Position numbers and translations under genes: made by a program. Below are positions 1 through 64,000 of a stretch of 64,000 bases of DNA, piece after piece (position 1 is the first letter of the stretch; every line of letters starts with the position of its first letter). Source of the DNA: Hyphomicrobiales bacterium (lineage in GTDB: Bacteria > Pseudomonadota > Alphaproteobacteria > Rhizobiales > Rhizobiaceae). The stretch covers positions 1-64,000 of the forward strand of contig UCAG01000004.1 in the NCBI GenBank assembly GCA_900470285.1, written 5' to 3'. A model generated the notes under the pieces. That model saw nothing but the letters and a program-made list of their open reading frames with translations. It searched no databases and had not been told where the DNA came from.

Positions 1-24
1 AATCTCCCATGAAAAATACCAAAT

Positions 25-54
25 GCCCCGGCAGAAATGCGCGGGGCTTTTTTT
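25..54 (+). terminator. Rho-independent terminator of an upstream gene
   Basis: A GCCCCG/CGGGGC stem with an 11-base loop is followed by eight T residues. The gene it ends lies left of the window. Confidence 0.75.
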
Positions 55-214
55 GTATATTCAAACAAACAAATGACAAAAGCGGGGAGAGGGGAAGCGG
101 CTTAGAAATTTACTTTTACTAATTATGAGCATTACTGTGTTTGTGGGCATTCTGGTCGATTTTTAGTAATAAAATGATATTTGTGATGGTTCTATAAGAA
201 TGCGGAGTACGAGA

Positions 215-778
215 ATGATTAAACTATTGTGTGCCGGTGTTCTTGTAAGCCTGATGTTGCCGTTGGAAATGGCATCAGCTCAAACTTTTCGTGTCTGTCA
301 CGGTTATGATTGCTATTACCGAACTAAAGTGACGCTAAGTTCAAAGGATGAGAGCCGCATCCGTAATCTTTTACAAAAGACTGGCCGAAGCGCAACTGAT
401 GAGAGAAAAGCGTTACGTACAGCTGTTGCAATATTCGAAGAGCGCGGCGCAGCAGTTATCAGTGTTCGCGACAAACCAAAAATGCAATTCGGCAAAGCGC
501 GTATTAAAGGGCAGATGGATTGCGTTGATGAATCGATCAATACAGATAGTTTTCTTCGTTATTTAGAAACACGTGGTTGGTTAAAGCATCATACCGTTTC
601 GAAACGAACGACGCGTGGTTCGTTTATTGATGGCCGTTATCCGCACTGGACTGCGGTTATTCAGGATATATCGGGACAGAGTTGGGCTGTCGATTCCTGG
701 TATGAGGCGGGTGGCGGAATGCCTGATATTATGCCGCTTCAGGAATGGAAACGTGGCGGCTATGGGGACGAACGTTAA
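215..778 (+). CDS. Exported hypothetical protein with a Cys-His-Asp pattern
   Basis: I do not recognise a named family. The N-terminus (MIKLLCAGVLVSLMLP, then a small-residue ASA-Q cleavage site) is a Sec signal peptide, so the 187-residue product should act in the periplasm or outside. The C-terminal half has a Cys in a DCVDES motif, a His in YPHWTAV and an Asp in WAVDSWY, in the order and spacing seen in papain-like or transglutaminase-like enzymes; that reading is inference. The start at 215 has GGAG seven bases upstream. An in-frame ATG at 200 lacks such a site. Base composition is visibly more AT-rich than in the neighbours. It stands alone, with no operon partner. Confidence 0.75.
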   Translation: MIKLLCAGVLVSLMLPLEMASAQTFRVCHGYDCYYRTKVTLSSKDESRIRNLLQKTGRSATDERKALRTAVAIFEERGAAVISVRDKPKMQFGKARIKGQMDCVDESINTDSFLRYLETRGWLKHHTVSKRTTRGSFIDGRYPHWTAVIQDISGQSWAVDSWYEAGGGMPDIMPLQEWKRGGYGDER

Positions 779-998
779 AACTCCAATCCCCATTATAATA
801 AAGCATAAGATGTAACCTTAAATACTAGGGTGAAAGTCATAAAATATTACATCTATCGTTATCCCGTTGGCAAAAAGCCTTTTGATCAGATGCAGATGGC
901 TAATGTACCGTGATCATGCAAATTTCTTCAATTCATTCCTTGCCATTGATAAAGACACTTATATTCTATGTGTGAATGAGTGACATATGGGGAATGAA

Positions 999-1820
999 AT
1001 GACTCCGGAAGAAATTTTTGTATCGCCGCAATGGGTGAAAGATCGTCAGAAATCAGGCGGTCTGAAAATCGTTGACGGTTCCTGGTATATGCCGGCGACA
1101 AAACGCAATTGCGCTGAGGAATTTGAACATGTTCATATTCCGGGGGCTGTATTTTTTGATCAGGATAAGATCGTCGATCCGAGCTCTGCTTTTCCGCATA
1201 CTGTCCCATCACCGGAAGTTTTCGCGGACGCCGTCGGTAAACTGGGCATCAGTGTTGATGATGAAATTGTTATCTATGAAACCGGCGATTTGTTTGCCGC
1301 GCCTCGTGTCTGGTGGTTGTTTCATATTATGGGCGTTCAAAAACTGCATATTCTGCGCGGTGGTATTGCTGCATGGCAGGCTGAGCGTTTTGAAACGGAG
1401 AGTGGTAAAGCCACATCTGAGCCTGTTGTATTTAAACCGGACTATGCCGGTGAAAAAGTTGTCTTCATTGAAGAAATGGTGCTGATTGCCAAACATGCAA
1501 AAGCACATATTGCAGATGCCCGTTCAGCTGAACGATTTACTGGTGCCGTACCTGAGCCACGTGCAAATGTCCGTTCCGGCTCTATTCCCGGTTCAGTTAA
1601 TGTGCCTTACGGTTCGCTCGTAGAAGACGGCGCTTTCAAAGCGCTTGATACAATGAAGGTAATTTTTGAAGCACAGGGTGTTAAGAAGGATAAGCCTGTT
1701 GTAACAACCTGCGGCTCAGGCGTGACAGCCGCCGTACTGTTTCTTGCGCTCAATCTGCTGGGTTATGACAATGTTCGTCTGTATGACGGCTCATGGACAG
1801 AATGGGGCACAGTGACCTGA
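999..1820 (+). CDS. sseA: 3-Mercaptopyruvate sulfurtransferase (tandem rhodanese)
   Basis: It transfers sulfane sulfur from 3-mercaptopyruvate to an acceptor thiol or cyanide. Two rhodanese domains are visible: an inactive N-terminal one (HIPGAVFFD near residues 46-54) and a C-terminal one carrying the active Cys at about residue 238 in CGSGVTA, the loop typical of mercaptopyruvate rather than thiosulfate transferases. Length (273 residues) is usual for the family. The start at 999 is preferred because GGGGA lies five bases upstream and the product then begins MTPEEIFVSPQW, like relatives; an ATG at 987 is in frame. It lies before a cytochrome pair that includes a TsdA-like protein, so a shared role in sulfur metabolism is possible but unproven. 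Confidence 0.85.
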   Translation: MTPEEIFVSPQWVKDRQKSGGLKIVDGSWYMPATKRNCAEEFEHVHIPGAVFFDQDKIVDPSSAFPHTVPSPEVFADAVGKLGISVDDEIVIYETGDLFAAPRVWWLFHIMGVQKLHILRGGIAAWQAERFETESGKATSEPVVFKPDYAGEKVVFIEEMVLIAKHAKAHIADARSAERFTGAVPEPRANVRSGSIPGSVNVPYGSLVEDGAFKALDTMKVIFEAQGVKKDKPVVTTCGSGVTAAVLFLALNLLGYDNVRLYDGSWTEWGTVT

Positions 1821-1942
1821 GTGGTGTTTCTGCGTAAATGCCAATTAATGGTATAATTTTCTTTAATTTTGCACGATAGAAAACTGTTGTTCTTGTAATT
1901 GGCTATGTTTTGGAACGTAAATATCGCGAATGCATGAAGTCA

Positions 1943-1956
1943 TTGATCTGAATCAA
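1943..1956 (+). promoter_or_regulatory. FNR/FixK-type box upstream of the cytochrome operon
   Basis: TTGATCTGAATCAA matches the FNR consensus TTGAT-N4-ATCAA with no mismatch. It lies 57 bases before the first cytochrome start. It suggests oxygen-responsive control by an FNR, FnrN or FixK protein. Confidence 0.7.
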
Positions 1957-2013
1957 TGAGAAACATTCCTGACAGTCTCAGATGGAGGTGAAGAGACGAC
2001 TCAGGAGTTCAAC

Positions 2014-3354
2014 ATGAAGCTTGTTAAAACACTGGTCCTATGTGGTCTGGGCTTGTTTGGCGCAAGCTATGCTATCGCAGTCACATCGCACCATTGGTAC
2101 GCACCAAAACAGGAAGCTGACGTCAATATTCAGGATCCGGCACTGATTAAGCAAGGTGAATATCTTGCCCGTGCCGGTGACTGTATTGCTTGTCACACTG
2201 CACCCGGCGGCAAGGAATTTGCCGGCGGTCTGGGTATGCAGACACCACTCGGCACGATTTATTCCACCAATATTACGCCGGATAAGAAAACCGGTATCGG
2301 CAATTACAGTTATGGCGATTTTGAGCGCGCTGTTCGCCGTGGTGTGCGCCCAGATGGCGTGGCGCTCTATCCGGCCATGCCTTACGTTTCCTATGTCGTT
2401 GTAAAAGACGACGATATTAAAGCGCTCTATGCTTATTTCATGTCGCGCGTGGAAAGTGTCGAGCAGGAAAATCAGGCTTCCACTTTGCCTTGGCCGATGA
2501 ATATGCGCTGGCCGCTGGCCTATTGGCAGCTGGCTTTTGCGCAGCCGCGTGAATTTACATCGGCAACCGGCATGGATGCGATGGTTGATCGCGGAGCCTA
2601 TCTGGTTGAAGGTCTGGCGCATTGCGGTGCCTGCCATACACCACGTGGTATCGGCTATCAGGAAACAGCACTCAGTGATGACAAGAAGGGCAATTACCTG
2701 TCCGGCTCTGTTCTTGAAGGCTGGTATGCTAAGAACCTGCGTGATGAAGGCACCGGTCTTTCCACATGGACTGAAGCGGAAATTACCGACTTCCTGAAAA
2801 CCGGCCGTAATGATCGCACCGCCGCCTTTGGTGGTATGGCCGATGTGGTTGCCCATAGTACGCAATATCTGACGGATGACGATCTGACATCGATTGCCCG
2901 CTATCTGAAGAGCCTGCCTGCGCGTGACAGTCACCCGCAGCAATGGACTCCGAAGGAAGATGTAACAACTGCGGCACTGCGTGCCGGTGACTTTTCCGCT
3001 CCGGGTGCCGTTGGTTACGTGGATAATTGTGCTGCCTGTCACCGTCTGGATGGTCGTGGTGCGGAACGTATTTTCCCGGCTCTTGCCGGTAATTCGATCG
3101 TCTTTGCTGAAGATCCGAGCTCTCTGATCCAGTTGACACTGGATGGTGCTGCAATGGCAGATACGCCGCATGATCCGATGGTGTTCAAGATGCCGGGCTT
3201 TGCCCATCTCACCAACAAGGAAATCGCGGATATTCTGAACTTTATCCGTAACGGCTGGGGAAATCACGGCTCACATATCAAGGACAGCGATATTGCTCGT
3301 ATGCGGCATCTGATTGAGCACAAGCCTGTGCATTATGTTCCGGAGGCAAAATAA
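2014..3354 (+). CDS. Trihaem c-type cytochrome, membrane-anchored dehydrogenase subunit
   Basis: An electron-transfer protein of the family that serves as cytochrome subunit for periplasmic alcohol, gluconate and molybdenum hydroxylase-type dehydrogenases. Three haem c sites are visible: CIACH at 57-61, CGACH at 204-208 and CAACH at 339-343. The N-terminus (MKLVKTLVLCGLGLFGASYAIA) is a signal peptide or anchor. Length, 446 residues, fits three cytochrome domains. The stop overlaps the start of the next cytochrome gene (TAATG), so the two are translationally coupled. A perfect FNR-type box lies upstream. No dehydrogenase subunit is adjacent; a candidate molybdenum partner type appears at the far end of the window, 59 kb away. 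Confidence 0.85.
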   Translation: MKLVKTLVLCGLGLFGASYAIAVTSHHWYAPKQEADVNIQDPALIKQGEYLARAGDCIACHTAPGGKEFAGGLGMQTPLGTIYSTNITPDKKTGIGNYSYGDFERAVRRGVRPDGVALYPAMPYVSYVVVKDDDIKALYAYFMSRVESVEQENQASTLPWPMNMRWPLAYWQLAFAQPREFTSATGMDAMVDRGAYLVEGLAHCGACHTPRGIGYQETALSDDKKGNYLSGSVLEGWYAKNLRDEGTGLSTWTEAEITDFLKTGRNDRTAAFGGMADVVAHSTQYLTDDDLTSIARYLKSLPARDSHPQQWTPKEDVTTAALRAGDFSAPGAVGYVDNCAACHRLDGRGAERIFPALAGNSIVFAEDPSSLIQLTLDGAAMADTPHDPMVFKMPGFAHLTNKEIADILNFIRNGWGNHGSHIKDSDIARMRHLIEHKPVHYVPEAK

Positions 3355-4271
3355 TGAGTAAGCAATTCTGGATCGGTACAGCTGCAGCACTTGTCGTAAC
3401 AATCGCAGCAGCAGGCGCAGGCTGGACATTTCTGGTGAAACCGTCGCGTGTCGATGCGCCGCCGCTGCCGACTTATGATGTGGTGGATGCAGAAGGCAAA
3501 GTCGTCGGTCAATATACAATCCCGAGTGATGATCTGATTGCCAAGGAACCGGATGCCGATGCCATTATGTATGGCAAGCGTCTGCTCAATGAAACAGCCC
3601 GTCTGTTGCCGGAGAATGTTGGTGCGGGGCTGAATTGTAACTCCTGTCATCTGGTGCAGGGGAAACTGGATAAAGGCGCTCCTTATATTAACTCCTATAA
3701 TTTCTATCCGCGAGTGATGCCGCGTGCGGGTAAGGAAGTTAATCTGGTGATGCGTATCAATGGCTGCTTTCAGCGCTCAATGAATGGTAAGCCGCTTGAT
3801 CCGAAGTCTGAGGAAATGGGCGCAATGATCGCCTATATGAAATGGCTCGGACAGGGATTGCCGAAAGAACATATGGTGAAAGTGGCCGGTGCCGGTAAAA
3901 TTGATGAGTCACTGGTGCCGGATCCTGTCAAAGGCAAGGCGATTTATGCAACCCAATGCGCCGTTTGTCATGGCAATGACGGCGAAGGTAAAAAAGACCA
4001 GTTCGGTGATTATGTCTTCCCGCCGCTTTGGGGTGATGACAGCTTTAACATCGGTGCGGGTATGGCGCGTACCTATAAGGCTGCGGCATTCGTAAAATAT
4101 AATATGCCGGTCAGCATCCATCAGGACGGTATGCTGGGGCAGGGTGGCTTGTTGACTGATCAGGAAGCGGTTGATGTGTCTGAATATTTCACACATATGC
4201 CGCGTCCGGATTTTGCCGGTAAGATCAATGACTGGCCGAATGGCAAAAAGCCGAAAGATGCCCGCTATTAA
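3354..4271 (+). CDS. Dihaem cytochrome c, thiosulfate dehydrogenase (TsdA)-like
   Basis: A periplasmic dihaem cytochrome with an N-terminal anchor or signal segment (residues 5-27). Haem sites are CNSCH at 95-99 and CAVCH at 202-206. Between them lies INGCFQRSMNG, with Cys138. In TsdA enzymes the catalytic haem has an unusual His/Cys ligation, and a Cys in a comparable CF-RS-NG stretch is the distal ligand, so this protein could oxidise thiosulfate to tetrathionate or reduce tetrathionate. Met251 in YNMP is a plausible ligand for the second haem. GGAGG precedes the ATG, which overlaps the previous stop. The TsdA assignment is from motif memory, so function remains probable rather than certain. 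Confidence 0.65.
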   Translation: MSKQFWIGTAAALVVTIAAAGAGWTFLVKPSRVDAPPLPTYDVVDAEGKVVGQYTIPSDDLIAKEPDADAIMYGKRLLNETARLLPENVGAGLNCNSCHLVQGKLDKGAPYINSYNFYPRVMPRAGKEVNLVMRINGCFQRSMNGKPLDPKSEEMGAMIAYMKWLGQGLPKEHMVKVAGAGKIDESLVPDPVKGKAIYATQCAVCHGNDGEGKKDQFGDYVFPPLWGDDSFNIGAGMARTYKAAAFVKYNMPVSIHQDGMLGQGGLLTDQEAVDVSEYFTHMPRPDFAGKINDWPNGKKPKDARY

Positions 4272-4292
4272 TCGCGTGTGGTGCGTGATCGG

Positions 4293-4327
4293 AAAAACCG
4301 GCAGCAAGAAATTGCTGCCGGTTTTTT
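4293..4327 (+). terminator. Terminator after the cytochrome operon
   Basis: A 15-bp perfect stem (AAAAACCGGCAGCAA and its complement) with a GAAA loop ends in a T-run, 22 bases after the cytochrome stop. Confidence 0.9.
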
Positions 4328-4418
4328 GTTCTTGCTTGGTGGATATTTAGGTGACAAACAGTTTTCTCATTCTCATCCGCTGCTATGTTGTGCGGAAAAT
4401 GTAAAAGGTTGAGGTTTC

Positions 4419-4670
4419 GTGAAAAAGCTGCTGCGGATTATTTTGATTGTTGTGATTGCTGCGATCGCTGTTGCTGGTCAACGTTGGTATAGTTATGTGA
4501 CGAATACTACAGATCCGTTTGATGAGGTCGGAATCAATCTGCAATCCTATATGCCTGCACCGATCCGTCATTGGGGTTGCATGCAACTGAAAAAGAATTT
4601 CGGCACTAAAACTTTGCCGCCTTATGGTTGCCAGTCACCGGATAACAGCGCAAGCTGGATTGAGGGATAA
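4419..4670 (+). CDS. Small exported or membrane-anchored hypothetical protein
   Basis: An 83-residue protein of unknown function. Residues 1-20 form a lysine-led hydrophobic segment (MKKLLRIILIVVIAAIAVAG), a signal peptide or a single anchor; the rest is polar with two Cys (HWGCMQ and PYGCQS) that could form a periplasmic disulfide. The start is GTG at 4419 with GAGG five bases upstream. It sits alone between two strong terminators, so it is transcribed separately from both neighbours. A real gene is supported by start signal, terminator and typical composition. Confidence 0.7.
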   Translation: MKKLLRIILIVVIAAIAVAGQRWYSYVTNTTDPFDEVGINLQSYMPAPIRHWGCMQLKKNFGTKTLPPYGCQSPDNSASWIEG

Positions 4671-4687
4671 GTCCTTCAGCAAGATAC

Positions 4688-4727
4688 AAAAAAGGCGCGG
4701 ACAGGTTATATTGTCCGCGCCTTTTTT
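4688..4727. terminator. Bidirectional terminator
   Basis: A GC-rich 13-bp stem flanked by A-run and T-run lies between the convergent 83-residue protein gene and the ABC permease gene, and can serve both strands. Confidence 0.9.
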
Positions 4728-4741
4728 GTTGTTGTGCCGGA

Positions 4742-5554
4742 TCAGCGCCAGCTGAGGAAATAATGTTCAACCCTGCCGATGAGCCAGCTGGTAATCAGCC
4801 CCATGACGGAGAGGATAGTAACACCGGCAAACAGACGCTCCAGATCATAGAGCGAACCGGCTTCCAGAATATAGGCGCCGACACCATATTGCGCGCCGAG
4901 CATTTCGGCAGCAACCAGCAGAATAATGGCAATGGCGATAGAAACGCGCAGGCCCGACAGAATGCCGGGTAAGGCACCAGGTAATACGATCTTGCGGATG
5001 ATCGACCACCAGCGCAGATTAAAACTTTGTCCCATGCGGATCAGACTGCGATCCACATTATCAACCGCGCCATAGGTTGCGACCACAGTTGGTGTGAAAG
5101 TACCGAAAGCGATCAGCGCATATTTCGACATTTCATCAATGCCGAACCAAATCACAAACAGCGGCAGCAGGGCGATCTTCGGGATCGGAAAGATGGCAGC
5201 AACCAATGGCACCAGACCGGCACGGACATAGGAGAACAGTCCGATCATCGTGCCGAGCAGCACACCGGCGAAAATCCCCATCGAAGCGCCGACAAGCAGC
5301 CGCTGCAATGACGGCAACAGATGTTGCCATAACAGACCGGTATCATAGAGCTGATAGAATGTGCCCAGCACTGCAGAAGGGCGCGGCAAAGTGAGATTGG
5401 AAATAAAACCTGTACGGGTGCCGATCTCAGCCAGTGCAATCAGGACCATAAATAGCAAAGGCGCTATGAAGCGCACTTTTACCGGTGCAAAACCGCCGCC
5501 TCGAAAAGGTACAGGACGGGTGATGATTGTCTGGTTATCTGATGGTTTTGTCAT
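4742..5554 (-). CDS. ABC transporter permease, SsuC/TauC type
   Basis: Inner-membrane subunit of a nitrate/sulfonate/taurine-family importer. The 270-residue protein has about six hydrophobic segments and the cytoplasmic EAA-type loop (MGQSFNLRWWSIIRKIVLPGALPGI region, around residues 170-195) that docks to the ATPase. It overlaps the upstream ATPase gene by four bases. The product order is binding protein, ATPase, permease, as in ssu and tau operons. The exact substrate cannot be read from the sequence; no desulfonating oxygenase lies beside it, so taurine or alkanesulfonate use is only one possibility. Confidence 0.88.
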   Translation of the reverse strand: MTKPSDNQTIITRPVPFRGGGFAPVKVRFIAPLLFMVLIALAEIGTRTGFISNLTLPRPSAVLGTFYQLYDTGLLWQHLLPSLQRLLVGASMGIFAGVLLGTMIGLFSYVRAGLVPLVAAIFPIPKIALLPLFVIWFGIDEMSKYALIAFGTFTPTVVATYGAVDNVDRSLIRMGQSFNLRWWSIIRKIVLPGALPGILSGLRVSIAIAIILLVAAEMLGAQYGVGAYILEAGSLYDLERLFAGVTILSVMGLITSWLIGRVEHYFLSWR

Positions 5555-6315
5555 TTCAGCAGCTCCTGATCCGCAGCCATCGCTTCATCACGCATGAGCG
5601 CCCATAATTCCTGCTGCTTGGCATCCAGTACAGGGTCTGCGAGATGGCGCTGATCGAGAGGCGTGTCGATTGTCACAACCTGATTGATCCGCCCCGGACG
5701 GCGGGACAGCACCACAATCTTATGGCCGAGGCGGACGGCTTCAGCCAGATTATGGGTGACATAGACGGCGGTGAAAGGCTGGCGCGTCCAGAGTGATACC
5801 AGATCATCCATCAGCAATTCGCGGGTCTGACTATCGAGCGCGGAGAGCGGCTCATCCATCAGCATGACATCAGGGCGCACAGCCAGTGCACGGGCAATGG
5901 CAACGCGCTGCTTCATCCCGCCGGAGAGCTGTTTGGGATAGGCATCTGCAAAATCCGAGAGACGGGTGCGGGCCAGCACATCGGTAATGATGCTATCCAT
6001 CTCTTTGGCGGATAATTTGTGATCTTCCAGTACCAGCCGGATATTACCGGCAACCGTGCGCCAAGGCAGCAGGGCAAAATGCTGGAAAACATAGGTCAAC
6101 GGATTGAGCGATGAGGGCGAAGGTTCTCCGACCTGCAAAACCTGACCGGATGACGGCTGTTCAAGACCACCGATAAAACGGAGCAACGTGGATTTACCGC
6201 AACCGGAAGGGCCGATCAGACAGACGATCTGCCCCTGATTGATCTCTAGCGTGATATCACGCAAAACTTCGACCTTGCCGTAATGGTGGCCGACATTTTT
6301 TAACAGCAAATCCAT
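5551..6315 (-). CDS. ABC transporter ATPase, SsuB/TauB type
   Basis: Cytoplasmic ATPase that powers the adjoining importer. It shows Walker A (GPSGCGKST), signature (LSGGMKQRV), Walker B (VMLMDEP) and the H-loop (VTHN). I set the start at 6315 (MDLLLKNVGHHYG), giving 254 residues. A longer reading from 6396 would run through an intergenic palindromic repeat whose translation has no counterpart in the family. The ribosome site (AAGAAG) is weak, which fits coupling to upstream translation. It is separated from the binding-protein gene by a hairpin and the repeat. Confidence 0.9.
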   Translation of the reverse strand: MDLLLKNVGHHYGKVEVLRDITLEINQGQIVCLIGPSGCGKSTLLRFIGGLEQPSSGQVLQVGEPSPSSLNPLTYVFQHFALLPWRTVAGNIRLVLEDHKLSAKEMDSIITDVLARTRLSDFADAYPKQLSGGMKQRVAIARALAVRPDVMLMDEPLSALDSQTRELLMDDLVSLWTRQPFTAVYVTHNLAEAVRLGHKIVVLSRRPGRINQVVTIDTPLDQRHLADPVLDAKQQELWALMRDEAMAADQELLK

Positions 6316-6354
6316 GCAGTTTTTACTTCTTCTTGTCAGGGCGGCAGGGTTAAT

Positions 6355-6449
6355 GTGTATCCCGAAAAATGAGAGCGGTTTTCGGATAAGATACACGTAA
6401 TAACAAAAAGATAGAGCATTTCTTATGAATTAAAAAACTGGAAATACTC
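6355..6449 (-). repeat. Composite double-palindrome repeat, family 1
   Basis: An inverted copy of the roughly 97-bp element also seen at 21928-22024 and 60912-61009. The first palindrome has GTGTATC...GATACAC ends with CCGAAAA/TTTTCGG inside; the second has GAGCATTTC...GAAATACTC ends. It lies between the binding-protein and ATPase genes of one operon. Confidence 0.85.
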
Positions 6450-6481
6450 GATCGCTACGGGCCCTGATCATTCGCGGGAAA

Positions 6482-6509
6482 CAGCCGGTAGGGCAAACCG
6501 TACCGGCTG
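6482..6509 (-). terminator. Intercistronic hairpin after the binding-protein gene
   Basis: A 9-bp perfect stem CAGCCGGTA/TACCGGCTG lies 14 bases beyond the stop of the binding-protein gene inside the operon. The following T-stretch is short, so it more likely acts as a partial terminator or mRNA 3'-end stabiliser than as a full stop. Confidence 0.5.
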
Positions 6510-6522
6510 AAAAGACTTCAGA

Positions 6523-7572
6523 TCAGATGGTTTTGACGTAACTGGTGTCAAACAGCATTTCAGGGGTGATGGTGTCTTTTACCATCTTCTCGTCTTTAAA
6601 CCAATTCAGCTGTTCGGTCACAGAACCGAGCGACAGTGCAAGACCTTTGTTGATGCGCATTGCGCCATTGACCAGATTGGTTTTGGCCTGTTCGAACGGC
6701 AAATCCATTTCCACATATTTATGGGTGATCTTGGCAATCGCATCGACCTCTTCAGCAGAAGCGGTTTTGTCGACCAGAGCCGCATTGTAATCATCAATAG
6801 CTTTGGAATAAGCGCGGATGAAAGCTTCTGTTTTGGCACGTTCTTCCGCAGCATTTTTGGTGGAAGTGAAAACAGTTGTCACCTGATAATCCGGCGCAAC
6901 ATCAGACACCAGACCGATCTGCTTGGCTGCACCTTCTGCAATCATCTTCTTGGCAATGCTTGGCTGAATAGCCCATGCATCAATCTGGCCGGAAGTCAGG
7001 GCACCAACAACAGCGCCGACCTTCTGCAACGGGCGCAGAGTGATGTCGGAGAGCGGAATATTGTTGGCCTTGGCAATCTTATAAGCCATGAAATGGAAGG
7101 ACGAACCGGCAGTGGTAATGCCGAAGCTCTTGCCTGCCAGATGTTTAGGTTCGGTCAAGCCTGCTTCATAGGCTTTATTCGAGGCAAGAATGATCTGACC
7201 TGCAAGGCCTTTTTCTTCCTGCAAAGAGCCGCCGATAACTTTCACTGCATTTTTCTCAGCCAGATTGATCAGGCCGCCGCTCATGGCTGTTACACCATAG
7301 TCGACATCGCCACCGGCAATAGCAACGGCCATTGGCTGTGCGGCTTCAAAATATTTGAATTCCATGTCGAGGTTTTCAGCTTTGAAATAGCCGCGCTCCA
7401 TCGCAATGAAGCTTGGTGCCTGACTGGCGAGACGGATAATGCCGAGCACGGCCTTGATCTGTGCAGCTTCAGCTCTGGCACTTAACGAAAACGGGGCGCC
7501 CAGAACAGTCATGGCACTGGCGGCACTGAGCCCTGCGAGAGTCTGACGGCGGGAGAGCTGGAATTTCTGCAT
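6523..7572 (-). CDS. ABC transporter substrate-binding protein, NitT/TauT (SsuA) family
   Basis: Periplasmic binding protein that delivers the ligand to the SsuC/SsuB-like pair downstream. The N-terminus has a twin-arginine motif (LSRRQTLAGLSAASA) and an A-x-A-type cleavage site (SARAEA), so export is likely by the Tat route. The mature part has the NMT1/ThiY-like layout (RLASQAPSFIAMERGYFKAENLDMEF). Length, 349 residues, is normal. It is the first gene of a three-gene minus-strand operon. The 235-base gap upstream should hold the promoter. Substrate is unknown: sulfonates, taurine, nitrate and pyrimidine precursors all use this family. Confidence 0.85.
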   Translation of the reverse strand: MQKFQLSRRQTLAGLSAASAMTVLGAPFSLSARAEAAQIKAVLGIIRLASQAPSFIAMERGYFKAENLDMEFKYFEAAQPMAVAIAGGDVDYGVTAMSGGLINLAEKNAVKVIGGSLQEEKGLAGQIILASNKAYEAGLTEPKHLAGKSFGITTAGSSFHFMAYKIAKANNIPLSDITLRPLQKVGAVVGALTSGQIDAWAIQPSIAKKMIAEGAAKQIGLVSDVAPDYQVTTVFTSTKNAAEERAKTEAFIRAYSKAIDDYNAALVDKTASAEEVDAIAKITHKYVEMDLPFEQAKTNLVNGAMRINKGLALSLGSVTEQLNWFKDEKMVKDTITPEMLFDTSYVKTI

Positions 7573-7807
7573 CTGTTTATCCTTACCAAAAGCGGGGCGG
7601 CCTGAAACATAAAGCGACAGATGCCGGTTTACCTGCTGTCCGTGCCCGACGCTTTATTGCGAAAAGGCATGGAATTTTTTGCAATGATTTCGTGTGCCCT
7701 TTTAGAGCAAACTTGTCAGGATTTGAAGCCAAAAGCCGCAAGATTGCACTTTGTCCCGCTTAATTGTGATAAGAAACTGAGGTTTATCTGTTTGTACGGC
7801 CTTTAAA

Positions 7808-8731
7808 TTATTCCTGAACCTTGCGGCGCAGTGTAAGGCAAAGCACGCCGGAGATAATCAGAAGGATTGCTGCCAGCTCAGTTATACCGGGTGTTTCATT
7901 GAGAAAGACTACGCCAAGTATAACAGTCACCACTGGTATTAATGAAGAAAGAGCTGATCCTGCCGCAGCACCAAGACCTGCGACAGCGCGGTTAAAAGCG
8001 ACCAGTCCGATAATGGTGGTGAATATGCCCTGATAAATTGCCTGTGTGAGAATATCCTCCCATGGAGCTGAGGTGATGTTTTTCTCAAAAAAGCAAAGAT
8101 AGAGCGGCAGGTAGACGAGTGCGGAGATCACCGCTGCAATTGCCGTGGCATGGAGCGCGCTGATACCGCTGCCACGCAAGGCAATAACGTAGGCAGCCCA
8201 GAGCATTGCAGCTGCCAGAAAGGCCAGATGGCCGTAAGATTGTCCGGCTTCAAAAGACTGGCTGACGATGAATAATGCACCGCCAAGAATGAGAAGGATA
8301 CCAGCCCAGCCGCGGGGTGAAAGTTTTTCTCGTAACAGAAAAGTCCCCAGCAGCGCCACCAGCACAGTCATCAGACCCGGAATAAGTGCTGCGGCCTGCG
8401 CGGCAGGCGCAAAACGCAGGCCGGTTGCAGTGAGCAGCGCGTAAGGGGCTCCTGCACCGCATATCAACAGAACCCAGCCGCTGCGACCAAGGCGGTTAAG
8501 GCCTGAGCCTGTTTTCCATAAGACAGGGAATAGCAACAGGCCGCCGGTGCCGAAACGCAGAGCAATAATATCATAGGCAGTGAGGCTGGATTTGACACCG
8601 AAGCGGGTGAGGACAAATGAACCGGACCAAATGGCCAGCCCGAGCAGCCCCCACAGGAAAGCACTCAGGCGGGAGGGGGAGGCAGCGATCTGCACTTGAG
8701 ATGTGGCGGGGCTGGTGATGCTTGCTGACAT
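7808..8731 (-). CDS. EamA/DMT-family transporter
   Basis: A 307-residue inner-membrane protein with about ten hydrophobic segments and two internal EamA repeats (first around residues 25-155, second around 165-300), the drug/metabolite transporter fold. Relatives export amino acids or related metabolites, but the substrate here cannot be inferred. It lies 71 bases downstream of a LysR gene on the same strand, so the regulator may be cotranscribed with it. Confidence 0.88.
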   Translation of the reverse strand: MSASITSPATSQVQIAASPSRLSAFLWGLLGLAIWSGSFVLTRFGVKSSLTAYDIIALRFGTGGLLLFPVLWKTGSGLNRLGRSGWVLLICGAGAPYALLTATGLRFAPAAQAAALIPGLMTVLVALLGTFLLREKLSPRGWAGILLILGGALFIVSQSFEAGQSYGHLAFLAAAMLWAAYVIALRGSGISALHATAIAAVISALVYLPLYLCFFEKNITSAPWEDILTQAIYQGIFTTIIGLVAFNRAVAGLGAAAGSALSSLIPVVTVILGVVFLNETPGITELAAILLIISGVLCLTLRRKVQE

Positions 8732-8802
8732 GACGGTCTCCTGATGTGAAGACCAGCCTGTGACATATAATGAAACTTATGCGGTCATTAAATCAAATCA
8801 GA

Positions 8803-9711
8803 TTACCCATTAGTCCGGCTTATGGTTTGTGTCATAAGCTGTGATAATGCCGCGAAAATATCTGTCTGGGTGTTATCCTGACGATGGATAAGTTGCAGGG
8901 TTCTGCAGAGTGCGGGACTGAAAGAGCGCAAACGCAATTCATGATAATCAGCCTGCGGGAAAGTGTTTGCCGCCAGAATAGTGATGCCCAGTCCTTGCCG
9001 TACCATATTCAGCGCGGTGGTAATGTCCTGTGTCATGATTGTTTCCGGCGCGGATATATTTGCCGCCTGAAACAGCGGCAGCATAATATGTTCCGAACCT
9101 GCGGCCATGATCACAGTGCGCTGCGTTGCATCCTGTAAGGTCAGATGCGGCAGACGCAGCAGGGGATCATCGCGGCGGATAACTGCCAGCAACTCTTCCT
9201 GCCTGAGCGGCTGACTGATCAGCTCAGCCGGCAGGCCTGTTGGTAAAGCCGTGATACCGGCATCGGTGATGCCTTGTCTGACCCAGTTGCTGACTTCGAG
9301 ATGCGTACCCTGATAAAGCGAGATTTCCAATTCTGGAAAGAGCCGCTGTAATTGTCTGCGCCATTGCGGCAGCAGGGTTTCTGCAATACTGGGAATGGCT
9401 GCAAAGCTGAACCGTTGCGGGTGCTGATTTTGCCGGTTTTCAGCGCTTTCAGCAATATTCAATATGCGCAGTGCCGCATCAATTGCGTGGTGTGCTTCGG
9501 GTAAAATGCTTTGCGCAAAGGCTGTGGGCGTCACACCGGATGCAGTTCTGGTAAAAAGCGGCAATCCCAAAGTTTTTTCCAGTGAGGCAAGCGACTGGCT
9601 GGCGGCTGATTGTGTGAGATGCAGCTGCCGTGCTGCCTTGCCGATAGTACCGCATGCAGCAATAGCGATGATCAGCTCAAGCTGGGACAAGGTTAGTTTT
9701 CGCTGCATCAC
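8803..9711 (-). CDS. LysR-family transcriptional regulator
   Basis: A 302-residue regulator with an N-terminal winged helix-turn-helix (LELIIAIAACGTIGKAARQLHLTQSAASQSLASLEKTLGLPLF region, about residues 11-53) and a C-terminal periplasmic-binding-like effector domain. It is followed on the same strand by the EamA transporter and is divergent from the amidotransferase operon at 9919, with a 207-base shared upstream region. It could control either side. The effector is unknown. Confidence 0.9.
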   Translation of the reverse strand: MMQRKLTLSQLELIIAIAACGTIGKAARQLHLTQSAASQSLASLEKTLGLPLFTRTASGVTPTAFAQSILPEAHHAIDAALRILNIAESAENRQNQHPQRFSFAAIPSIAETLLPQWRRQLQRLFPELEISLYQGTHLEVSNWVRQGITDAGITALPTGLPAELISQPLRQEELLAVIRRDDPLLRLPHLTLQDATQRTVIMAAGSEHIMLPLFQAANISAPETIMTQDITTALNMVRQGLGITILAANTFPQADYHELRLRSFSPALCRTLQLIHRQDNTQTDIFAALSQLMTQTISRTNG

Positions 9712-9918
9712 AACCTGTCTTTACGTGATTTGCAGCGTCTATATTTCTGTCCGTTAACAATAGACAGACATTTCTTGTTGTGCTGCACTGTTTCTGAAAA
9801 TCTTGTTTGGCGATTAGCGGGACTCTGCGATACAAGATTATGTCAGGCGGGCTTTTGAAGGCAAGTCCGGATTTTCTTTCCGGTTATTGTTGCCGCCTAT
9901 GTCAGCGGGGGCGTTATC

Positions 9919-11847
9919 GTGTGCGGATTAGCAGGCTATGTCGGGCAGATAAAAACGGATCAGGTGCCGGAGATTTTACTGCGCCGGATGGCCGATGCTA
10001 TTGCTCATCGCGGCCCTGACGAGCAGGGCGCCGTTGTTCTGAATGGTGCAGGTCTGGCGCATAAGCGTTTGTCTATTGTCGGCATCAGCGATGGTCAGCA
10101 ACCGATGACAGTCGCCGATAAGCGCTATGTGCTGGTTTTCAACGGCCAGATTTTCAATCATGCAGAGTTGCGTCGTGATCTGGAAGCACAGGGTGCACAG
10201 TTCCGCACTCACAGCGATACAGAAGTGATCCTGCATCTCTATGCCCGCTATGGCACGGATTGCCTGCGTTTTATGAACGGTGATTTTGCATTCGCTTTAT
10301 GGGATGTGCAGTTAAAGCGCATGTTTATTGCCCGTGATCGTCTGGGGGTGCGGCCGCTTTTCTACACTTATGCGGACGGGGTGTTATATTTCGCTTCAGA
10401 GATTAAGGCATTGCTGCGTGTGTCTTCGGTACAGGCGGAGCTTGATCCGGTTGCACTGGATCAGATTTTTACGCTCTGGGCGCCGGTTGCGCCGCGCACG
10501 GCCTTCCGTAATATCTATGAGCTTGAACCGGCGCATATGATGATCTGCGATGAAAACGGCATGAAAATGCACCGTTACTGGACGCTGGATTATCCGGACA
10601 GGGACGATGCTGCCGTCATTCATGATGCCGATACTGCCGCAGAAGAACTGGAAGCTTTACTGCAGGATGCCACTAATCTGCGCATTCAGGCTGATGTGCC
10701 TGTCGGAACTTATCTTTCCGGCGGGTTGGATTCATCACTGATTGCTGCTTTTGCACAGCCGCTGACAAAAGGCGAGCTGCATAGTTTTTCCGTAGGCTTC
10801 GAGCAGGCGGATTATGATGAAAGCCGTTATCAGCAAATGGTGGCGCAGGCGCTGCATACGCATCATCATTCCATCTCCATTGCGGAAGATGATATTGCCG
10901 CTATTTTCCCTGATGTTATTCAGGCTGCCGAAGTGCCGCTGGTCCGCACGGCACCGGCACCGCTTTATCGCCTTGCACAATTGGTGCGGGAAAGTGGCAT
11001 GAAAGCAGTGCTGACCGGAGAAGGGGCGGATGAGGTCTTTGCCGGCTATGATATTTTTCGCGAAGCAAAAGTCCGCCGTTTTTGTGCGCGGCAACCGCAA
11101 TCGCAAATCAGGCCGCAATTATTTCGCAAACTCTATCCTTATTTGCCTGGCTTAAAAGCACAGACACCGGAAACACTGGCTGCTTTTTTCGGTATTCACG
11201 GTACGGATCTGGCAGACCCGCTTTATTCGCACCGCCCGCGTTTTAAGGCGACAAGTGCTGCTAAATTGTTTTTCTCCGGCGATCTGAAACGGGAGCTTGC
11301 TGATTATGATGCGGGTGAGGAACTGGCTTCCAAACTGCCGGAGCGGTTCGGGCGCTGGCATGAACTACATCAGGCGCAATATCTGGAGTGTCGTTTTCTG
11401 TTGCCGTCCTATATTCTCTCCAGTCAGGGTGATCGTATGGCAATGGCGCATGGTGTGGAAACACGCTTTCCGTTTCTGGATTACCGCCTGTCTGAATTTG
11501 CAACAAGGTTGCATCCGTCGCTGAAGCTGCACGGACTGACCGAGAAATATCTGTTGCGCCGTGTCGCAGAAGAACGGGTTCCGGCTGAGGTTTTGCAAAG
11601 ACAGAAACAGCCTTATCGTGCGCCGGACAGCCATTCCTTTACCGGAAAGGGTGAAAAAGACTATGTACGCGATCTGATGAGTGACGGCCGCATTGAAGAG
11701 AGCGGCTATTTTAACTCTAAAGCCGTTTCTAAATTATATAATAAGAATAAAGAACAAGGTCTGACTGGTTTTCGTGACAATACAGCCTATGTCGGGGTGC
11801 TTTCTACACAGATATGGCTGAGAAAATTTACAAGTTTACTGAACTAG
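9919..11847 (+). CDS. asnB: Glutamine-dependent asparagine synthase-like amidotransferase
   Basis: The 642-residue protein has an N-terminal Ntn glutaminase domain with the essential Cys directly after the initiator Met (MCGLAGYVG), HRGPDEQG at 30-37, and a C-terminal ATP-pyrophosphatase domain with SGGLDSS at 267-273. It should hydrolyse glutamine and transfer ammonia to an adenylated carboxylate. The start is GTG at 9919, fixed by the need for Cys2 and a GGGGG site. The glutamine-binding loop reads NGQIFN, not the common NGEIYN. Its neighbours are an acyl carrier protein, an adenylate-forming ligase and an NAD-synthase-like enzyme, so a biosynthetic amidation role is more likely than housekeeping asparagine synthesis. 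Confidence 0.85.
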   Translation: MCGLAGYVGQIKTDQVPEILLRRMADAIAHRGPDEQGAVVLNGAGLAHKRLSIVGISDGQQPMTVADKRYVLVFNGQIFNHAELRRDLEAQGAQFRTHSDTEVILHLYARYGTDCLRFMNGDFAFALWDVQLKRMFIARDRLGVRPLFYTYADGVLYFASEIKALLRVSSVQAELDPVALDQIFTLWAPVAPRTAFRNIYELEPAHMMICDENGMKMHRYWTLDYPDRDDAAVIHDADTAAEELEALLQDATNLRIQADVPVGTYLSGGLDSSLIAAFAQPLTKGELHSFSVGFEQADYDESRYQQMVAQALHTHHHSISIAEDDIAAIFPDVIQAAEVPLVRTAPAPLYRLAQLVRESGMKAVLTGEGADEVFAGYDIFREAKVRRFCARQPQSQIRPQLFRKLYPYLPGLKAQTPETLAAFFGIHGTDLADPLYSHRPRFKATSAAKLFFSGDLKRELADYDAGEELASKLPERFGRWHELHQAQYLECRFLLPSYILSSQGDRMAMAHGVETRFPFLDYRLSEFATRLHPSLKLHGLTEKYLLRRVAEERVPAEVLQRQKQPYRAPDSHSFTGKGEKDYVRDLMSDGRIEESGYFNSKAVSKLYNKNKEQGLTGFRDNTAYVGVLSTQIWLRKFTSLLN

Positions 11848-12002
11848 TTTGGAAAATTTAAAAATCTTATAGACTTTACTGTCAAAATTATGCGTTAAGA
11901 CAGTGAATAAAACAGAGTATTTACAGGCTTCATTAGAGTATTCTCAAATTATTGCTATGGCAGTTCTGAGAATGCCGGAAATGACCGAAACAGGATAAGA
12001 GC

Positions 12003-12257
12003 ATGAGTGATACAATCAAAGACCGCTTGCGTGCGTTCATTATTGAGAATTTTCTTTTTGGCGATACGGATTATGCGCTGGAAGATGATGCCTCGCTAAT
12101 CGACAATGATGTGATGGATTCCACAGGCGTGTTGGAACTGATTGCTTTTATTGACGAGGCTTTCGGTATTAAAATGGCAGATGCGGATATTGTTCCGGCT
12201 AATCTCGACAGCCTGTCAAAAATCACCACCTATGTCGCCGCCCGTCAAGCTGCCTGA
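12003..12257 (+). CDS. Acyl (or aminoacyl) carrier protein
   Basis: An 84-residue phosphopantetheine carrier domain. Ser40 in DNDVMDSTGVLEL is the expected attachment site (DS-T rather than the fatty-acid ACP DSL), followed by a helix II with acidic residues. It should carry an acyl or aminoacyl thioester. It lies 155 bases after the amidotransferase and 18 bases before the adenylate-forming ligase that probably loads it. The DST motif and the context mark it as a dedicated carrier, not the fatty-acid AcpP. Confidence 0.88.
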   Translation: MSDTIKDRLRAFIIENFLFGDTDYALEDDASLIDNDVMDSTGVLELIAFIDEAFGIKMADADIVPANLDSLSKITTYVAARQAA

Positions 12258-12275
12258 TAGCAGGCCATCTGTCCG

Positions 12276-13841
12276 ATGATGCGTATTGAGAACCATCTTA
12301 AATTCCATGCACAAAATACCGGCCATAAGACTGTGCTGGTAACCGGACAGATGCGTCTTTCCTATGCGGAATTTAATGCCAAAGCTGAGGCTTTGGCGCG
12401 CAGTTTGCAGGTACAGAATGTACAGCGCGGGGATCGCGTTGTTATTTTTATGGATAATTGCTGGCAGGCAGCGGTATCAGTTTTTGCTATTTTGAAGGCT
12501 GGCGCAGTTTTCACACTGGTGAACCCTTCCACTAAAGCAGATAAACTTGGTTATATTCTGAACGACTGTACCCCTTCCGCTTTGCTGACACAGGCTAAAT
12601 TATTGCAGGTGGTTGATGAGGCTGAGGCGTTTGCTGAAATACCTGCTCTGATTGCCGTTAAAGGTCCAGGCCGCTCCAAGCGCCAGCACTTGTCATTTGA
12701 GACGGCTGTTGAACCGCAGGAAGACCAGACAGAGATTATCAGCGGCGGCATCGATATTGATCTGGCCATGCTGATCTATACATCCGGTTCAACCGGTCGC
12801 CCCAAAGGTGTGATGATGACACATCGCAATATTGAGGCGGCGGCGACCTCTCTGACGGGGCTGCTGAAAAACACTGCAGATGATATTATTCTTTCTGTAT
12901 TACCACTGTCTTTCAATTACGGGCTGTATCAGCTGCTGATGACTGTGAAACTCGGTGCAACGCTGGTGCTGGAAAAGTCCTTTGCCTTTCCGCAGGCAGT
13001 GTTTGAAGTGATGCGTGCAGAGAAGGTAACAGGTTTTCCTATTGTGCCTACAATGTCTGCTATTATGATGCAGATGCGTGATCTGACATCCGGTTTTTTG
13101 CCCGATCTGCGCTATGTTACCAACACTGCTGCCCAATTGCCGGTGCCGCATATCGAGTTTTTGCAACGTGTTGTTCCGGATGCGGAAATCTACTCCATGT
13201 ATGGTATGACAGAATGCAAACGCTGCACATGGTTGCCGCCGCATATGATCAGCGAGAAGCCGGAATCGGTGGGTATTGCACTGCCGAATAGTGAAGTTTA
13301 TCTGCTCGATGAGCAGGGCGGGCCTGTACCTGCCGGTGAAGCCGGTGAAATGGTGATACGCGGGCCGAATGTGATGCAGGGTTACTGGAACAATCCCGAG
13401 GCAAGTGCTGCTGTGCTGAAAAGCGGGCGCAATCCGTGGGAAAAGGTTCTGCATACCGGTGATCTGCTGCGCATGGATGCAGACGGATATTATTACTTTG
13501 TCGGGCGCAAGGATGACATCATCAAATCGCGCGGAGAAAAAGTGCCGCCGAAAGAAGTCGAGACTGTGCTTTACACGCATCCCGCCATTCGGGAAGCTGT
13601 TGTAGCCGGTGTGCCTGATGCAATGCTGGGGCAGGCGATCACCGCAATGGTGACCACCACAGATACAGAGCTGAGCGATAAGGATATTATCCGGTTCTGC
13701 CGTCAGCATCTGGAAGATTATATGGTTCCGGTTTTCGTGCTGGTTACGGATGAATTGCCGCGAACCGATACAGGTAAAGTCAGTCGTCGTCTTGCGGCGG
13801 AAATATTGGCCAAACAATACAGGCAGTTTCAGGATGAATAA
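12276..13841 (+). CDS. Class I adenylate-forming ligase (acyl-CoA/acyl-ACP synthetase type)
   Basis: A 521-residue ANL-superfamily enzyme that activates a carboxylic acid as the adenylate and passes it to a thiol, here most simply the adjoining carrier protein. Visible motifs are YTSGSTGRPKG at 168-178, YGMTE, the GDLLRMDADGYYYFVGRKDD hinge region, and PRTDTGK with the catalytic Lys near the C-terminus. Length matches stand-alone ligases. It overlaps the next gene by eight bases. Substrate cannot be called by eye; a specificity-pocket alignment would be needed. Confidence 0.88.
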   Translation: MMRIENHLKFHAQNTGHKTVLVTGQMRLSYAEFNAKAEALARSLQVQNVQRGDRVVIFMDNCWQAAVSVFAILKAGAVFTLVNPSTKADKLGYILNDCTPSALLTQAKLLQVVDEAEAFAEIPALIAVKGPGRSKRQHLSFETAVEPQEDQTEIISGGIDIDLAMLIYTSGSTGRPKGVMMTHRNIEAAATSLTGLLKNTADDIILSVLPLSFNYGLYQLLMTVKLGATLVLEKSFAFPQAVFEVMRAEKVTGFPIVPTMSAIMMQMRDLTSGFLPDLRYVTNTAAQLPVPHIEFLQRVVPDAEIYSMYGMTECKRCTWLPPHMISEKPESVGIALPNSEVYLLDEQGGPVPAGEAGEMVIRGPNVMQGYWNNPEASAAVLKSGRNPWEKVLHTGDLLRMDADGYYYFVGRKDDIIKSRGEKVPPKEVETVLYTHPAIREAVVAGVPDAMLGQAITAMVTTTDTELSDKDIIRFCRQHLEDYMVPVFVLVTDELPRTDTGKVSRRLAAEILAKQYRQFQDE

Positions 13842-14826
13842 GATTCAAGAGTTTTCTGCACAGACGATGGTGATTGATGCGGAAGCTGAGGTGGAGAAAA
13901 TCACCGCTGCCTTGCGTCGTCAGCTGCGCGGTCTGCGGCGCCGTGGTCTGGTTGTCGGTATCTCCGGCGGTATTGATTCCAGCGTGAGTACGGCACTGGC
14001 TGTACGCGCTGTCGGTGCGGATAAAGTCTTCGGTATTTTTATGCCGGAAAATGATTCCGACCCGTTGTCGCTGGCGCTGGGGCAGAAACTTGCAGGCACC
14101 TTTGGTGTGCAGACAGTGATTGAGGATATCGGCCCTGCCTTGGCTGCTATGGGTTGCTACCGCCGCCGCGATGATTTTATCCGCTCGGTTGTACCTGCTT
14201 ACGGAGAGGGCTGGGCGTCGAAGCTGGTGATCAACAATGCTTCTGAAAATGGCGGCTATAATATTTCCTCGCTGGTGGTGCAGTCGCCGGACGGTCAGCA
14301 GGAAAAAATCCGCCTGACACCGGAGGCTTATTTAGGCATCGTTGCTGCTACCAATATGAAGCAGCGTACCCGTAAACAGTTTGAATATTACCACGCGGAT
14401 CGCCTGAATTTTGCGGTTGTCGGTACACCAAACCGGCTGGAATATGATCAGGGCTTCTTCGTGAAGAACGGGGATGGTGCCGCGGATGTGAAGCCGATTG
14501 CCCATCTTTATAAGACACAGGTCTATCAGCTTGCTGATTATCTTGGAGTGCCCGCAGAAATCCGTCAACGTCCGCCGACAACAGATACTTTCTCGCTCGC
14601 GCAGACGCAGGAAGAGTTCTATTTCTCTCTGCCATATAATCTGATGGATCTTTGCCTTTACGCGCTTAATCACAAGATCAGTGCGGCGGATACGGTTAAA
14701 GCGACCAATCTGGGTGAAGATCAGGTGCAGCATGTCTGGGCGGATATTGCAGCCAAGCGTAAAACAACCAAAGCTCTGCATGAGCCGCCGCTCCTGGTCG
14801 AGCCGGTTCAGGATTTTCTGTCCTAG
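13834..14826 (+). CDS. nadE: NAD synthase-like ATP-pyrophosphatase amidating enzyme
   Basis: A 330-residue member of the ammonia-dependent NadE family. It has the PP-loop SGGIDSS at 44-50 and the NadE features KQRTR, VGTPNRLEYDQGFFVKNGDGAAD and a DTFSLAQTQEEFYF C-terminal segment. NadE adenylates nicotinate adenine dinucleotide and amidates it. There is no nitrilase-type glutaminase domain, so ammonia would come from solution or a partner. I placed the start at 13834, overlapping the ligase stop, because upstream codons read through the ligase gene. Being last in an asnB-carrier-ligase operon suggests a pathway role; a housekeeping role cannot be excluded. Confidence 0.8.
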   Translation: MNKIQEFSAQTMVIDAEAEVEKITAALRRQLRGLRRRGLVVGISGGIDSSVSTALAVRAVGADKVFGIFMPENDSDPLSLALGQKLAGTFGVQTVIEDIGPALAAMGCYRRRDDFIRSVVPAYGEGWASKLVINNASENGGYNISSLVVQSPDGQQEKIRLTPEAYLGIVAATNMKQRTRKQFEYYHADRLNFAVVGTPNRLEYDQGFFVKNGDGAADVKPIAHLYKTQVYQLADYLGVPAEIRQRPPTTDTFSLAQTQEEFYFSLPYNLMDLCLYALNHKISAADTVKATNLGEDQVQHVWADIAAKRKTTKALHEPPLLVEPVQDFLS

Positions 14827-14873
14827 AGCATAATTCCTTAAACTTAGAGCAGTTTAAGGAGAAATTATACTCT
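14825..14873. repeat. AT-rich inverted repeat
   Basis: Arms starting AGAGCATAATTCCTTAAAC and ending AAATTATACTCT surround a short loop directly at the nadE-like stop codon. The sequence differs from the other repeat families in the window. Confidence 0.7.
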
Positions 14874-14933
14874 AATTCTCAAGTGTTAGAGCGGGTTTTG
14901 TGTGCCAAGTCCGGCACATGGCGCTGTAATGAG

Positions 14934-14961
14934 AAAAGCCGCCTTTTCAGGCGGCTTTTTT
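14934..14961. terminator. Bidirectional terminator
   Basis: A 10-bp AAAAGCCGCC/GGCGGCTTTT stem with TTTTCA loop and flanking A and T runs lies between the convergent nadE-like and acyltransferase-like genes. Confidence 0.9.
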
Positions 14962-14969
14962 ATCGGCGC

Positions 14970-16085
14970 TTAAAGCGTGTTGGCGTAGAGTCTGTTCCAG
15001 AACTCTCCGGCAAGGCCGTTCAGCAGGGCTTTACCCTCGACAAAAGGCGGCAATGAAGCCGGATCCTGTGCCCACACCATCGTTGAGCATAAATGGGTGA
15101 AAGCAATGCGCTTTCCGAGCATGTTTTCCATGAGTTCCGGTTGTGTACGTCCGCGAATGGCGACAGCGCCGTTGGAGGCCGCATGATGGATCAGCGTATC
15201 AATCATCTGACTTCCGGCTTTCGGATCGCTAAAGAGTTCCAGTACACGCGCTGTTTTGCCAGACTCTAAGTGATAGAGGAAAAGACCGAGATTTTTGCCA
15301 GATTTCGTGCCTGCTTTGACCATATAGGCCTTGCCATATTCAGGCTTTTGCAATGCATCTTCCAGACGGTTCAGCAATTGCTCTGTATTCCATTGCGGAC
15401 GACAGGAAAAGCTTTGCGCATAATGCTGATAGAGTTCAGCAAATTCTGTTGCATCAATATCTGTACAGGTCAGTTGCTGGGCGGTTGGCCAATCCGATGG
15501 TGTGGCTGACCAGCGCAGGCTTTTGCCATGCATGGTATTGCGTTTGCGATCATCAAACTTGCGCGCCAAAGGTTGCAGCACGGAGAGAGGTTTCAGCTTG
15601 CTGCCTGCGATTTCTGTCATGAAGCTAAGCGGGCGAATAATCCGCAACCAGTCAAGGCTGTAATTGGTGAGTTGAACCGCATCCAGTTTTTTCCAGATCG
15701 CTGCGGCAATCTCACTGGCCGTTTCGGTTATCATCAGGTCATAACCGTCTTTTTGCAGATTGCGCATCAGTTTGACGCCGCCCAGAGGGTTGTGCTGATG
15801 ATCCTCTACCATCAATGTGCTGACAATGGCGGTGCGCAGTGTTTTATGTGACGTCTCACAAAAATAATCAAAATAATTCACGCCGAGAAAACCGCAAATA
15901 TTGCCGTTTTTGTCGAGCAAAACTTTAGAAGCAGGCGCGGTCTCTCCGGCAAAACGAATATAAAGCCGGTGAAGATAGGTGATCAGTTCAGCCGACGGTT
16001 CCTTGTTGCTTTTCCGGAAGATTTTTTGAAAAAGCTTTGCGACTACCGGTATATCCGTTTCTGTTAAGGATCGGATTTCAGTCAT
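14970..16085 (-). CDS. GNAT-fold acyltransferase-like protein
   Basis: A 371-residue cytoplasmic protein. The N-terminal part (MTEIRSLTETDIPVVAKLFQKIF, then NGNICGFLGV around residues 60-68) looks like a GNAT acetyltransferase domain, and a second such half is suggested by LGLFLYHLESGKTARVLELFSDP near 255-280. The acetyl-CoA loop is not clear, so catalytic activity is unproven. It is convergent with the asnB-carrier-ligase-nadE operon and shares its terminator, which hints that it belongs to the same pathway as an N- or O-acyl transfer step. No close named homologue comes to mind. Confidence 0.65.
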   Translation of the reverse strand: MTEIRSLTETDIPVVAKLFQKIFRKSNKEPSAELITYLHRLYIRFAGETAPASKVLLDKNGNICGFLGVNYFDYFCETSHKTLRTAIVSTLMVEDHQHNPLGGVKLMRNLQKDGYDLMITETASEIAAAIWKKLDAVQLTNYSLDWLRIIRPLSFMTEIAGSKLKPLSVLQPLARKFDDRKRNTMHGKSLRWSATPSDWPTAQQLTCTDIDATEFAELYQHYAQSFSCRPQWNTEQLLNRLEDALQKPEYGKAYMVKAGTKSGKNLGLFLYHLESGKTARVLELFSDPKAGSQMIDTLIHHAASNGAVAIRGRTQPELMENMLGKRIAFTHLCSTMVWAQDPASLPPFVEGKALLNGLAGEFWNRLYANTL

Positions 16086-16413
16086 GGCCAGTTTATCCCG
16101 TCTTTAGAGTCTGACATTTTACACATTATTCTGTGCATTATACCTGTTTTGCTTCCTGCTTCGGCTGCTAACAGCTGTCGCTCTGCTCTTGGTTGATAAT
16201 CATACTATGCGGGAGAAACCCTTTAAAATCTTTTACTTAAATGTTGGGATAGCTCCGCAGAAAATTGTGACCAAGATAAACTTGACTCTTTTTATCAAGT
16301 TTATTATTCCCTAGGCATAAGAGCGAAATCTACTCTTTCAATTGCTGCTTTTCAAAACTTGTCATGATTATGCATGGCAGGACAGACGATGTCTGCCTGC
16401 CAAAGGGGGTATT
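16086..16413. other. Gene-free region upstream of the TonB receptor
   Basis: This 328-base stretch separates the divergent acyltransferase-like and receptor genes and should hold both promoters. The only distinct structure I see is the inverted repeat at 16276-16304. An ATG at 16342 opens a longer receptor reading, but it lacks a ribosome site. Confidence 0.6.
16276..16304 (+). promoter_or_regulatory. Inverted repeat upstream of the haem-type receptor
   Basis: ATAAACTTGA and TCAAGTTTAT are perfect 10-bp arms around a nine-base spacer, 110 bases before the receptor start. Iron- or haem-responsive control (Irr, RirA, Fur or HmuP) is plausible from the gene, but I cannot assign the site to one of them. 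Confidence 0.45.
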
Positions 16414-18621
16414 ATGTCTGTTGTCAGACACTGTCTGCGCGCATCTTTTGCCGGTACCATTTTGAGCCTATCGGGTTTGAGCATTGCCGGTCTCGGGATT
16501 TTTACTGGTATGGCTGCGGCGCAGCAGCGTGAAGTCGCCGCACAGGATGCGGCAAAAGATAAGGCTGCGGGCAGTACCACGCAGTTGCAAACAATTACAG
16601 TGACCGGTGGTTTGAACGGACCTTTTGTTCAGGGTGACGGAATATACCGCGCACCCGCAGCAGTCAGCTCTGTGAGCCGTAATACGCTGCAGGAGCGATT
16701 TGGCGGCGATCCGCAGGCTGCGTTGCGCTCGACACCCGGTGTATTCACCCGCCAGCAGTCCAGTCAGCCCGGCATTGAGGTGAATATTCGCGGGATGAGC
16801 GGTTTTGGCCGTGTGAATGCGATGATTGACGGTGTGCCGCAGACATTCCGTAATGTGGCAGGCCATGCCTCATCCGGCGGTACCTTGCTCTATGTGCAGC
16901 CGGAACTGCTTGGCGGCATTGATGTGAGCAAAGGTGCCGTGGGAGGCGCCGCCGGTATGGGGACTCTGAGCGGCGCCGCAAATTTCCGCACACTTGATTT
17001 TGACGATATTGTCTTACCGGGCCGTGATGTCGGCGTGCTGACACGCTGGAAAGCCGGAACCAACGGGTTCCGCGGTTCCGGTATGCTGGCAGGCGCTGCA
17101 CGTGCCAACCTGAACAATGATAAATCCAGCAATGTCAGTATTCTCGGTGCTTTTGCACGCACATCCTTCGGTACATTTAAAAACGGTGACGGCGTTTATG
17201 TGGATAGCGGGCGCGATGCCACCAACCGTCCGGGTGGCGGCCTGATCAAATTTGAAATTGCACCATCCTCCGAGCACAATCTCAAACTTGGTGCGCGCTG
17301 GTATGAGAACCGGTTTACCTATGCCAATTACGAGCAGGATCTGAAGAATGCATCTTATACTGCAAATTATGCCTATACGCCGGATGATAATGACTGGATC
17401 GACCTGAAGGTGAATGCCTATTATAACCGCACCAATATGGACTATGCAGCGACCGGCGGCAGCTATCGGGGACGCAAAACCGATGATCGCGGCTATGGTT
17501 TTGACATTTCCAATACCAGCAAAACAATGCTGAGTGATGATGTACAGCTCAAGCTGTTCTATGGCGGGTCTTTCGGCAGTGATGAATATCTCATCAACAG
17601 CTATCGCGGTGCCAACCCTCCCGGTACTTTAAAGAAATCCAGCGGTTTTACCGATGCAACTTTGTCGTGGAATATTTTCACGCTGACCGGCGGTCTGCGT
17701 TACGATCACTGGAATGTTGAAGGCTATCAGCCGGCTTATGCGGCAGGCACAGGGGACTGTCCTGCAGGAGGACCTGCCTGCGGCAACAAGGATATTGAGC
17801 GCAGCAGCGGCAAATGGTTGCCGAAAGTCTCTCTGACCGCGCAACCTTATGACGGATTGGAGCTTTATGCGACTTATGCCCATACTTTCCGCCCGCCGAC
17901 GGTACAGGAAATGTTCTTCTCGCTGATACCGATTGGCGCGGGACTCGGCAGTGGTATTGCCAATAATCTCAATCTTGAACCGGAATATAGCAAAGGCTGG
18001 GATATCGGGGTTAATTTCACAGAAGACGGCTTGTTACGCAGCGATGACAAGTTCCGTCTGAAAACCGGCTTCTTTCACAATTCTATTGAGAATTTCGTCG
18101 TCAATGATTTTGTCGATGTACCCAATCGCGGGCCGACAGCGATGTGGATCAACCGCCCCGGCATTACCAAAATGTATGGCTGGGAGATTGAAGGCAGCTA
18201 TGATCTCGGCTTTTTCTATACCAATGTTTCTTATACCAAAGCCACAACAGATCAGCCGATTGGTGAGGGGGCCGGTGCGGGGAATGGTGATGCCTTCATG
18301 ATACCGGATCAGTATGGCACGCTTGATGCCGGTTTCCGTCTGTTTGATGAGAAGCTGACACTGGGGGCACAGGCGCGTTATTTCGGCAAAAGCAGCTATG
18401 CCGGATTTGGTACGGATTTTGGCCAGAAATTCGCACTGCCAAGCTATATTCTCTATGATCTCTACGGTTCTTATAAGCTGAAGGAAAATGCGGAATTGTT
18501 CTTCTCGGTCGAGAATGTGGCCAATAAGAATTATCGCGTGGCTGTGTCGGGGCCATTGGGTGAGAATGAATATTCAGGAAAAGGCCGCAGCTTTATATTC
18601 GGAGCGAGTGCCAAATTCTGA
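16414..18621 (+). CDS. TonB-dependent outer-membrane receptor, haem/haemoglobin type
   Basis: A 735-residue outer-membrane importer. It has a signal peptide (residues 1-36), a TonB box-like ITVTG at 61-65, a plug domain (RSTPGVFTRQQ, VNIRGM) and a 22-strand barrel ending in the usual aromatic C-terminus (GASAKF). Haem-receptor landmarks appear as FRPPTVQEMF at 492-501 and NLNLEPE at 519-525. No His lies between these two boxes, although classical haem receptors have one. The start at 16414 follows AAAGGGGG. Brucella BhuA and rhizobial ShmR-like receptors are the closest roles I can suggest. No haem ABC transporter is adjacent. Confidence 0.75.
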   Translation: MSVVRHCLRASFAGTILSLSGLSIAGLGIFTGMAAAQQREVAAQDAAKDKAAGSTTQLQTITVTGGLNGPFVQGDGIYRAPAAVSSVSRNTLQERFGGDPQAALRSTPGVFTRQQSSQPGIEVNIRGMSGFGRVNAMIDGVPQTFRNVAGHASSGGTLLYVQPELLGGIDVSKGAVGGAAGMGTLSGAANFRTLDFDDIVLPGRDVGVLTRWKAGTNGFRGSGMLAGAARANLNNDKSSNVSILGAFARTSFGTFKNGDGVYVDSGRDATNRPGGGLIKFEIAPSSEHNLKLGARWYENRFTYANYEQDLKNASYTANYAYTPDDNDWIDLKVNAYYNRTNMDYAATGGSYRGRKTDDRGYGFDISNTSKTMLSDDVQLKLFYGGSFGSDEYLINSYRGANPPGTLKKSSGFTDATLSWNIFTLTGGLRYDHWNVEGYQPAYAAGTGDCPAGGPACGNKDIERSSGKWLPKVSLTAQPYDGLELYATYAHTFRPPTVQEMFFSLIPIGAGLGSGIANNLNLEPEYSKGWDIGVNFTEDGLLRSDDKFRLKTGFFHNSIENFVVNDFVDVPNRGPTAMWINRPGITKMYGWEIEGSYDLGFFYTNVSYTKATTDQPIGEGAGAGNGDAFMIPDQYGTLDAGFRLFDEKLTLGAQARYFGKSSYAGFGTDFGQKFALPSYILYDLYGSYKLKENAELFFSVENVANKNYRVAVSGPLGENEYSGKGRSFIFGASAKF

Positions 18622-18647
18622 TCCCTGTGACTTTATTGACTTCAAAG

Positions 18648-18677
18648 AACCGCCGGACAATTTCCGGCGGTTTTTTT
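18648..18677 (+). terminator. Terminator after the receptor gene
   Basis: AACCGCCGGA/TCCGGCGGTT stem followed by a run of T, 26 bases after the stop. Confidence 0.9.
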
Positions 18678-18832
18678 ATTGCATGAAGAAAAAATTCACA
18701 GTTGCGTCAAAATAGCCAGTTCGTCTTTTTTCAATGTTGCCTATGGTACGGGCATAAGGTTCGCTGACAGCTTGCACATTGATTTTACAGGCTGTTTGAA
18801 TTTTTCAGTGTGATTATTACACCGAACCATGC

Positions 18833-20497
18833 ATGATGGAGCATCTGCTTCGGATAGGAAATTCTGCGGTGTCGCAAAGTGTATCCCCTTTAGCTCCGTT
18901 TAAACATAAAGCTTTTCGCTCTTTATGGACTGCAACGCTTGCTTCCAATCTTGGCGGGCTGATCCAGACTGTTGGTGCAGGCTGGATGATGACGACCATC
19001 GCGCAATCCTCCAATATGGTGGCGCTGGTACAGGCTTCCACCACTTTGCCGGTGATGTTTTTCTCGCTGTTTGCCGGTGCTCTGGCGGATAATTTTGACC
19101 GCCGCCGTATCATGCTGATTGCACAGTTTATGATGTTGCTGGTGTCGCTGATGCTGGCGATTTTTGGCTATATGGGCTGGCTTACGCCATGGCTTTTGCT
19201 GAGTTTTACATTCCTGATCGGCTGTGGCGGAGCCTTGCACAATCCGTCATGGCAGGCATCAATGGGGGACATTGTACCCCGCTCTGATCTGCCGGGGGCG
19301 GTGGCACTCAACAGCATGAGCTTTAATGCTATGCGCAGTATCGGCCCTGCGATCGGTGGTTTTATCGTGGCCGTTGCCGGTGCTGCTTTTGCCTTTATCA
19401 TCAATGCTGTCAGTTATATTCCGCTGATTATTGCACTGCTGCGCTGGAAGCCGCAGGTTGCAAAATCCACACTACCGCGTGAGACCTTTGGGCGTGCCGT
19501 TTCCGCTGGTCTGCGCTATGTTTCCATGTCTCCGAACCTGATCAAGGTGATGTTTCGTGGTTTCCTGTTCGGTCTTTCAGCCATTGTTGTGCTGGCTCTG
19601 TTGCCGCTGGTCGCCCGCGATCTGGTGCAGGGCACGGCGCTGACCTATGGTATTATGCTCGGCGCTTTCGGACTTGGTGCGATTGCCGGTGCTTTCACTT
19701 CCGGTGAGTTACGCGAGAAATTCGCTAATGAAACCATTGTGCGCGGTGCATTCATCGCCTTTGGTATCAGTGTTTATCTGTTGTCCTACAGTCATTCGGT
19801 TATTTTAACCTGCTTGTTGTTGCTGCCTGCCGGTGCGTCATGGGTTCTGGCTTTGTCGCTGTTCAATGTAACAGTGCAATTGTCTACGCCGCGCTGGGTG
19901 GTGGGACGTGCTCTGGCGCTTTATCAAACTGCTACTTTCGGCGGTATGGCCGCTGGCAGCTGGCTCTGGGGTTCTGTGGCTGACGGCTATGGGCCTGAGG
20001 CGGCGCTGAGTGTTGCTGCCTTCACGCTGGTTGGCGGAGCGCTGGTCGGACTGGTGTTCAAACTGCCGGAATTCGACAAGCTCAATCTTGATCCGCTCAA
20101 TTCGTTTTCTGAGCCGCAATTGCGTCTGGACATCCGCCCGCGCAGCGGTCCTATTATGGTGATGGTGGATTATCATATTGAGCATCATAATGTTCATGCA
20201 TTTCTGGAGGCGATGGCTGCGCGTCGCCGTATCCGTATTCGTGACGGTGCACAGCAATGGGCTCTGCTACGCGATCTGGAAAATCCGGATATCTGGACGG
20301 AAACCTATCATGTGCCGACATGGGTGGAATATGTCCGCCATAATCAGCGCCGTACCTATGCGGATGCTGCGGTATCCGAGAAATTACTGTCGTTGCATAA
20401 AGGGCCGGAAAAACCGCGTGTCCATCGTATGATCGAACGCCAGACTGTGCCTTTGCATGATGATATGCCTTTGAAACCGCATATTGAAATCACCTGA
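18833..20497 (+). CDS. MFS transporter of the EntS/MFS_3 family
   Basis: A 554-residue protein with about twelve membrane segments in the first 410 residues and a roughly 120-residue soluble C-terminal tail (VDYHIEHHNVHAFLEAMAARRRIRIRDG onward) typical of the MFS_3 family. EntS-like members export siderophores or other small molecules. It lies downstream of the TonB receptor but has its own upstream region after a strong terminator, so the link to iron is only by position. Several ATG codons cluster at the start, and the first was used. Confidence 0.85.
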   Translation: MMEHLLRIGNSAVSQSVSPLAPFKHKAFRSLWTATLASNLGGLIQTVGAGWMMTTIAQSSNMVALVQASTTLPVMFFSLFAGALADNFDRRRIMLIAQFMMLLVSLMLAIFGYMGWLTPWLLLSFTFLIGCGGALHNPSWQASMGDIVPRSDLPGAVALNSMSFNAMRSIGPAIGGFIVAVAGAAFAFIINAVSYIPLIIALLRWKPQVAKSTLPRETFGRAVSAGLRYVSMSPNLIKVMFRGFLFGLSAIVVLALLPLVARDLVQGTALTYGIMLGAFGLGAIAGAFTSGELREKFANETIVRGAFIAFGISVYLLSYSHSVILTCLLLLPAGASWVLALSLFNVTVQLSTPRWVVGRALALYQTATFGGMAAGSWLWGSVADGYGPEAALSVAAFTLVGGALVGLVFKLPEFDKLNLDPLNSFSEPQLRLDIRPRSGPIMVMVDYHIEHHNVHAFLEAMAARRRIRIRDGAQQWALLRDLENPDIWTETYHVPTWVEYVRHNQRRTYADAAVSEKLLSLHKGPEKPRVHRMIERQTVPLHDDMPLKPHIEIT

Positions 20498-20520
20498 CTG
20501 GTGCGCAAGTCGGAAAATTA

Positions 20521-20555
20521 AAAACGCCGGTCTGTTTGCAACGGACCGGCGTTTT
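20521..20555 (+). terminator. Terminator after the MFS gene
   Basis: A 12-bp perfect stem AAAACGCCGGTC/GACCGGCGTTTT with an 11-base loop and a T-rich tail. Confidence 0.85.
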
Positions 20556-20690
20556 GTGTTTTCGGGCACTTTCTTGGCCGAAATGAAATATTTTATGGCA
20601 CCATGACAGAATGACGCCAGCATGATAAAACTATACTAATTATCTCATATTTTAACGCCTATTACAGGTGTATAGTTTATGAGGCAGACT

Positions 20691-21086
20691 ATGCAGATTG
20701 ATATTCAGGACTTTCCGCTGGTACGGATGGATTATTCCGGTGCTGGTCATCAGACGATTGAAGAGACATTACAGATTTTTGAGCAATGCCTGCAACGCAA
20801 GCAAGCTTTTGTTTTTCTTGGCTGGGGTGCTGATTTTGACAAGGATCCGGGCGAAAGTGTTGCTGACCGCCGTGCTGTCTCGCTGTGGATGAAACAGAAC
20901 AAAGCTGATTTACGTGATTACGTGAAGGCGATGTATTATGTGGAACAGAGCTCAGTTAAACGGCTGGCCGCAAAAGCCTTTTCTGTCATTTATGGTAAGT
21001 TCTGGGGACATCCGATGATCGTCACGGAGAACCGCGATGATGCGGTGCGTCAGGCTTATGAGCTTTTAGGATTATCATCAGAGTAA
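20691..21086 (+). CDS. Small cytoplasmic hypothetical protein
   Basis: A 131-residue protein with no signal peptide or membrane segment. The sequence (MQIDIQDFPLVRMDYSG, FVFLGWGADF, a KAMYYVEQSS strand and a C-terminal TENRDDAVRQAYELLG helix) suggests a small alpha/beta domain resembling STAS/SpoIIAA-like proteins; this is inference. The start at 20691 has GAGG six bases upstream; an ATG at 20679 is in frame. It ends ten bases before an AraC-type regulator, so the two form an operon and may share a function. Confidence 0.7.
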   Translation: MQIDIQDFPLVRMDYSGAGHQTIEETLQIFEQCLQRKQAFVFLGWGADFDKDPGESVADRRAVSLWMKQNKADLRDYVKAMYYVEQSSVKRLAAKAFSVIYGKFWGHPMIVTENRDDAVRQAYELLGLSSE

Positions 21087-21096
21087 CGGTGATTTC

Positions 21097-21921
21097 ATGT
21101 TTTTTACAACGAGTTTCCCTGATTATGCTTTGCCGGATCAGATCGATCGCCCCGTGGTTGTGATGGGCTTATCGATGGTTGTTGATGGCTGGGAGTTTCC
21201 GCGCCATTCGCATCGTAAAGCGCAGCTTTTATTCAGTGCCAGCGGTGTGGTGACCGTTGAGACGGATAGTGGTGTCTGGGTTGTGCCGCCGCAATGTGCG
21301 GTCTGGATACCGGGCGGGCTATTTCATAAAGCCAGAAGCTCCGGCGAGGCACGCGGTTTCGGTCTGTTTGTTGCGCCGGACGTGGTTGACGGTTTGCCGG
21401 AGACGTGTTGCAGCGTTTCCGTCTCACCTTTGCTGCAAAGCCTGCTGGAAAAAGCTGCGGGTTTTGATCCCTGTTATGATGAAGATGGTGCAGAGGGCAG
21501 GCTCATCGGTGTGTTGCTGGATGAATTGGTGGCTGCACCGCTTGAACAGTTGCATCTGCCGATACCGGCGGACAGCCGTTTGCGTAAACTGACCGATATT
21601 TTGCTGGATGATCCGGCAAGCCATGCGACACTGGAAGAATGGGCACATCGTATCGGCATGAGCGAACGTAGTCTGAGCCGGTTATTCAGCCATGAAACGG
21701 GCATGAGTGTCGGGCGCTGGCGGCGGCAATTGCATGTGATAACCGGTGTGCAATTATTGACACAGGGGCGATCTATCCAGTCGGTGGCTTTTGATCTGGG
21801 CTATGAGAGTGCCGGTGCTTTTGTCACTATGTTCCGCAAAGCGGTCGGCACGCCACCAGGGCGATTTCTGGCCGAGCGACGCTCGTCATGGAACCTCTTT
21901 CGCGGGGCTGTCTTACAGTAA
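21097..21921 (+). CDS. AraC-family transcriptional regulator with cupin sensor
   Basis: A 274-residue regulator. The N-terminal cupin-like part (FPRHSHRKAQLLFSASGVVTVET, around residues 30-52) should bind a small ligand, and the C-terminus carries two helix-turn-helix motifs (TLEEWAHRIGMSERSLSRLFSHETGMSVGRWRRQ and IQSVAFDLGYESAGAFVTMFRKAVGTPPGRF). It is cotranscribed with the small protein upstream. The target genes are not evident; the neighbouring MFS exporter is one candidate. Confidence 0.9.
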   Translation: MFFTTSFPDYALPDQIDRPVVVMGLSMVVDGWEFPRHSHRKAQLLFSASGVVTVETDSGVWVVPPQCAVWIPGGLFHKARSSGEARGFGLFVAPDVVDGLPETCCSVSVSPLLQSLLEKAAGFDPCYDEDGAEGRLIGVLLDELVAAPLEQLHLPIPADSRLRKLTDILLDDPASHATLEEWAHRIGMSERSLSRLFSHETGMSVGRWRRQLHVITGVQLLTQGRSIQSVAFDLGYESAGAFVTMFRKAVGTPPGRFLAERRSSWNLFRGAVLQ

Positions 21922-21927
21922 CCGTTA

Positions 21928-22024
21928 GAGCATTTTCAGTTTAGACAAATATTAAAAATGCTCTGACTAGTTATGATTTACGCGCATCTTATCCGAAAAC
22001 CGCTTCACACTTTTCGGGATGCGC
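21928..22024 (+). repeat. Composite double-palindrome repeat, family 1
   Basis: Palindrome one has GAGCATTTT/AAAATGCTC ends (21928-21963). Palindrome two has GCGCATC...GATGCGC ends with CCGAAAA/TTTTCGG inside (21982-22024). It abuts the stop of the cytidylyltransferase gene. Architecture is the same as at 60912-61009 and, inverted, at 6355-6449. Confidence 0.85.
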
Positions 22025-22957
22025 TCAAGTCCAGAAATAGCGGATCAGGTGGAAGAACACAGGGGCTGCAAAAACTAGACTATCGGCACGGTCCATCATA
22101 CCGCCATGCCCCTCAATCATATGCCCCCAGTCTTTGACACCGCGGTCACGTTTGATCGCTGAAGCGACAAGGCCTCCGAAAAAACCCATAATACAGGCAA
22201 TGGCTGCAAGACCACCTGCCTGTAGCGGAGAAAAAGGTGTGAGCCATGAAAGCGCTGCCCCCAGCAAAGATGCGCTGGCCACGCCGCCGATCAGCCCTTC
22301 CCAAGTTTTGGACGGGGAAACTTTTGGCGAAATACGGTGTTTACCGAATAATTTGCCGAAGATGAATTGCAGTACATCACAGCCCTGCACCACGGCAATC
22401 AGAAAGGCAATCAGCAGCATTTGCCGGCCTTCAAAGCCTTCAATATGCAATGTCGCCAGCGCAGGCACATGACTGATGCAATAGACCGAGAGCATAATGC
22501 CCCATTGCTGCTCGGAAATACGCTCAAGAAACCGGCTGGTATTACCCCAAAGTGCTGTGAGCACCGACATAGCCAGAAATACATAAACGGGAATGAAGAT
22601 GGAATAGAGCCCGTACCATTCCACCCAGACCAGATAATATTGCACTGGAATAACAATCAGGAAGGCACCGAGCAACAGCCAGTGATCGCTGCGATGCGTA
22701 TGGGTGAGAGTTACATATTCCCGAAGCGCTGCGAAAGAGACCAGTCCGAACAGAATAACCACACCGGTTTTGCCAAACAGAAAAGCGATGCTGATCGCGG
22801 CAATCATAATCCACCACGCACGGATGCGTGCATTGATATTGCTGAGTGTGGAAGGCAATGGTTTGGCACTGCGCCAGCTGATTAATGCGGCAGCAAGGCT
22901 TGCGACTGATAACAGCACAACCAGTCCGATCAGCAGAAGATTGGTTTCTTCAGTCAC
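22025..22957 (-). CDS. ynbB: Phosphatidate cytidylyltransferase-like protein (YnbB-like)
   Basis: A 310-residue multi-pass membrane protein with the CdsA-family C-terminal signature (SPKSTWEG-like SPSKTWEGLIGG, and KDWGHMIEGHGGMMDRADSLVF near residues 275-297), which makes CDP-activated lipid from CTP and a phosphatidate. It is last in a minus-strand operon with an acyltransferase, a PAP2/tyrosine-phosphatase fusion and a hydrolase/methyltransferase fusion, so it is the YnbB-type paralogue and not the housekeeping CdsA. It overlaps the acyltransferase gene by eight bases. Confidence 0.88.
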   Translation of the reverse strand: MTEETNLLLIGLVVLLSVASLAAALISWRSAKPLPSTLSNINARIRAWWIMIAAISIAFLFGKTGVVILFGLVSFAALREYVTLTHTHRSDHWLLLGAFLIVIPVQYYLVWVEWYGLYSIFIPVYVFLAMSVLTALWGNTSRFLERISEQQWGIMLSVYCISHVPALATLHIEGFEGRQMLLIAFLIAVVQGCDVLQFIFGKLFGKHRISPKVSPSKTWEGLIGGVASASLLGAALSWLTPFSPLQAGGLAAIACIMGFFGGLVASAIKRDRGVKDWGHMIEGHGGMMDRADSLVFAAPVFFHLIRYFWT

Positions 22958-23612
22958 GATGTTCTCCGTCGGAATGGGGGCTGAGTGTCAGCAAGGCATG
23001 TTGTGCACGGTGCAGAAAGTTTTTTCGCTCTTCATCCGGTTGCAATTGCAGCGGCGCACCGAAAATCACACGGCATAACAGCGGTACCGGCAGAAATGTG
23101 CCTTTAGGCAAAACGCGGGACATATTCTCAATCCAGCAGGGCACCAGTTCCACATCCGGCCGCGCTTTGGCCAGATGATAAAGACCGGCGCGAAAACGCA
23201 GCAGCGGATCGTCTGTCATATTGCGGGTGCCTTCAGGGAAAAAGATCAGCGACTGGCCGCTGTCAATTGCACGCAGCATCACCAGCAACGGGTCTTCATT
23301 GCGCTCGATCCAGTTCCGCTCCACCAGCACTGTACCAAGCAGGCGGGTGGCAATGAACTGTCGCAGGCGGTTGCTGTTCCAGTAATCAGCACCGGCAACG
23401 GCACGGGTTCTTGCGCGTTCGCCTAAAGGTAACGAGGAGGACAGCAGAATGAAGTCGCCATGGCTGGTGTGGTTGGCGAAATAAATCCGCTGTTTGCGGG
23501 ACGGGACTGTACCACTCCAGATCGGACGCACGCCGGTAATGGCGCGGGAAAAAAAGGCCAGAACCATGCCGGAGAAAATCTGTAATACTGAATGCGAGTC
23601 CGGATCGGCCAT
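22950..23612 (-). CDS. Lysophospholipid acyltransferase (PlsC family)
   Basis: A 220-residue 1-acylglycerol-3-phosphate acyltransferase-type protein with the NHTSHGDF motif (the H-x4-D catalytic pair) near residues 47-54 and FPEGTR around 124-129. It should acylate a lysophosphatidate-like acceptor at the inner membrane. It sits between the phosphatase fusion and the cytidylyltransferase, supplying a logical step: the acylated product can be CDP-activated by the next enzyme. E. coli ynbABCD has no such gene, as far as I recall. No clear ribosome site precedes the ATG, and a start at the Met16 codon is possible. Confidence 0.88.
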   Translation of the reverse strand: MADPDSHSVLQIFSGMVLAFFSRAITGVRPIWSGTVPSRKQRIYFANHTSHGDFILLSSSLPLGERARTRAVAGADYWNSNRLRQFIATRLLGTVLVERNWIERNEDPLLVMLRAIDSGQSLIFFPEGTRNMTDDPLLRFRAGLYHLAKARPDVELVPCWIENMSRVLPKGTFLPVPLLCRVIFGAPLQLQPDEERKNFLHRAQHALLTLSPHSDGEHRD

Positions 23613-23712
23613 AAAGAACAGTCGTTTTTATTTTGCTTCACATTAAATTCAGCAAGTAACAGAATAAAAGCACTTTCCGCAATCATTTCTTATTTTCGTG
23701 AATTACGTTGTT

Positions 23713-25005
23713 TTATTGATGATCCGGATAAAGACGCACCGGCCTGCCGGTTTTGCGGATCAGTTCCTCGGCTTGCTGACTGTTCGCCACATGACCGCTT
23801 TCAACCAGCCAGCGGGCAATGAGATTGGCACTGCGCTGATAGCCCAAAGCACAGCAGATCAGTGTCGGGCGCGGTGCATTATGAATTGCCCTGACTGCGG
23901 CCTGCATGGTGAGAGGCTCCGGCTTTGCGAGATCCATCAGAGGAAAAGCCTGCCAGCGGGGTTTGATATTGCGTGGTGCGATACACTCCGCGGTCATATC
24001 AATGATGCAGGTATAGTTTTGTGTTTCTGAGTGTTTCGGGAAACGGCCGAGATAGAGGCCTTCAGTAATTTTAACCGCTGACGGTTCACGCCATGTCCAT
24101 GCGATACGGTTAAGTCTGAAGAAAATACGCAAAGGCAAAAATAGCCAGAGGGATGCAAGGCTGACGGAGCCGTCGCTGCGTTTCTGGAAGATTTTTGTAC
24201 CGCTACCGCTATAGCCAAAGCTCAGCATCAGCAAGGCCAGTGCAGGCCAGAGCAGCAACAGAATTGCCGGATGCCCGCCGGTGAATGTGAGTGCCAATAA
24301 TACAAGGCCGGCAGCGCCATAAATACGCATGAATTTACGGGACTTGGGATCACGGGTGAAGCGGTAATTCTGCCAGGGTGCATCGCCTTCACGGGGAAAC
24401 AGCCACAGAGCAAAAAGGCCGAGCAAAGCACCAGCCGGAACATCAATGAAATGATGCTGCCAGGTGGTGAGAACAGACAGAGCAATCAGCAGGTACCAGC
24501 CATGCCAGATCATGCGCCAAAATACTGGTAATCTGCCGCGCAGATGATCCCAGATGATGATTGCCAAGGCGATATGCAGCGAAGGTGCCTGATTGAACGG
24601 CTGATCGAAATTGCCGAGCATGGCAAATAACCAGCCGGAAAGGCCGGTTGTTACAGGTTTTTCCCATGTGATGGTCAGCGGAAAAGCAATGAAACAGACA
24701 AAGGCAATGAATTGCGCCGTGAGATAGCGGCCGATCAGCCGGTTTTGTGCTTTTCTGCTGGTGCTGGCCAAAACTGCGACAGCGTAGAACAGATTGAGCG
24801 ACCAATAGGGGATGATCGTCCAGCCCCAGAACGGGATTTGCTTTTCCCAGTCAAAGACAATCTCCGGCACTGCGCCACGCTGTGATGCCAGCCAGTTTGC
24901 CATACCGTATGTTGCATAGAACAGCGGGGCAAGCAGCAGCAGCCATAATATGCCTCGCCGGATTAATACCGGATTTGTTTTATGCACTTCGGGATCAAGC
25001 TGCAT
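23713..25005 (-). CDS. ynbD: PAP2 phosphatase fused to a dual-specificity (tyrosine) phosphatase (YnbD-like)
   Basis: A 430-residue fusion. The N-terminal membrane domain has PAP2 motifs APSLHIA and TTWQHHFIDVPAG (about residues 140-195), expected to dephosphorylate a lipid phosphate outside the membrane. The C-terminal domain has the Cys-x5-Arg loop of protein tyrosine phosphatases (CALGYQRSA, about residue 385). Such fusions can act on phosphatidylglycerol phosphate-like lipids or on proteins. Its start overlaps the stop of the hydrolase/methyltransferase gene (TAATG). The same fusion occurs as YnbD in E. coli. Confidence 0.88.
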   Translation of the reverse strand: MQLDPEVHKTNPVLIRRGILWLLLLAPLFYATYGMANWLASQRGAVPEIVFDWEKQIPFWGWTIIPYWSLNLFYAVAVLASTSRKAQNRLIGRYLTAQFIAFVCFIAFPLTITWEKPVTTGLSGWLFAMLGNFDQPFNQAPSLHIALAIIIWDHLRGRLPVFWRMIWHGWYLLIALSVLTTWQHHFIDVPAGALLGLFALWLFPREGDAPWQNYRFTRDPKSRKFMRIYGAAGLVLLALTFTGGHPAILLLLWPALALLMLSFGYSGSGTKIFQKRSDGSVSLASLWLFLPLRIFFRLNRIAWTWREPSAVKITEGLYLGRFPKHSETQNYTCIIDMTAECIAPRNIKPRWQAFPLMDLAKPEPLTMQAAVRAIHNAPRPTLICCALGYQRSANLIARWLVESGHVANSQQAEELIRKTGRPVRLYPDHQ

Positions 25006-26780
25006 TATTGCTCAATACGTTGTGCCAGTGACACGGTGAAAATACCCCACTGATCGATACGCTGTTCAATTTTGCGGAAGCCTGCGGCCTCAACCAGCTG
25101 ATCCATCTCGTTCTGCGTGCGGCGGCGCATCACCCATGCTTGTCCGCCACGATGGGATGTCAGGGCGCGGGCAATCATTTCCAGCTGCGGATGCCAAGGC
25201 TGGTTTGTATAGATCAGATAACCGCCACTCTGAACCGCCTGTGCCAGCCCTTCCAATGATTGTGCGATCTGGTCATTATCGGCAAACAGCTCATAAAGGC
25301 CGGAAACAATTGCGAGGTTGGGTGCCGTTTCTGTGTCTGTGCCAAGTGCGGCGAGCGCTTTGGTGTCGAAAGCATCACCCTCATGGAATTCGGCTTTGCC
25401 TGAGAGATTGCGCTCCGCAATCAGCTGACGACCGGCCAGTACGTTGATCGGTGAGTAATCCTGTAAACGTACGGAAGCAATTTCATCATCTTTGGTGGTG
25501 AGTGCATCCAGCACATAGCGTCCGTGACCGGCCGCAATGTCGAGAATACGTGCCGGTTTGCCGTCGTCCTGCAAACGGGTAACAGCCTGCCGGATCAGTT
25601 CTTCCAGATGAATTTTACGCTGGCGGATACCGCGCCAGCCAATGGCGTTGAGGAAAGTCTTGTCTGTATAACGGCCGCCGGGGCCTAAGCCCTTCACCTC
25701 ATTGCGATAAACGTAATCGAGCATGGAACCGGAATCGAAACCGGTGCGGATACCGGTTTTCAGCCCTTCCGAGAACAATGCGCCAATACGGATAGAAGCA
25801 CGGGTCATACCCCAATAAGCACCGCGTGGACTGGTAATGGACAGAGGGGTAGCCAGACGGTCAGCTTCATCACGGGTAAAGCCCTGAATATGAGCTTCAA
25901 GCAGCGCATTTTGTTGCGGTTTTTTGGCGAATTGCTGCTCAATGAAAGGCCGGATTTTGGCAAAAGCCAGTGCGCGGTCACGCTCGCCCAATGTGTCGTG
26001 ATAGAAACCTTTAAGCACATGGCGCTCTTTAACCGGGCCCGCGAGATTTTCATAGAAACGATGTTGCGGTGTATCACGCACTACCCAGTCACGACCGGAA
26101 ATCAGTACCTGTGTCGGCGTGGTAATTGCACGGGCATCGCGCACAATACGGTCTGCATTTTCGTAGAGTTCCAGCAGAATATTGGAGGCAATCGGGCGGG
26201 TAATCAGCGGGTCATTTTCAAAGGATTCAATCCGCTCTTTATCATGAGTGAGAAAACGGGCTTTGACATAGGAATTGACGAAGAATGTGCCTTTGAGCTT
26301 CTGCCAGAGCCAGATGCCTTCTTTGGCCAGCGGTACATAAAGTTTAACGTCAAAGGCCGGTGCAGCCAGCACCATGGCGCGGATCGGCGGCGCATAATCA
26401 TGCACCCATGTGGCACCGATAACTGCGCCGACACTTTGCGCAATCAGCGCCATGTCTTGTAATGCAAAGCCGTCTGTCTCGGTGATATGGCGGGCAAAGC
26501 AATCAAGGTCGCGCACCGTGGTTGCAAAGGAAGGCGAATAGCCGCGCTGTCCTTGTGTAAGGCCGTGACCACGAGCGTCCCATGCATAGAAGCTGTAATT
26601 GTCCAGCCCGAGTTCTTCGACAATATGCGCGACACGGCCGCTATGTTCATGCCCGCGATGCAACAGAATGATGGCGCCTTCCGGCTTTTCGCTCAAAGCT
26701 GGCCAGTAGCGGAAAAAGATTTCCTGCCGGTCATGGCTGATAAAATGCCGCTCAGTGCAATCGCGTTTTACCGAAGTCAT
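25005..26780 (-). CDS. ynbC: Alpha/beta hydrolase-SAM methyltransferase fusion (YnbC-like)
   Basis: A 591-residue bifunctional protein. The N-terminal monoacylglycerol-lipase-like domain has LLHRGHEHSGR and a nucleophile elbow AQSVGA (Ser about 116); the C-terminal domain has a Rossmann methyltransferase motif I, ILDIAAGHGRY, around residue 405. It could cleave an ester lipid and methylate the product or headgroup. The start at 26780 (MTSVKRDCTERHF) has ACAGG upstream and matches the E. coli YnbC beginning; the longer reading would start at TTG. It is the first gene of the minus-strand lipid operon and is divergent from the ynbA-like gene. Confidence 0.88.
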   Translation of the reverse strand: MTSVKRDCTERHFISHDRQEIFFRYWPALSEKPEGAIILLHRGHEHSGRVAHIVEELGLDNYSFYAWDARGHGLTQGQRGYSPSFATTVRDLDCFARHITETDGFALQDMALIAQSVGAVIGATWVHDYAPPIRAMVLAAPAFDVKLYVPLAKEGIWLWQKLKGTFFVNSYVKARFLTHDKERIESFENDPLITRPIASNILLELYENADRIVRDARAITTPTQVLISGRDWVVRDTPQHRFYENLAGPVKERHVLKGFYHDTLGERDRALAFAKIRPFIEQQFAKKPQQNALLEAHIQGFTRDEADRLATPLSITSPRGAYWGMTRASIRIGALFSEGLKTGIRTGFDSGSMLDYVYRNEVKGLGPGGRYTDKTFLNAIGWRGIRQRKIHLEELIRQAVTRLQDDGKPARILDIAAGHGRYVLDALTTKDDEIASVRLQDYSPINVLAGRQLIAERNLSGKAEFHEGDAFDTKALAALGTDTETAPNLAIVSGLYELFADNDQIAQSLEGLAQAVQSGGYLIYTNQPWHPQLEMIARALTSHRGGQAWVMRRRTQNEMDQLVEAAGFRKIEQRIDQWGIFTVSLAQRIEQ

Positions 26781-26856
26781 AGGCCTGTCTTTCATATGGC
26801 GATACAAGAATATAGATGTTGTTTTGCTATTTATTGTAAGTCTTTTAGACTAAACG

Positions 26857-27498
26857 ATGTTTAAGAAAAATGATTTTGCAAAGAGTTATACCGTGTCTGT
26901 TTATCAGCTTAAGAGCCGTTTTCAGGATTTATTACGTCCGCTGGTCAGCCGATTGGCACAGTGGGGTGTGACCGCCAATCAGATGACTATTGCGACTATG
27001 CTGATCTCTGTAGCGATCGGCTCATGGCTGGTGATTGTTGAAACCAAGGTATGGTTCTGGCTTATTCCCGTATGGCTGTTCATCCGAATGGCGATGAATG
27101 CCATCGACGGGATGCTGGCGCGCGAATTTAACCAGCAAAGCGCTCTGGGTGCCTACCTCAACGAGCTTGGTGATCTTGTCTCTGATATTGCACTGTTTGC
27201 ACCGTTTCTGTGGGTTGCGCCATTTCAGCCGCATTGGATGGGGCTGATTATTGTGCTGGCTTTGCTCACCGAATTTGCCGGATTGATGGGTCTGAGTGTC
27301 GGGGCATCGCGGCGCTATGACGGGCCGATGGGCAAAAGCGACCGCGCCTTGTTGTTCAGTATCCTCGGCGGATGGCTGGCCGTTGACGGCTTTCTGCCGC
27401 AATGGATGGTCTGGTTGCAGCCGCTGCTGATCGCCCTGTTAGTGTGGACGATTTTCAACCGTATTCGCAGAGGTTTAGCAGAGGCAGCAAAGGGCTGA
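26857..27498 (+). CDS. ynbA: CDP-alcohol phosphatidyltransferase-family protein (YnbA-like)
   Basis: A 213-residue membrane protein that should transfer a phosphatidyl group from CDP-diacylglycerol to an alcohol. The family motif is degenerate: N81-A-I-D84-G-M-L-A-R, then G98, N102 and D106, so the first and third Asp of the consensus are Asn. I recall the same Asn residues in E. coli YnbA, so this marks a subfamily. No strong ribosome site precedes the ATG at 26857; a GTG at 26893, giving MSVYQLKSRFQ, aligns better with the E. coli start. It is divergent from the ynbC-like gene. Confidence 0.85.
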   Translation: MFKKNDFAKSYTVSVYQLKSRFQDLLRPLVSRLAQWGVTANQMTIATMLISVAIGSWLVIVETKVWFWLIPVWLFIRMAMNAIDGMLAREFNQQSALGAYLNELGDLVSDIALFAPFLWVAPFQPHWMGLIIVLALLTEFAGLMGLSVGASRRYDGPMGKSDRALLFSILGGWLAVDGFLPQWMVWLQPLLIALLVWTIFNRIRRGLAEAAKG

Positions 27499-27504
27499 GA
27501 TTGC

Positions 27505-28665
27505 TCAGCCCTGTTTCTCACGCCAGTCACGCAGTCGGCTAATGGCAGTCTCCAGCGTATCAAGCTTTTTGGCGAAGCAAAAACGCACATGGCTGGTGAT
27601 ATTGCGCTCTGAATAGAAAGACGACACCGGTACCGGCGTTACACCGGCCTCGCGGGTGAGGCGCTGGCTAAAAGCGAGATCATCACCATCTTTGTCGAGA
27701 TCACTAATATCGGCAACCGCGAAATAAGTGGCAGGCGCAGAGGCAATGTTAAAACCGGCTTCACGCAGACCGGCATCGAGATAATTACGACGTTTAGCCA
27801 GTTCTTCCCGCAGGCCGGTGAAATAGCTGTCCGGCAAGTTGAGACCGACCGCTACCGCTGTCTGTAAGGCCGGTGGTGTGGTGAAGGTCATATATTGATG
27901 GACGCGGGAGATCACTTTCAGCAATTGTGCATCGGCGGTGATATAGCCAACCTTCCAGCCGGTGAGCGAAAAGCTTTTACCAGCAGAGCCGATCCGCACC
28001 ACACGGCCGCGGATTTCCGGCAGTGAAAACAGCGAGATATGTTTATTGTCATCAAAGGTCAGATGTTCATAAACTTCATCGGCGATAATGAAGAGGTTAT
28101 GCTTCACCGCCAGTTCCGCAATGAAATTCAGCTCCTCGCGGGTAAAGACCTTGCCGATCGGGTTCATCGGATTATTCACAACGATCATGCGCGTGCGCGG
28201 GGTAATCGCATCGCTCAGTGCTTGTAACGGCAATTCCCAATGGGGCGGTGCAAGACGCACCGGCACAACCACGCCACCGGCACGGCGGATCATCGGACTA
28301 TAGGAATCATAGGCTGGTTCCAGCACAATCACTTCATCGCCGGAATTAATCAGCGCGAAGAAACTATCGGCCAGCGCTTCCGTCGCACCGGAAGTTACCA
28401 AAATTTCTGTTTCCCAATCGGGATCAATATTGAAAAACCGGCGGGCATTGTCAGCCACAGCTTTGCGCAGGGCAGGAAGACCGAGCATTGGCGGATATTG
28501 ATGGGAACCGTTGTGCAGAGCATCTGTTGCAGCGGCAATCAGTTCCTGCGGCTCAAGCCCTTCCGGAAAACCCTGTCCGAGATTGATGGCGCCGGTTTCT
28601 GTGGCCAGTCTCGACATGATTTCAAAAACAGATATGCCGGATGCTGCGAAAACCGGATTGACCAT
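27505..28665 (-). CDS. PLP-dependent class I/II aminotransferase
   Basis: A 386-residue fold-type I aminotransferase. The PLP lysine lies in SAGKSFSLTGWKVGY (about residue 237), with the substrate Asn/Pro segment NNPMNPIGK and a C-terminal Arg in SHVRFCF. The overall pattern (INLGQGFPEG at 26-35) is that of the YbdL/kynurenine-methionine aminotransferase group. It uses a keto acid acceptor; the amino donor may be methionine or an aromatic amino acid. Its stop is six bases from the convergent ynbA-like stop. It may be cotranscribed after the LysR gene, 146 bases upstream. Confidence 0.88.
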   Translation of the reverse strand: MVNPVFAASGISVFEIMSRLATETGAINLGQGFPEGLEPQELIAAATDALHNGSHQYPPMLGLPALRKAVADNARRFFNIDPDWETEILVTSGATEALADSFFALINSGDEVIVLEPAYDSYSPMIRRAGGVVVPVRLAPPHWELPLQALSDAITPRTRMIVVNNPMNPIGKVFTREELNFIAELAVKHNLFIIADEVYEHLTFDDNKHISLFSLPEIRGRVVRIGSAGKSFSLTGWKVGYITADAQLLKVISRVHQYMTFTTPPALQTAVAVGLNLPDSYFTGLREELAKRRNYLDAGLREAGFNIASAPATYFAVADISDLDKDGDDLAFSQRLTREAGVTPVPVSSFYSERNITSHVRFCFAKKLDTLETAISRLRDWREKQG

Positions 28666-28811
28666 GATAATCCTCTTTGGTTCGAATTTGCCGTACTATA
28701 GAGTTCTGTTTTTAAACAGGAAAGCAGGCAAGTGCAGGAAAAACGACGCTGTTTGGTATTGCTTGCTCGGCGATGTCGTTTCTTGAGAATATTATCCTGA
28801 TACTGCAATGT

Positions 28812-29735
28812 TCATGTGCATAGATTACGCTGTCGCAGTGTTGCAACGCGTTCTTCAACGGCACTGACGATTGCTTGCACAAATTCTGCGCCAAGTGCAC
28901 CGCGGCGGATATCTTCCGGCTGCCAGACATTCACATAATAAGGGATAGAATGGCGGATCGGGCGGATCAGCAGATTTTGCCCTTCAAAGGCTAATGCGCT
29001 TAGCGGGTTGATAACGGATATGCCAATACCTGCTGTTACCAGAGAACCGATGGAGGACGCGGTGGTTGCCTCAATCATAAGTTTACGGCTGATACCGGCA
29101 TTGCTGAACCACTGATCGACCTGACGGCGATAGTAATCCTCATCGGAATAATAAATAAAGTTATGACCGGAGAATTGCTCAATATCGAGTATATCATAAT
29201 CCGCCAGCGGATGACCGGCAGGCATGATGCACAGAAGATCACCGGTATAAAGCTCGCGTGTTGCGGAGGCGCTGAGGGTAATATTGCCTTCTACCATGCC
29301 GACATCAAAGAATTTGCTCAACAGGTCGCGGGTGAGGGCGCTTTCTTCCAGAGAATGAATTTTCACAGACGCTTGCGGATGTTCGTTGAGAAACAGTTTG
29401 GTGGCCTGCGGAATAATCGCATGGGCATAGGCGGGCAGGCAGGCGACAGATACGCGTTGCAAATTATCGCCGCGAATAGCGCGTGCCGTACGGGCAATTT
29501 CTTCAATGCTGACAAAGGAGCGCTGCACAATCACGTTGAGCGCGGCAGCTTGTTGTGTCGGCTTCAGACGGCGGTTATCACGGTGAAATAGCGTAAAGCC
29601 GAGTGTTGCTTCCAGATCTTTCAGTTCGCGACTGATGGTTGGCTGCGAGGAGCCGAGATGGTCTGCCGTTTCAGTAACATTGAGGGTGTGCATCAGCGAC
29701 TGAAAAATTTCCAGCTGGCGGTGTGTCAGGCGCAT
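28812..29735 (-). CDS. LysR-family regulator, close to LysR proper
   Basis: A 307-residue regulator with an N-terminal helix-turn-helix (VTETADHLGSSQPTISRELKDLEATLGFTLF). The beginning and effector domain (LEIFQSLM, SVACLPAYAHAIIPQ, GIGISVINPLSALAF) resemble E. coli LysR, which activates lysA in response to diaminopimelate. It is divergent from a lysA-like gene across a 168-base gap, the classic LysR arrangement. The start at 29735 follows a strong GGGGAG. It probably senses diaminopimelate, lysine or an analogue and controls the lysA-dapF-transporter operon. Confidence 0.9.
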   Translation of the reverse strand: MRLTHRQLEIFQSLMHTLNVTETADHLGSSQPTISRELKDLEATLGFTLFHRDNRRLKPTQQAAALNVIVQRSFVSIEEIARTARAIRGDNLQRVSVACLPAYAHAIIPQATKLFLNEHPQASVKIHSLEESALTRDLLSKFFDVGMVEGNITLSASATRELYTGDLLCIMPAGHPLADYDILDIEQFSGHNFIYYSDEDYYRRQVDQWFSNAGISRKLMIEATTASSIGSLVTAGIGISVINPLSALAFEGQNLLIRPIRHSIPYYVNVWQPEDIRRGALGAEFVQAIVSAVEERVATLRQRNLCT

Positions 29736-29903
29736 AAAATCTCCCCTTTCGCAGCAAACCTTCCCAGTATTAAGCATATCGAAAATGAATAATAAAGAGA
29801 TTATTATGAATTTGACCGCAGATGGATGTCTGATAGCTTGATGTGAGTAATGATGAAGCGGTGTGTCCTGTGCGACCCTCCGCTTCGAGTGTTTGAGGGT
29901 AGA

Positions 29904-31181
29904 ATGACCACTGAGTTCTCACGTCCGCATGTTGCGCATTTCGGCTATAAAAACGGGGCTTTAAGCGTTGAAAACGTTGCTGTCTCTGCAATTGCAGAAA
30001 AATACGGCACGCCGTTTTATGTCTATTCGGCGGCTGCTGTGCGTGAACGTGTTGCCAGATTGCGTGCTGCGCTGAACGGACTCAATGTGCAGATCTGCTA
30101 TGCGGTGAAAGCCAATAACAACCTGTCGCTGTTGTCACTGCTGGTTGGTGAGGGCTGCGGCATGGATATTGTTTCCGGCGGTGAGATGCACCGCGCATTG
30201 GCGGCCGGTTCGCCTGCGGATAAAATCGTATTCTCCGGCGTTGGTAAAACCGATGAGGAAATTGCAGCGGCACTCAATGCCGGTGTGCATCAGTTGAATA
30301 TTGAATCCATCGAAGAGCTGGATGCGATTTCCCGTGTTGCCCGCCAGCTTGGCAAAGTGGCGACCGTTGTGCTGCGCATCAATCCTGATGTGGATGCGCT
30401 GACCCATCCGAAAATTACCACCGGCACCAGCAAGAACAAATTCGGCATTGCCTATGCTGATGCGCTGAATACTTATGCAGCCGCTTCTGCCCGTGAAGAA
30501 ATCAATGTGGTTGGTATTGCCGTTCATATCGGTTCGCAGATTACGGATGTGACGCCATATCGTCAGACTTTTGAGCGTCTGGCACAGCTGACGCGGGCTA
30601 TCCGTGCTAAAGGCCTGAGTATTTCCCGTCTTGATCTCGGTGGTGGCCTCGGCGTTTCCTATGATGGTTCTGCCGGTATTGATGTCGATGCCTATGCACA
30701 GACAATCCGCGATACACTTGGTGATATTGATTGCGAACTGACTATGGAGCCGGGTCGCTTCATCATTGCCGAAGCCGGTGCGCTGGTGACCAAAGTTCTC
30801 TATGGCAAAAATCAGGGGAATGCTAAGTTCTCTATTGTTGATGCGGCGATGAATGATCTGATGCGTCCTGCACTTTACGATGCCGTGCATCCGGTCTGGC
30901 CGGTGGGTGAACCGGCAGCAGATGCGGAAACTCTGCCGGTTAATCTGGTTGGCCCTGTTTGCGAAAGCTCGGATACATTCGGCGAATTCGACCGTTTGCC
31001 AGCACTGGAGCGTGGTGATCTGGTGATGCTTGGTGTTGCCGGCGCCTATGGTGCAACAATGTCTTCAACCTATAATGCGCGTCCGCTCATTCAGGAAGTG
31101 CTGGTTGAGGGCGATACATTCAGACTGGTTCGCCGTCAGTGGACGGTAGAAGATGCACTTATGCTGGAACGGGATCTCTAA
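29904..31181 (+). CDS. lysA: Diaminopimelate decarboxylase-family enzyme (LysA-like)
   Basis: A 425-residue fold-type III PLP decarboxylase. Visible are the PLP lysine in YAVKANNN, HIGSQI, the glycine loop LGGGLG and GPVCESSDTF, the catalytic Cys segment. LysA decarboxylates meso-diaminopimelate at its D-centre to give lysine; relatives act on D-lysine or D-ornithine. The start at 29904 has GAGGG upstream, and longer readings have no site. Its location beside a LysR gene, a divergent-motif DapF homologue and an amino-acid importer is unlike the usual argH-linked lysA of the group, so this may be a second copy with another substrate. Confidence 0.88.
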   Translation: MTTEFSRPHVAHFGYKNGALSVENVAVSAIAEKYGTPFYVYSAAAVRERVARLRAALNGLNVQICYAVKANNNLSLLSLLVGEGCGMDIVSGGEMHRALAAGSPADKIVFSGVGKTDEEIAAALNAGVHQLNIESIEELDAISRVARQLGKVATVVLRINPDVDALTHPKITTGTSKNKFGIAYADALNTYAAASAREEINVVGIAVHIGSQITDVTPYRQTFERLAQLTRAIRAKGLSISRLDLGGGLGVSYDGSAGIDVDAYAQTIRDTLGDIDCELTMEPGRFIIAEAGALVTKVLYGKNQGNAKFSIVDAAMNDLMRPALYDAVHPVWPVGEPAADAETLPVNLVGPVCESSDTFGEFDRLPALERGDLVMLGVAGAYGATMSSTYNARPLIQEVLVEGDTFRLVRRQWTVEDALMLERDL

Positions 31182-31244
31182 GATCCGGCCAGCATAAAGG
31201 GAACGGTTGGGAGGCCGTTTCCTGAGGTTGTCACTATTTGTTTT

Positions 31245-31292
31245 AAGCATTTTCCACCGCAAAACCGCTACATATTTTTGCTGGAAATGCTT
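31245..31292 (-). repeat. Palindromic repeat, family 2, single-palindrome copy
   Basis: AAGCATTTTCCA...CTGGAAATGCTT ends enclose GCAAAACCGC and TTTTTGC, an inverted copy of the first palindrome found at 33123 and 45023. It sits just before the dapF-like ribosome site. Confidence 0.75.
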
Positions 31293-31321
31293 GAAGGGAC
31301 AGCCCGAAGGGGAGGGGAAAT

Positions 31322-32236
31322 ATGAGGCCATATTCCGAAGCGGCACAAACAGGCGCAGCAGGAACTTTCTTCGTCAAGACCCACGGGCTGGGGAATGACT
31401 TTGTGCTTGTTGATGGTCGGGAAAATGTTTTCCGGCCGCAGGCAGCTCTGATTGCGCAGATTTGTGATCGTCATTGCGGCATTGGCGGCGATCAGTTACT
31501 GGTGTTGGAAATGCCGCAAAATGCCCGTGCTGATGTGCGGATGCGTATCTATAATGTGGATGGTATGGAGGCTCCGGCCTGTTTTAATGCCAGCCGTTGT
31601 GCCGCTTTTCTCTGGATGCAGGAAGCCGGCAAAAATTCCGTCATTTTAGAAACGCTCGGCGGGTTGATCGAAGCCCGTATGGCCGCGGCTGAAAACGGAC
31701 AGCCGCGTATCAGCCTGTATCTGGCGCCAGCTGTTACAGACTGGCAGGCTATTCCGCTGGCAGGGCCGCTTGCGAACCATGACGGGCACCTGAACCACGG
31801 CCTGTTGTCCGAGCCTTTTGCCGTCAGTATGGGAAATCCGCATCTGGTTTACTTCGTGCCAGATTTTGATGCTGTCGATGTGCCGCTTGAAGCCTCTGTG
31901 GTGCAAAACAGTACCTATTTGCCGGAACAAGCGAATATTGGTGTGGCTGAGTTGCTGCCGTCTGAAGGTGACGAGGCGCTGCTGAAACTGGTGGTTTATG
32001 AACGTCCCGGTATTCTCACTGAAGCCTGTGGCAGTGGCGCCTGTGCGGCGGCAGTTGCAGCGGTACGCAGCGGACGCACAAATCAGAAAAAATTCCGTGT
32101 TTTAATGCCGGGCGGGGCTTTACAGGTCGAGTTATGTGCTGATGATACAATTATCCTGACAGGGGATGTTGCTGTCGCATTTTACGGATTTCTGCCTGAG
32201 GAAGCATCAACAGAATTCAATAAGGATAACGCATAA
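31322..32236 (+). CDS. Diaminopimelate epimerase-family protein with altered CGNG loop
   Basis: A 304-residue member of the cofactor-independent DapF racemase/epimerase family. Conserved elements are GLGNDFVLVD at 22-31, GNPH at 171-174 and ACGSGAC at 235-241, holding the second catalytic Cys (236). The first Cys loop is CFNASRC (Cys87) where DapF has CGNGxRC, and the preceding NADGSE is NVDGMEA. Both Cys remain, so racemisation is possible, but the oxyanion loop change suggests a different substrate, for example another basic amino acid. A strong GGGAGGGG site supports the start. It lies in the lysA-ABC importer operon. Confidence 0.8.
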   Translation: MRPYSEAAQTGAAGTFFVKTHGLGNDFVLVDGRENVFRPQAALIAQICDRHCGIGGDQLLVLEMPQNARADVRMRIYNVDGMEAPACFNASRCAAFLWMQEAGKNSVILETLGGLIEARMAAAENGQPRISLYLAPAVTDWQAIPLAGPLANHDGHLNHGLLSEPFAVSMGNPHLVYFVPDFDAVDVPLEASVVQNSTYLPEQANIGVAELLPSEGDEALLKLVVYERPGILTEACGSGACAAAVAAVRSGRTNQKKFRVLMPGGALQVELCADDTIILTGDVAVAFYGFLPEEASTEFNKDNA

Positions 32237-32272
32237 TCGCCCGTTAGAGGCAACGTTAGTTCTGATTATTAC

Positions 32273-32361
32273 GCAGTTTCGGACGGATCGAAGCGGGATC
32301 AGAAATCAATTCGGTGAATTGATTTTCCCGCGAAGGCGGTATCCACTTTTCCTGAAACTGC
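32273..32361 (+). repeat. Nested inverted repeat between dapF-like and ABC genes
   Basis: Outer arms GCAGTTTC/GAAACTGC enclose a second perfect inverted repeat, AATCAATTC/GAATTGATT at 32304-32324. It could form a long stem in the transcript. Confidence 0.7.
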
Positions 32362-32376
32362 TTGAGAGGGGAGATA

Positions 32377-33123
32377 ATGACTTTTATATCAGTTGAGCAT
32401 GTCAGCAAGACCTATCCTGCGACCAGCAACGGCAAGGCTCACCGTGCACTGGGCGATGTTTCTTTTTCCGTAGAGAAGGGGGAGGTTCTGGTAATTATCG
32501 GCCCTTCCGGCTCTGGTAAAAGCACCTTGCTGCGTACGCTCAATGCGCTGGAAGCCATCGACAGCGGCACGATCACCGTCAATAATCTTGCAATTTCTGA
32601 TCCTAAAACCGACCTCAATCATGCGCGATCTGAAATCGGCATGGTGTTTCAGCATTTCAATTTGTTTCAGCATAAAACAGCGCTGGAAAATGTGGTTCTG
32701 CCGCAGACTGTGGTGCTGAAGCGCTCCAAGGCAGAGGCGCTGAAAATCGCACAGGATATGTTGACGCGTGTGGGTATTGCGGAACGTGCAGGACATTATC
32801 CGAGTCAGCTTTCCGGCGGGCAGCAGCAACGCGTGGCGATTGCCCGCGCTTTGGCGATGAACCCGAAAGTGATGCTGTTTGACGAGGCAACCTCGGCGCT
32901 TGATCCTGAAATGGTTGGCGGCATTCTAGATCTGATGAAAGAGCTGGCAAAATCCGGCATGACCATGGTGGTTGTCACCCACGAAATGGGCTTTGCCCGT
33001 GAGGTGGCTGATCGTGTGATTTTCATGGATGAAGGGCAAATTGTTGAAACCGGTACGCCGGATGTGCTGTTTTCAAAGCCGGCTCATCAGCGCACACAGC
33101 ATTTTCTCGAACAGGTACTTTAG
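32377..33123 (+). CDS. Polar amino-acid ABC transporter ATPase (GlnQ/HisP type)
   Basis: A 248-residue ATPase with Walker [10 protein letters not shown], signature LSGGQQQRV, Walker [15 protein letters not shown] and H-loop VTHEM, the pattern of the polar amino-acid uptake family. It energises the two permeases downstream. The start at 32377 (MTFISVEH) has a long GAGAGGGGAGA site; an ATG at 32362 lies in frame but before that site. It is followed by a family 2 repeat and then the binding-protein gene of the same system. Confidence 0.9.
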
Positions 33124-33223
33124 AGCATTTCCAGCAAAAGTGTGAAGCGGTTTTGCGTTGGATAATGCATAAAAACAAAGAGATAGAGTGGTTCCAACAA
33201 TTCAGTCTTAACTGGAACCACTC
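33123..33223 (+). repeat. Composite double-palindrome repeat, family 2
   Basis: A first palindrome (GAGCATTTCC...GGATAATGC, with GCAAAAG and CGGTTTTGC inside) is followed by GAGTGGTTCC/GGAACCACTC at its right end. It begins inside the ATPase stop codon and matches 45023-45122 over its whole length. Confidence 0.85.
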
Positions 33224-33322
33224 TTAAGGAGCATGTGCAGACGTGGGAGGCGTCTGTTGAAAATTACGGAAATGAATGCCCGTAAATAAGGGTAAATCCA
33301 TATAATAGTGAGGAGAACATTA

Positions 33323-34132
33323 ATGAAATTTCTGAAAAAAATCGCTCTGTCTATCGGAATGCTGGCGGGTGTGGCCGCTATGTCTGTGGGTGCGGCAAGC
33401 ACCGCCAAAGCAGACATTATGGAAGAAATTCTGAAGCGTGGTGAGCTGCGTGTTGCCGTGCAAACGCAGGGTGCGCCGGTCAGCTTCATCAACAAAGACG
33501 GCAAGCAAACCGGTCTGGCTGTAGAACTTGCCCGTATGATGGGTGAGGATCTTGGTGTTAAAGTCGTGTTTCAGGATTATGACTGGAAAGGCCTTATTCC
33601 CGCATTGCTGGCAGGCAAAGTGGATATGATTGCCGCCGACATGACGCCGACGCCGCAGCGTGCGGCGCAGCTGCTTTTCTCCCGCCCGATGTTCTATGAG
33701 GAAACTGTCGCGGTAGTGAAGAATGATTCACCGCTGGCCAAATGGGAAGATCTCAATCAGGAAGGTCTGAATATCGGCTCCACACAGGCCAGTTCTTATA
33801 GTGAAGCCATCAAGAAGTTCATGCCAAAAGCAACGCTTAAAGAGTTCACCGGCGGTACTGCTGCTGTGGCACAGGCGCTGTCGGCCGGTCGTATTGATGC
33901 AACGGTTTCCGATCTCGGTAATGTCACCAACTTTGTCAATGAATTCGGTAATCTGAAAATTCTTGACGGCATTATTGTCAAAAACCCGCTGGCCTTTGCC
34001 GTGCGTCCTGATGAAGTGCATCTGAAGTTCTGGCTCGACAATTATGTTGAACTGATTAGCTCGGACAAGCGTCTGGATCAGATGGTCAATTACTGGTGGA
34101 ATACCACCGAATGGGAAAAAGACCACAAGTAA
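33323..34132 (+). CDS. Amino-acid ABC transporter substrate-binding protein
   Basis: A 269-residue periplasmic protein with a signal peptide (MKFLKKIALSIGMLAGVAAMSVGAASTAKA) and a family 3 binding fold (EILKRGELRVAVQTQGAPVSFINKDG, then KVDMIAADMTPTPQRA). It should bind a polar or basic amino acid and deliver it to the adjoining permeases. The start at 33323 follows AGGAGAAC. A hairpin separates it from the permease genes. Ligand identity is open; the LysA/DapF neighbours favour lysine, diaminopimelate, ornithine or their D-forms. Confidence 0.9.
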   Translation: MKFLKKIALSIGMLAGVAAMSVGAASTAKADIMEEILKRGELRVAVQTQGAPVSFINKDGKQTGLAVELARMMGEDLGVKVVFQDYDWKGLIPALLAGKVDMIAADMTPTPQRAAQLLFSRPMFYEETVAVVKNDSPLAKWEDLNQEGLNIGSTQASSYSEAIKKFMPKATLKEFTGGTAAVAQALSAGRIDATVSDLGNVTNFVNEFGNLKILDGIIVKNPLAFAVRPDEVHLKFWLDNYVELISSDKRLDQMVNYWWNTTEWEKDHK

Positions 34133-34142
34133 CAGAAGCCAT

Positions 34143-34171
34143 CTCCTGCCTGTCATTCAGGCGGGCAGGAG
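34143..34171 (+). terminator. Intercistronic hairpin after the binding-protein gene
   Basis: CTCCTGCC/GGCAGGAG arms, with an inner CCTG/CAGG, lie 10 bases beyond the binding-protein stop and before the permeases. There is no long T-run directly after it. Confidence 0.5.
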
Positions 34172-34238
34172 CCCTGCTGTTTTAAGTATTTTACGCCGGT
34201 ACAGATTACTTGCCTCGTAAAATATCCGGGACCGGATA

Positions 34239-34937
34239 ATGTCATCATTCATTCTTGATTATTTCAATTACCGCATCGTCGCGCAGTATCTCGACCGCTT
34301 TGCAGAAGGTCTGGGCAATACTCTGATTGCAACCGGTGTGAGTTTTGTGCTGTCTTTTGTGCTCGGCACGATCATGGCTGTTATCATGTTTACGCAGTGG
34401 AAAGTGCTTCGTAATCTGATACAGGCTTATGTCACATTCATCCGCTCGACCCCGCTGCTGGTGCAGATTTATCTGGTCTATTTCGGTCTGCCGGTTCTGC
34501 TGCCGTTTACTGCCAAATGGCCTGAAATGTGGCTTGGTATTGCCGCGCTGGTTATTAACTGCACGCCTTATATGTCCGAAATTATCCGTACCGGTATCGG
34601 CTCTGTGCCGCGCGGACAGGTTGAAGCCGCTAAGGCTGTTGGCATGAATTACGGGCAGCGGCTGATCCATATTGTGTTGCCTCAGGCTTTTGCCAATGTG
34701 ATCCCGCCTGTGCTCGGCCAGACGGCTGTTCTGATTAAAGATACATCGCTGCTGTCGCTGATTACGGTGTTTGAATTCACCAGTGCCGGTTTGTTGCTGA
34801 ACAGTGAGCGTGTACGTCCGAATGAGAGCTTCCTGACAATCGCTGCCGGATATCTCGCTATCTATTGTGTGATGCTGTTCCTTTCGCATCATGTGAAAAA
34901 GAAGCTGGCAGGTCCTGCCTGGGCTGCGAAAGGTTGA
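34239..34937 (+). CDS. Amino-acid ABC transporter permease 1 (HisMQ/GlnP type)
   Basis: A 232-residue inner-membrane subunit with about five hydrophobic segments and the conserved permease loop (RGQVEAAKAVGMNYGQRLIHIVLPQA, about residues 124-149). The segment YVTFIRSTPLLVQIYLVYFGLP is typical of the polar amino-acid family. It ends four bases before the second permease gene, with which it should form the membrane dimer of the importer. Confidence 0.9.
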   Translation: MSSFILDYFNYRIVAQYLDRFAEGLGNTLIATGVSFVLSFVLGTIMAVIMFTQWKVLRNLIQAYVTFIRSTPLLVQIYLVYFGLPVLLPFTAKWPEMWLGIAALVINCTPYMSEIIRTGIGSVPRGQVEAAKAVGMNYGQRLIHIVLPQAFANVIPPVLGQTAVLIKDTSLLSLITVFEFTSAGLLLNSERVRPNESFLTIAAGYLAIYCVMLFLSHHVKKKLAGPAWAAKG

Positions 34938-34941
34938 GGCT

Positions 34942-35628
34942 ATGTTTGAATATTATTGGAAACTTACAGTCTCAGTCATGCCGTTTCTCTGGCAGGGGTT
35001 CAAAGAGACTTTTACCGTTTCTCTGGTCGCAATTCTTGCGGGATCGCTGATTGGGACTGTGATCGGGATTATACGCAGCTATCGTATCCCAGTTTTGACA
35101 CAGCTCTTCGGCGGCTATGTGCATATTTTGCGCGGCACCCCCTTTCTGGTGCAGCTCTATGTGTTCTATTTCGTGTTGCCGAATACAGGGATTGAATGGC
35201 TGAGCTGGGATTCCAGCACAGCGGCCTTTGTGGCGTTGTCGCTCTATACCTCCTGCTATGTGGCTGAAATTGTGTGCAGTGCTATTGATGCGGTACCGCG
35301 GGGTCAATGGGAGGCTGCAACTGCAGTAGGCATGAGCCAGTTGCAAAAATTGTGGCATGTGATCTTGCCTCAGGCGCTGAAGCTGACCATCGCACCGATG
35401 AGCAGTGTCTATGTGATTATCATCAAAAGCACGGCCATTCTGTCGGTAATCGGGATTGCCGAACTGACCCGTCAGGGCGAAGTGTCAATGCTGCGTTTCC
35501 CGCGTGATGTGTTATTTATTTATGGTCTGATTGCGCTGGTCTATTTTGTCTATTGTTATCCGATCCTGAAATTCTCCAAATGGGCGGAGAACAAGATCAG
35601 CGGATCGCAGCGCCTGTCATTGGATTGA
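34942..35628 (+). CDS. Amino-acid ABC transporter permease 2 (HisMQ/GlnP type)
   Basis: A 228-residue permease subunit with HILRGTPFLVQLYVFYFVLPN and the ATPase-docking loop PRGQWEAATAVGMSQLQKLWHVILPQALK (about residues 117-145). It is the last gene of the lysA-dapF-ABC operon and is followed by a strong bidirectional terminator. Confidence 0.9.
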   Translation: MFEYYWKLTVSVMPFLWQGFKETFTVSLVAILAGSLIGTVIGIIRSYRIPVLTQLFGGYVHILRGTPFLVQLYVFYFVLPNTGIEWLSWDSSTAAFVALSLYTSCYVAEIVCSAIDAVPRGQWEAATAVGMSQLQKLWHVILPQALKLTIAPMSSVYVIIIKSTAILSVIGIAELTRQGEVSMLRFPRDVLFIYGLIALVYFVYCYPILKFSKWAENKISGSQRLSLD

Positions 35629-35647
35629 GACTTATTGCATGAAGAGT

Positions 35648-35680
35648 AAAAGCGCAGCATCGGAGGATGCTGCGCTTTTT
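35648..35680. terminator. Bidirectional terminator
   Basis: A 14-bp perfect stem AAAAGCGCAGCATC with GGAG loop and T-run separates the convergent permease and YjhX-like genes. Confidence 0.92.
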
Positions 35681-35682
35681 AC

Positions 35683-35937
35683 CTATGCATTACGGGCGAT
35701 TTGCAGGCTCGCAATGCCGTGTTTGGAGATGCGGTAGGCGCTGCCGTTAAAAGAGGCAATCAGTTTTTTGGCGCGCAGTTTTTTGAAGGTCTGCAGGTCT
35801 GTACCGTCGAGAAACCAGCCCTCGCGGGAGATGAAATCGACATCAATAATTTTGCCATTGTCGTCTTTTTCCGGTTCGATACGGCCGCCTTTGGCCAGCA
35901 TATCGAGAATACGGCGTTCAAAACGTGAAATGTTCAT
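35683..35937 (-). CDS. yjhX: YjhX/TopAI-family toxin (UPF0386)
   Basis: An 84-residue protein matching the E. coli YjhX pattern closely from memory: MN-SR-E-R-L--LAKGGRI near the start, SREG (36-40 region), FKKL-AKKLI and YRI--HG. YjhX, also called TopAI, inhibits DNA topoisomerase I and is neutralised in E. coli by the GNAT protein YjhQ. No YjhQ-like gene lies beside it, so it is an orphan here or has a non-toxic role. Its ATG overlaps the stop of a possible 26-codon frame (ATGA). Confidence 0.85.
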   Translation of the reverse strand: MNISRFERRILDMLAKGGRIEPEKDDNGKIIDVDFISREGWFLDGTDLQTFKKLRAKKLIASFNGSAYRISKHGIASLQIARNA

Positions 35938-36014
35938 GGCTGTCTCCGTTGTTTGAAACGGATGAACAGTGCACAGAAGCCGCCAACGCGTGGCAGCACG
36001 ATCTGAAGCATCAT
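35934..36014 (-). CDS. Possible 26-residue upstream peptide coupled to yjhX
   Basis: A short frame starting MMLQIVLPRVGG ends in a TGA that overlaps the yjhX ATG. An AGGA lies nine bases before its start. The peptide is hydrophobic then very basic (RFKQRRQP). It could be a leader for translational coupling. Coding status is doubtful. Confidence 0.25.
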   Translation of the reverse strand: MMLQIVLPRVGGFCALFIRFKQRRQP

Positions 36015-36309
36015 GGGAATTGTCCTGATAAGGAGAGAAATCTGGCGCAAGCCGTTGTAAGCCCGTGTTTTACAGGCGGCTCTGCATAAGCAGAGGATCA
36101 ACGATGAAGGATGCTGCGCATAAATCTCCTTAAGACGACTGCCCGAAATATAATGCGAAAATGTAATAAAAACAAGTATGACTATGATGTGCAGGCAAGG
36201 TGATTGTTGATCGCAAAAATGCATGAAGCCAGATGATAATAGCGCTTGTTTTCGCTTCGCAGGACGTATTCATTCAGGTGCAGAAATTTCATTATAAAAG
36301 CACGGCACA
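35938..36309. other. Gene-poor region between yjhX-like and puuD-like genes
   Basis: Apart from the doubtful 26-codon frame at its left end, I see no gene, repeat or clear operator in this AT-rich 372-base stretch. It must hold the promoters of two divergent genes. Confidence 0.5.
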
Positions 36310-37068
36310 ATGACACAGAAAACAGTATTCCGTCCAATCATCGGCGTCACACTCGACAGTGAGGAGGGCGGTGGTTTTTCGGATTCTCCCTGGTATGCAA
36401 TCCGCCAGAATTATTTGTCCTGCCTTGAAGAGGCGGGTGCTGCGCCGGTTGCCTTGCCGCATCTCGCAGAACTGGCTGAAACCTATCTGAATATGATTGA
36501 CGGGCTGGTTGTAACCGGTGGTGCTTTTGATGTGCCGCCTGCGATGTTCGGCGAAGAAGCGCGTACGGACACAATCCGTCTGAAACCGGCACGTACCAAG
36601 TTTGAAGCGGCGGTTCTTCGTGGTGCACTGGAGCGCGATATGCCGGTGCTGGGGATTTGCGGCGGCCATCAACTGCTGGCTGTTATTGCCGGCGGTACGC
36701 TCGTGCAGCATATTCCGGATGAAGTATCAGGCGCGCTTGAACATTCTGTTTCGAAAGATACTGAAAATGCCGGTGGTAAGGAACGTGCAGGGCACAGTAT
36801 CGCAATTGAAGAAGACAGCCTGCTGGCGAGACTGGTTGGCACAACCGGTCAGCATGTCAACAGTTCGCATCATCAGTCTGTACGTACTGTAAAAGCGCCG
36901 ATGCGTGTGACGGCTACGGCTGAAGACGGTATTATTGAAGCGATTGAGCACACGGAAAAGAGTTTTGCCATTGGTGTGCAATGGCATCCGGAATATAAAC
37001 AGATGGAAGGTGATGTGCATCTGCTCGCAGCATTTTGTGCTGCCGCTGAAGCCTATCATAATCGCTGA
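36310..37068 (+). CDS. Class I glutamine amidotransferase-like hydrolase (PuuD family)
   Basis: A 252-residue cytosolic enzyme of the gamma-glutamyl-GABA hydrolase group. The nucleophile is Cys117 in GICGGHQLL, and the His-Glu pair is in GVQWHPEY near residue 220. PuuD releases GABA from gamma-glutamyl-GABA in putrescine breakdown; other members act on other gamma-glutamyl amides. No other puu genes are near, so the substrate is not fixed. It is convergent with the GntR gene, with an 11-base gap and no obvious terminator. Confidence 0.85.
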   Translation: MTQKTVFRPIIGVTLDSEEGGGFSDSPWYAIRQNYLSCLEEAGAAPVALPHLAELAETYLNMIDGLVVTGGAFDVPPAMFGEEARTDTIRLKPARTKFEAAVLRGALERDMPVLGICGGHQLLAVIAGGTLVQHIPDEVSGALEHSVSKDTENAGGKERAGHSIAIEEDSLLARLVGTTGQHVNSSHHQSVRTVKAPMRVTATAEDGIIEAIEHTEKSFAIGVQWHPEYKQMEGDVHLLAAFCAAAEAYHNR

Positions 37069-37079
37069 GCGGTTTTCGT

Positions 37080-37814
37080 TTACTTGTCTTTCATACCAAG
37101 ATCGCGGGCGGCAAGATCCAGCATTTTATTGGAACTGTTGCGCGCCCGTTCTTTATCGCGCAACCGGATGGCTTCAATCAGTTCCAGATGTTCGGAAATG
37201 GCCTCATCGCGGCTCGCAACCGCATCATTGGATGTGTAAAGCGTATAGCGCAATGCGGCTTCAATAATGCCGCAAAGCTGGCGAAAGACCTGATTATGGC
37301 TTGCCCGCAACAGAGCGATGTGGAAGTCAACATCGCCTTGCGTGAAGGCTTCAATATCGCTGCCGGCTTCATTCATCCGGTTCCATGCTATTTCCAGCGC
37401 TGCAATATCCATGGCGGATGCGCGTTGTGTTGCCAGTTCGGCAGCGACCGGTTCAATCGCGCGGCGGGCTTCCAGCACACAGAGCAATAAATCCAGATCG
37501 ACGATGCGCGGCCCCAGCCAGTCCAGCACCTGCTGATCCAGCAGATTCCATTCATCCTGCTCACAAACGACTGTGCCGATACGTGGCTTGCCACGCACCA
37601 GTCCTTTGGACTCCAGCGTTTTGATCGTTTCGCGGATGACTGTGCGGCTGACGCCATATTCCTCGCACAGATCATTTTCGCGGGGCAGCATTGAGCCCGG
37701 CTTGAAGCGACTGTTGAGAATGTCAGCGGCGAGCGTCGCAGTGATGCTTTTTTGTACCCTTGGGCGCGTCGGGCGGGAAGAGGCATGCAGGCTCTGCTCA
37801 GACATTTCAGTCAC
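37080..37814 (-). CDS. GntR/FadR-family transcriptional regulator
   Basis: A 244-residue regulator with an N-terminal winged helix-turn-helix (MLPRENDLCEEYGVSRTVIRETIKTLESKGLV, about 42-73) and a C-terminal FCD ligand domain (around 95-225). E. coli DgoR, the galactonate repressor, belongs to the same subfamily. It is divergent from the sugar-oxidation operon starting at 38080, and a perfect inverted repeat lies in the shared gap, so it most likely represses that operon until an aldonate intermediate binds. Confidence 0.9.
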   Translation of the reverse strand: MTEMSEQSLHASSRPTRPRVQKSITATLAADILNSRFKPGSMLPRENDLCEEYGVSRTVIRETIKTLESKGLVRGKPRIGTVVCEQDEWNLLDQQVLDWLGPRIVDLDLLLCVLEARRAIEPVAAELATQRASAMDIAALEIAWNRMNEAGSDIEAFTQGDVDFHIALLRASHNQVFRQLCGIIEAALRYTLYTSNDAVASRDEAISEHLELIEAIRLRDKERARNSSNKMLDLAARDLGMKDK

Positions 37815-37952
37815 GGCTTTTCTTTCGTTGTAATCCGGCCATGCGGTTGTTCAGTTTCCGGCTTTAATGCAGACTCTGATCATAGTCATAGGGTTTGACA
37901 GACGGGAACCGCAAGGCACTCAGTTGTTTAATTATGTATAATGAACAATTTT

Positions 37953-37991
37953 AAATCATCATACAAGAATTATTGACTGGTATGATGATTT
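37953..37991 (+). promoter_or_regulatory. Probable GntR operator overlapping a promoter
   Basis: Perfect 12-bp arms AAATCATCATAC and GTATGATGATTT flank 15 bases. A TTGACT -35-like element (37973-37978) lies in the spacer, and a weak TAGCGT follows 17 bases later, so a bound repressor would block it. Confidence 0.65.
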
Positions 37992-38079
37992 GTTTTAGCG
38001 TGATCGGCGATGGAGGACATCTGCGTCATGGCAAGACTGTGGGAGCTTGAGATGACGTGCAATCTTTGGGAGGAAAGAT

Positions 38080-39081
38080 ATGCGCTTTTTTAAAACGGCT
38101 GCTTTAGCCGGAATGATGGCCGGTGTGGTTTTCACGGCTGTTGCAGGATCATCTGCGGCCTATGCGGCGGATGTGAAAATCGGCTTTGTTGTAAAGCAGC
38201 CGGAAGAACCATGGTTTCAGGATGAGTGGAAATTTGCCGATGTAGCGGCAAAGGAAAAAGGTTTCACTCTGGTCAAAATCGGTGCGGAAGACGGTGAGAA
38301 GGTGCAGTCTGCGCTGGATAATCTGGCTGCGCAGGGCGCTACCGGTGTGATTATCTGTACGCCGGATGTGAAACTCGGACCGGGTATTGTTGCCAAGGCC
38401 GAGGCGAATGGCCTTAAGCTGATGACTGTCGATGACCGTCTTGTCGGTGCGGATGGTAAACCGCTGGAAGATGTGGTGCATATGGGGATTTCCGCCACCA
38501 AAATCGGTGAGGAAGTTGGTCGTGCCATCAGCGAAGAAGTTAAAAAGCGTGGCTGGGACTGGAAGAATGTCGGTGCAATCCGTGTTTCCTATGATCAGTT
38601 GCCGACTGCCGTTGACCGTGTCGAAGGCGCGCTTTCGGTCCTGAAAGAAAACGGATTGCCGGAAGCCAATATTTTTGCGGCGCCACAGGCAAAAACCGAT
38701 ACTGAAGCTGCTCTGAATGCATCCACTGTTGTTCTCAACAAGAATGCGGATATCAAATATTGGGTTGCCGTTGGCCTCAATGATGAGTCCGTGCTTGGTG
38801 CGGTACGCGCAACGGAAAGCGTTGGTATTCCTTCGACAAATGTTGTGGCGGTTGGTATTGGCGGCGCAGATTCTGCAATCAATGAGTTCAAAAAACCAAG
38901 CCCGACCGGTTTCTACGGCACAGTCATCATTTCGCCGAAGCGTCATGGTTACGAGACAGCGATGAATATGTATGCATGGCTGGCTGATGGAAAAGAGCCT
39001 GAAAAGCTCATTCTGACATCCGGTCAGCTAGCCTTGCGCGATAATTACGCGGAAGTCCGCAAGGAACTCGGCATCGAGTAA
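38080..39081 (+). CDS. Sugar ABC transporter periplasmic binding protein (AraF-like)
   Basis: A 333-residue family 1-type sugar-binding protein with a signal peptide (MRFFKTAALAGMMAGVVFTAVAGSSAAYA). The mature start (DVKIGFVVKQPEEPWFQDEWKFA) and the segments GEDGEK-like GAEDGEKVQSALDNLAAQGA and MTVDDRLV resemble AraF, which binds L-arabinose and also D-galactose. It is the first gene of the operon. The downstream D-galactonate-type enzymes suggest galactose, fucose or arabinose as ligand. A hairpin lies between it and the ATPase gene. Confidence 0.88.
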   Translation: MRFFKTAALAGMMAGVVFTAVAGSSAAYAADVKIGFVVKQPEEPWFQDEWKFADVAAKEKGFTLVKIGAEDGEKVQSALDNLAAQGATGVIICTPDVKLGPGIVAKAEANGLKLMTVDDRLVGADGKPLEDVVHMGISATKIGEEVGRAISEEVKKRGWDWKNVGAIRVSYDQLPTAVDRVEGALSVLKENGLPEANIFAAPQAKTDTEAALNASTVVLNKNADIKYWVAVGLNDESVLGAVRATESVGIPSTNVVAVGIGGADSAINEFKKPSPTGFYGTVIISPKRHGYETAMNMYAWLADGKEPEKLILTSGQLALRDNYAEVRKELGIE

Positions 39082-39089
39082 TCCTGCAC

Positions 39090-39118
39090 GGAGCCGGAGC
39101 ATTTAGTATTCCGGCTCC
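39090..39118 (+). terminator. Intercistronic hairpin after the binding-protein gene
   Basis: GGAGCCGGA/TCCGGCTCC is a perfect 9-bp stem nine bases after the binding-protein stop. No T-run follows, so partial termination or 3'-end protection is more likely than full termination. Confidence 0.5.
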
Positions 39119-39175
39119 CATTTCTCAGAAATTATTCTTCAAGTGGTGCAACCACTGCTGAGAGACAGGTGCGGC

Positions 39176-40711
39176 ATGGCTGACTTTCTGACGTTTAAAA
39201 ATATTTCAAAGTTCTATCCCGGTGTTAAGGCGCTGACAGATGTGTCTTTCGGTGTTGCTCAAGGGGCTGTTCACGGGCTGATGGGAGAAAACGGTGCGGG
39301 TAAATCCACGCTCATCCGTGTTCTTTCCGGCGATCAGCAGGCGAATAGCGGTGAGATCATTATTGACGGTGTGGTGCAGAAATATGCATCCGTGCGCGAT
39401 GCTTTTCATGCCGGTGTGATCGTTATCCATCAGGAACTGCAACTGGTGCCGGAACTGAGTGTTGCGGAAAATCTGTGGCTCGGGCGCTTTCCTGCCAAAG
39501 CCGGCATTATCAGTTTTAAAGCGCTGGTAAGTGCTGTCGGCGAAAAATTGCAGATGATCGGCATTGATATCGACCCTGCCACCAAGGTTGCACAGCTTTC
39601 AATCGGTGAGCGGCAGATGGTTGAAATCGCCAAAGCCGTGATGCTCGATGCGCGTATTATTGCGCTTGATGAACCGACGTCATCCCTGTCATCACGGGAG
39701 AGCGAAATCCTGTTTCGCCTGATCGGCCGTCTGAAGGCTGAGGGCAAGATCATTCTTTATATCTCGCATCGTCTGGATGAGATATTCCAGCTTTGCGATA
39801 GTCTGACTGTGCTGCGTGACGGCAAACTGGCCGCCCATCATCCGAGTCTTGAGAATGTCACCCGCGACCAGATTATCTCTGAAATGGTGGGGCGGGAGAT
39901 CAATAATATCTGGGGCTGGCGCGGTCGCGATATTCGCCAGAATATATTGCTGAAAGTTGAAAATCTCAGCGGCAGTAAATTACCGGAGCCTGTGAATTTT
40001 GAGGTACGTGCCGGTGAAATCTTAGGATTTTTCGGTTTGATCGGTGCCGGACGTTCCGAGATGAGCCGCCTGATTTATGGTGCCGATCACCGGCGTACCG
40101 GCAGGGTGGACGTTGAAGGTGTTACCGTTACTGCGGATGATCCGCGCAGTTCCATTCGTGCAGGTATCGTCCTTTGCCCCGAAGACCGTAAATTTGACGG
40201 TATTGTTCAGGGGCGTTCGATTGAAGAAAATATCGCTATTTCTGCCCGCAGACATTTTTCCCCGTTTGGCTTGATCCGCCCGAAAAAAGAGGCGGAACTG
40301 GCTGAAACCTATATCGGAAAATTACGGGTGCGTACGCCGTCGCGCAAACAGAATATCGTCAATCTCTCCGGCGGCAACCAGCAGAAGGTTATTCTCGGCC
40401 GTTGGCTGGCCGAGCAGAATATCAAGGTGCTGATTATTGACGAGCCTACGCGCGGTATTGATGTGGGCGCCAAGGCAGAGATTTATGAAATTCTCTATCA
40501 GCTTGCTGAAAGCGGCATGGCGATTGTGGTGATCTCCAGCGAATTGCCCGAAGTCATGGGCATCTCAGACCGGATTATGGTGATGTGCGAAGGGCGGATT
40601 GCCGTCGGATTTGATCGTGCTGATTTTAATGACCGCGCCATTCTCACGGCGGCACTACCGGATAAGACCGTCGCTGAAACGGCAGCCGGATCATTACAAA
40701 AGGTATCCTGA
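39176..40711 (+). CDS. Sugar ABC transporter ATPase, duplicated (AraG-like)
   Basis: A 511-residue protein with two ATPase domains. The first has Walker A GENGAGKST and signature LSIGERQMVEIAKAV; the second has a degenerate Walker A (GLIGAGRSE) and signature LSGGNQQKV with LIIDEPTRGIDVG, the usual AraG/MglA/RbsA arrangement. It energises uptake by the next gene's permease. The start at 39176 gives MADFLTFKNISKFYPG; the longer reading from 39143 lacks family support. Confidence 0.9.
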   Translation: MADFLTFKNISKFYPGVKALTDVSFGVAQGAVHGLMGENGAGKSTLIRVLSGDQQANSGEIIIDGVVQKYASVRDAFHAGVIVIHQELQLVPELSVAENLWLGRFPAKAGIISFKALVSAVGEKLQMIGIDIDPATKVAQLSIGERQMVEIAKAVMLDARIIALDEPTSSLSSRESEILFRLIGRLKAEGKIILYISHRLDEIFQLCDSLTVLRDGKLAAHHPSLENVTRDQIISEMVGREINNIWGWRGRDIRQNILLKVENLSGSKLPEPVNFEVRAGEILGFFGLIGAGRSEMSRLIYGADHRRTGRVDVEGVTVTADDPRSSIRAGIVLCPEDRKFDGIVQGRSIEENIAISARRHFSPFGLIRPKKEAELAETYIGKLRVRTPSRKQNIVNLSGGNQQKVILGRWLAEQNIKVLIIDEPTRGIDVGAKAEIYEILYQLAESGMAIVVISSELPEVMGISDRIMVMCEGRIAVGFDRADFNDRAILTAALPDKTVAETAAGSLQKVS

Positions 40712-40714
40712 ACG

Positions 40715-41665
40715 ATGGTTTCAATTAAAAAAATTCTGCTTGGTGAACAAGGGCTTGTGGTGATTTTTCTGCTGGCCTTTGCAGTGGTGGCGCTGACAGT
40801 CCCGAATTTTCTGACTGAACGGAATATGCTCGGGCTTCTGCAATCGGTGGTAACCATCGGCATTGTTGCCTGCACGATGATGTTCTGTCTTGCATCGCGT
40901 GATTTCGATCTTTCCGTCGGTTCCACTGTCGCCTTTACCGGCATGATTGCGGTGATGGCGTCCAATGCTACCGGTTCCATTTTTCTGGGATTGCTGGCCG
41001 CTTTGGCAGGCGGTTTTATCGTTGGGCTGTTCAATGGTGTTGTGATTGCGAAATTTCGTATCAATGCCCTGATTACCACGCTGGCAACAATGCAGATTGT
41101 GCGCGGATTGGCGCTGATCTCCAGTGATGGCCGCGCGGTTGGTATTAATGATCCGTCTTTCTATCAGTTGGCACTGTCAAAGTTCTTGAGCATTCCGACG
41201 CCGATCTGGGTGATGGGACTGCTGTTTGTCATTTTCGGATTTGTGCTCAACCGTACGGTGTTTGGTAAGAACACGCTGGCAATCGGCGGTAATCCTGAAG
41301 CATCGCGCCTAGCCGGTGTGAATGTGGATTCCATGCGTATCTGGATTTTTGCCTTGCAGGGGCTGGTCTGCGGTATTGCCGGTATTTTGCTGGCATCGCG
41401 TATCACATCCGGTCAGCCGAATGCGGCAACAGGACTTGAATTATCTGTCATCTCGGCTTGTGTTCTTGGTGGTGTTTCTCTGGCTGGCGGTCGTGCTGCA
41501 ATGCTGGGCGTGATTGTTGGCGTGCTGATTATGGGGATTGCCGAAAATGTCATGAACCTGCTGAATATTCAGGCATTTTACCAATATGTTGTGCGCGGCT
41601 GCATTCTTCTCATTGCTGTGCTTTTGGATAATCTGCGCTCAAACATGATCGGGTTCAGAGGGTAA
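40715..41665 (+). CDS. Sugar ABC transporter permease (AraH-like)
   Basis: A 316-residue inner-membrane permease with eight to ten hydrophobic segments, of the ribose/arabinose/galactose branch (ASRDFDLSVGSTVAFTGMI, GLFNGVVIAKFRINALITTLATM, and GGVSLAGGRAAMLGVIVGVLIMG). It follows the ATPase gene by three bases. With the AraF-like and AraG-like proteins it makes a complete importer. Confidence 0.9.
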   Translation: MVSIKKILLGEQGLVVIFLLAFAVVALTVPNFLTERNMLGLLQSVVTIGIVACTMMFCLASRDFDLSVGSTVAFTGMIAVMASNATGSIFLGLLAALAGGFIVGLFNGVVIAKFRINALITTLATMQIVRGLALISSDGRAVGINDPSFYQLALSKFLSIPTPIWVMGLLFVIFGFVLNRTVFGKNTLAIGGNPEASRLAGVNVDSMRIWIFALQGLVCGIAGILLASRITSGQPNAATGLELSVISACVLGGVSLAGGRAAMLGVIVGVLIMGIAENVMNLLNIQAFYQYVVRGCILLIAVLLDNLRSNMIGFRG

Positions 41666-41671
41666 ACACTG

Positions 41672-42592
41672 ATGAATGACGCTGTTTACGCATTAGTTGA
41701 TTGGGGAACGAGCAGTTTTCGCCTCTGGACTACAGATGCACAGGGGCATGTACTGGGTGAAAGCCGCAGTGATGAAGGTATGATGCATTGTGCCTCAACG
41801 GGTTTTGCACCGGTGCTGGAAAAGCATTTGCACAAGCTGGAAGCAGGACCGGGTTTGCCGGTTATAATCTGCGGTATGGCCGGTGCACGGCAAGGCTGGG
41901 CGGAGGCACCTTATATCAGCCTGCCTGCTACGCTTGATGGTTTGGCAGATTATGCGCTCAAGTTAGAAAATCAGACACGGGATATCCGCATTTTGCCCGG
42001 ACTTGCGCAGCGTGATGCATCCGCAGCCAATGTGATGCGCGGCGAGGAAACCCAGCTTGCGGGTATTGCCACATCGATGCCTGATGGTCTGATCTGTATG
42101 CCTGGCACGCATAGTAAGTGGACGAGACTGGAAAACGGTGTTGTGACGCAGTTCGCGACTTTCATGACCGGTGAGCTCTTTGCGGTACTGTCTCAACATT
42201 CCATTCTCAGACATGCGATGGATACGGATGCGGCTTTTGATGAAAACACACCTGCTTTTCTCCGTGCTGTTGAAAAGACATGCGCGGAACCGGCACGGAT
42301 GGCCGAGGATGTTTTTGGTATCCGTGCAGCACAATTGCTTGGTTTTGAAGAGCAGTCTGAGGGAGCCGCTCATCTTTCCGGTCTGCTGATCGGCGCAGAG
42401 GCCGGCAGGGCAAAACAGCTTTATGGCGCGGGTACAATCGGGCTGGTGGCTTCGGGAAAACTCGGCCGGTTGTATCAGGTCGCTCTGGAGAAAAACGGTT
42501 TCAGCATCACTCTGCTGGATGGCGAAACTGCAGTCCGGCAGGGATTATTTGTGGCGGCAGCCAGAGTGTGGCCGGTAACACATCATGCGTGA
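41672..42592 (+). CDS. dgoK: 2-Dehydro-3-deoxygalactonokinase
   Basis: A 306-residue kinase of the DgoK family, beginning ALVDWGTSSFRLW (ATP-binding phosphate loop) and containing MCIPGTHSKW-like CMPGTHSKW and FMTGELF. It phosphorylates 2-keto-3-deoxygalactonate at C6. It precedes the aldolase gene by 16 bases and follows the permease gene by six, inside the oxidative sugar operon, so the pathway step is well supported. Confidence 0.92.
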   Translation: MNDAVYALVDWGTSSFRLWTTDAQGHVLGESRSDEGMMHCASTGFAPVLEKHLHKLEAGPGLPVIICGMAGARQGWAEAPYISLPATLDGLADYALKLENQTRDIRILPGLAQRDASAANVMRGEETQLAGIATSMPDGLICMPGTHSKWTRLENGVVTQFATFMTGELFAVLSQHSILRHAMDTDAAFDENTPAFLRAVEKTCAEPARMAEDVFGIRAAQLLGFEEQSEGAAHLSGLLIGAEAGRAKQLYGAGTIGLVASGKLGRLYQVALEKNGFSITLLDGETAVRQGLFVAAARVWPVTHHA

Positions 42593-42608
42593 TGGAGAGG
42601 GAAGCACA

Positions 42609-43250
42609 ATGTCATCTGTCATCTGGCCGAATTTGAAACGCTCACTGGTGGCGATCATTCGCGGTATCCGCAATGATGAGGTTGAGCCGATGCTTGAAGC
42701 TCTTATTACAGAAGGGTTCGAGATTATTGAGATTCCGCTGAACTCACCGGAGCCGTGGGTTTCGATTGACCGCGCGGTGAAACTATTCGGTGACAAAGTG
42801 CTGATCGGTGCCGGAACCGTGCTGACAACAGAAGATGCACAGCGGCTGGCAGATATTGGCGGGCGGATTATGGTGAGCCCGAATACGGATGCCGATGTTA
42901 TCCGCCATGCAACTTCCTGCGGGCTGATTACCATGCCTGGTTGTTATACGGCGAGTGAGGCTCTGCTGGCGATCCGCAGTGGCGCTTCCGCATTGAAATT
43001 CTTTCCTGCCGGTTCTCTTGGCCCTTCAGGTATCGCGGCGATTAAAACCATTCTGCCGAAGGATGCTGTTGTCGGGGCTGTCGGTGGTGTTTCCGATCAG
43101 AATTTCGGAGATTATGCCCGCGTGGGTGTGCGCACATTCGGCATAGGTTCCAGCCTTTATAGATCAGGGGACAGTGCGGAAACTGTGCAGGCAAAAGCCC
43201 GTCTGACAATCACGGCCTATGACGAGGTTTTTGGTGGTGAGCATGGCTGA
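42609..43250 (+). CDS. dgoA: 2-Dehydro-3-deoxy-6-phosphogalactonate aldolase
   Basis: A 213-residue class I aldolase of the KDPG/KDPGal family. The catalytic Glu is in FEIIEIPLNSP, and the Schiff-base Lys is in ALKFFPAGSLGPSG. It splits KDPGal into pyruvate and glyceraldehyde 3-phosphate. The start at 42609 (MSSVIWPNLKRSL) has GAGAGGGA upstream; the frame is also open from 42585. It overlaps the lactonase gene by eight bases. DgoA in this class lacks the fused dehydratase, which is encoded separately at 45153. Confidence 0.92.
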   Translation: MSSVIWPNLKRSLVAIIRGIRNDEVEPMLEALITEGFEIIEIPLNSPEPWVSIDRAVKLFGDKVLIGAGTVLTTEDAQRLADIGGRIMVSPNTDADVIRHATSCGLITMPGCYTASEALLAIRSGASALKFFPAGSLGPSGIAAIKTILPKDAVVGAVGGVSDQNFGDYARVGVRTFGIGSSLYRSGDSAETVQAKARLTITAYDEVFGGEHG

Positions 43251-44121
43251 GATATTTGTACCCGCTGCGTTGAATGTCCCTTTGTGTAAACTGGGTGAGG
43301 GGCCGGTCTATGACCAGCATACAGATACAGCATGGTGGTTTGATATTCTGCAATCCAAACTCTGCGAATATCAGTTTCAAAGTGGTGTAAGCAGGCAATA
43401 TGATTTGCCTTTTGCCGCCAGCGCGCTTGCACGGGTAGATGACCATTGCCAGCTCCTTTTCACGGAACTGGGCCTGTATCTGCGCGATGTGGCAACGGGC
43501 GACTTGTCTCTGCATTGTGAAGTCGAAGCGGATAATCGTCTGACCCGCTCCAATGATGCGCGGGTGCACCCATCAGGGGCGTTCTGGCTTGGCACAATGG
43601 GCTGGCAGGCTGAGCAGGGTGCAGGTGCAATCTACTGGTATTTCAAAGGTGAATTGCGCAAGCTTTACGGCAATATCACGATCAGCAATGCGATTTGTTT
43701 TTCACCGGATGGCACGGTCGGATATTTTGCCGATACAGCTTTACGTCAAGTGATGTGTGTGCCGCTTGACCCTGAGAATGGTTTGCCGGTCGGGGAGCCG
43801 GAACTGTTCCTCAATGATTTTCCCGCAGGCAATCCCGATGGTGCGGTTGTGGATGCGGACGGTAATTTTTGGGTTGCATTGTGGGGTGGCTCGCAGATTG
43901 CCGGATATGCACCGGATGGCAGTTTTCTGCGTTCAATTGCTTTGCCGGTTTCTCAGCCGAGTTGTCCTGCTTTTATCGGGAAAACTGCCAGCCAGATGCT
44001 GGTGACATCCGCATGGGTCGGGCTGGATGACGCAGCGCGACAGCAAGAGCCGTCGGGGGTGATATTTATCATGGATCTGCCATTTCAGGGCAGGTTTGAA
44101 CCCGATGTCAAAATCATCTGA
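43243..44121 (+). CDS. SMP-30/gluconolactonase-family sugar lactonase
   Basis: A 292-residue six-bladed beta-propeller with the metal-binding Glu in GEGPVYD (residues 17-23), the central Asn/Asp ligands in SNDARVHPSGAFWLGTMG and NPDGAVVDADGNFWVALWGG. It should open the aldonolactone made by the operon's SDR dehydrogenase to the aldonate used by DgoD. The start at 43243 overlaps the aldolase stop and gives MAEIFVPAALN. Confidence 0.9.
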   Translation: MAEIFVPAALNVPLCKLGEGPVYDQHTDTAWWFDILQSKLCEYQFQSGVSRQYDLPFAASALARVDDHCQLLFTELGLYLRDVATGDLSLHCEVEADNRLTRSNDARVHPSGAFWLGTMGWQAEQGAGAIYWYFKGELRKLYGNITISNAICFSPDGTVGYFADTALRQVMCVPLDPENGLPVGEPELFLNDFPAGNPDGAVVDADGNFWVALWGGSQIAGYAPDGSFLRSIALPVSQPSCPAFIGKTASQMLVTSAWVGLDDAARQQEPSGVIFIMDLPFQGRFEPDVKII

Positions 44122-44133
44122 CCGGAGGCTGCC

Positions 44134-45060
44134 ATGAGCATCATCACGTTGAAAAACCAACAATTTGAAGCGCATATTGCTAGCCAGGGCGGCACGGTAC
44201 ATGGCTTGTGGTGGTACGATCAGGGGCGGATTATTCCCTTGCTGCGTGAAGCCAAACATGCCGATGCAGCACCGGTTGAAACCGGTGGTTTTCCGCTCAT
44301 CCCGTTCGGCAACCGTATTCCGCAAAATCACTTCAGTTTTGAGGGGCGGGACTATCATTTTCAGGCCAATACAGATGATGATCCGCTCTATATTCATGGC
44401 GAAAGCTGGCAAGGTCTCTGGCAGATTACAGAGCAGTCAGAAAACCGGCTTGTACTGCGCTTTACCCATAATAAAGCCGATGCTGCTTTTATCTATGAAG
44501 CGGAACAGAATTTTACACTGGATGAAACCGGTTTCACTCTCTCCATGCGTGTGACAAATAAAGGGGAAAAAGCCATGCCGTTCGGCCTTGGCTGGCATCC
44601 TTATTTTCATCTGACCGAGCAAACACAGCTACAACTCAACGCTCAGAAAATGTGGACGCAAGGGGCCGGTTATTTACCGGAAAACCGCGTCAATATTCCC
44701 GATGATCTGAATTTCAGCAGAATGAAAAAAATTCCCGATCATTGGGTGAATAACGGGTTTGAGGGATGGGACGGCACTGCGCGACTTGTCTGGCCGGAAC
44801 AGAATACAGCGCTGACCATGAATGCCGACCCGTTGTTTGACCGGTTCTTTCTCTATGCGCCGCATGGTGTGCCGGAGTCGCAATCCCGCTCGGATTATTT
44901 TTGTCTGGAGCCGATGTCTCATATGGCGGGCGATCATTGCCGTGACGGTTATGGTGGTTTGAAAATATTGCAGCCTGCTGAAAGCCTGTCAGGAACAATT
45001 CGTTTGCAGCCTGAGCAAGCTAAAGCATTTCCAGCAAAAGTGGGAACCGGTTTTGCGTAG
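44134..45060 (+). CDS. Aldose 1-epimerase (mutarotase) family protein
   Basis: A 308-residue beta-sandwich protein with NRIPQNHFSF and the catalytic-site His segment GLGWHPYFHL (about residues 151-160). It should equilibrate sugar anomers before the dehydrogenase. The last dozen residues (AKAFPAKVGTGFA) are read from a family 2 intergenic repeat starting at 45023, and the stop TAG lies in the repeat, so the C-terminal tail was probably rewritten by the insertion. Confidence 0.88.
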   Translation: MSIITLKNQQFEAHIASQGGTVHGLWWYDQGRIIPLLREAKHADAAPVETGGFPLIPFGNRIPQNHFSFEGRDYHFQANTDDDPLYIHGESWQGLWQITEQSENRLVLRFTHNKADAAFIYEAEQNFTLDETGFTLSMRVTNKGEKAMPFGLGWHPYFHLTEQTQLQLNAQKMWTQGAGYLPENRVNIPDDLNFSRMKKIPDHWVNNGFEGWDGTARLVWPEQNTALTMNADPLFDRFFLYAPHGVPESQSRSDYFCLEPMSHMAGDHCRDGYGGLKILQPAESLSGTIRLQPEQAKAFPAKVGTGFA

Positions 45061-45122
45061 GATAATGCGTAAAACAAAGATTTAGAGCGGTTTAGACAAT
45101 TCAGTTCTAACTGGAACCGCTC
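45023..45122 (+). repeat. Composite double-palindrome repeat, family 2, overlapping a gene end
   Basis: A full copy of the element at 33123-33223. It starts AAGCATTTCC, has GGATAATGC near its middle, and ends GGTTTAGAC...CTGGAACCGCTC. It contains the stop codon of the mutarotase gene and ends 30 bases before the dehydratase start. Confidence 0.88.
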
Positions 45123-45152
45123 GAAAAATCAGGTCTATAAAAGGGTAACAGA

Positions 45153-46301
45153 ATGAAAATCACCAAGCTCACGACCTATATTGTGCCGCCGCGCTGGCTG
45201 TTTGTGAAAGTGGAAACCGATGAGGGTATTTCCGGCTGGGGAGAGCCGATTGTTGAAGGGCGTGCGCTGACAGTTGAAGCGGCGGTGCATGAGCTGTCTG
45301 ATTATCTGATCGGCAAAGATCCGTTTCTGATCGAAGACCATTGGAATGTCATGTATCGCGGCGGGTTTTATCGTGGTGGTGCTGTGCATATGAGTGCCAT
45401 TGCCGGTATTGATCAGGCGCTATGGGATATTAAAGGCAAAGCACTGAATGTGCCGGTGCATCAGTTGCTGGGCGGACAATGCCGCGACCGGATTAAAGTC
45501 TATTCATGGATCGGTGGTGATCGTCCGTCTGACGTGGCACGCAATGCGAAAGAAATGGTGGAGCGCGGTTTTACAGCATTGAAGCTCAATGGAGCGGAAG
45601 AGTTGCAGATCGTTGACAGCTATGCCAAGATTGATGCGATTGTCGAGACGATTGGTACAGTGCGTGATGCGGTCGGCCCGCATGTCGGGATTGGGGCGGA
45701 TTTCCATGGCCGCGTGCATCGCCCGATGGCGAAAGTGCTGGCCAAAGCGCTCGATCCGTTCCGGCTGATGTTTATTGAAGAGCCGGTCTTATCCGAAAAT
45801 TATGAAGCGCTGAAAGAGATCGCCAATCATACGTCCACGCCGATTGCATTGGGAGAGCGTCTTTATTCCCGCTGGGATTTCAAGAATATTCTCTCCGACG
45901 GTTATGTGGATATTATTCAGCCGGATTTGTCCCATGCGGGCGGGATCACCGAATGCCGCAAGATTGCTTCGATGGCTGAAGCTTATGATATTGCACTGGC
46001 GCCGCATTGCCCGCTGGGGCCGATTGCTCTGGCTGCCTGCCTGCAGATTGATGCGGTGAGTTATAATGCCTTCATTCAGGAGCAGAGCCTGAATATCCAT
46101 TATAATCAGGATAATGACATTCTGGATTATATCACCAATCGTGAGGTCTTCGATTACAAGGACGGCTTTGTGGCTATTCCGCAGGGGCCGGGTCTGGGTG
46201 TCGATGTTGATGAAGCCTATGTGATTGAACGGGCAAAAACCGGCCATCGCTGGCGCAATCCGGTGTGGCGTCACGAAGATGGCAGTTTTGCTGAATGGTA
46301 A
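45153..46301 (+). CDS. dgoD: D-galactonate dehydratase (enolase superfamily)
   Basis: A 382-residue member of the mandelate-racemase branch of enolases. Metal ligands appear in ADFHGR, FIEEPV and [10 protein letters not shown], and the catalytic His in APHCPLGPI, the DgoD pattern. It dehydrates D-galactonate to 2-keto-3-deoxygalactonate for DgoK. Length is typical. Related enzymes act on other aldonates, but DgoK and DgoA in the same operon support galactonate or its close analogues such as D-fuconate. Confidence 0.92.
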
Positions 46302-46328
46302 TGCGGGCGTTCAAAAAGGATAAATATC

Positions 46329-47108
46329 ATGGCTGATCGTCTGATCGGAAAACGCATTGTTGTCACCGGCGCGGCGCAGGGGATCGGCCTTGCGATTGCG
46401 CAATGTTTTGGCCGCGAGGGAGCGGCGCTGTTCCTGATTGATACGGACGGGGCATTGCTGGAAAAAGAGGTGCTGGCCTTACGGGAAAGCGGCGTTAAGG
46501 TGGGCTTTGCTCAGGCGGATATCTCCGATGCCAAAGCGATTGCAAATGCTTTTATTCAGGCTGATGCGGAAATCGGGCAGATTAATGCACTGGTCAATAA
46601 TGCGGGGATCAATGTCTTCAGTAAACCGCTGGAAATGGATGATGAAGCATGGAACCGTTGCTTCGATGTTAATCTGAAAGGCGCGTGGAATTGTTGTAAG
46701 GCTGTGTTGCCGCGTCTGATTGAGCAGGGTGGCGGTACTATTCTCAATATTGCTTCCACCCATTCTTTCACGATTATCCCGCACACATTTCCTTATCCGC
46801 TGGCGAAACATGCCTTGCTCGGCATGACCAAATCGCTGGGGCTGGAATATGCGCCACAGCAGATACGCGTGAATGCTATTGCACCGGGCTATGTGCTGAC
46901 GCAGAAGAATGTGGATTATTGGAACAGTTTTCCTGATCCGGAGGCAGCAAAGGCTGAAACGATGCGGTTGCATCCGGGCGGGCGCATTGCCAGCACACAG
47001 GAAATCGCGATGGCGGCCGTGTTTATGATTTCAGACGAGTGCCCGTTTATGACCGCAACCTGCCTGACAATCGACGGCGGTTTAAGTGTTTTGCAACACG
47101 CGGTTTAA
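46329..47108 (+). CDS. SDR-family sugar 1-dehydrogenase
   Basis: A 259-residue short-chain dehydrogenase. The NAD(P)-binding motif TGAAQGIG is at 14-21, with NNAG, the catalytic Ser in NIASTHS, and YPLAK as the Tyr-x3-Lys pair. In this operon it should oxidise D-galactose or a related aldose to the lactone, the first step of the pathway. The final gene of the operon, it ends in a terminator that overlaps the convergent kinase gene. Confidence 0.88.
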   Translation: MADRLIGKRIVVTGAAQGIGLAIAQCFGREGAALFLIDTDGALLEKEVLALRESGVKVGFAQADISDAKAIANAFIQADAEIGQINALVNNAGINVFSKPLEMDDEAWNRCFDVNLKGAWNCCKAVLPRLIEQGGGTILNIASTHSFTIIPHTFPYPLAKHALLGMTKSLGLEYAPQQIRVNAIAPGYVLTQKNVDYWNSFPDPEAAKAETMRLHPGGRIASTQEIAMAAVFMISDECPFMTATCLTIDGGLSVLQHAV

Positions 47109-47124
47109 GCATCGCGTAAATGAG

Positions 47125-47158
47125 GGAGATCAGTCCGCCGGACTGATCTCCTGTTTTT
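47125..47158 (+). terminator. Terminator of the sugar-oxidation operon
   Basis: GGAGATCAGTC/GACTGATCTCC is an 11-bp perfect stem with five T after it. It overlaps the last codons and stop of the convergent PfkB kinase gene at 47130. Confidence 0.85.
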
Positions 47159-48044
47159 GTAAGAAGGCTGTGCCGCCGGCTGCCTGCACGGCCAGACTGC
47201 CGGACTGAATACCGGCATTGAGTGCCGTTTGCGCGTCTGCCCCTGAAAGCCATGCATTGATGAAACCGGCATTGAAGGCATCACCTGCACCGGTGGTGTC
47301 AATAACCGGTACATTTTCAGCATGTGCATGAAGATTATGCTCATTTGAGCGCAACCATGCACCTTCCGCACCGCCTTTCAGCACAGTGACGGGAAAGGTT
47401 TCCGCGAGTTTATCGAGAGCGTCTTGCGGGTCTTCAAAACCGGTAATTGCCAGCGCTTCTTCTTTATTCGGCAGGAAGATATCAATACCTGCGCAAGCCT
47501 TGAGCAGAGCCGGATCATAGATCAGGGTCTCGTCCCAGCTTGGATCGAGCGAGACTGTGAGGCCGTGTGCCTTGGCACGGTGCACAAGATCAGGAATCTC
47601 ATGCAGCGTTGCATATTCCGCAATATGCAAATGGCCTGCCTGAGACCAAGTGAGCGCGGCATCCAATGTTACAGGCAGTGCAGTGCCTGCGCGACGCGAC
47701 AGGAAGGCACGGTCGTTGCCGATGACGCTGGCAACAGTCACCTGAGGGCCGGCATCTTTCGAACGCTCCAGAAATTGCAGATCAATGCCTGCGGCCTCCA
47801 GTTCCGGTGACAGACCGGCGGACAGAGCATCCAGACCGAGCCGTGCCACAAGGGCGGTTGTGCGGCCGGTATGTGCCAGATGCGCGGCGGTGATATAGGC
47901 ACCGCCACCGGCTGCCATTTTCAGATTATCGGCAAAGACTTCACGTCCCGGTTCCGGCAAAGCTGCCAGACCGGTAAAAATCAGATCGCAGTAAATCCGC
48001 CCGATGCTGAGAACGGCCGGATGCTGATTGTCTTTCAAACTCAT
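47130..48044 (-). CDS. PfkB-family carbohydrate kinase
   Basis: A 304-residue ribokinase-fold kinase. The catalytic motif DTTGAGDAFNAGF lies near residue 245, with an N-terminal glycine-rich AAGGGAYITAAHLA segment. It should phosphorylate the sugar or nucleoside released by the pathway. It overlaps the UgpC-like ATPase gene by four bases and is the last gene of a six-gene minus-strand operon. Confidence 0.9.
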   Translation of the reverse strand: MSLKDNQHPAVLSIGRIYCDLIFTGLAALPEPGREVFADNLKMAAGGGAYITAAHLAHTGRTTALVARLGLDALSAGLSPELEAAGIDLQFLERSKDAGPQVTVASVIGNDRAFLSRRAGTALPVTLDAALTWSQAGHLHIAEYATLHEIPDLVHRAKAHGLTVSLDPSWDETLIYDPALLKACAGIDIFLPNKEEALAITGFEDPQDALDKLAETFPVTVLKGGAEGAWLRSNEHNLHAHAENVPVIDTTGAGDAFNAGFINAWLSGADAQTALNAGIQSGSLAVQAAGGTAFLQKQEISPAD

Positions 48045-49087
48045 AGACGGCCCAGACTTTTCTCTGTCGCCTTGTCAAACAGATAGAGACTGCCGGTGGC
48101 TGCGTGTGCAGTCAGCGTGCTGCCGGTGGCCGGAATGAATTTGCCCGATGCAGTAGCGATAACTGCGGTGCCCTGTACATCAATATGCACCAGTGTTTCA
48201 GGCCCCAGCGGTTCAGCGGCGGTGACTGTGCCGGTCAGTTCAATACCAGTCGCCATTTTGCTTTCATCGCCGGTGACAACCATCAGATCATGCGGGCGGA
48301 TGCCGATGAGAATATCGCCGTCCGGTTTGAATTCGATGTTGTTACCGTTTTTGCGGCCTGCAATGAGGTTCATCGACGGGCTGCCGATAAAGCGGGCGGT
48401 AAAGACATCAACCGGATTTTCATAAAGCTCGGTTGGTGTGCCGGTCTGCAGAATATTACCGTCGCGCATCACCACAATCCGGTCTGCCATAGTCATGGCC
48501 TCCACCTGATCGTGGGTCACATAAACGGTTGTGGTCTTGAGGCGCTGATGCAGACGTTTGATCTCAATACGCATCTGGGCGCGTAATTGCGCGTCAAGAT
48601 TGGAAAGAGGTTCATCAAACAGGAAAGCAGACGGATTGCGCACCATCGCACGGCCAATGGCAACGCGCTGACGCTGGCCACCGGAGAGCGCAGCAGGGCG
48701 GCGATCCAGATATGGCTCGAGGCCGAGAATTTTTGCAGTTTCTTCAATACGGGCATTTTTATCCGCATTGGAGATTTTGGAGGTATAGAGACCGAAGCCG
48801 ATATTCTGACGTACAGTCATATGCGGATAGATCGCATAATTCTGGAACACCATCGCAATATTGCGCTGTTTCGGGTCACGCTCATTGACGACTTCATCGC
48901 CGATTTTCAGTGCGCCGCCGGAAATGTCTTCCAGACCGGCAATCATGCGTAGCGTCGTGGATTTGCCGCAGCCGGAAGGGCCGACGAAAACGACAAATTC
49001 GCCGTCGGCAATTTGCAGGTCAATGCCGCGCACGGCCTCAACCTTGCCATAGCGTTTAACCAGCTTGTTCAGTTCGATCGTTGCCAT
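48041..49087 (-). CDS. Carbohydrate ABC transporter ATPase (UgpC/MsmK type)
   Basis: A 348-residue ATPase with Walker A GPSGCGKST, signature LSGGQRQRV, Walker B FLFDEPLSNLD, H-loop VTHDQ and a C-terminal OB-fold regulatory domain (about 240-348) with DILIGIRPHDL. It serves the two sugar permeases of this operon. It abuts the lyase gene (single-base overlap) and overlaps the kinase gene. Confidence 0.92.
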   Translation of the reverse strand: MATIELNKLVKRYGKVEAVRGIDLQIADGEFVVFVGPSGCGKSTTLRMIAGLEDISGGALKIGDEVVNERDPKQRNIAMVFQNYAIYPHMTVRQNIGFGLYTSKISNADKNARIEETAKILGLEPYLDRRPAALSGGQRQRVAIGRAMVRNPSAFLFDEPLSNLDAQLRAQMRIEIKRLHQRLKTTTVYVTHDQVEAMTMADRIVVMRDGNILQTGTPTELYENPVDVFTARFIGSPSMNLIAGRKNGNNIEFKPDGDILIGIRPHDLMVVTGDESKMATGIELTGTVTAAEPLGPETLVHIDVQGTAVIATASGKFIPATGSTLTAHAATGSLYLFDKATEKSLGRL

Positions 49088-50601
49088 TAGCGTTTCTCCA
49101 CCAAGGCCTGAAATTTATCATTGAGCTCGCGCGCGGCTTTGGCCTCGTCTGCGGCTTGTGTGTCTGCAAGGCTTGCAAAGGCATTGGCCTGATCGCGGTA
49201 GGCTGCAAGTGCCTCAGCCATTGGCTCCGGTGCAGGGCCGCCGAAACGATCACGCACGGCGATGAAATGCTCCGGCGAAACCAGCTCTTCAAACTTTGTG
49301 CGGTCAAAAGACGGGTCTCGGCCTGCCGCATGTTTGAAGGCTTCCAGAAACGGCTCATAGCCGTCTTGTGCCAGCCCACCACCTTTGACAACAACGGCTT
49401 TGGCTACGGTTGCTGCAATCTCATGCGCCTGACGGAAGGACAGACCTTCAATACGCACCAGTGAATCTGCCAGCTCGGTAATAGTGATGCAGGAGCGGCG
49501 GATATTGTCGGCAACACGTGCCGGATCAATACGGATGGCCTGCACAAAGGTTGCCAGCAGATCGAGAACGCGACCAGCAGAAGCAAAGGCTTCATAGCCC
49601 ATTTGCTGAGTTTCGCCTTCACTGTCATTCATATCGGTGAAAGGCGTATTATGGATCACATCCAGCACAGTGCGGGCGCGACCCATAGTCTGGCTTGCCA
49701 GATGACGCATATGCTCAATCGGTACCGGATTGCGCTTCTGCGGCATGATTGAAGAGATTTGCACAAAAGCATTCGGCACATAGATCTGGCCAACCTCGAA
49801 GCTCGTCCAGAACTGGAAGTCCTGAATGAGACGGCCGAGATGGATAAACATCAGCTCAATCGCGGAATAGGTTGAGGTGATGTAATCCGAAGCGGCAATA
49901 CAGCTGTAAGAATTGCGTAAAGGCGCGGCAAAGCCCAACAGGTCAGCCACGCGTGCGCGGTCGATGGGAAAACCTGAGGTGGTGATGGCTGCCGCGCCCA
50001 TAGGTGACAGGTTGACGATTTCACGCGCTGTTGCAAAACGCTGCATATCGCGGATCAGCACTTCAATTGCTGCGGACAGATAATGGCCGAAGGTTGAAGG
50101 CTGTGCAGGTTGACCATGCGTATAGGCCACAATCAGCGTTGCCTGTTCGCGGTTTGCAGTTTCAATCATCGCATTAAGCAGATGACGGGACTTGGCCAGC
50201 AGAACATCAATATGTTCTTTGAGGCCGAGTTTGAACAGCGTGTGGTCGATATCATTACGTGAACGTGCAGTGTGCAGGCGACCGGCAATATCCGCACCGA
50301 GACGGGACTTCAGTTCTTTTTCAATCAGGAAGAAGAAGTCCTCAACTTCACCGGTATAGGTGAGGGATGCCGGATCAATATCACGGTCGATCTGTTCCAG
50401 CGCACCGGCGATTGCCGATGCCTGTTTTTCGTCGAGAATGCCGGTTTCCGTCAGCATCACCAGATGGGCGCGGTCAATACGGCGGAAGCTTTCGACATGA
50501 TGGGTTTTAGCGCCATCAAAAAGCGGTTTCAGCACGGTCTCCTTGTAGACCGGATCAGGGAAAACGCTTTTATCGGCAAGGCGCGGATCGTTTACAGACA
50601 T
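49087..50601 (-). CDS. Argininosuccinate lyase-family paralogue in a sugar operon
   Basis: A 504-residue fumarase/aspartase-superfamily lyase most like ArgH: HTARSRND at 110-117, YTHGQPAQP at 160-168 and SSIMPQKRNP at 283-292. The family eliminates fumarate from N- or O-linked succinyl compounds. Three things argue against housekeeping arginine synthesis: its place between sugar-importer genes, a length above the usual 460 residues, and GAAAITTSG where ArgH has a GAGALAG-like stretch. The substrate may be a sugar-aspartate or sugar-malate conjugate, which is inference. Confidence 0.82.
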   Translation of the reverse strand: MSVNDPRLADKSVFPDPVYKETVLKPLFDGAKTHHVESFRRIDRAHLVMLTETGILDEKQASAIAGALEQIDRDIDPASLTYTGEVEDFFFLIEKELKSRLGADIAGRLHTARSRNDIDHTLFKLGLKEHIDVLLAKSRHLLNAMIETANREQATLIVAYTHGQPAQPSTFGHYLSAAIEVLIRDMQRFATAREIVNLSPMGAAAITTSGFPIDRARVADLLGFAAPLRNSYSCIAASDYITSTYSAIELMFIHLGRLIQDFQFWTSFEVGQIYVPNAFVQISSIMPQKRNPVPIEHMRHLASQTMGRARTVLDVIHNTPFTDMNDSEGETQQMGYEAFASAGRVLDLLATFVQAIRIDPARVADNIRRSCITITELADSLVRIEGLSFRQAHEIAATVAKAVVVKGGGLAQDGYEPFLEAFKHAAGRDPSFDRTKFEELVSPEHFIAVRDRFGGPAPEPMAEALAAYRDQANAFASLADTQAADEAKAARELNDKFQALVEKR

Positions 50602-50611
50602 TATAGTATCC

Positions 50612-51463
50612 TTATCCCTTGAGGCCGGCCAGCATGACGCCGCGCACGATATAGCGCTGCAGCAACAGGAACACGAGCAGGGTTGGCAGGGTGGCGATAG
50701 CGGCGCCGGTCATAATCATTTCCCACTGGATCGATTGCTCGACCGCGAAACTCGAAAGCCCGACAGGCAATGTGTAGAGTTCCTTGCTGGTGGTGACGAT
50801 CAGCGGCCAGAAGAAGGCCGTCCAATTACCGAGGAAGGTGAAGATTGCCAGAGCCGACAGTGCCGGTGTGACCAGTGGCATGGCCACTTTCCACCAGATC
50901 TGGAATTCGTTCAGACCATCCACACGGGCAGCTTCGAGAAAGTCATTCGGCACGCCTTCAAAGAACTGCTTCATAAGGAAGGTACCAAAAGCCGTCATCA
51001 TACCCGGGAACATGATGCCCCAATAGCTGTCGAGCCAGCCGAGTTTGCTCGACATCAGATACCACGGGATCACCAGCATTTCGGTCGGGATCATCAGGGT
51101 CGACAGAATGGCGAGGAAGATGAAGTGGCGGCCACGGAACTGGAATTTTGCCAATGTGTAGCCGACAAGACTGTCGAAAAACACGTTGGATAATGTGACG
51201 ACAACCGCGACGAACATCGAGTTGAAGAACCAGCGCAGGAAGCGCCCGTCCGCCAGAATGGTGACATAGTTCTGTACTGTCGGTTCAGCCGGTATCAGAC
51301 GCAGATCATAGACCTGACTGGCGGTTTTGAACGAGGTGGAGAACATATAGGCCAGCGGCGTGACCATGATGATACCGCCGATAAACAGCAGTGTCCATGT
51401 GAGGACGCGGCCTGGCCGGATATTTGCAAACGGGAGTGCCGGTGTTTTGGTTTCAGCGGTCAT
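50612..51463 (-). CDS. Carbohydrate ABC transporter permease (MalG/UgpE type)
   Basis: A 283-residue inner-membrane subunit with six hydrophobic segments and the docking loop EAARVDGLNEFQIWWKVAMPLVTPAL (about 192-217). The start at 51463 overlaps the stop of the first permease gene and has GAGGG upstream. It pairs with the MalF-type permease for uptake of an unidentified sugar or sugar conjugate. Confidence 0.9.
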   Translation of the reverse strand: MTAETKTPALPFANIRPGRVLTWTLLFIGGIIMVTPLAYMFSTSFKTASQVYDLRLIPAEPTVQNYVTILADGRFLRWFFNSMFVAVVVTLSNVFFDSLVGYTLAKFQFRGRHFIFLAILSTLMIPTEMLVIPWYLMSSKLGWLDSYWGIMFPGMMTAFGTFLMKQFFEGVPNDFLEAARVDGLNEFQIWWKVAMPLVTPALSALAIFTFLGNWTAFFWPLIVTTSKELYTLPVGLSSFAVEQSIQWEMIMTGAAIATLPTLLVFLLLQRYIVRGVMLAGLKG

Positions 51464-52383
51464 TTCTTTTCCCTCAAAACCCACAGCTGCAACAGTGAGA
51501 CAACCAGCAGAATGGAGAACAGCACGACTGTCTGTGCAGCGGCATAGCCCATGGCATAAGACGAGAAGGCAGTTTGATAGATCATCATCACCAATGGCTT
51601 GGTGGAACCAAGCGGGCCACCCGGATCATAGGTAGTCATATTATAGACCTGATCGAAAATGCGCAGGAAGCCGATGGACGAGAAGACGACCAGAAACACG
51701 GTTGTCGGTTTTAGCAATGGTATGGTGATTTTGCGCAGGATCGCCCAGTCACCCAAGCCGTCAATGCGGGCGGCTTCGTAATAGGTGTTAGGAATAGCAC
51801 GCAGACCAGCCATGAAAATAATGATCTGGAAGCCGAGACCAGCCCAGATGGATGTCGCCATAATAGAATAAAGCGCCTGATCCACTGACCGCAGAAATGT
51901 CTGCTGTGGCAGGCCGAGGCTGCTGAGCATATTATTGATCACGCCGATTGGTGCCGGCTGATAGAACCAGCGCCAGACCCAGCCCATTGCCGCCGCAGTG
52001 GTGAGAAACGGCAGGAAATACAGCCCACGGATCAGCCCGTGCATGAAACGAACACGATCCAGATAATAGGCGATGATAAACGCCAAAAACAGGCTGACGG
52101 GTGTGCCGATAAGCAGGTAAGTGAACGTGTTTTTGAACACTTTCCAGAATTGCGGATCCGCGAACAGCTTTTCATAATTCGCAAGGCCGATAAATTTCGG
52201 CGGTTTCATCAGATCCCAGTTGGTCAGCGATAACCAGAATGCTTCAACGGTAGGATAAAACCGGATGACCGTATAAAACAGGATAGGGATACTCAGAAAG
52301 CTCCATACCCAGATCAGCCGCCTCGTGCGCATAGGCAGGCGGTTCCAGAAAGTATCACCGGAGCGGGCAGCCGTCACAGTCAT
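51460..52383 (-). CDS. Carbohydrate ABC transporter permease (MalF/UgpA type)
   Basis: A 307-residue inner-membrane subunit with six hydrophobic segments and the docking loop YYEAARIDGLGDWAILRKITIPLLKP (about 207-232). It follows the binding-protein gene after a 196-base gap that contains a strong hairpin and overlaps the second permease gene by four bases. Confidence 0.9.
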   Translation of the reverse strand: MTVTAARSGDTFWNRLPMRTRRLIWVWSFLSIPILFYTVIRFYPTVEAFWLSLTNWDLMKPPKFIGLANYEKLFADPQFWKVFKNTFTYLLIGTPVSLFLAFIIAYYLDRVRFMHGLIRGLYFLPFLTTAAAMGWVWRWFYQPAPIGVINNMLSSLGLPQQTFLRSVDQALYSIMATSIWAGLGFQIIIFMAGLRAIPNTYYEAARIDGLGDWAILRKITIPLLKPTTVFLVVFSSIGFLRIFDQVYNMTTYDPGGPLGSTKPLVMMIYQTAFSSYAMGYAAAQTVVLFSILLVVSLLQLWVLREKK

Positions 52384-52537
52384 GGTTCAAAATACCTTAT
52401 GGTACGGGAGCATATCCGACAAAACGGCATTGCAGCCTTGTCCGGAAATATGCCTCAACAAATATCAAAGGCCATAGCCGGTTCCGGCTTTATGCAGTGG
52501 CATCCGCAGTTTCATAGCTTGGCGATGAAACAAAAGC

Positions 52538-52567
52538 TGCCGTGTCGCTCTTAGCGGCGACACGGCA
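52538..52567 (-). terminator. Intercistronic hairpin after the binding-protein gene
   Basis: TGCCGTGTCGC/GCGACACGGCA is an 11-bp perfect stem with an eight-base loop, 13 bases beyond the binding-protein stop and ahead of the permease genes. There is no T-run on the transcribed side. Confidence 0.55.
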
Positions 52568-52579
52568 GATAATCAGATT

Positions 52580-53827
52580 TTACTGAGCGTCGTCGATAAT
52601 GGTCTGCTCAGCCTTGGCAGCTTGTGCAAGGGACTCTTTCACAGGCTGTTTTTCAAGAATGACACGGTTCACCATATCCATTGCTGTCTGGCGCTGGGCA
52701 GCTTCATCCACAAACATAGTGGTGTGAGCATAATCCAGACCTTTCAGGAACGGACCGTAGATCGGGTCTGCCAGATTGGCTTCGGTCTGGGCAACCGCGC
52801 GGCGGGCAGGCAGCTCGCCAACTTCCTTGAGCCAGATTTCCATCGCTTCCGGCGAGGAAATATAGTTCAGGAACTTCTTGGCGGCTTCGAGCTTTTCGCC
52901 CTTGGCGTTAGCGCCGATACCGTTAGCAAAGTAGCTGGCATAGTTGGAACGTACGCCGTCGGCATTGGCCGGCAGTTCGGTTACACCCCATTCAAAATCC
53001 TTAATGGTGCGGAATGCGCCGAGGCGGAATGTGCCGTCCACAGTCATGGCAGCCATGCCTGCGCGGAATGCAGCCTGACCTTCGTCCATGAATTTCGGCT
53101 CGCCGACTTTCTTTTCAGTCTGCAGATCAGTGTAGAATTTCAGCGCTTTTTCACCGGCTTCGGAATCATAGGCGACTTTGCGGTCATTATCAGTGTAAGG
53201 CACGCCGCCATATTGACGGATCAGAACTTCACGCCACCAATGGTGATCCTGACCAGCCATATCCATGGTGATACCGGCAGTGGTCAGATTGCCGTTTGCA
53301 TCGCGTTTTGCGGTTTTTTCCGCAGCGGCAACCAGTTCATCCAGTGTTTTTGGCGGGTTTTTAGGGTCAAGATCGGCTTCTTCAAAGAGCTTCTTATTGT
53401 AGAACAGTGCCAGCGAACGTACCGCAGTCGGCAGACCATAATAGTCTTCGCCGCGCTTCATCGCACTGGTGATCGGGAAGAAATCGCTCTCGATCTTATC
53501 ATGCGGGAATGTATCGGTTGGCAGCGGCTGCAAAATGCCGCCTGCTACGAATTTATCGAGCCAGCCATAGAAAAGCTGCATGACATCAGGGCTGTTGCCA
53601 GCCATTTTGGCTGCAATTACGCGGGTCTGATAATCATCATAAGGGAAGGTGGTGTGCTTGACCTTGATGTCTGGATTAGCTTTTTCGAAATTCTCGATCA
53701 GCTTGTCCATCGCTTTAACGCGCGATTCAAAGACATATTGCCAATATTCAATTTCAACAGCCTGCGCTGCATTGAGCGCCATTGTGCTGAAGCCTGCGAG
53801 CAATCCCGCAAATAATAATTTACGCAT
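52580..53827 (-). CDS. Carbohydrate ABC transporter substrate-binding protein
   Basis: A 415-residue family 1 extracellular binding protein with a signal peptide (MRKLLFAGLLAGFSTMALNAAQA). The mature domain has the family features IEYWQYVFESRVKAMDKLIENFEKANPDIKVK and GMAAMTVDGTFRLG. It starts the minus-strand operon and is divergent from the ROK regulator gene. Ligand is unknown; the lyase and deacetylase nearby suggest an N-acetylated sugar conjugate. Confidence 0.9.
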   Translation of the reverse strand: MRKLLFAGLLAGFSTMALNAAQAVEIEYWQYVFESRVKAMDKLIENFEKANPDIKVKHTTFPYDDYQTRVIAAKMAGNSPDVMQLFYGWLDKFVAGGILQPLPTDTFPHDKIESDFFPITSAMKRGEDYYGLPTAVRSLALFYNKKLFEEADLDPKNPPKTLDELVAAAEKTAKRDANGNLTTAGITMDMAGQDHHWWREVLIRQYGGVPYTDNDRKVAYDSEAGEKALKFYTDLQTEKKVGEPKFMDEGQAAFRAGMAAMTVDGTFRLGAFRTIKDFEWGVTELPANADGVRSNYASYFANGIGANAKGEKLEAAKKFLNYISSPEAMEIWLKEVGELPARRAVAQTEANLADPIYGPFLKGLDYAHTTMFVDEAAQRQTAMDMVNRVILEKQPVKESLAQAAKAEQTIIDDAQ

Positions 53828-54134
53828 GTGAACCTCCCCTTATGACCTCCGGCTGCTGCCGGTATCAGGCAAAAATACAGTTTTATGCATGTTGTTTCCG
53901 AAACGGCAGCCCGTTTTGGGGTGACATGCGTCAGCAATCAGTGTTCGGAAATTGCATCTTCGTCAAAGACCGGTTGGCAGCTTTGCCCCTTCAGATGTGT
54001 TTTCCTCCGCAGAGCTGCCCTCTACGGTCACTATTTTACAGGCTTTTGTCAATAAGATAATTTACTTGAGTTAATCTATTGCGGTTATGAAGGCTCTCGC
54101 TTATCATTTTTTGAGACGGGCAGGACGGAACAGC
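53828..54134. other. Divergent control region between importer and ROK genes
   Basis: About 300 bases without a gene. It holds the promoters for both arms of the locus and the imperfect palindrome at 54061-54074. I see no other repeat. Confidence 0.5.
54061..54074 (+). promoter_or_regulatory. Possible ROK-regulator operator
   Basis: TTTACTTGAGTTAA is a palindrome with one mismatch in the arms, lying in an AT-rich stretch just before the ROK gene. Assignment to the ROK protein rests on position only. Confidence 0.3.
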
Positions 54135-55364
54135 ATGGGCGCACAGCCGGCAGGTACACAATCGGGCACAGAATCAGGCACACAGCTGATTACTTTGGGT
54201 AAAAACCCTGAGCGAATCCGCGATCACAATCGTCGGGTGGTGCTGGATATTGTGCGCCAGCACGGTTCCCTGGGGCGGATGCATATTGCCCGCCTGACCC
54301 ATCTGACGGCTCAGGCGATTGCTAATATTGTCGATGAACTGGTCTGTGAAAATCTGTTGATGGAGACCGGAAGGCTCAAATCCGGACGCGGCCAGCCGCC
54401 CAAACAATTCGCAGTCAATCCTGACGGCGCTGTAACGATGGGTGTTGAAATGGCATCCGATCACATGGTGACGACGGTGCTTGATCTGACAGGGCAACCT
54501 CGTTCCCGCCATATTACACCGGTGCATGATACCAGCCCTGACGCGCTTTCCGGCTTGTTGCGTATACAGGTTGATACTGTGAAAGCGGAGTTTTCCGCAC
54601 CGTTGCTGGGTGTCGGTGTGGTGATGCCGGGGCCGTTCGATATTGAAGGCATGACCTCTGTCGGGCCGACCACTTTGCCGGGCTGGTCAGATGTGGATGC
54701 AGCTGCCATTTTAGGCGAGGCTTGCGGTGAGCCGGTTACCATCGAGAATGACGCGAATGCGGCAGCGGTGGGAGAGCGCCTGTTTGGTGCGGGACATGCC
54801 ATTTCCTCTTTTGCGATGATCTATTTCGGTGCCGGTGTCGGCCTTGGCATGATTCAGGACGGAGTGCCGTTTCGCGGCGCTTTCGGCAATGCCGGTGAAA
54901 TCGGACATATTGTGGTAGCGCCAAAAGGCCGGGCCTGCCCCTGCGGTCAGGCCGGTTGTCTGGAACGCTATGCATCGCTGTATGTCCTGCGGGAAAAACT
55001 GGCTTTGACGGGCGTAACGGAAACAGATTTTGACGATCTGCAGAAATTGCATGACAGCGCTCATCCGGTGCTGATGGAATGGATGGATGAGGCCGCACTC
55101 TATTTGGCACCGATGATTGCCATGATCGAAAATATTCTCGATCCGGAAACGGTAGTATTGGGCGGTATGTTACCCGATACGATTATCGACGGATTGATTG
55201 CACGGATGGGGCAGTTGCCGATTTCCGTTGCGAGCCGTCGTAGCCGTGCTTTACCGCGTGTGCTGCGCGGTCATACCGGACAATTTACGGCGGCTTTGGG
55301 TGCCGCTGCTCTGCCTTTGTTTGAAGCGATGACCCCGAAACTGGATACGCTCGCTGACTTGTAA
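54135..55364 (+). CDS. ROK-family transcriptional regulator
   Basis: A 409-residue NagC/Mlc-type protein with an N-terminal winged helix-turn-helix (GRMHIARLTHLTAQAIANIVDELV) and a C-terminal ROK sugar-kinase-like domain. The zinc-site motif GRACPCGQAGCLERYAS and the ATP-fold ENDANAAAVGE are present. It is divergent from the importer operon and directly upstream of the PIG-L gene. The likely inducer is the imported sugar. The start at 54135 has AGGA nine bases upstream; an ATG at 54087 is also in frame. Confidence 0.88.
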   Translation: MGAQPAGTQSGTESGTQLITLGKNPERIRDHNRRVVLDIVRQHGSLGRMHIARLTHLTAQAIANIVDELVCENLLMETGRLKSGRGQPPKQFAVNPDGAVTMGVEMASDHMVTTVLDLTGQPRSRHITPVHDTSPDALSGLLRIQVDTVKAEFSAPLLGVGVVMPGPFDIEGMTSVGPTTLPGWSDVDAAAILGEACGEPVTIENDANAAAVGERLFGAGHAISSFAMIYFGAGVGLGMIQDGVPFRGAFGNAGEIGHIVVAPKGRACPCGQAGCLERYASLYVLREKLALTGVTETDFDDLQKLHDSAHPVLMEWMDEAALYLAPMIAMIENILDPETVVLGGMLPDTIIDGLIARMGQLPISVASRRSRALPRVLRGHTGQFTAALGAAALPLFEAMTPKLDTLADL

Positions 55365-55388
55365 TTCATTCTTGTGAGGAGGCATCCG

Positions 55389-57800
55389 GTGCTGACTGAC
55401 CGCCAACATATTGAACGACAAAAATCGGCACCGGCACTTGTGCGCCTGCATCATGCATTAAGCCGGTTACGCTCGGTTGTGACAGTCATGAATACCGGCG
55501 CGCATCCCGATGACGAGCAGAGCGGCTTACTGGCTAATTTTCGTTTTGGCGTTGGTATGCGGGTGATTATCGCTTGTTCCACCCGCGGTGAGGGCGGGCA
55601 GAATGCACTGGGACCGGAACGCAGCGGTGCATTGGGACTGATGCGTTCCCGTGAAATGGAAGAAGCCGCGCGGATACTGGATTGCGATATTGCATGGCTT
55701 GGTCACGGGCCGGATGATGCGGTGCATGATTTCGGCTTTTCCAAAGATGGCGACCGGACTTTCGATCGCTGGGGCGAGGAGCGTATTGTCGAGCGCCTTG
55801 TGCGTGCTTATCGCAGTGAGCGGCCGGATATTGTAATTCCGACATTTCTTGATGTGCCGGGGCAGCATGGTCATCACCGTGCGATGACCCGCGCAGCGGA
55901 ACGAGCCATTGCGCTGGCTGCTGACAATCAGGCTTTTCCTGAGCATTTTGCGCAAGGTCTGAAGCCTTGGCAGGTTGCGAAATATTATCTGCCTGCATGG
56001 TCTGGCGGGGGCGATACTTATGATGATGAAGTGCCGCCGCCGGAAGCAACATTGACAGTGCGGGCTGAGGGACGTGAACCGGCAACGGGTGCGGATTATG
56101 ACCACATCGGGGAATGGTCGCGTTATTATCATGCGTCGCAGGGTATGGGACATTGGCCGGAGCAGCCAAAAATACAGTGGCCTTTGCATCTGCTGCTGGC
56201 AGAGAAGACTGGCGCAGAGGCTTCCGTACTGGATAATCTGCCAGCTGATCTGGCAGCCTTGGCGGCTTATGCGAGCATGCCCGAAGCTGTCGCTAAAGCA
56301 TTACAAGATGTGCAAAAAGCGATTGATAGCGCCATTGCCGCGTTCCCTGACCGTGATGCAATCATCGCTTCTCTGGTATCGGCTGCGCACAATATTGATA
56401 CTGTCCGAGCCAATGCACCGGCAGATTTTCTGCTCGCGCATGAGCATCGTCTTTTACGCAAGAAGACCGAGATTGATGCTGCACTGATTGAAGCTGTAGC
56501 GATTTTTGATAGTGCAGAGCTGAACCCGCCGGTGATGTCACCTGCCGGTGAAGCTTTGTTGCAGGTGCGGTTTGGTGCTGGTCATGCGCAATATCAGGCG
56601 CAGGTTGAACCGATTTTGCCGGAGTATTGTGCGGCTTATGTGCATGAGACAACCGCGACCACTCAGTCCTTTGATATAAATGCCGGAGTAGAGACGGCTT
56701 TCAGTCCGCTTTATCGGCCGGTCTGGTCTTCGCTTGGTGGTAATGGCGAATTCTATGTGTGTGTGACGGCACAATTCTCGGACTATCAGGCCAAAGCGAG
56801 TTTCGATCTTGCTGAACAGTTTGCGCTGGTACCTGCCCAGTCTGTGCGGATTGAGCCTGAGGCGGTGATTGTTCCGCTTGATCAGGCTACGCAAATACAA
56901 TGGCCGGTGAATGTAACTGTCAGTGGTGATCCGCAGCCTGTGCGTTTTATCAGCAATGGTGGCTGGACGGTTGTGCAGAATGAAGGGGATGCAACACTTT
57001 GCGCACCGGAAAAACCGAAAGCCGGACTGTTCCGCTTACAAGCACAAATTGCCGGCCGTGATGCGGTGCGGCAGACGCCAGTTTCCTATCCGCATATCGG
57101 GCGGGTGATGTATCGCGAGCCGGAATTATTGAATGTGCTGGCGCTGGATCTGAAACTGCCGCAAGGGGCAAAGATCGGTTATATCGGCGGTGGCGCTGAT
57201 CGTGTTGGTCTGTGGCTGAGCCGTATGGGGCTTGATGTAACGGAACTGGAGCCGAAACATCTGGCCGGTGATCTGCAGCAATTCACGAGTATTGTTGTCG
57301 GTATTTTTGCTTTTGGCCTAAGGAGCGATCTGGCGGAGGCAACAGCACGCTTGCATACCTATGTTGAAAATGGCGGTCATTTGCTGACGCTTTATCATCG
57401 CCCTACCGATGGCTGGAACCCGCAGACAACACCGGTGCGCCCGTTGAAAATCGGTTCACCCTCGCTGCGCTGGCGGGTGACTGATCCCGCAGCAGCTGTC
57501 ACCGTTCTGGCACCGGAGCACAGATTGCTCAACTGGCCGAATTGCATAACAGATGAGGACTGGCGGGGCTGGAACAAAGAACGCGGGCTGTATTTCGCCT
57601 CCCATTGGGATGCGGTCTATCAGCCGCTGCTATCCATGCATGATGCCAATGAGCAGCCGTTGACCGGTGCACTTTTGTCTGCACGGATTGGCAAAGGGCG
57701 GCACACGCACACCAGTCTTGTGTTGCATCACCAGATGGACAGGCTGGTGGCGGGGGCATTCCGTCTGATGGCCAATCTGGTGAGCGGGGAAGCTGAATAG
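55389..57800 (+). CDS. Large PIG-L/LmbE-family deacetylase
   Basis: An 803-residue protein. The N-terminal third is a PIG-L zinc deacetylase domain with the AHPDDE motif (His39, Asp41, Asp42) and a distal HGHH at 160-163, the ligand set used to remove acetyl from N-acetylglucosaminyl compounds in mycothiol and bacillithiol synthesis. The remaining 500 residues include beta-rich and a C-terminal Rossmann or amidotransferase-like part (AKIGYIGGGADRVG, YVENGGHLLTLYHRP). No signal peptide is seen. The start is GTG at 55389 behind GAGGAGG. It is 24 bases after the ROK gene. Confidence 0.85.
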   Translation: MLTDRQHIERQKSAPALVRLHHALSRLRSVVTVMNTGAHPDDEQSGLLANFRFGVGMRVIIACSTRGEGGQNALGPERSGALGLMRSREMEEAARILDCDIAWLGHGPDDAVHDFGFSKDGDRTFDRWGEERIVERLVRAYRSERPDIVIPTFLDVPGQHGHHRAMTRAAERAIALAADNQAFPEHFAQGLKPWQVAKYYLPAWSGGGDTYDDEVPPPEATLTVRAEGREPATGADYDHIGEWSRYYHASQGMGHWPEQPKIQWPLHLLLAEKTGAEASVLDNLPADLAALAAYASMPEAVAKALQDVQKAIDSAIAAFPDRDAIIASLVSAAHNIDTVRANAPADFLLAHEHRLLRKKTEIDAALIEAVAIFDSAELNPPVMSPAGEALLQVRFGAGHAQYQAQVEPILPEYCAAYVHETTATTQSFDINAGVETAFSPLYRPVWSSLGGNGEFYVCVTAQFSDYQAKASFDLAEQFALVPAQSVRIEPEAVIVPLDQATQIQWPVNVTVSGDPQPVRFISNGGWTVVQNEGDATLCAPEKPKAGLFRLQAQIAGRDAVRQTPVSYPHIGRVMYREPELLNVLALDLKLPQGAKIGYIGGGADRVGLWLSRMGLDVTELEPKHLAGDLQQFTSIVVGIFAFGLRSDLAEATARLHTYVENGGHLLTLYHRPTDGWNPQTTPVRPLKIGSPSLRWRVTDPAAAVTVLAPEHRLLNWPNCITDEDWRGWNKERGLYFASHWDAVYQPLLSMHDANEQPLTGALLSARIGKGRHTHTSLVLHHQMDRLVAGAFRLMANLVSGEAE

Positions 57801-57934
57801 AGCATTGGTCTGATATTTAGGACAGTCTAGTGCAATTCCGCTGACTACAATAAAACCATTCCATGATTATGTTTCTGTCATTGAGCTCTGTTGCTGAGAA
57901 TCTCGCAGCAGACAACGAACGGACAGGTGTACTC

Positions 57935-59062
57935 ATGCAATTTGGAATTTTTACCGTCGGTGACGTAACAACTGATCCGACAACCGGCAAAACCCCGAGC
58001 GAACATCAGCGGCTGATGTCGATGATGAAATATGCACTGAAGGCAGAAGAAGTCGGTCTCGACGTTTTCGCTACCGGAGAACATCATAATCCGCCATTTG
58101 TGCCGTCTTCACCGACAACCATGCTGGGCTGGATTGCGGCTAAAACCAGCAAGATTCAGCTGACGACCTCGACCACGCTGATTACCACCAATGATCCGGT
58201 GAAGATTGCCGAGGATTTTTCGATCCTGCAACATCTGGCAGATGGTCGTGTCGATCTGATGATGGGGCGCGGTAATACAGGGCCGGTTTATCCGTGGTTT
58301 GGTAAGGATATCCGCGAGGGTATTCCGCTGGCGATTGAGAATTATCATCTGCTGCGCCGCTTGTGGCGTGAAAAGACCGTGGACTGGCAGGGTCAGTTCC
58401 GCACGCCTCTGCGCGGTTTTACACTGGCACCGGCACCGCTGGATGATACGCCGCCATTTGTCTGGCACGGCTCGATCCGCAGTACGGAAATTGCTGAACA
58501 GGCTGCGTTCTACGGGGATGGTTTCTTTGCAAATCACATCTTCTGGAACAAAGAGCACACGCAGCAGATGATCAATCTGTATCGCTCACGCTTTGAACAT
58601 TATGGTCATGGCAGTGCGGATCAGGCGATTGTCGGTCTTGGCGGGCATATTTTCATGCGCAGGAACAGTCAGGATGCCATTCGTGATTTCCGGCCTTATT
58701 TCAATAATGCGCCGGTTTATGGTCACGGGCCATCCATGGAAGACTTTATGGAAATGACCCCGCTGACTGTCGGTTCGCCGGAGCAGGTGATCGAGAAAAC
58801 ACTGAGCTTTGCTGATTATGCCGGTCATTATCAGCGTCAGTTGTTCCTCGTCGATCATGCAGGTCTGCCGGAAGAGATGGTGCTGGAACAGATTGAGCTG
58901 TTGGGCACGGAAGTGGTGCCGGTGTTGCGCAAAGAGTTTGAAGCGCGCCGCCCGTCCCATATTCCGAGCGATCCGCCAAGCCACGCAAGCCTGCGTGCAC
59001 AGGGGCCGGATGGTAAACACCGTAAGGTGATGCCAGCTGAAACAATAGATCAGCCAGCCTGA
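57935..59062 (+). CDS. Luciferase-like flavin monooxygenase (CE1758-type)
   Basis: A 375-residue TIM-barrel LLM-class oxidoreductase that uses reduced FMN. Characteristic parts are GLDVFATGEHHNPPF, STTLITTNDPVKIAEDFSILQHLADGRVDLMMGRGNTGPVYPWFG. The next gene is an FMN reductase of the family that is normally paired with this monooxygenase type, so they form a two-component system. The start at 57935 (MQFGIFTVGDVTTD) follows AGGTG; upstream codons lack family support. Substrate is unknown. Confidence 0.88.
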   Translation: MQFGIFTVGDVTTDPTTGKTPSEHQRLMSMMKYALKAEEVGLDVFATGEHHNPPFVPSSPTTMLGWIAAKTSKIQLTTSTTLITTNDPVKIAEDFSILQHLADGRVDLMMGRGNTGPVYPWFGKDIREGIPLAIENYHLLRRLWREKTVDWQGQFRTPLRGFTLAPAPLDDTPPFVWHGSIRSTEIAEQAAFYGDGFFANHIFWNKEHTQQMINLYRSRFEHYGHGSADQAIVGLGGHIFMRRNSQDAIRDFRPYFNNAPVYGHGPSMEDFMEMTPLTVGSPEQVIEKTLSFADYAGHYQRQLFLVDHAGLPEEMVLEQIELLGTEVVPVLRKEFEARRPSHIPSDPPSHASLRAQGPDGKHRKVMPAETIDQPA

Positions 59063-59125
59063 GACAGGTTTGATTAAGGGGCAGGGATATCTCTGTTCCT
59101 TCCCTGCCAATGAACGGAGATAATT

Positions 59126-59800
59126 ATGACACGTCGTATTCTTGTTTTGACTGCTGGTCTGTCGCAGCCATCATCAACCCGTATGCTGGCAGATCAGATC
59201 GCACAGGCAACAGCTGCACAAATCGGTGCGCGCGGTGAAGAGGCGCAAATTGAGGTCATCGAGCTGCGCGAGCTGGCTATGGACTTGGCCACCACTATGG
59301 CGACCGGCGGCATTCCGACCCCGCATCTCTCTGAGGTTAAAGAGAAAATCTCTGCGGCTGACGGACTGATTGCGGTCACACCAGTTTTCACCGCCAGCTA
59401 TAGCGGGCTGTTTAAAATGCTGTTCGATGCTCTGGATACTAATGCATTGAACAATATGCCGGTGATTATTGCGGCAACAGCGGGAACAGCCAGACATTCT
59501 CTGGTGCTGGAACATGCCCTGCGGCCGTTGTTCTCTTATCTGCGTGCAACCGTGGTTCCGACCGGCGTTTTCGCTGCGACTGAAGATTTTGGCAGCGGTG
59601 AAGCCGGACATGATCTGTCTTCCCGCGTGCAACGTGCGGCCAGTGAATTTGCAGCGCTGGTGGTGGCTGAGAAAAGCGGTGTCGGTGGTTTTGTTCCGAA
59701 TATCGGCGATCAGCGCAAGCGGGATTCCGGTGTGCAGCTTAGCCAGACGGTTACACCATTTGCGCAATTGCTGAAAGGGCGCACCGGCACAGCCGGTTGA
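59126..59800 (+). CDS. NAD(P)H-dependent FMN reductase (CE1759-type)
   Basis: A 224-residue flavodoxin-fold reductase (LVLTAGLSQPSSTRMLADQI phosphate loop, then TPVFTASYSGLFKMLFDALD). It should reduce FMN for the luciferase-like monooxygenases on both sides. GGAGA precedes the start. It lies 64 bases after the first monooxygenase gene and 76 before the second, all in one direction. Confidence 0.88.
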   Translation: MTRRILVLTAGLSQPSSTRMLADQIAQATAAQIGARGEEAQIEVIELRELAMDLATTMATGGIPTPHLSEVKEKISAADGLIAVTPVFTASYSGLFKMLFDALDTNALNNMPVIIAATAGTARHSLVLEHALRPLFSYLRATVVPTGVFAATEDFGSGEAGHDLSSRVQRAASEFAALVVAEKSGVGGFVPNIGDQRKRDSGVQLSQTVTPFAQLLKGRTGTAG

Positions 59801-59875
59801 TAAACAGACAGCGACACATATTTAGAAAATTCAAAGTGCGGGCATTGAGATGCCGCACTGAAAGGAGCCAGTATT

Positions 59876-60913
59876 ATGGAACTTGGCGTTTATAGTTTCG
59901 GCGACGTACAGAAAAATGCACAGACCGGTGAGCTGGGCTCAACGGCAGATGCAACACGCAACCTGCTGGAAGCCATTCAACTGGCCGATGAAACGGGACT
60001 GGATTATTTCGGTATTGGTGAACACCATACACGGGAAATGCCGGCCTCTGCTGCAACCGTTATTCTCGGTGCCGCGGCAGCCACAACCAAAAACATTAAG
60101 CTGGGCAGTGCGGTAACTGTGCTGAGCACCGATGATCCGGTACGCGTTTATCAGCAATTTGCAACGCTGGATGCGGTATCAAACGGTCGTGCAGAAATCA
60201 CAGCCGGTCGCGGTTCTTCAACAGAATCTTTTCCGCTCTTTGGTCATAGCCTGAATGATTATGACGAGCTTTATGCGGAAAAACTTGATCTGCTGTTGAA
60301 GATCAATGAGAGCGAAAGCGTGACATGGCAGGGCAAATTCCGTCCGGCTTTGAACGAGGCGCTGGTTGTGCCGCGCCCTGAAAGCGGTTCTTTGCCGATC
60401 TGGCTGGCAACCGGCGGTAACCCACATTCATCGGTACGCGCCGGTATTCTCGGACTGCCGGTTTCCTATGCAATTATCGGCGGACAGGCTGCGCGTTTTG
60501 CACCTTTGGCCGAGCTATACCGCCGTGCGGGTGCGCAGGCTGAAATTGCACCGGAACAGCTGAAAATCTCGGTCGCAACACCGGGTTTTGTTGGCGAGAA
60601 TGCCAAACAAGCCAAAGATTTCTTCTGGACGCATTGGCATGCGGTGATGGAGCAGCTGGGCAAAATCCGTGGTTTCGCGCCACCACCACGCTCGCATTAT
60701 GACAGTGAAGCCAGCGGCGGCGGCGCAATTTTTGCCGGTGAGCCGGAGGAAATTGCAGAACGGATTATCACGCTGCAAAAACAGCTTGGTCATATGCGCC
60801 AGTTTTTCCAGATGGATGTGGGGCAGATGCCGCATAAGGATTTTCTGCGTTCGATTGAGTTGCTGGGAACCAAAGTGAAGCCTCTGGTTGATGCGGAGCT
60901 CGGCGTGGATTGA
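59876..60913 (+). CDS. Luciferase-like flavin-dependent oxidoreductase
   Basis: A 345-residue LLM-class protein (MELGVYSFGDV, DYFGIGEHHTREMP, SAVTVLSTDDPVRVYQQFATLDAVSNGRAEITAGRG, then ESFPLFG). It is related to, but distinct from, the monooxygenase at 57935. AAGGAG lies upstream. A shared source of reduced FMN from the neighbouring reductase is likely. Substrate is unknown. Confidence 0.88.
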   Translation: MELGVYSFGDVQKNAQTGELGSTADATRNLLEAIQLADETGLDYFGIGEHHTREMPASAATVILGAAAATTKNIKLGSAVTVLSTDDPVRVYQQFATLDAVSNGRAEITAGRGSSTESFPLFGHSLNDYDELYAEKLDLLLKINESESVTWQGKFRPALNEALVVPRPESGSLPIWLATGGNPHSSVRAGILGLPVSYAIIGGQAARFAPLAELYRRAGAQAEIAPEQLKISVATPGFVGENAKQAKDFFWTHWHAVMEQLGKIRGFAPPPRSHYDSEASGGGAIFAGEPEEIAERIITLQKQLGHMRQFFQMDVGQMPHKDFLRSIELLGTKVKPLVDAELGVD

Positions 60914-61009
60914 GTATTTTCGGTTTGAACCGAATTGTTGAAAATACTCTATCCATTTGTTTCTTCGCGTATCTTATCCGAAAACCGGTTCCCACTTTTC
61001 GGGATACGC
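60912..61009 (+). repeat. Composite double-palindrome repeat, family 1
   Basis: First palindrome GAGTATTTTC/GAAAATACTC (60912-60949); second GCGTATC...GATACGC with CCGAAAA/TTTTCGG inside (60967-61009). It begins inside the monooxygenase stop codon and lies within the operon. Confidence 0.85.
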
Positions 61010-61034
61010 TTTCAAGTAGCAGGAGATTGCTGAT

Positions 61035-61685
61035 ATGCAAATCACCGAAGTGAAAACAATTGGTATTCTGGGTGCCGGCCGTGTCGGCACCGCTATAGCC
61101 CGTCGCGCGACTGCGGCGGGTTATGCGGTGAAGATTGCGACATCCAAATCACCGGCAGAGATTGCGCTGTTGCTCGAAATCATGGTGCCGGGTGCTGTTG
61201 CTACAATCGCGCAGGACGCGATTGCAGAAAGCGATATCGTCATCCTCGCACTACCTTTGTCCAAATATCGTCAGCTGCAGCCGGAACTGCTCGCGGGCAA
61301 AATCGTTATTGATGCGATGAATTACTGGGCACCGACAGACGGAACACTTGCTGAGTTTGAAACAGGAACTTCCAGTAGCGAAGTGATCCAGAAATTCCTG
61401 TCGCAGTCGCGGCTGGTACGCAGTTTCAACCATATGGGCTATCATGAGATTGATGAGGAAGCCCGACCAAGCGATGATCCGCAACGCCGTGCTCTGGCCA
61501 TTGCCGGTAATGATGCCGAGGCTCGTAAGCAGGTTGCCGGATTTGTCGACCGGATTGGCTTTGATCCGGTGGATGCGGGACCATTGATTGCCAGTCGCAT
61601 GTTTGACGCCGGCACACCGGTATTTGGTGCGCCATTGACGCGTGAGACAATGACGGATGCCCTGACACTGCGGCAGGCGGTTTGA
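61035..61685 (+). CDS. F420/NADP reductase-like dinucleotide-binding protein
   Basis: A 216-residue single Rossmann domain protein with GILGAGRVGTAIARRATAAGY (dinucleotide motif at about 11-31) and SRLVRSFNHMGYHEI, as in NADPH:F420 oxidoreductase-like proteins. In organisms without F420, such proteins probably reduce another cofactor or substrate with NADPH. CAGGAG precedes the start. It is in line with the luciferase-like genes, after a repeat. Confidence 0.85.
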   Translation: MQITEVKTIGILGAGRVGTAIARRATAAGYAVKIATSKSPAEIALLLEIMVPGAVATIAQDAIAESDIVILALPLSKYRQLQPELLAGKIVIDAMNYWAPTDGTLAEFETGTSSSEVIQKFLSQSRLVRSFNHMGYHEIDEEARPSDDPQRRALAIAGNDAEARKQVAGFVDRIGFDPVDAGPLIASRMFDAGTPVFGAPLTRETMTDALTLRQAV

Positions 61686-61729
61686 CAGACGAATTGCTTA
61701 TAAAAGGCATATTTAAAAGGAGAGGCCCG

Positions 61730-62053
61730 ATGACTGATCTTAAAATCACTATTGAAGATATTGATATACGCCACGGACGCTATGCGGCACGTGCGGATGG
61801 TGTTGAAGGCACGGCGGAAATCACTTTTACGCGTCGTGCCAACGGAGTGATCAGTGCGGATCACACCGGTGTGCCGGATAGTATGCGCAGTACCGGTGCC
61901 GGCCTGGCTCTCGTGATCTATATGGTTGAAGACGCACGTAAAAACGGTTTTCGTATTCTGCCGCTTTGTCCTTATGTGCGGGCGCAGTATCGCCGTCATC
62001 CGGATTGGGCAGATGTTATGACACTGGCGCCTGGTGAAGAACCGTCGCTTTAA
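61730..62053 (+). CDS. Small GNAT-like (YjdJ-type) acetyltransferase
   Basis: A 107-residue protein of the short GNAT group: TAEITFTRRANGVISADHTGVPDSMRSTGAGLALVIYMVEDARKNGFRILPLCPYVRAQYRRHPDW. The RSTGAG stretch corresponds to the acetyl-CoA loop and CPYV--QY-RHP to the conserved C-terminal motif of this group. The start at 61730 follows AAGGAGAGG, while the open frame extends to 61682. It ends the luciferase-like operon. Confidence 0.88.
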   Translation: MTDLKITIEDIDIRHGRYAARADGVEGTAEITFTRRANGVISADHTGVPDSMRSTGAGLALVIYMVEDARKNGFRILPLCPYVRAQYRRHPDWADVMTLAPGEEPSL

Positions 62054-62138
62054 AATAATACTGGATAGTTTTACTCAAGTATAATTACTTCAGTGTTTAA
62101 AATACCTGATTTTTTGTAATTTTTAGATTCGATTGTCA

Positions 62139-62176
62139 AAAACAGCTTTATATTCCTAGGAATATAAAGCTGTTTT
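62139..62176. terminator. Perfect 38-bp palindrome, probable bidirectional terminator
   Basis: Arms AAAACAGCTTTATATTCC and its exact complement meet at a central TA, forming CCTAGG across the middle. In RNA it makes a long hairpin with an A-run before and a T-run after, 86 bases past the GNAT stop. Confidence 0.6.
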
Positions 62177-62480
62177 ATATGGAAATATATTTTAAAATCA
62201 AAGAGTTGTATGTTCTCATTTTCGTGATCTTGAAACTGTTCTAAAATGTGTTAGCCCTATTATATTAGCTGAATATTGGTCGGGTTTGCGCAGATTTCAC
62301 TCATTCTCGTCGATGGTATTTTTCGTATGATGAATGATGATTGAGTAAGGCAGAAATACACCAAATCTATATCCGGACGGATACATATGCAGGCATTGAT
62401 TTAATCTGTCTGTGATATAATTCCGGATATTTTATACTACATAATGTTGAGTAGTTTCAGTCAAATTCAGATCTGAAGCC

Positions 62481-62506
62481 ACCGTTTCTTTGTTGGAAGA
62501 AACGGT
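62481..62506 (+). promoter_or_regulatory. Leader hairpin upstream of the molybdoenzyme gene
   Basis: ACCGTTTCTT/AAGAAACGGT is a perfect 10-bp stem with a TGTTGG loop, 50 bases before the start codon. It is not followed by a T-run, so it may be a regulatory or stabilising leader element. Confidence 0.4.
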
Positions 62507-62556
62507 TTGGATAAAGATCGTTCGTAATATTGTAAGTAACGCTGGGAGTAATTCAT

Positions 62557-64000
62557 ATGACACCGACACGCAGGGACTTTCTCAAGTTTACAGCGTCCGG
62601 AATTGCGGTCACTATTCTTCCGATCCGTGCAGCCCGCGCTGCATTGTTTGAAAAGCAGATTCTGGACTTACCGCTCCCGCAAGGTACAACCCAGCTCAAG
62701 CGCCGTGTTGACGGCGTGGCAAAGGTGACAGGTTCCAAAGTTTTTGCCCGTGATATCCGCGCGAAGGATATGACAGGCTGGCCGAAAGAACAGGCACATG
62801 CTTTCGTGGTCTGGTCGACCCGTGCCGATGCGCCGTTCCTAGATCTTGATCTGTCTTTGCTGGGTGACGATCTGCAGCCGGATTATCTGGTAACCGCAGA
62901 GGATACAGTTAAAGCCGGTCTGGATTTTTATGATCCTTATACTTACGGCCAGAAAATGCTGTCGCCAAAAGGCGAAGTGCCGCTGTTTCTCGGCCATCCG
63001 CTGGCAATCCTGATCTATCGTGATTTTGCCCGCTTCTCCGTTGCCAAGCGTATTTATCAAACCAAGCGTGATGAGATCATCCGCTATGGTGATACAACTG
63101 CGCCTGTAGAGCAGGGTCCGTTAGCCAATTTCCGCTTTGTCCGTGTTGAGGGTGAGGGCGGCGCGAAGGCCGAGAAAGACCTGTTTAATCCGGTTGATGA
63201 CGGCTATGTTTTCGCAAGTTATGACAAGAATGATGTCAACTGGCCAAAGGCTGATGCATCCGGCGATGCAATGGCACGCGGCATGGCCTATGCCGAGGGT
63301 ATTCGTGCAGAGCTGAATACACCGCCGGAAGACTGGCATGTGATCGAGCGTGAATATTATTCGCCGTTCATTGATGCGGCTGCACTTGAGCCTGACAATT
63401 GCAATTGCTGGTATGATGCAAAATCCGGCAAACTTGAAATTGTTATGGCCAGCCAGAGCCCGCATGAGGTGATGACCGGCACTGCGGCGATGCTTAAGAA
63501 AAGCACTTTTGATGTACGTGAGCTGAAAGGCCATCCGGCCTATACAGTTGGTTATGGTACAAAGGAACACAGTCCATTTCCTTATTACGGTATTGTTGCT
63601 GCGCTCTTTGCTGAAGGACATCCTGTACGTCTGGCGCTGGATCGTGAAGAGCACTTCCAGACTGCCATCAAACGCCATCCGATCCGTATGAAATATCGTC
63701 TGGGTATCAACCGCAAGACGCTGAAAATGCAGGCCCTTGCTGCTGATCTGGAACTGGATGGCGGCGGTCGTCAGAACTATACCACGCCGGTGACACAGGT
63801 TGCCGCCGGTGCGGCACAGGGGATCTATTATTTCCCTAAGAACGATATTGCGGCGATTGCACATTCGTCCCGTGCGCCAATGTCCGGTTCTGTGCGTGGT
63901 TTTGGCTCATTGGAAGCACAGATCGGCACGGAAATGCTGGTGGAAGAACTGGCTGAAGAACTGGGCGTTGATGTGATGGAGCTGCGTCTGATCAATGCGT
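62557..64000 (+). CDS. Molybdopterin-binding oxidoreductase subunit, xanthine dehydrogenase family (partial)
   Basis: The first 481 residues of a large subunit of the isoquinoline 1-oxidoreductase/aldehyde dehydrogenase type; the gene continues past the right edge. The N-terminus has a Tat motif (RRDFLKFTASGIAVTILP) and an A-x-A-type site, so it is exported folded with its molybdenum cofactor. Later segments KRRVDGVAKVTGSKVFARDI, ASQSPHEVMTG, RLALDREEHF and SGSVRGFGSLEAQIGTEMLVEELA are family features. GGGAG lies eight bases upstream. Its usual partners are a 2Fe-2S subunit and a multihaem cytochrome like that at 2014. Confidence 0.88.
   Translation, partial: MTPTRRDFLKFTASGIAVTILPIRAARAALFEKQILDLPLPQGTTQLKRRVDGVAKVTGSKVFARDIRAKDMTGWPKEQAHAFVVWSTRADAPFLDLDLSLLGDDLQPDYLVTAEDTVKAGLDFYDPYTYGQKMLSPKGEVPLFLGHPLAILIYRDFARFSVAKRIYQTKRDEIIRYGDTTAPVEQGPLANFRFVRVEGEGGAKAEKDLFNPVDDGYVFASYDKNDVNWPKADASGDAMARGMAYAEGIRAELNTPPEDWHVIEREYYSPFIDAAALEPDNCNCWYDAKSGKLEIVMASQSPHEVMTGTAAMLKKSTFDVRELKGHPAYTVGYGTKEHSPFPYYGIVAALFAEGHPVRLALDREEHFQTAIKRHPIRMKYRLGINRKTLKMQALAADLELDGGGRQNYTTPVTQVAAGAAQGIYYFPKNDIAAIAHSSRAPMSGSVRGFGSLEAQIGTEMLVEELAEELGVDVMELRLINA

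Follow-up and report, generated by a model that had tools for sequence, protein, structure and literature searches.

A putative catabolic operon for N-acylated glucosaminyl-malate containing an argininosuccinate lyase paralogue and a large PIG-L enzyme

Results

We propose that a gene cluster of a Hyphomicrobiales bacterium, located in the window (the whole 64,000-nucleotide stretch of DNA analysed here), is probably a catabolic operon for N-acylated glucosaminyl-malate, the most likely form being the bacillithiol core or its precursor. Bacillithiol is cysteinyl-glucosaminyl-malate, and GlcNAc-malate is the precursor of this thiol. The initial annotation had placed a ROK regulator and a large PIG-L enzyme opposite an operon of carbohydrate importer, ArgH-like lyase, UgpC-like ATPase and PfkB kinase genes, and all eight genes were recovered in that arrangement from open reading frames and family assignments (Table 1). 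The ROK and PIG-L genes are divergent from the importer, lyase and kinase genes. Within the latter group, neighbouring genes between the first permease and the kinase overlap or are 10 bases apart, and a gap of 196 bases follows the binding-protein gene; given these overlaps and short gaps, the minus-strand genes look like one operon. The neighbourhood is not a chance assembly, since the same gene set was found in many genera and control argH loci are without it.

Table 1. Features of the locus, in window coordinates
Feature	Position	Strand	Evidence
PfkB-family sugar kinase	47130..48044	-	Pfam PfkB, 129.6 bits
UgpC/MalK-type ATPase of importer	48041..49087	-	NF008653, 459.7 bits (cut-off 432)
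ArgH-like lyase	49087..50601	-	Lyase_1, 143.4 bits; TIGR00838, 303.5 bits (cut-off 279.5)
Importer permease, UgpE-like	50612..51484	-	BPD_transp_1, 73 bits
Importer permease, UgpA-like	51460..52383	-	BPD_transp_1, 47.5 bits
Sugar-type (CUT1) solute-binding protein	52580..53827	-	SBP_bac_1, 141.1 bits
Divergent intergenic region, presumed promoters and ROK operator	53828..54086	.	Gene coordinates
ROK-family regulator	54087..55364	+	ROK, 156 bits; N-terminal helix-turn-helix read by eye
Large PIG-L enzyme, 808 aa	55374..57800	+	Open reading frame and domain calls

The kinase reached no NCBIfam equivalog cut-off (best, ribokinase, 93.3 of 299.65), the regulator scored 105.2 bits against a NagC cut-off of 650, and a structure-sequence search with the binding protein returned no informative or close solved relative (best match 99.3 bits). 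A repeat search of the divergent intergenic region gave no clear ROK operator, the inverted repeats being short and unremarkable.

The lyase is a paralogue of ArgH. The initial annotation had already called it one and had made its reading hang on there being another ArgH in the genome; a second, canonical copy, with a WGGRF start and canonical motifs, is present at C10:513607-515004. The locus lyase exceeds the argininosuccinate lyase equivalog cut-off (Table 1), and its setting is not that of arginine synthesis, with the canonical copy elsewhere and sugar-import genes as neighbours. By sequence it belongs to a distinct lyase family of 103 rows from several phyla; these rows include one or more pairs of identical sequences, such as L036/L069. 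Members of the family include WP_108610343.1 of Aminobacter sp. MSH1. In a midpoint-rooted tree, 30 ArgH sequences form a clade with support 1.0 and the 103 family rows form another with support 0.757. We take R238, Y323, Q328 and K331 of ArgH to be the residues that bind the arginine side. They are conserved in aligned canonical ArgH (30/30, 29/30, 30/30 and 30/30, respectively), whereas each is found in 0/103 family rows. Two of these positions carry acids instead, D323 in 103/103 rows and E328 in 102/103, a plausible acidic partner for the free amine of an amino sugar. T161, H162, S283, K289 and N291, in turn, are kept in 133/133 rows (103 family and 30 ArgH), as is an SS--P-K-N loop. A passage of PMC13411527 gives the aspartase/fumarase superfamily consensus of this loop as GSSxxPxKxN, of which the window lyase has I for the first G. 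Both the SS-loop and the superfamily fold are present in the locus lyase. Its AlphaFold model (pLDDT 92.0) was matched best by Foldseek to EDDS lyase (6g3d, TM 0.84), with ArgH about as good, and by sequence ArgH scored 197 bits versus 170 for EDDS lyase.

The large PIG-L protein consists of a metal-dependent N-deacylase-type domain (residues ~33-292), an Ig-like beta-sandwich (~375-592) and a ThuA-like C-terminal domain (~597-808). An AHPDD motif, the distal His and the PIG-L fold are present, which predicts membership of the PIG-L/LmbE N-deacylase family. By fold, the catalytic domain is most similar to MshB, and chitobiose deacetylases and BshB are also close; the protein lies well below the curated cut-offs for BshB2 (29.8 of 195.25), MshB (29.8 of 224.35) and Mca (38.7 of 277.15). 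Signal-like hydrophobic N-termini, with a few PIG-L rows shortened by script-chosen start codons, were called in 13 of the 16 scored proteins from the distant clade, three more being just below threshold, and in 0/38 from the close clade; the window protein has none. In the distant clade deacylation can therefore precede uptake, and hence the lyase step.

Co-occurrence of the genes, named in the initial annotation as a check, proved very strong in two unrelated lineages. Among 199 genomes of the same order, the window's own included, PIG-L was found in 13/18 genomes with the lyase and 0/181 others (Fisher p 1e-16; thresholds E 1e-80 for lyase and E 1e-20 for PIG-L); one of the 13 copies (G026) is in pieces with a stop, and this copy and that of G172 are on a different contig from the lyase. 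By genus, the figures are 7/10 versus 0/90 (p 7e-9). Among 197 genomes of the Paenibacillus dendrobii family (thresholds E 1e-120 and E 1e-60), they are 10/26 versus 0/171 (p 3e-10), or p 2e-8 when two genomes reached through lyase loci are removed. With weaker relatives below these thresholds treated as absent, every PIG-L carrier in both lineages surveyed also carries the lyase, and some lyase carriers have no PIG-L. Plasmid records, which name the lyase relatives argH, include 21 with PIG-L, all within the 27 with the lyase.

The same association was seen at the level of neighbourhoods. After loci shorter than 11 kb and the duplicate contig L069 had been dropped, PIG-L lay near the lyase in 38/47 close and 17/38 distant loci (16/37 when L097 and L104, 97.6% alike, are merged), compared with 0/20 canonical argH control loci. 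The lyase cluster of Shinella is one of those with no PIG-L close by. These controls, 20 of 40 hits, had no PIG-L, PfkB, ROK, EamA or deaminase gene; UgpC-like ATPases were near 11/20 and CUT1 genes near 1/20. PfkB occurred in 24/47 close clusters and 0/20 controls, and BadF in 9/38 distant and 1/47 close clusters, kinase counts resting on these two families since the panel cannot separate ROK kinases from ROK regulators. Some distant loci (6/38) carry an Amidohydro_2 gene and no PIG-L, so substrates may vary. Further conserved partners were sought by clustering 2207 unassigned open reading frames from 93 loci. Besides apparent antisense frames, this gave a TonB-receptor-like group adjoining the lyase in acidobacterial loci (8 loci, named by eye), an SDR, a LacI-like regulator of Shinella/Bosea type, lineage-specific neighbours and a binding-protein group in ten Firmicutes loci; no cysteine gene was found among groups of at least four loci.

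Glucosamine is the most likely sugar product, because a few sister clusters carry a glucosamine-6-phosphate deaminase gene (NagB or NagB-II-like), two of them together with a sugar kinase. In Paroceanicella (L039), a ROK-family protein and NagB are encoded directly downstream, the latter scoring above TIGR00502 (242.1 vs 236.9). The Roseomonas lyase cluster (L041) has a ROK kinase and a NagB-II-like SIS protein, for which the solved GlcN-6-P deaminase 8eol scored 220 bits and ranked below two structures that have no assigned reaction. Bosea (L056) has PfkB with a NagB-II-like SIS protein; others are in L054 and, by similarity to that of L041, in L034 and L036. For the proteins of L041, L054 and L056, NF046059 (NagB-II) was the best of all models, at scores below its cut-off (313.4, 277 and 323.1 of 430). 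The SIS protein of L087 is GlmS-like (361 bits), and the deglycase FrlB model gave only 22-36 bits on the SIS proteins. In a Paenibacillus cluster (L100), the lyase is followed by a BadF-type kinase (GlcNAc-kinase model, 108.3 of 370) and then a small PIG-L protein nearest to BshB2 (114.7 of 195.25). NagB or NagB-II candidates of the window's own genome lie elsewhere in that genome.

Discussion

From the computed gene set, paralogy, residues, folds and co-occurrence, we infer a substrate, an order of steps and the enzyme activities. The CUT1 importer would take up the conjugate, and PIG-L would remove the acetyl or cysteinyl group from the glucosamine nitrogen by amide hydrolysis, leaving glucosaminyl-malate. 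The lyase would then release the sugar by anti-elimination at the malate carbon, the usual reaction of its superfamily, to give fumarate and free glucosamine; D323 and E328 would bind the ammonium group at the site that accommodates the arginine end in ArgH. A kinase (PfkB here, in some relatives a ROK- or BadF-type enzyme) could form glucosamine 6-phosphate; alternatively, PfkB might phosphorylate the conjugate ahead of the lyase. Finally, a NagB or NagB-II deaminase, potentially one of the candidates elsewhere in the genome here and adjoining the lyase cluster in a few relatives, would produce fructose 6-phosphate and ammonia. The ROK regulator may sense a sugar of the pathway. Conjugate uptake, deacetylation, fumarate elimination and sugar phosphorylation had been outlined in the initial annotation, and genomic context, residues and folds support that outline of predicted activities. 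To it we add glucosamine as the most likely sugar and malate as a likelier partner than aspartate. Malate is preferred because N-acylglucosamine cores are the substrates of all LmbE/PIG-L enzymes that a 2014 review covers, and these substrates include GlcNAc-malate and bacillithiol conjugates (PMC4101496).

The same logic could serve another substrate, namely an N-acyl-amino-sugar joined to a C4-diacid outside the bacillithiol family, possibly larger and trimmed by PIG-L before the lyase acts. The acidobacterial TonB-receptor-like gene would suit a larger or scarce substrate, and the Amidohydro_2 loci hint that substrates differ between clusters, but we know of no other amino-sugar C4-diacid conjugate and consider this unlikely. 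Moreover, among the low-molecular-weight thiols of bacteria, bacillithiol and its derivatives are described as the most widespread (PMC6282198). More doubtful still is a Heyns-type compound with aspartate N-linked to C2 of glucose, from which the lyase would form glucosamine and fumarate in one step, in the manner of ArgH and PurB with N-linked succinates. ArgH-type lyases do cleave C-N bonds, according to part of PMC13411527, and the glucosamine product would again fit NagB. Such a substrate, however, has a secondary amine rather than an amide on its sugar. No N-deacylase would be required for it, whereas among the non-transport partners of the lyase PIG-L is the most constant.

The remaining alternatives were rejected. 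FraD/FraB and FrlD/FrlB are kinase/SIS-type pairs of Amadori routes, and the PfkB and SIS genes of Bosea resemble them, which would suggest fructosyl-aspartate as the substrate. The deglycase model nevertheless scores far lower on the SIS proteins than NagB-II (three of them) or GlmS (L087), and Paroceanicella carries NagB instead, making an Amadori route very improbable. Slighter again is the chance of a true second argininosuccinate lyase travelling with a sugar importer: the TIGR00838 score and the argH names on plasmid records speak for it, but all four arginine-side positions are replaced in every family row, a canonical ArgH is encoded separately, and the cluster otherwise comprises sugar import, a kinase, a regulator and PIG-L. 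Equally improbable, in our view, is an activity on aminopolycarboxylates like that of EDDS lyase. EDDS lyase ranks first among the fold matches, yet ArgH folds are about as good and the best ArgH scores are higher by sequence, the alignment of EDDS lyase has Gln at the catalytic His shared by the family and ArgH, and such an activity is at odds with neighbouring genes for a sugar importer, kinase and deaminase.

We can extend the preferred reading, N-acylated glucosaminyl-malate catabolism, to a widespread and undescribed salvage of bacillithiol-type thiols, which we rate as a serious possibility just short of probable. A large PIG-L enzyme would strip the acyl group and the lyase would cleave between sugar and malate, acting from the malate side, in Alphaproteobacteria without BshC as well as in Firmicutes and Acidobacteria with it, yielding fumarate, glucosamine as carbon and nitrogen, and perhaps cysteine. 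BshC, the bacillithiol ligase, was not found in the window's own genome, which would therefore be a consumer rather than a maker of bacillithiol. Among lyase genomes (40 chosen of 80 loci), it occurred in 0/13 Alphaproteobacteria and 24/27 others, a distribution that follows lineage and so does not discriminate between readings. Glucosaminyl-malate is only presumed to be recycled, in the words of one section of a review (PMC4101496), and the literature matches listed (the best 12 of 8,117 for the broadest search, and 15 of 21, 20 of 30 and 10 of 11 for narrower ones) included no glucosaminyl-malate lyase or bacillithiol catabolism. If correct, our proposal would close this gap, bring glycoside cleavage into the repertoire of the fumarase superfamily and show amino-sugar carbon and nitrogen passing between soil and marine bacteria.

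Several known systems resemble parts of the locus. With ArgH (EC 4.3.2.1) the lyase shares its fold, the passing TIGR00838 score and the motifs SRND, TH and SSIMPQK-N-P; it differs in D323, E328 and other arginine-side residues, in an HNTPF-D motif and in its linkage to PIG-L and sugar import rather than arginine genes. EDDS lyase (6g3d series) is likewise related to ArgH and has acquired a catabolic role; it offers the closest solved fold by Foldseek and differs at the catalytic His and in lacking the amino-sugar and PIG-L context. The deacetylase BshB, the S-conjugate amidase Bca and MshB share with our PIG-L enzyme the PIG-L/LmbE fold, the metal-site motif and the proposed substrate class, whereas the latter has additional Ig-like and ThuA-like parts and a catabolic neighbourhood. 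The archaeal chitobiose pathway comprises the PIG-L deacetylase Dac, a glucosamine kinase and the SIS deaminase GlmD. It likewise places PIG-L deacetylation before cleavage, followed by kinase and SIS-type deaminase, but there a glycosidase hydrolyses the bond, while here a fumarase-superfamily lyase would act from the aglycone side.

In public database entries the lyase is named argininosuccinate lyase, which is likely a systematic misannotation. Since these lyases pass the argH model, arginine synthesis may be wrongly credited to genomes.

Results

All eight genes that the initial annotation had claimed were found at their positions and in the families it had named, and the locus is real, conserved and functionally coherent. 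The minus-strand genes run, in the direction of transcription, from the solute-binding protein through a pair of permeases and the ArgH-like lyase to a UgpC-type ATPase and a PfkB kinase, the last five overlapping or 10 bases apart; diverging from them on the plus strand are genes for a ROK regulator and for the PIG-L protein, which is 808 residues long. In profile comparisons no model assigned a specificity to the kinase, and the PIG-L protein scored far under the thresholds set for models of bacillithiol and mycothiol enzymes.

Coordinates of features in the window and in loci around lyase homologues of other genomes (L-numbers)
Locus	Position	Strand	Feature
Window	9919-20497		TonB receptor and MFS_3 exporter with asparagine-synthetase-like and AMP-binding enzymes close by; may be a locus for a small molecule (metallophore?)
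Window	38080-47108		Neighbouring sugar uptake system (binding protein, double ATPase, presumed permeases) with genes for an SMP-30-like protein, galactonate dehydratase and an SDR; resembles a galactose/galactonate route distinct from the lyase locus
Window	47130-48044	-	PfkB kinase
Window	49087-50601	-	ArgH-like lyase
Window	55374-57800	+	PIG-L protein
Window	57863-60913		NADPH-dependent FMN reductase between two luciferase-like monooxygenases (second named by eye)
L024	8002-10734		Importer-free lyase orthologue beside lldD-like (FMN 2-hydroxyacid dehydrogenase-like) and GntR-like regulator genes (both named by eye)
L025	9256-11980		As L024
L042	6178-7026		Metallo-beta-lactamase-fold gene
L043	4088-4909		EamA/DMT transporter gene
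L063	6047-6889		Metallo-beta-lactamase-fold gene
L100, Paenibacillus sp. yr247	9190-9972		Creatininase-family gene between PIG-L and lyase

The initial annotation would have taken its reading as refuted had the lyase been the only ArgH of its genome and needed for arginine synthesis; the genome (3.8 Mb, 99.76% complete) carries a second homologue with canonical N-terminus and motifs. The window lyase exceeds the cut-off of the NCBI argH model (303.5 against 279.5), which is presumably why its relatives bear the name argH in plasmid records. We aligned 103 lyase-family rows (window, same-order genomes, plasmid records and a genome-contig scan) with 30 canonical ArgH of the same order. T161, H162, S283, K289 and N291 are identical in 133/133 rows. 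The residues R238 (30/30 canonical ArgH), Y323 (29/30), Q328 (30/30) and K331 (30/30), at positions that we take to contact the arginine part of argininosuccinate, occur in 0/103 lyase-family rows, which instead have D323 (103/103) and E328 (102/103) inside a motif HNTPF-D. At the two positions named in entry titles (T161D and S283A) the window numbering coincides with that of duck delta-crystallin, and presumably it does so for the remainder. Two acids at ArgH's arginine-end site would suit a protonated amino sugar. The modelled fold (pLDDT 92.0) was matched about equally well by EDDS lyase and ArgH. We class the lyase as a new family of the aspartase/fumarase superfamily, distinct from ArgH; no publication on it was among the matches listed in the literature searched, which mostly excludes subscription papers.

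The initial annotation had also proposed examining co-occurrence across genomes, and PIG-L was always confined to lyase carriers. Among 199 same-order genomes including the window's own (E up to 1e-80 for the lyase, 1e-20 for large PIG-L), the lyase was present in 18 and PIG-L in 13, all 13 within the 18; the two share a contig, 4.5 to 4.8 kb apart, in 11 of these and lie on different contigs in the other two. By genus (100 genera), PIG-L occurs in 7, all within the 10 lyase genera (Fisher p 7e-9), and every one of 21 plasmid records with PIG-L falls within the 27 with the lyase. The Paenibacillus dendrobii family (197 genomes) served as an independent check, two of its ten PIG-L genomes having been reached via lyase loci: 26 genomes have the lyase and ten of these also PIG-L, 0.45 to 1.35 kb from it, while no lyase-free genome has PIG-L; these ten have the ten top-scoring lyases. 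Flanks of ~10 kb contain PIG-L in 38/47 close-clade and 17/38 distant-clade lyase loci, with none seen nearby in the other 9 and 21, and in 0/20 loci around canonical argH genes from the order of the window. PIG-L and the lyase belong together.

Discussion

We propose that a conjugate would be taken up by the importer and its N-acyl group removed by PIG-L before the lyase step, in which anti-elimination would yield fumarate and glucosamine; the latter would be phosphorylated and then deaminated to fructose 6-phosphate, though phosphorylation may also come before the lyase step. The outline drawn by the initial annotation (sugar conjugate, deacetylation, fumarate elimination) stands, sharpened to a predicted glucosamine-releasing lyase acting after a predicted PIG-L N-deacylase. 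We lean towards glucosaminyl-malate as the substrate, and rate the general pathway logic likelier than this specific compound. L-malate has the configuration that fumarase handles. The lyase's superfamily cuts C-N and C-O bonds in succinate derivatives, giving fumarate (PMC13411527), and bacillithiol is described as Cys-GlcN-malate, built from L-malate (PMC4360819). A genome search found no BshC in the window's genome, which would therefore be a consumer of bacillithiol.

The identity of the released sugar can be approached through sister clusters. In Paroceanicella profunda, the ATPase gene is directly followed by genes for a ROK-family protein of 403 aa, either kinase or regulator, and for a NagB above the TIGR00502 cut-off. 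A SIS protein accompanies a ROK kinase in the Roseomonas haemaphysalidis cluster and PfkB in that of Bosea (L056), and in that of Salinarimonas (L054) a SIS gene adjoins an EamA gene. The best model for these SIS proteins is NagB-II, a glucosamine-6-phosphate deaminase (313, 323 and 277 bits, respectively, all below the cut-off of 430), and for that of the acidobacterial locus L087 it is GlmS (361 bits, below 381). Fructoselysine deglycase was rejected as their identity, at 22 to 36 bits against 277 to 361 for NagB-II/GlmS. In Paenibacillus L100 the lyase is followed by a BadF-type kinase (nearest a GlcNAc-kinase model) and a small BshB2-like PIG-L. With deaminases from two unrelated families and with kinases of amino-sugar type, these clusters point to glucosamine as the product. 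Deaminase genes are few (4/47 close loci; 1/38 distant, L087; 2/8 plasmid loci chosen from the 27 records). Outside the locus, the genome of the window encodes a protein resembling NagB-II (288.5 bits against a cut-off of 430) and two further Glucosamine_iso-family members that may be NagB or 6-phosphogluconolactonase.

Several observations count against this reading: PIG-L is missing near the lyase in 21/38 distant and 9/47 close loci, L024 and L025 pair the lyase with an lldD-like gene but no importer, a cysteine gene is not conserved, no specificity is assigned to the window's kinase, and its PIG-L falls well short of the bacillithiol and mycothiol model thresholds. Some lyase loci without nearby PIG-L contain a metallo-beta-lactamase-fold or Amidohydro_2 gene instead, which may reflect other acyl groups or other substrates. 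The metallo-beta-lactamase-fold gene is found in L034, L036, L037, L042 and L063, of which only L063 has PIG-L, and its product is possibly an alternative acyl-removing route. In the PIG-L-free loci L096, L109, L113, L114, L121 and L122, from Firmicutes and Chloroflexota, the lyase is accompanied by genes for an Amidohydro_2 protein and for a CUT1 importer.

In 24/47 close loci PIG-L has an EamA/DMT transporter gene close by, whose product perhaps exports the freed acyl part, such as a cysteine derivative. Clustering of unassigned ORFs revealed no cysteine gene in the groups shared by at least four lyase loci. Acidobacterial loci (L086, L087, L088, L094, L098, L102, L105 and L117) have, adjoining the lyase, large genes that by eye resemble those of TonB receptors, pointing to an outer-membrane uptake step.
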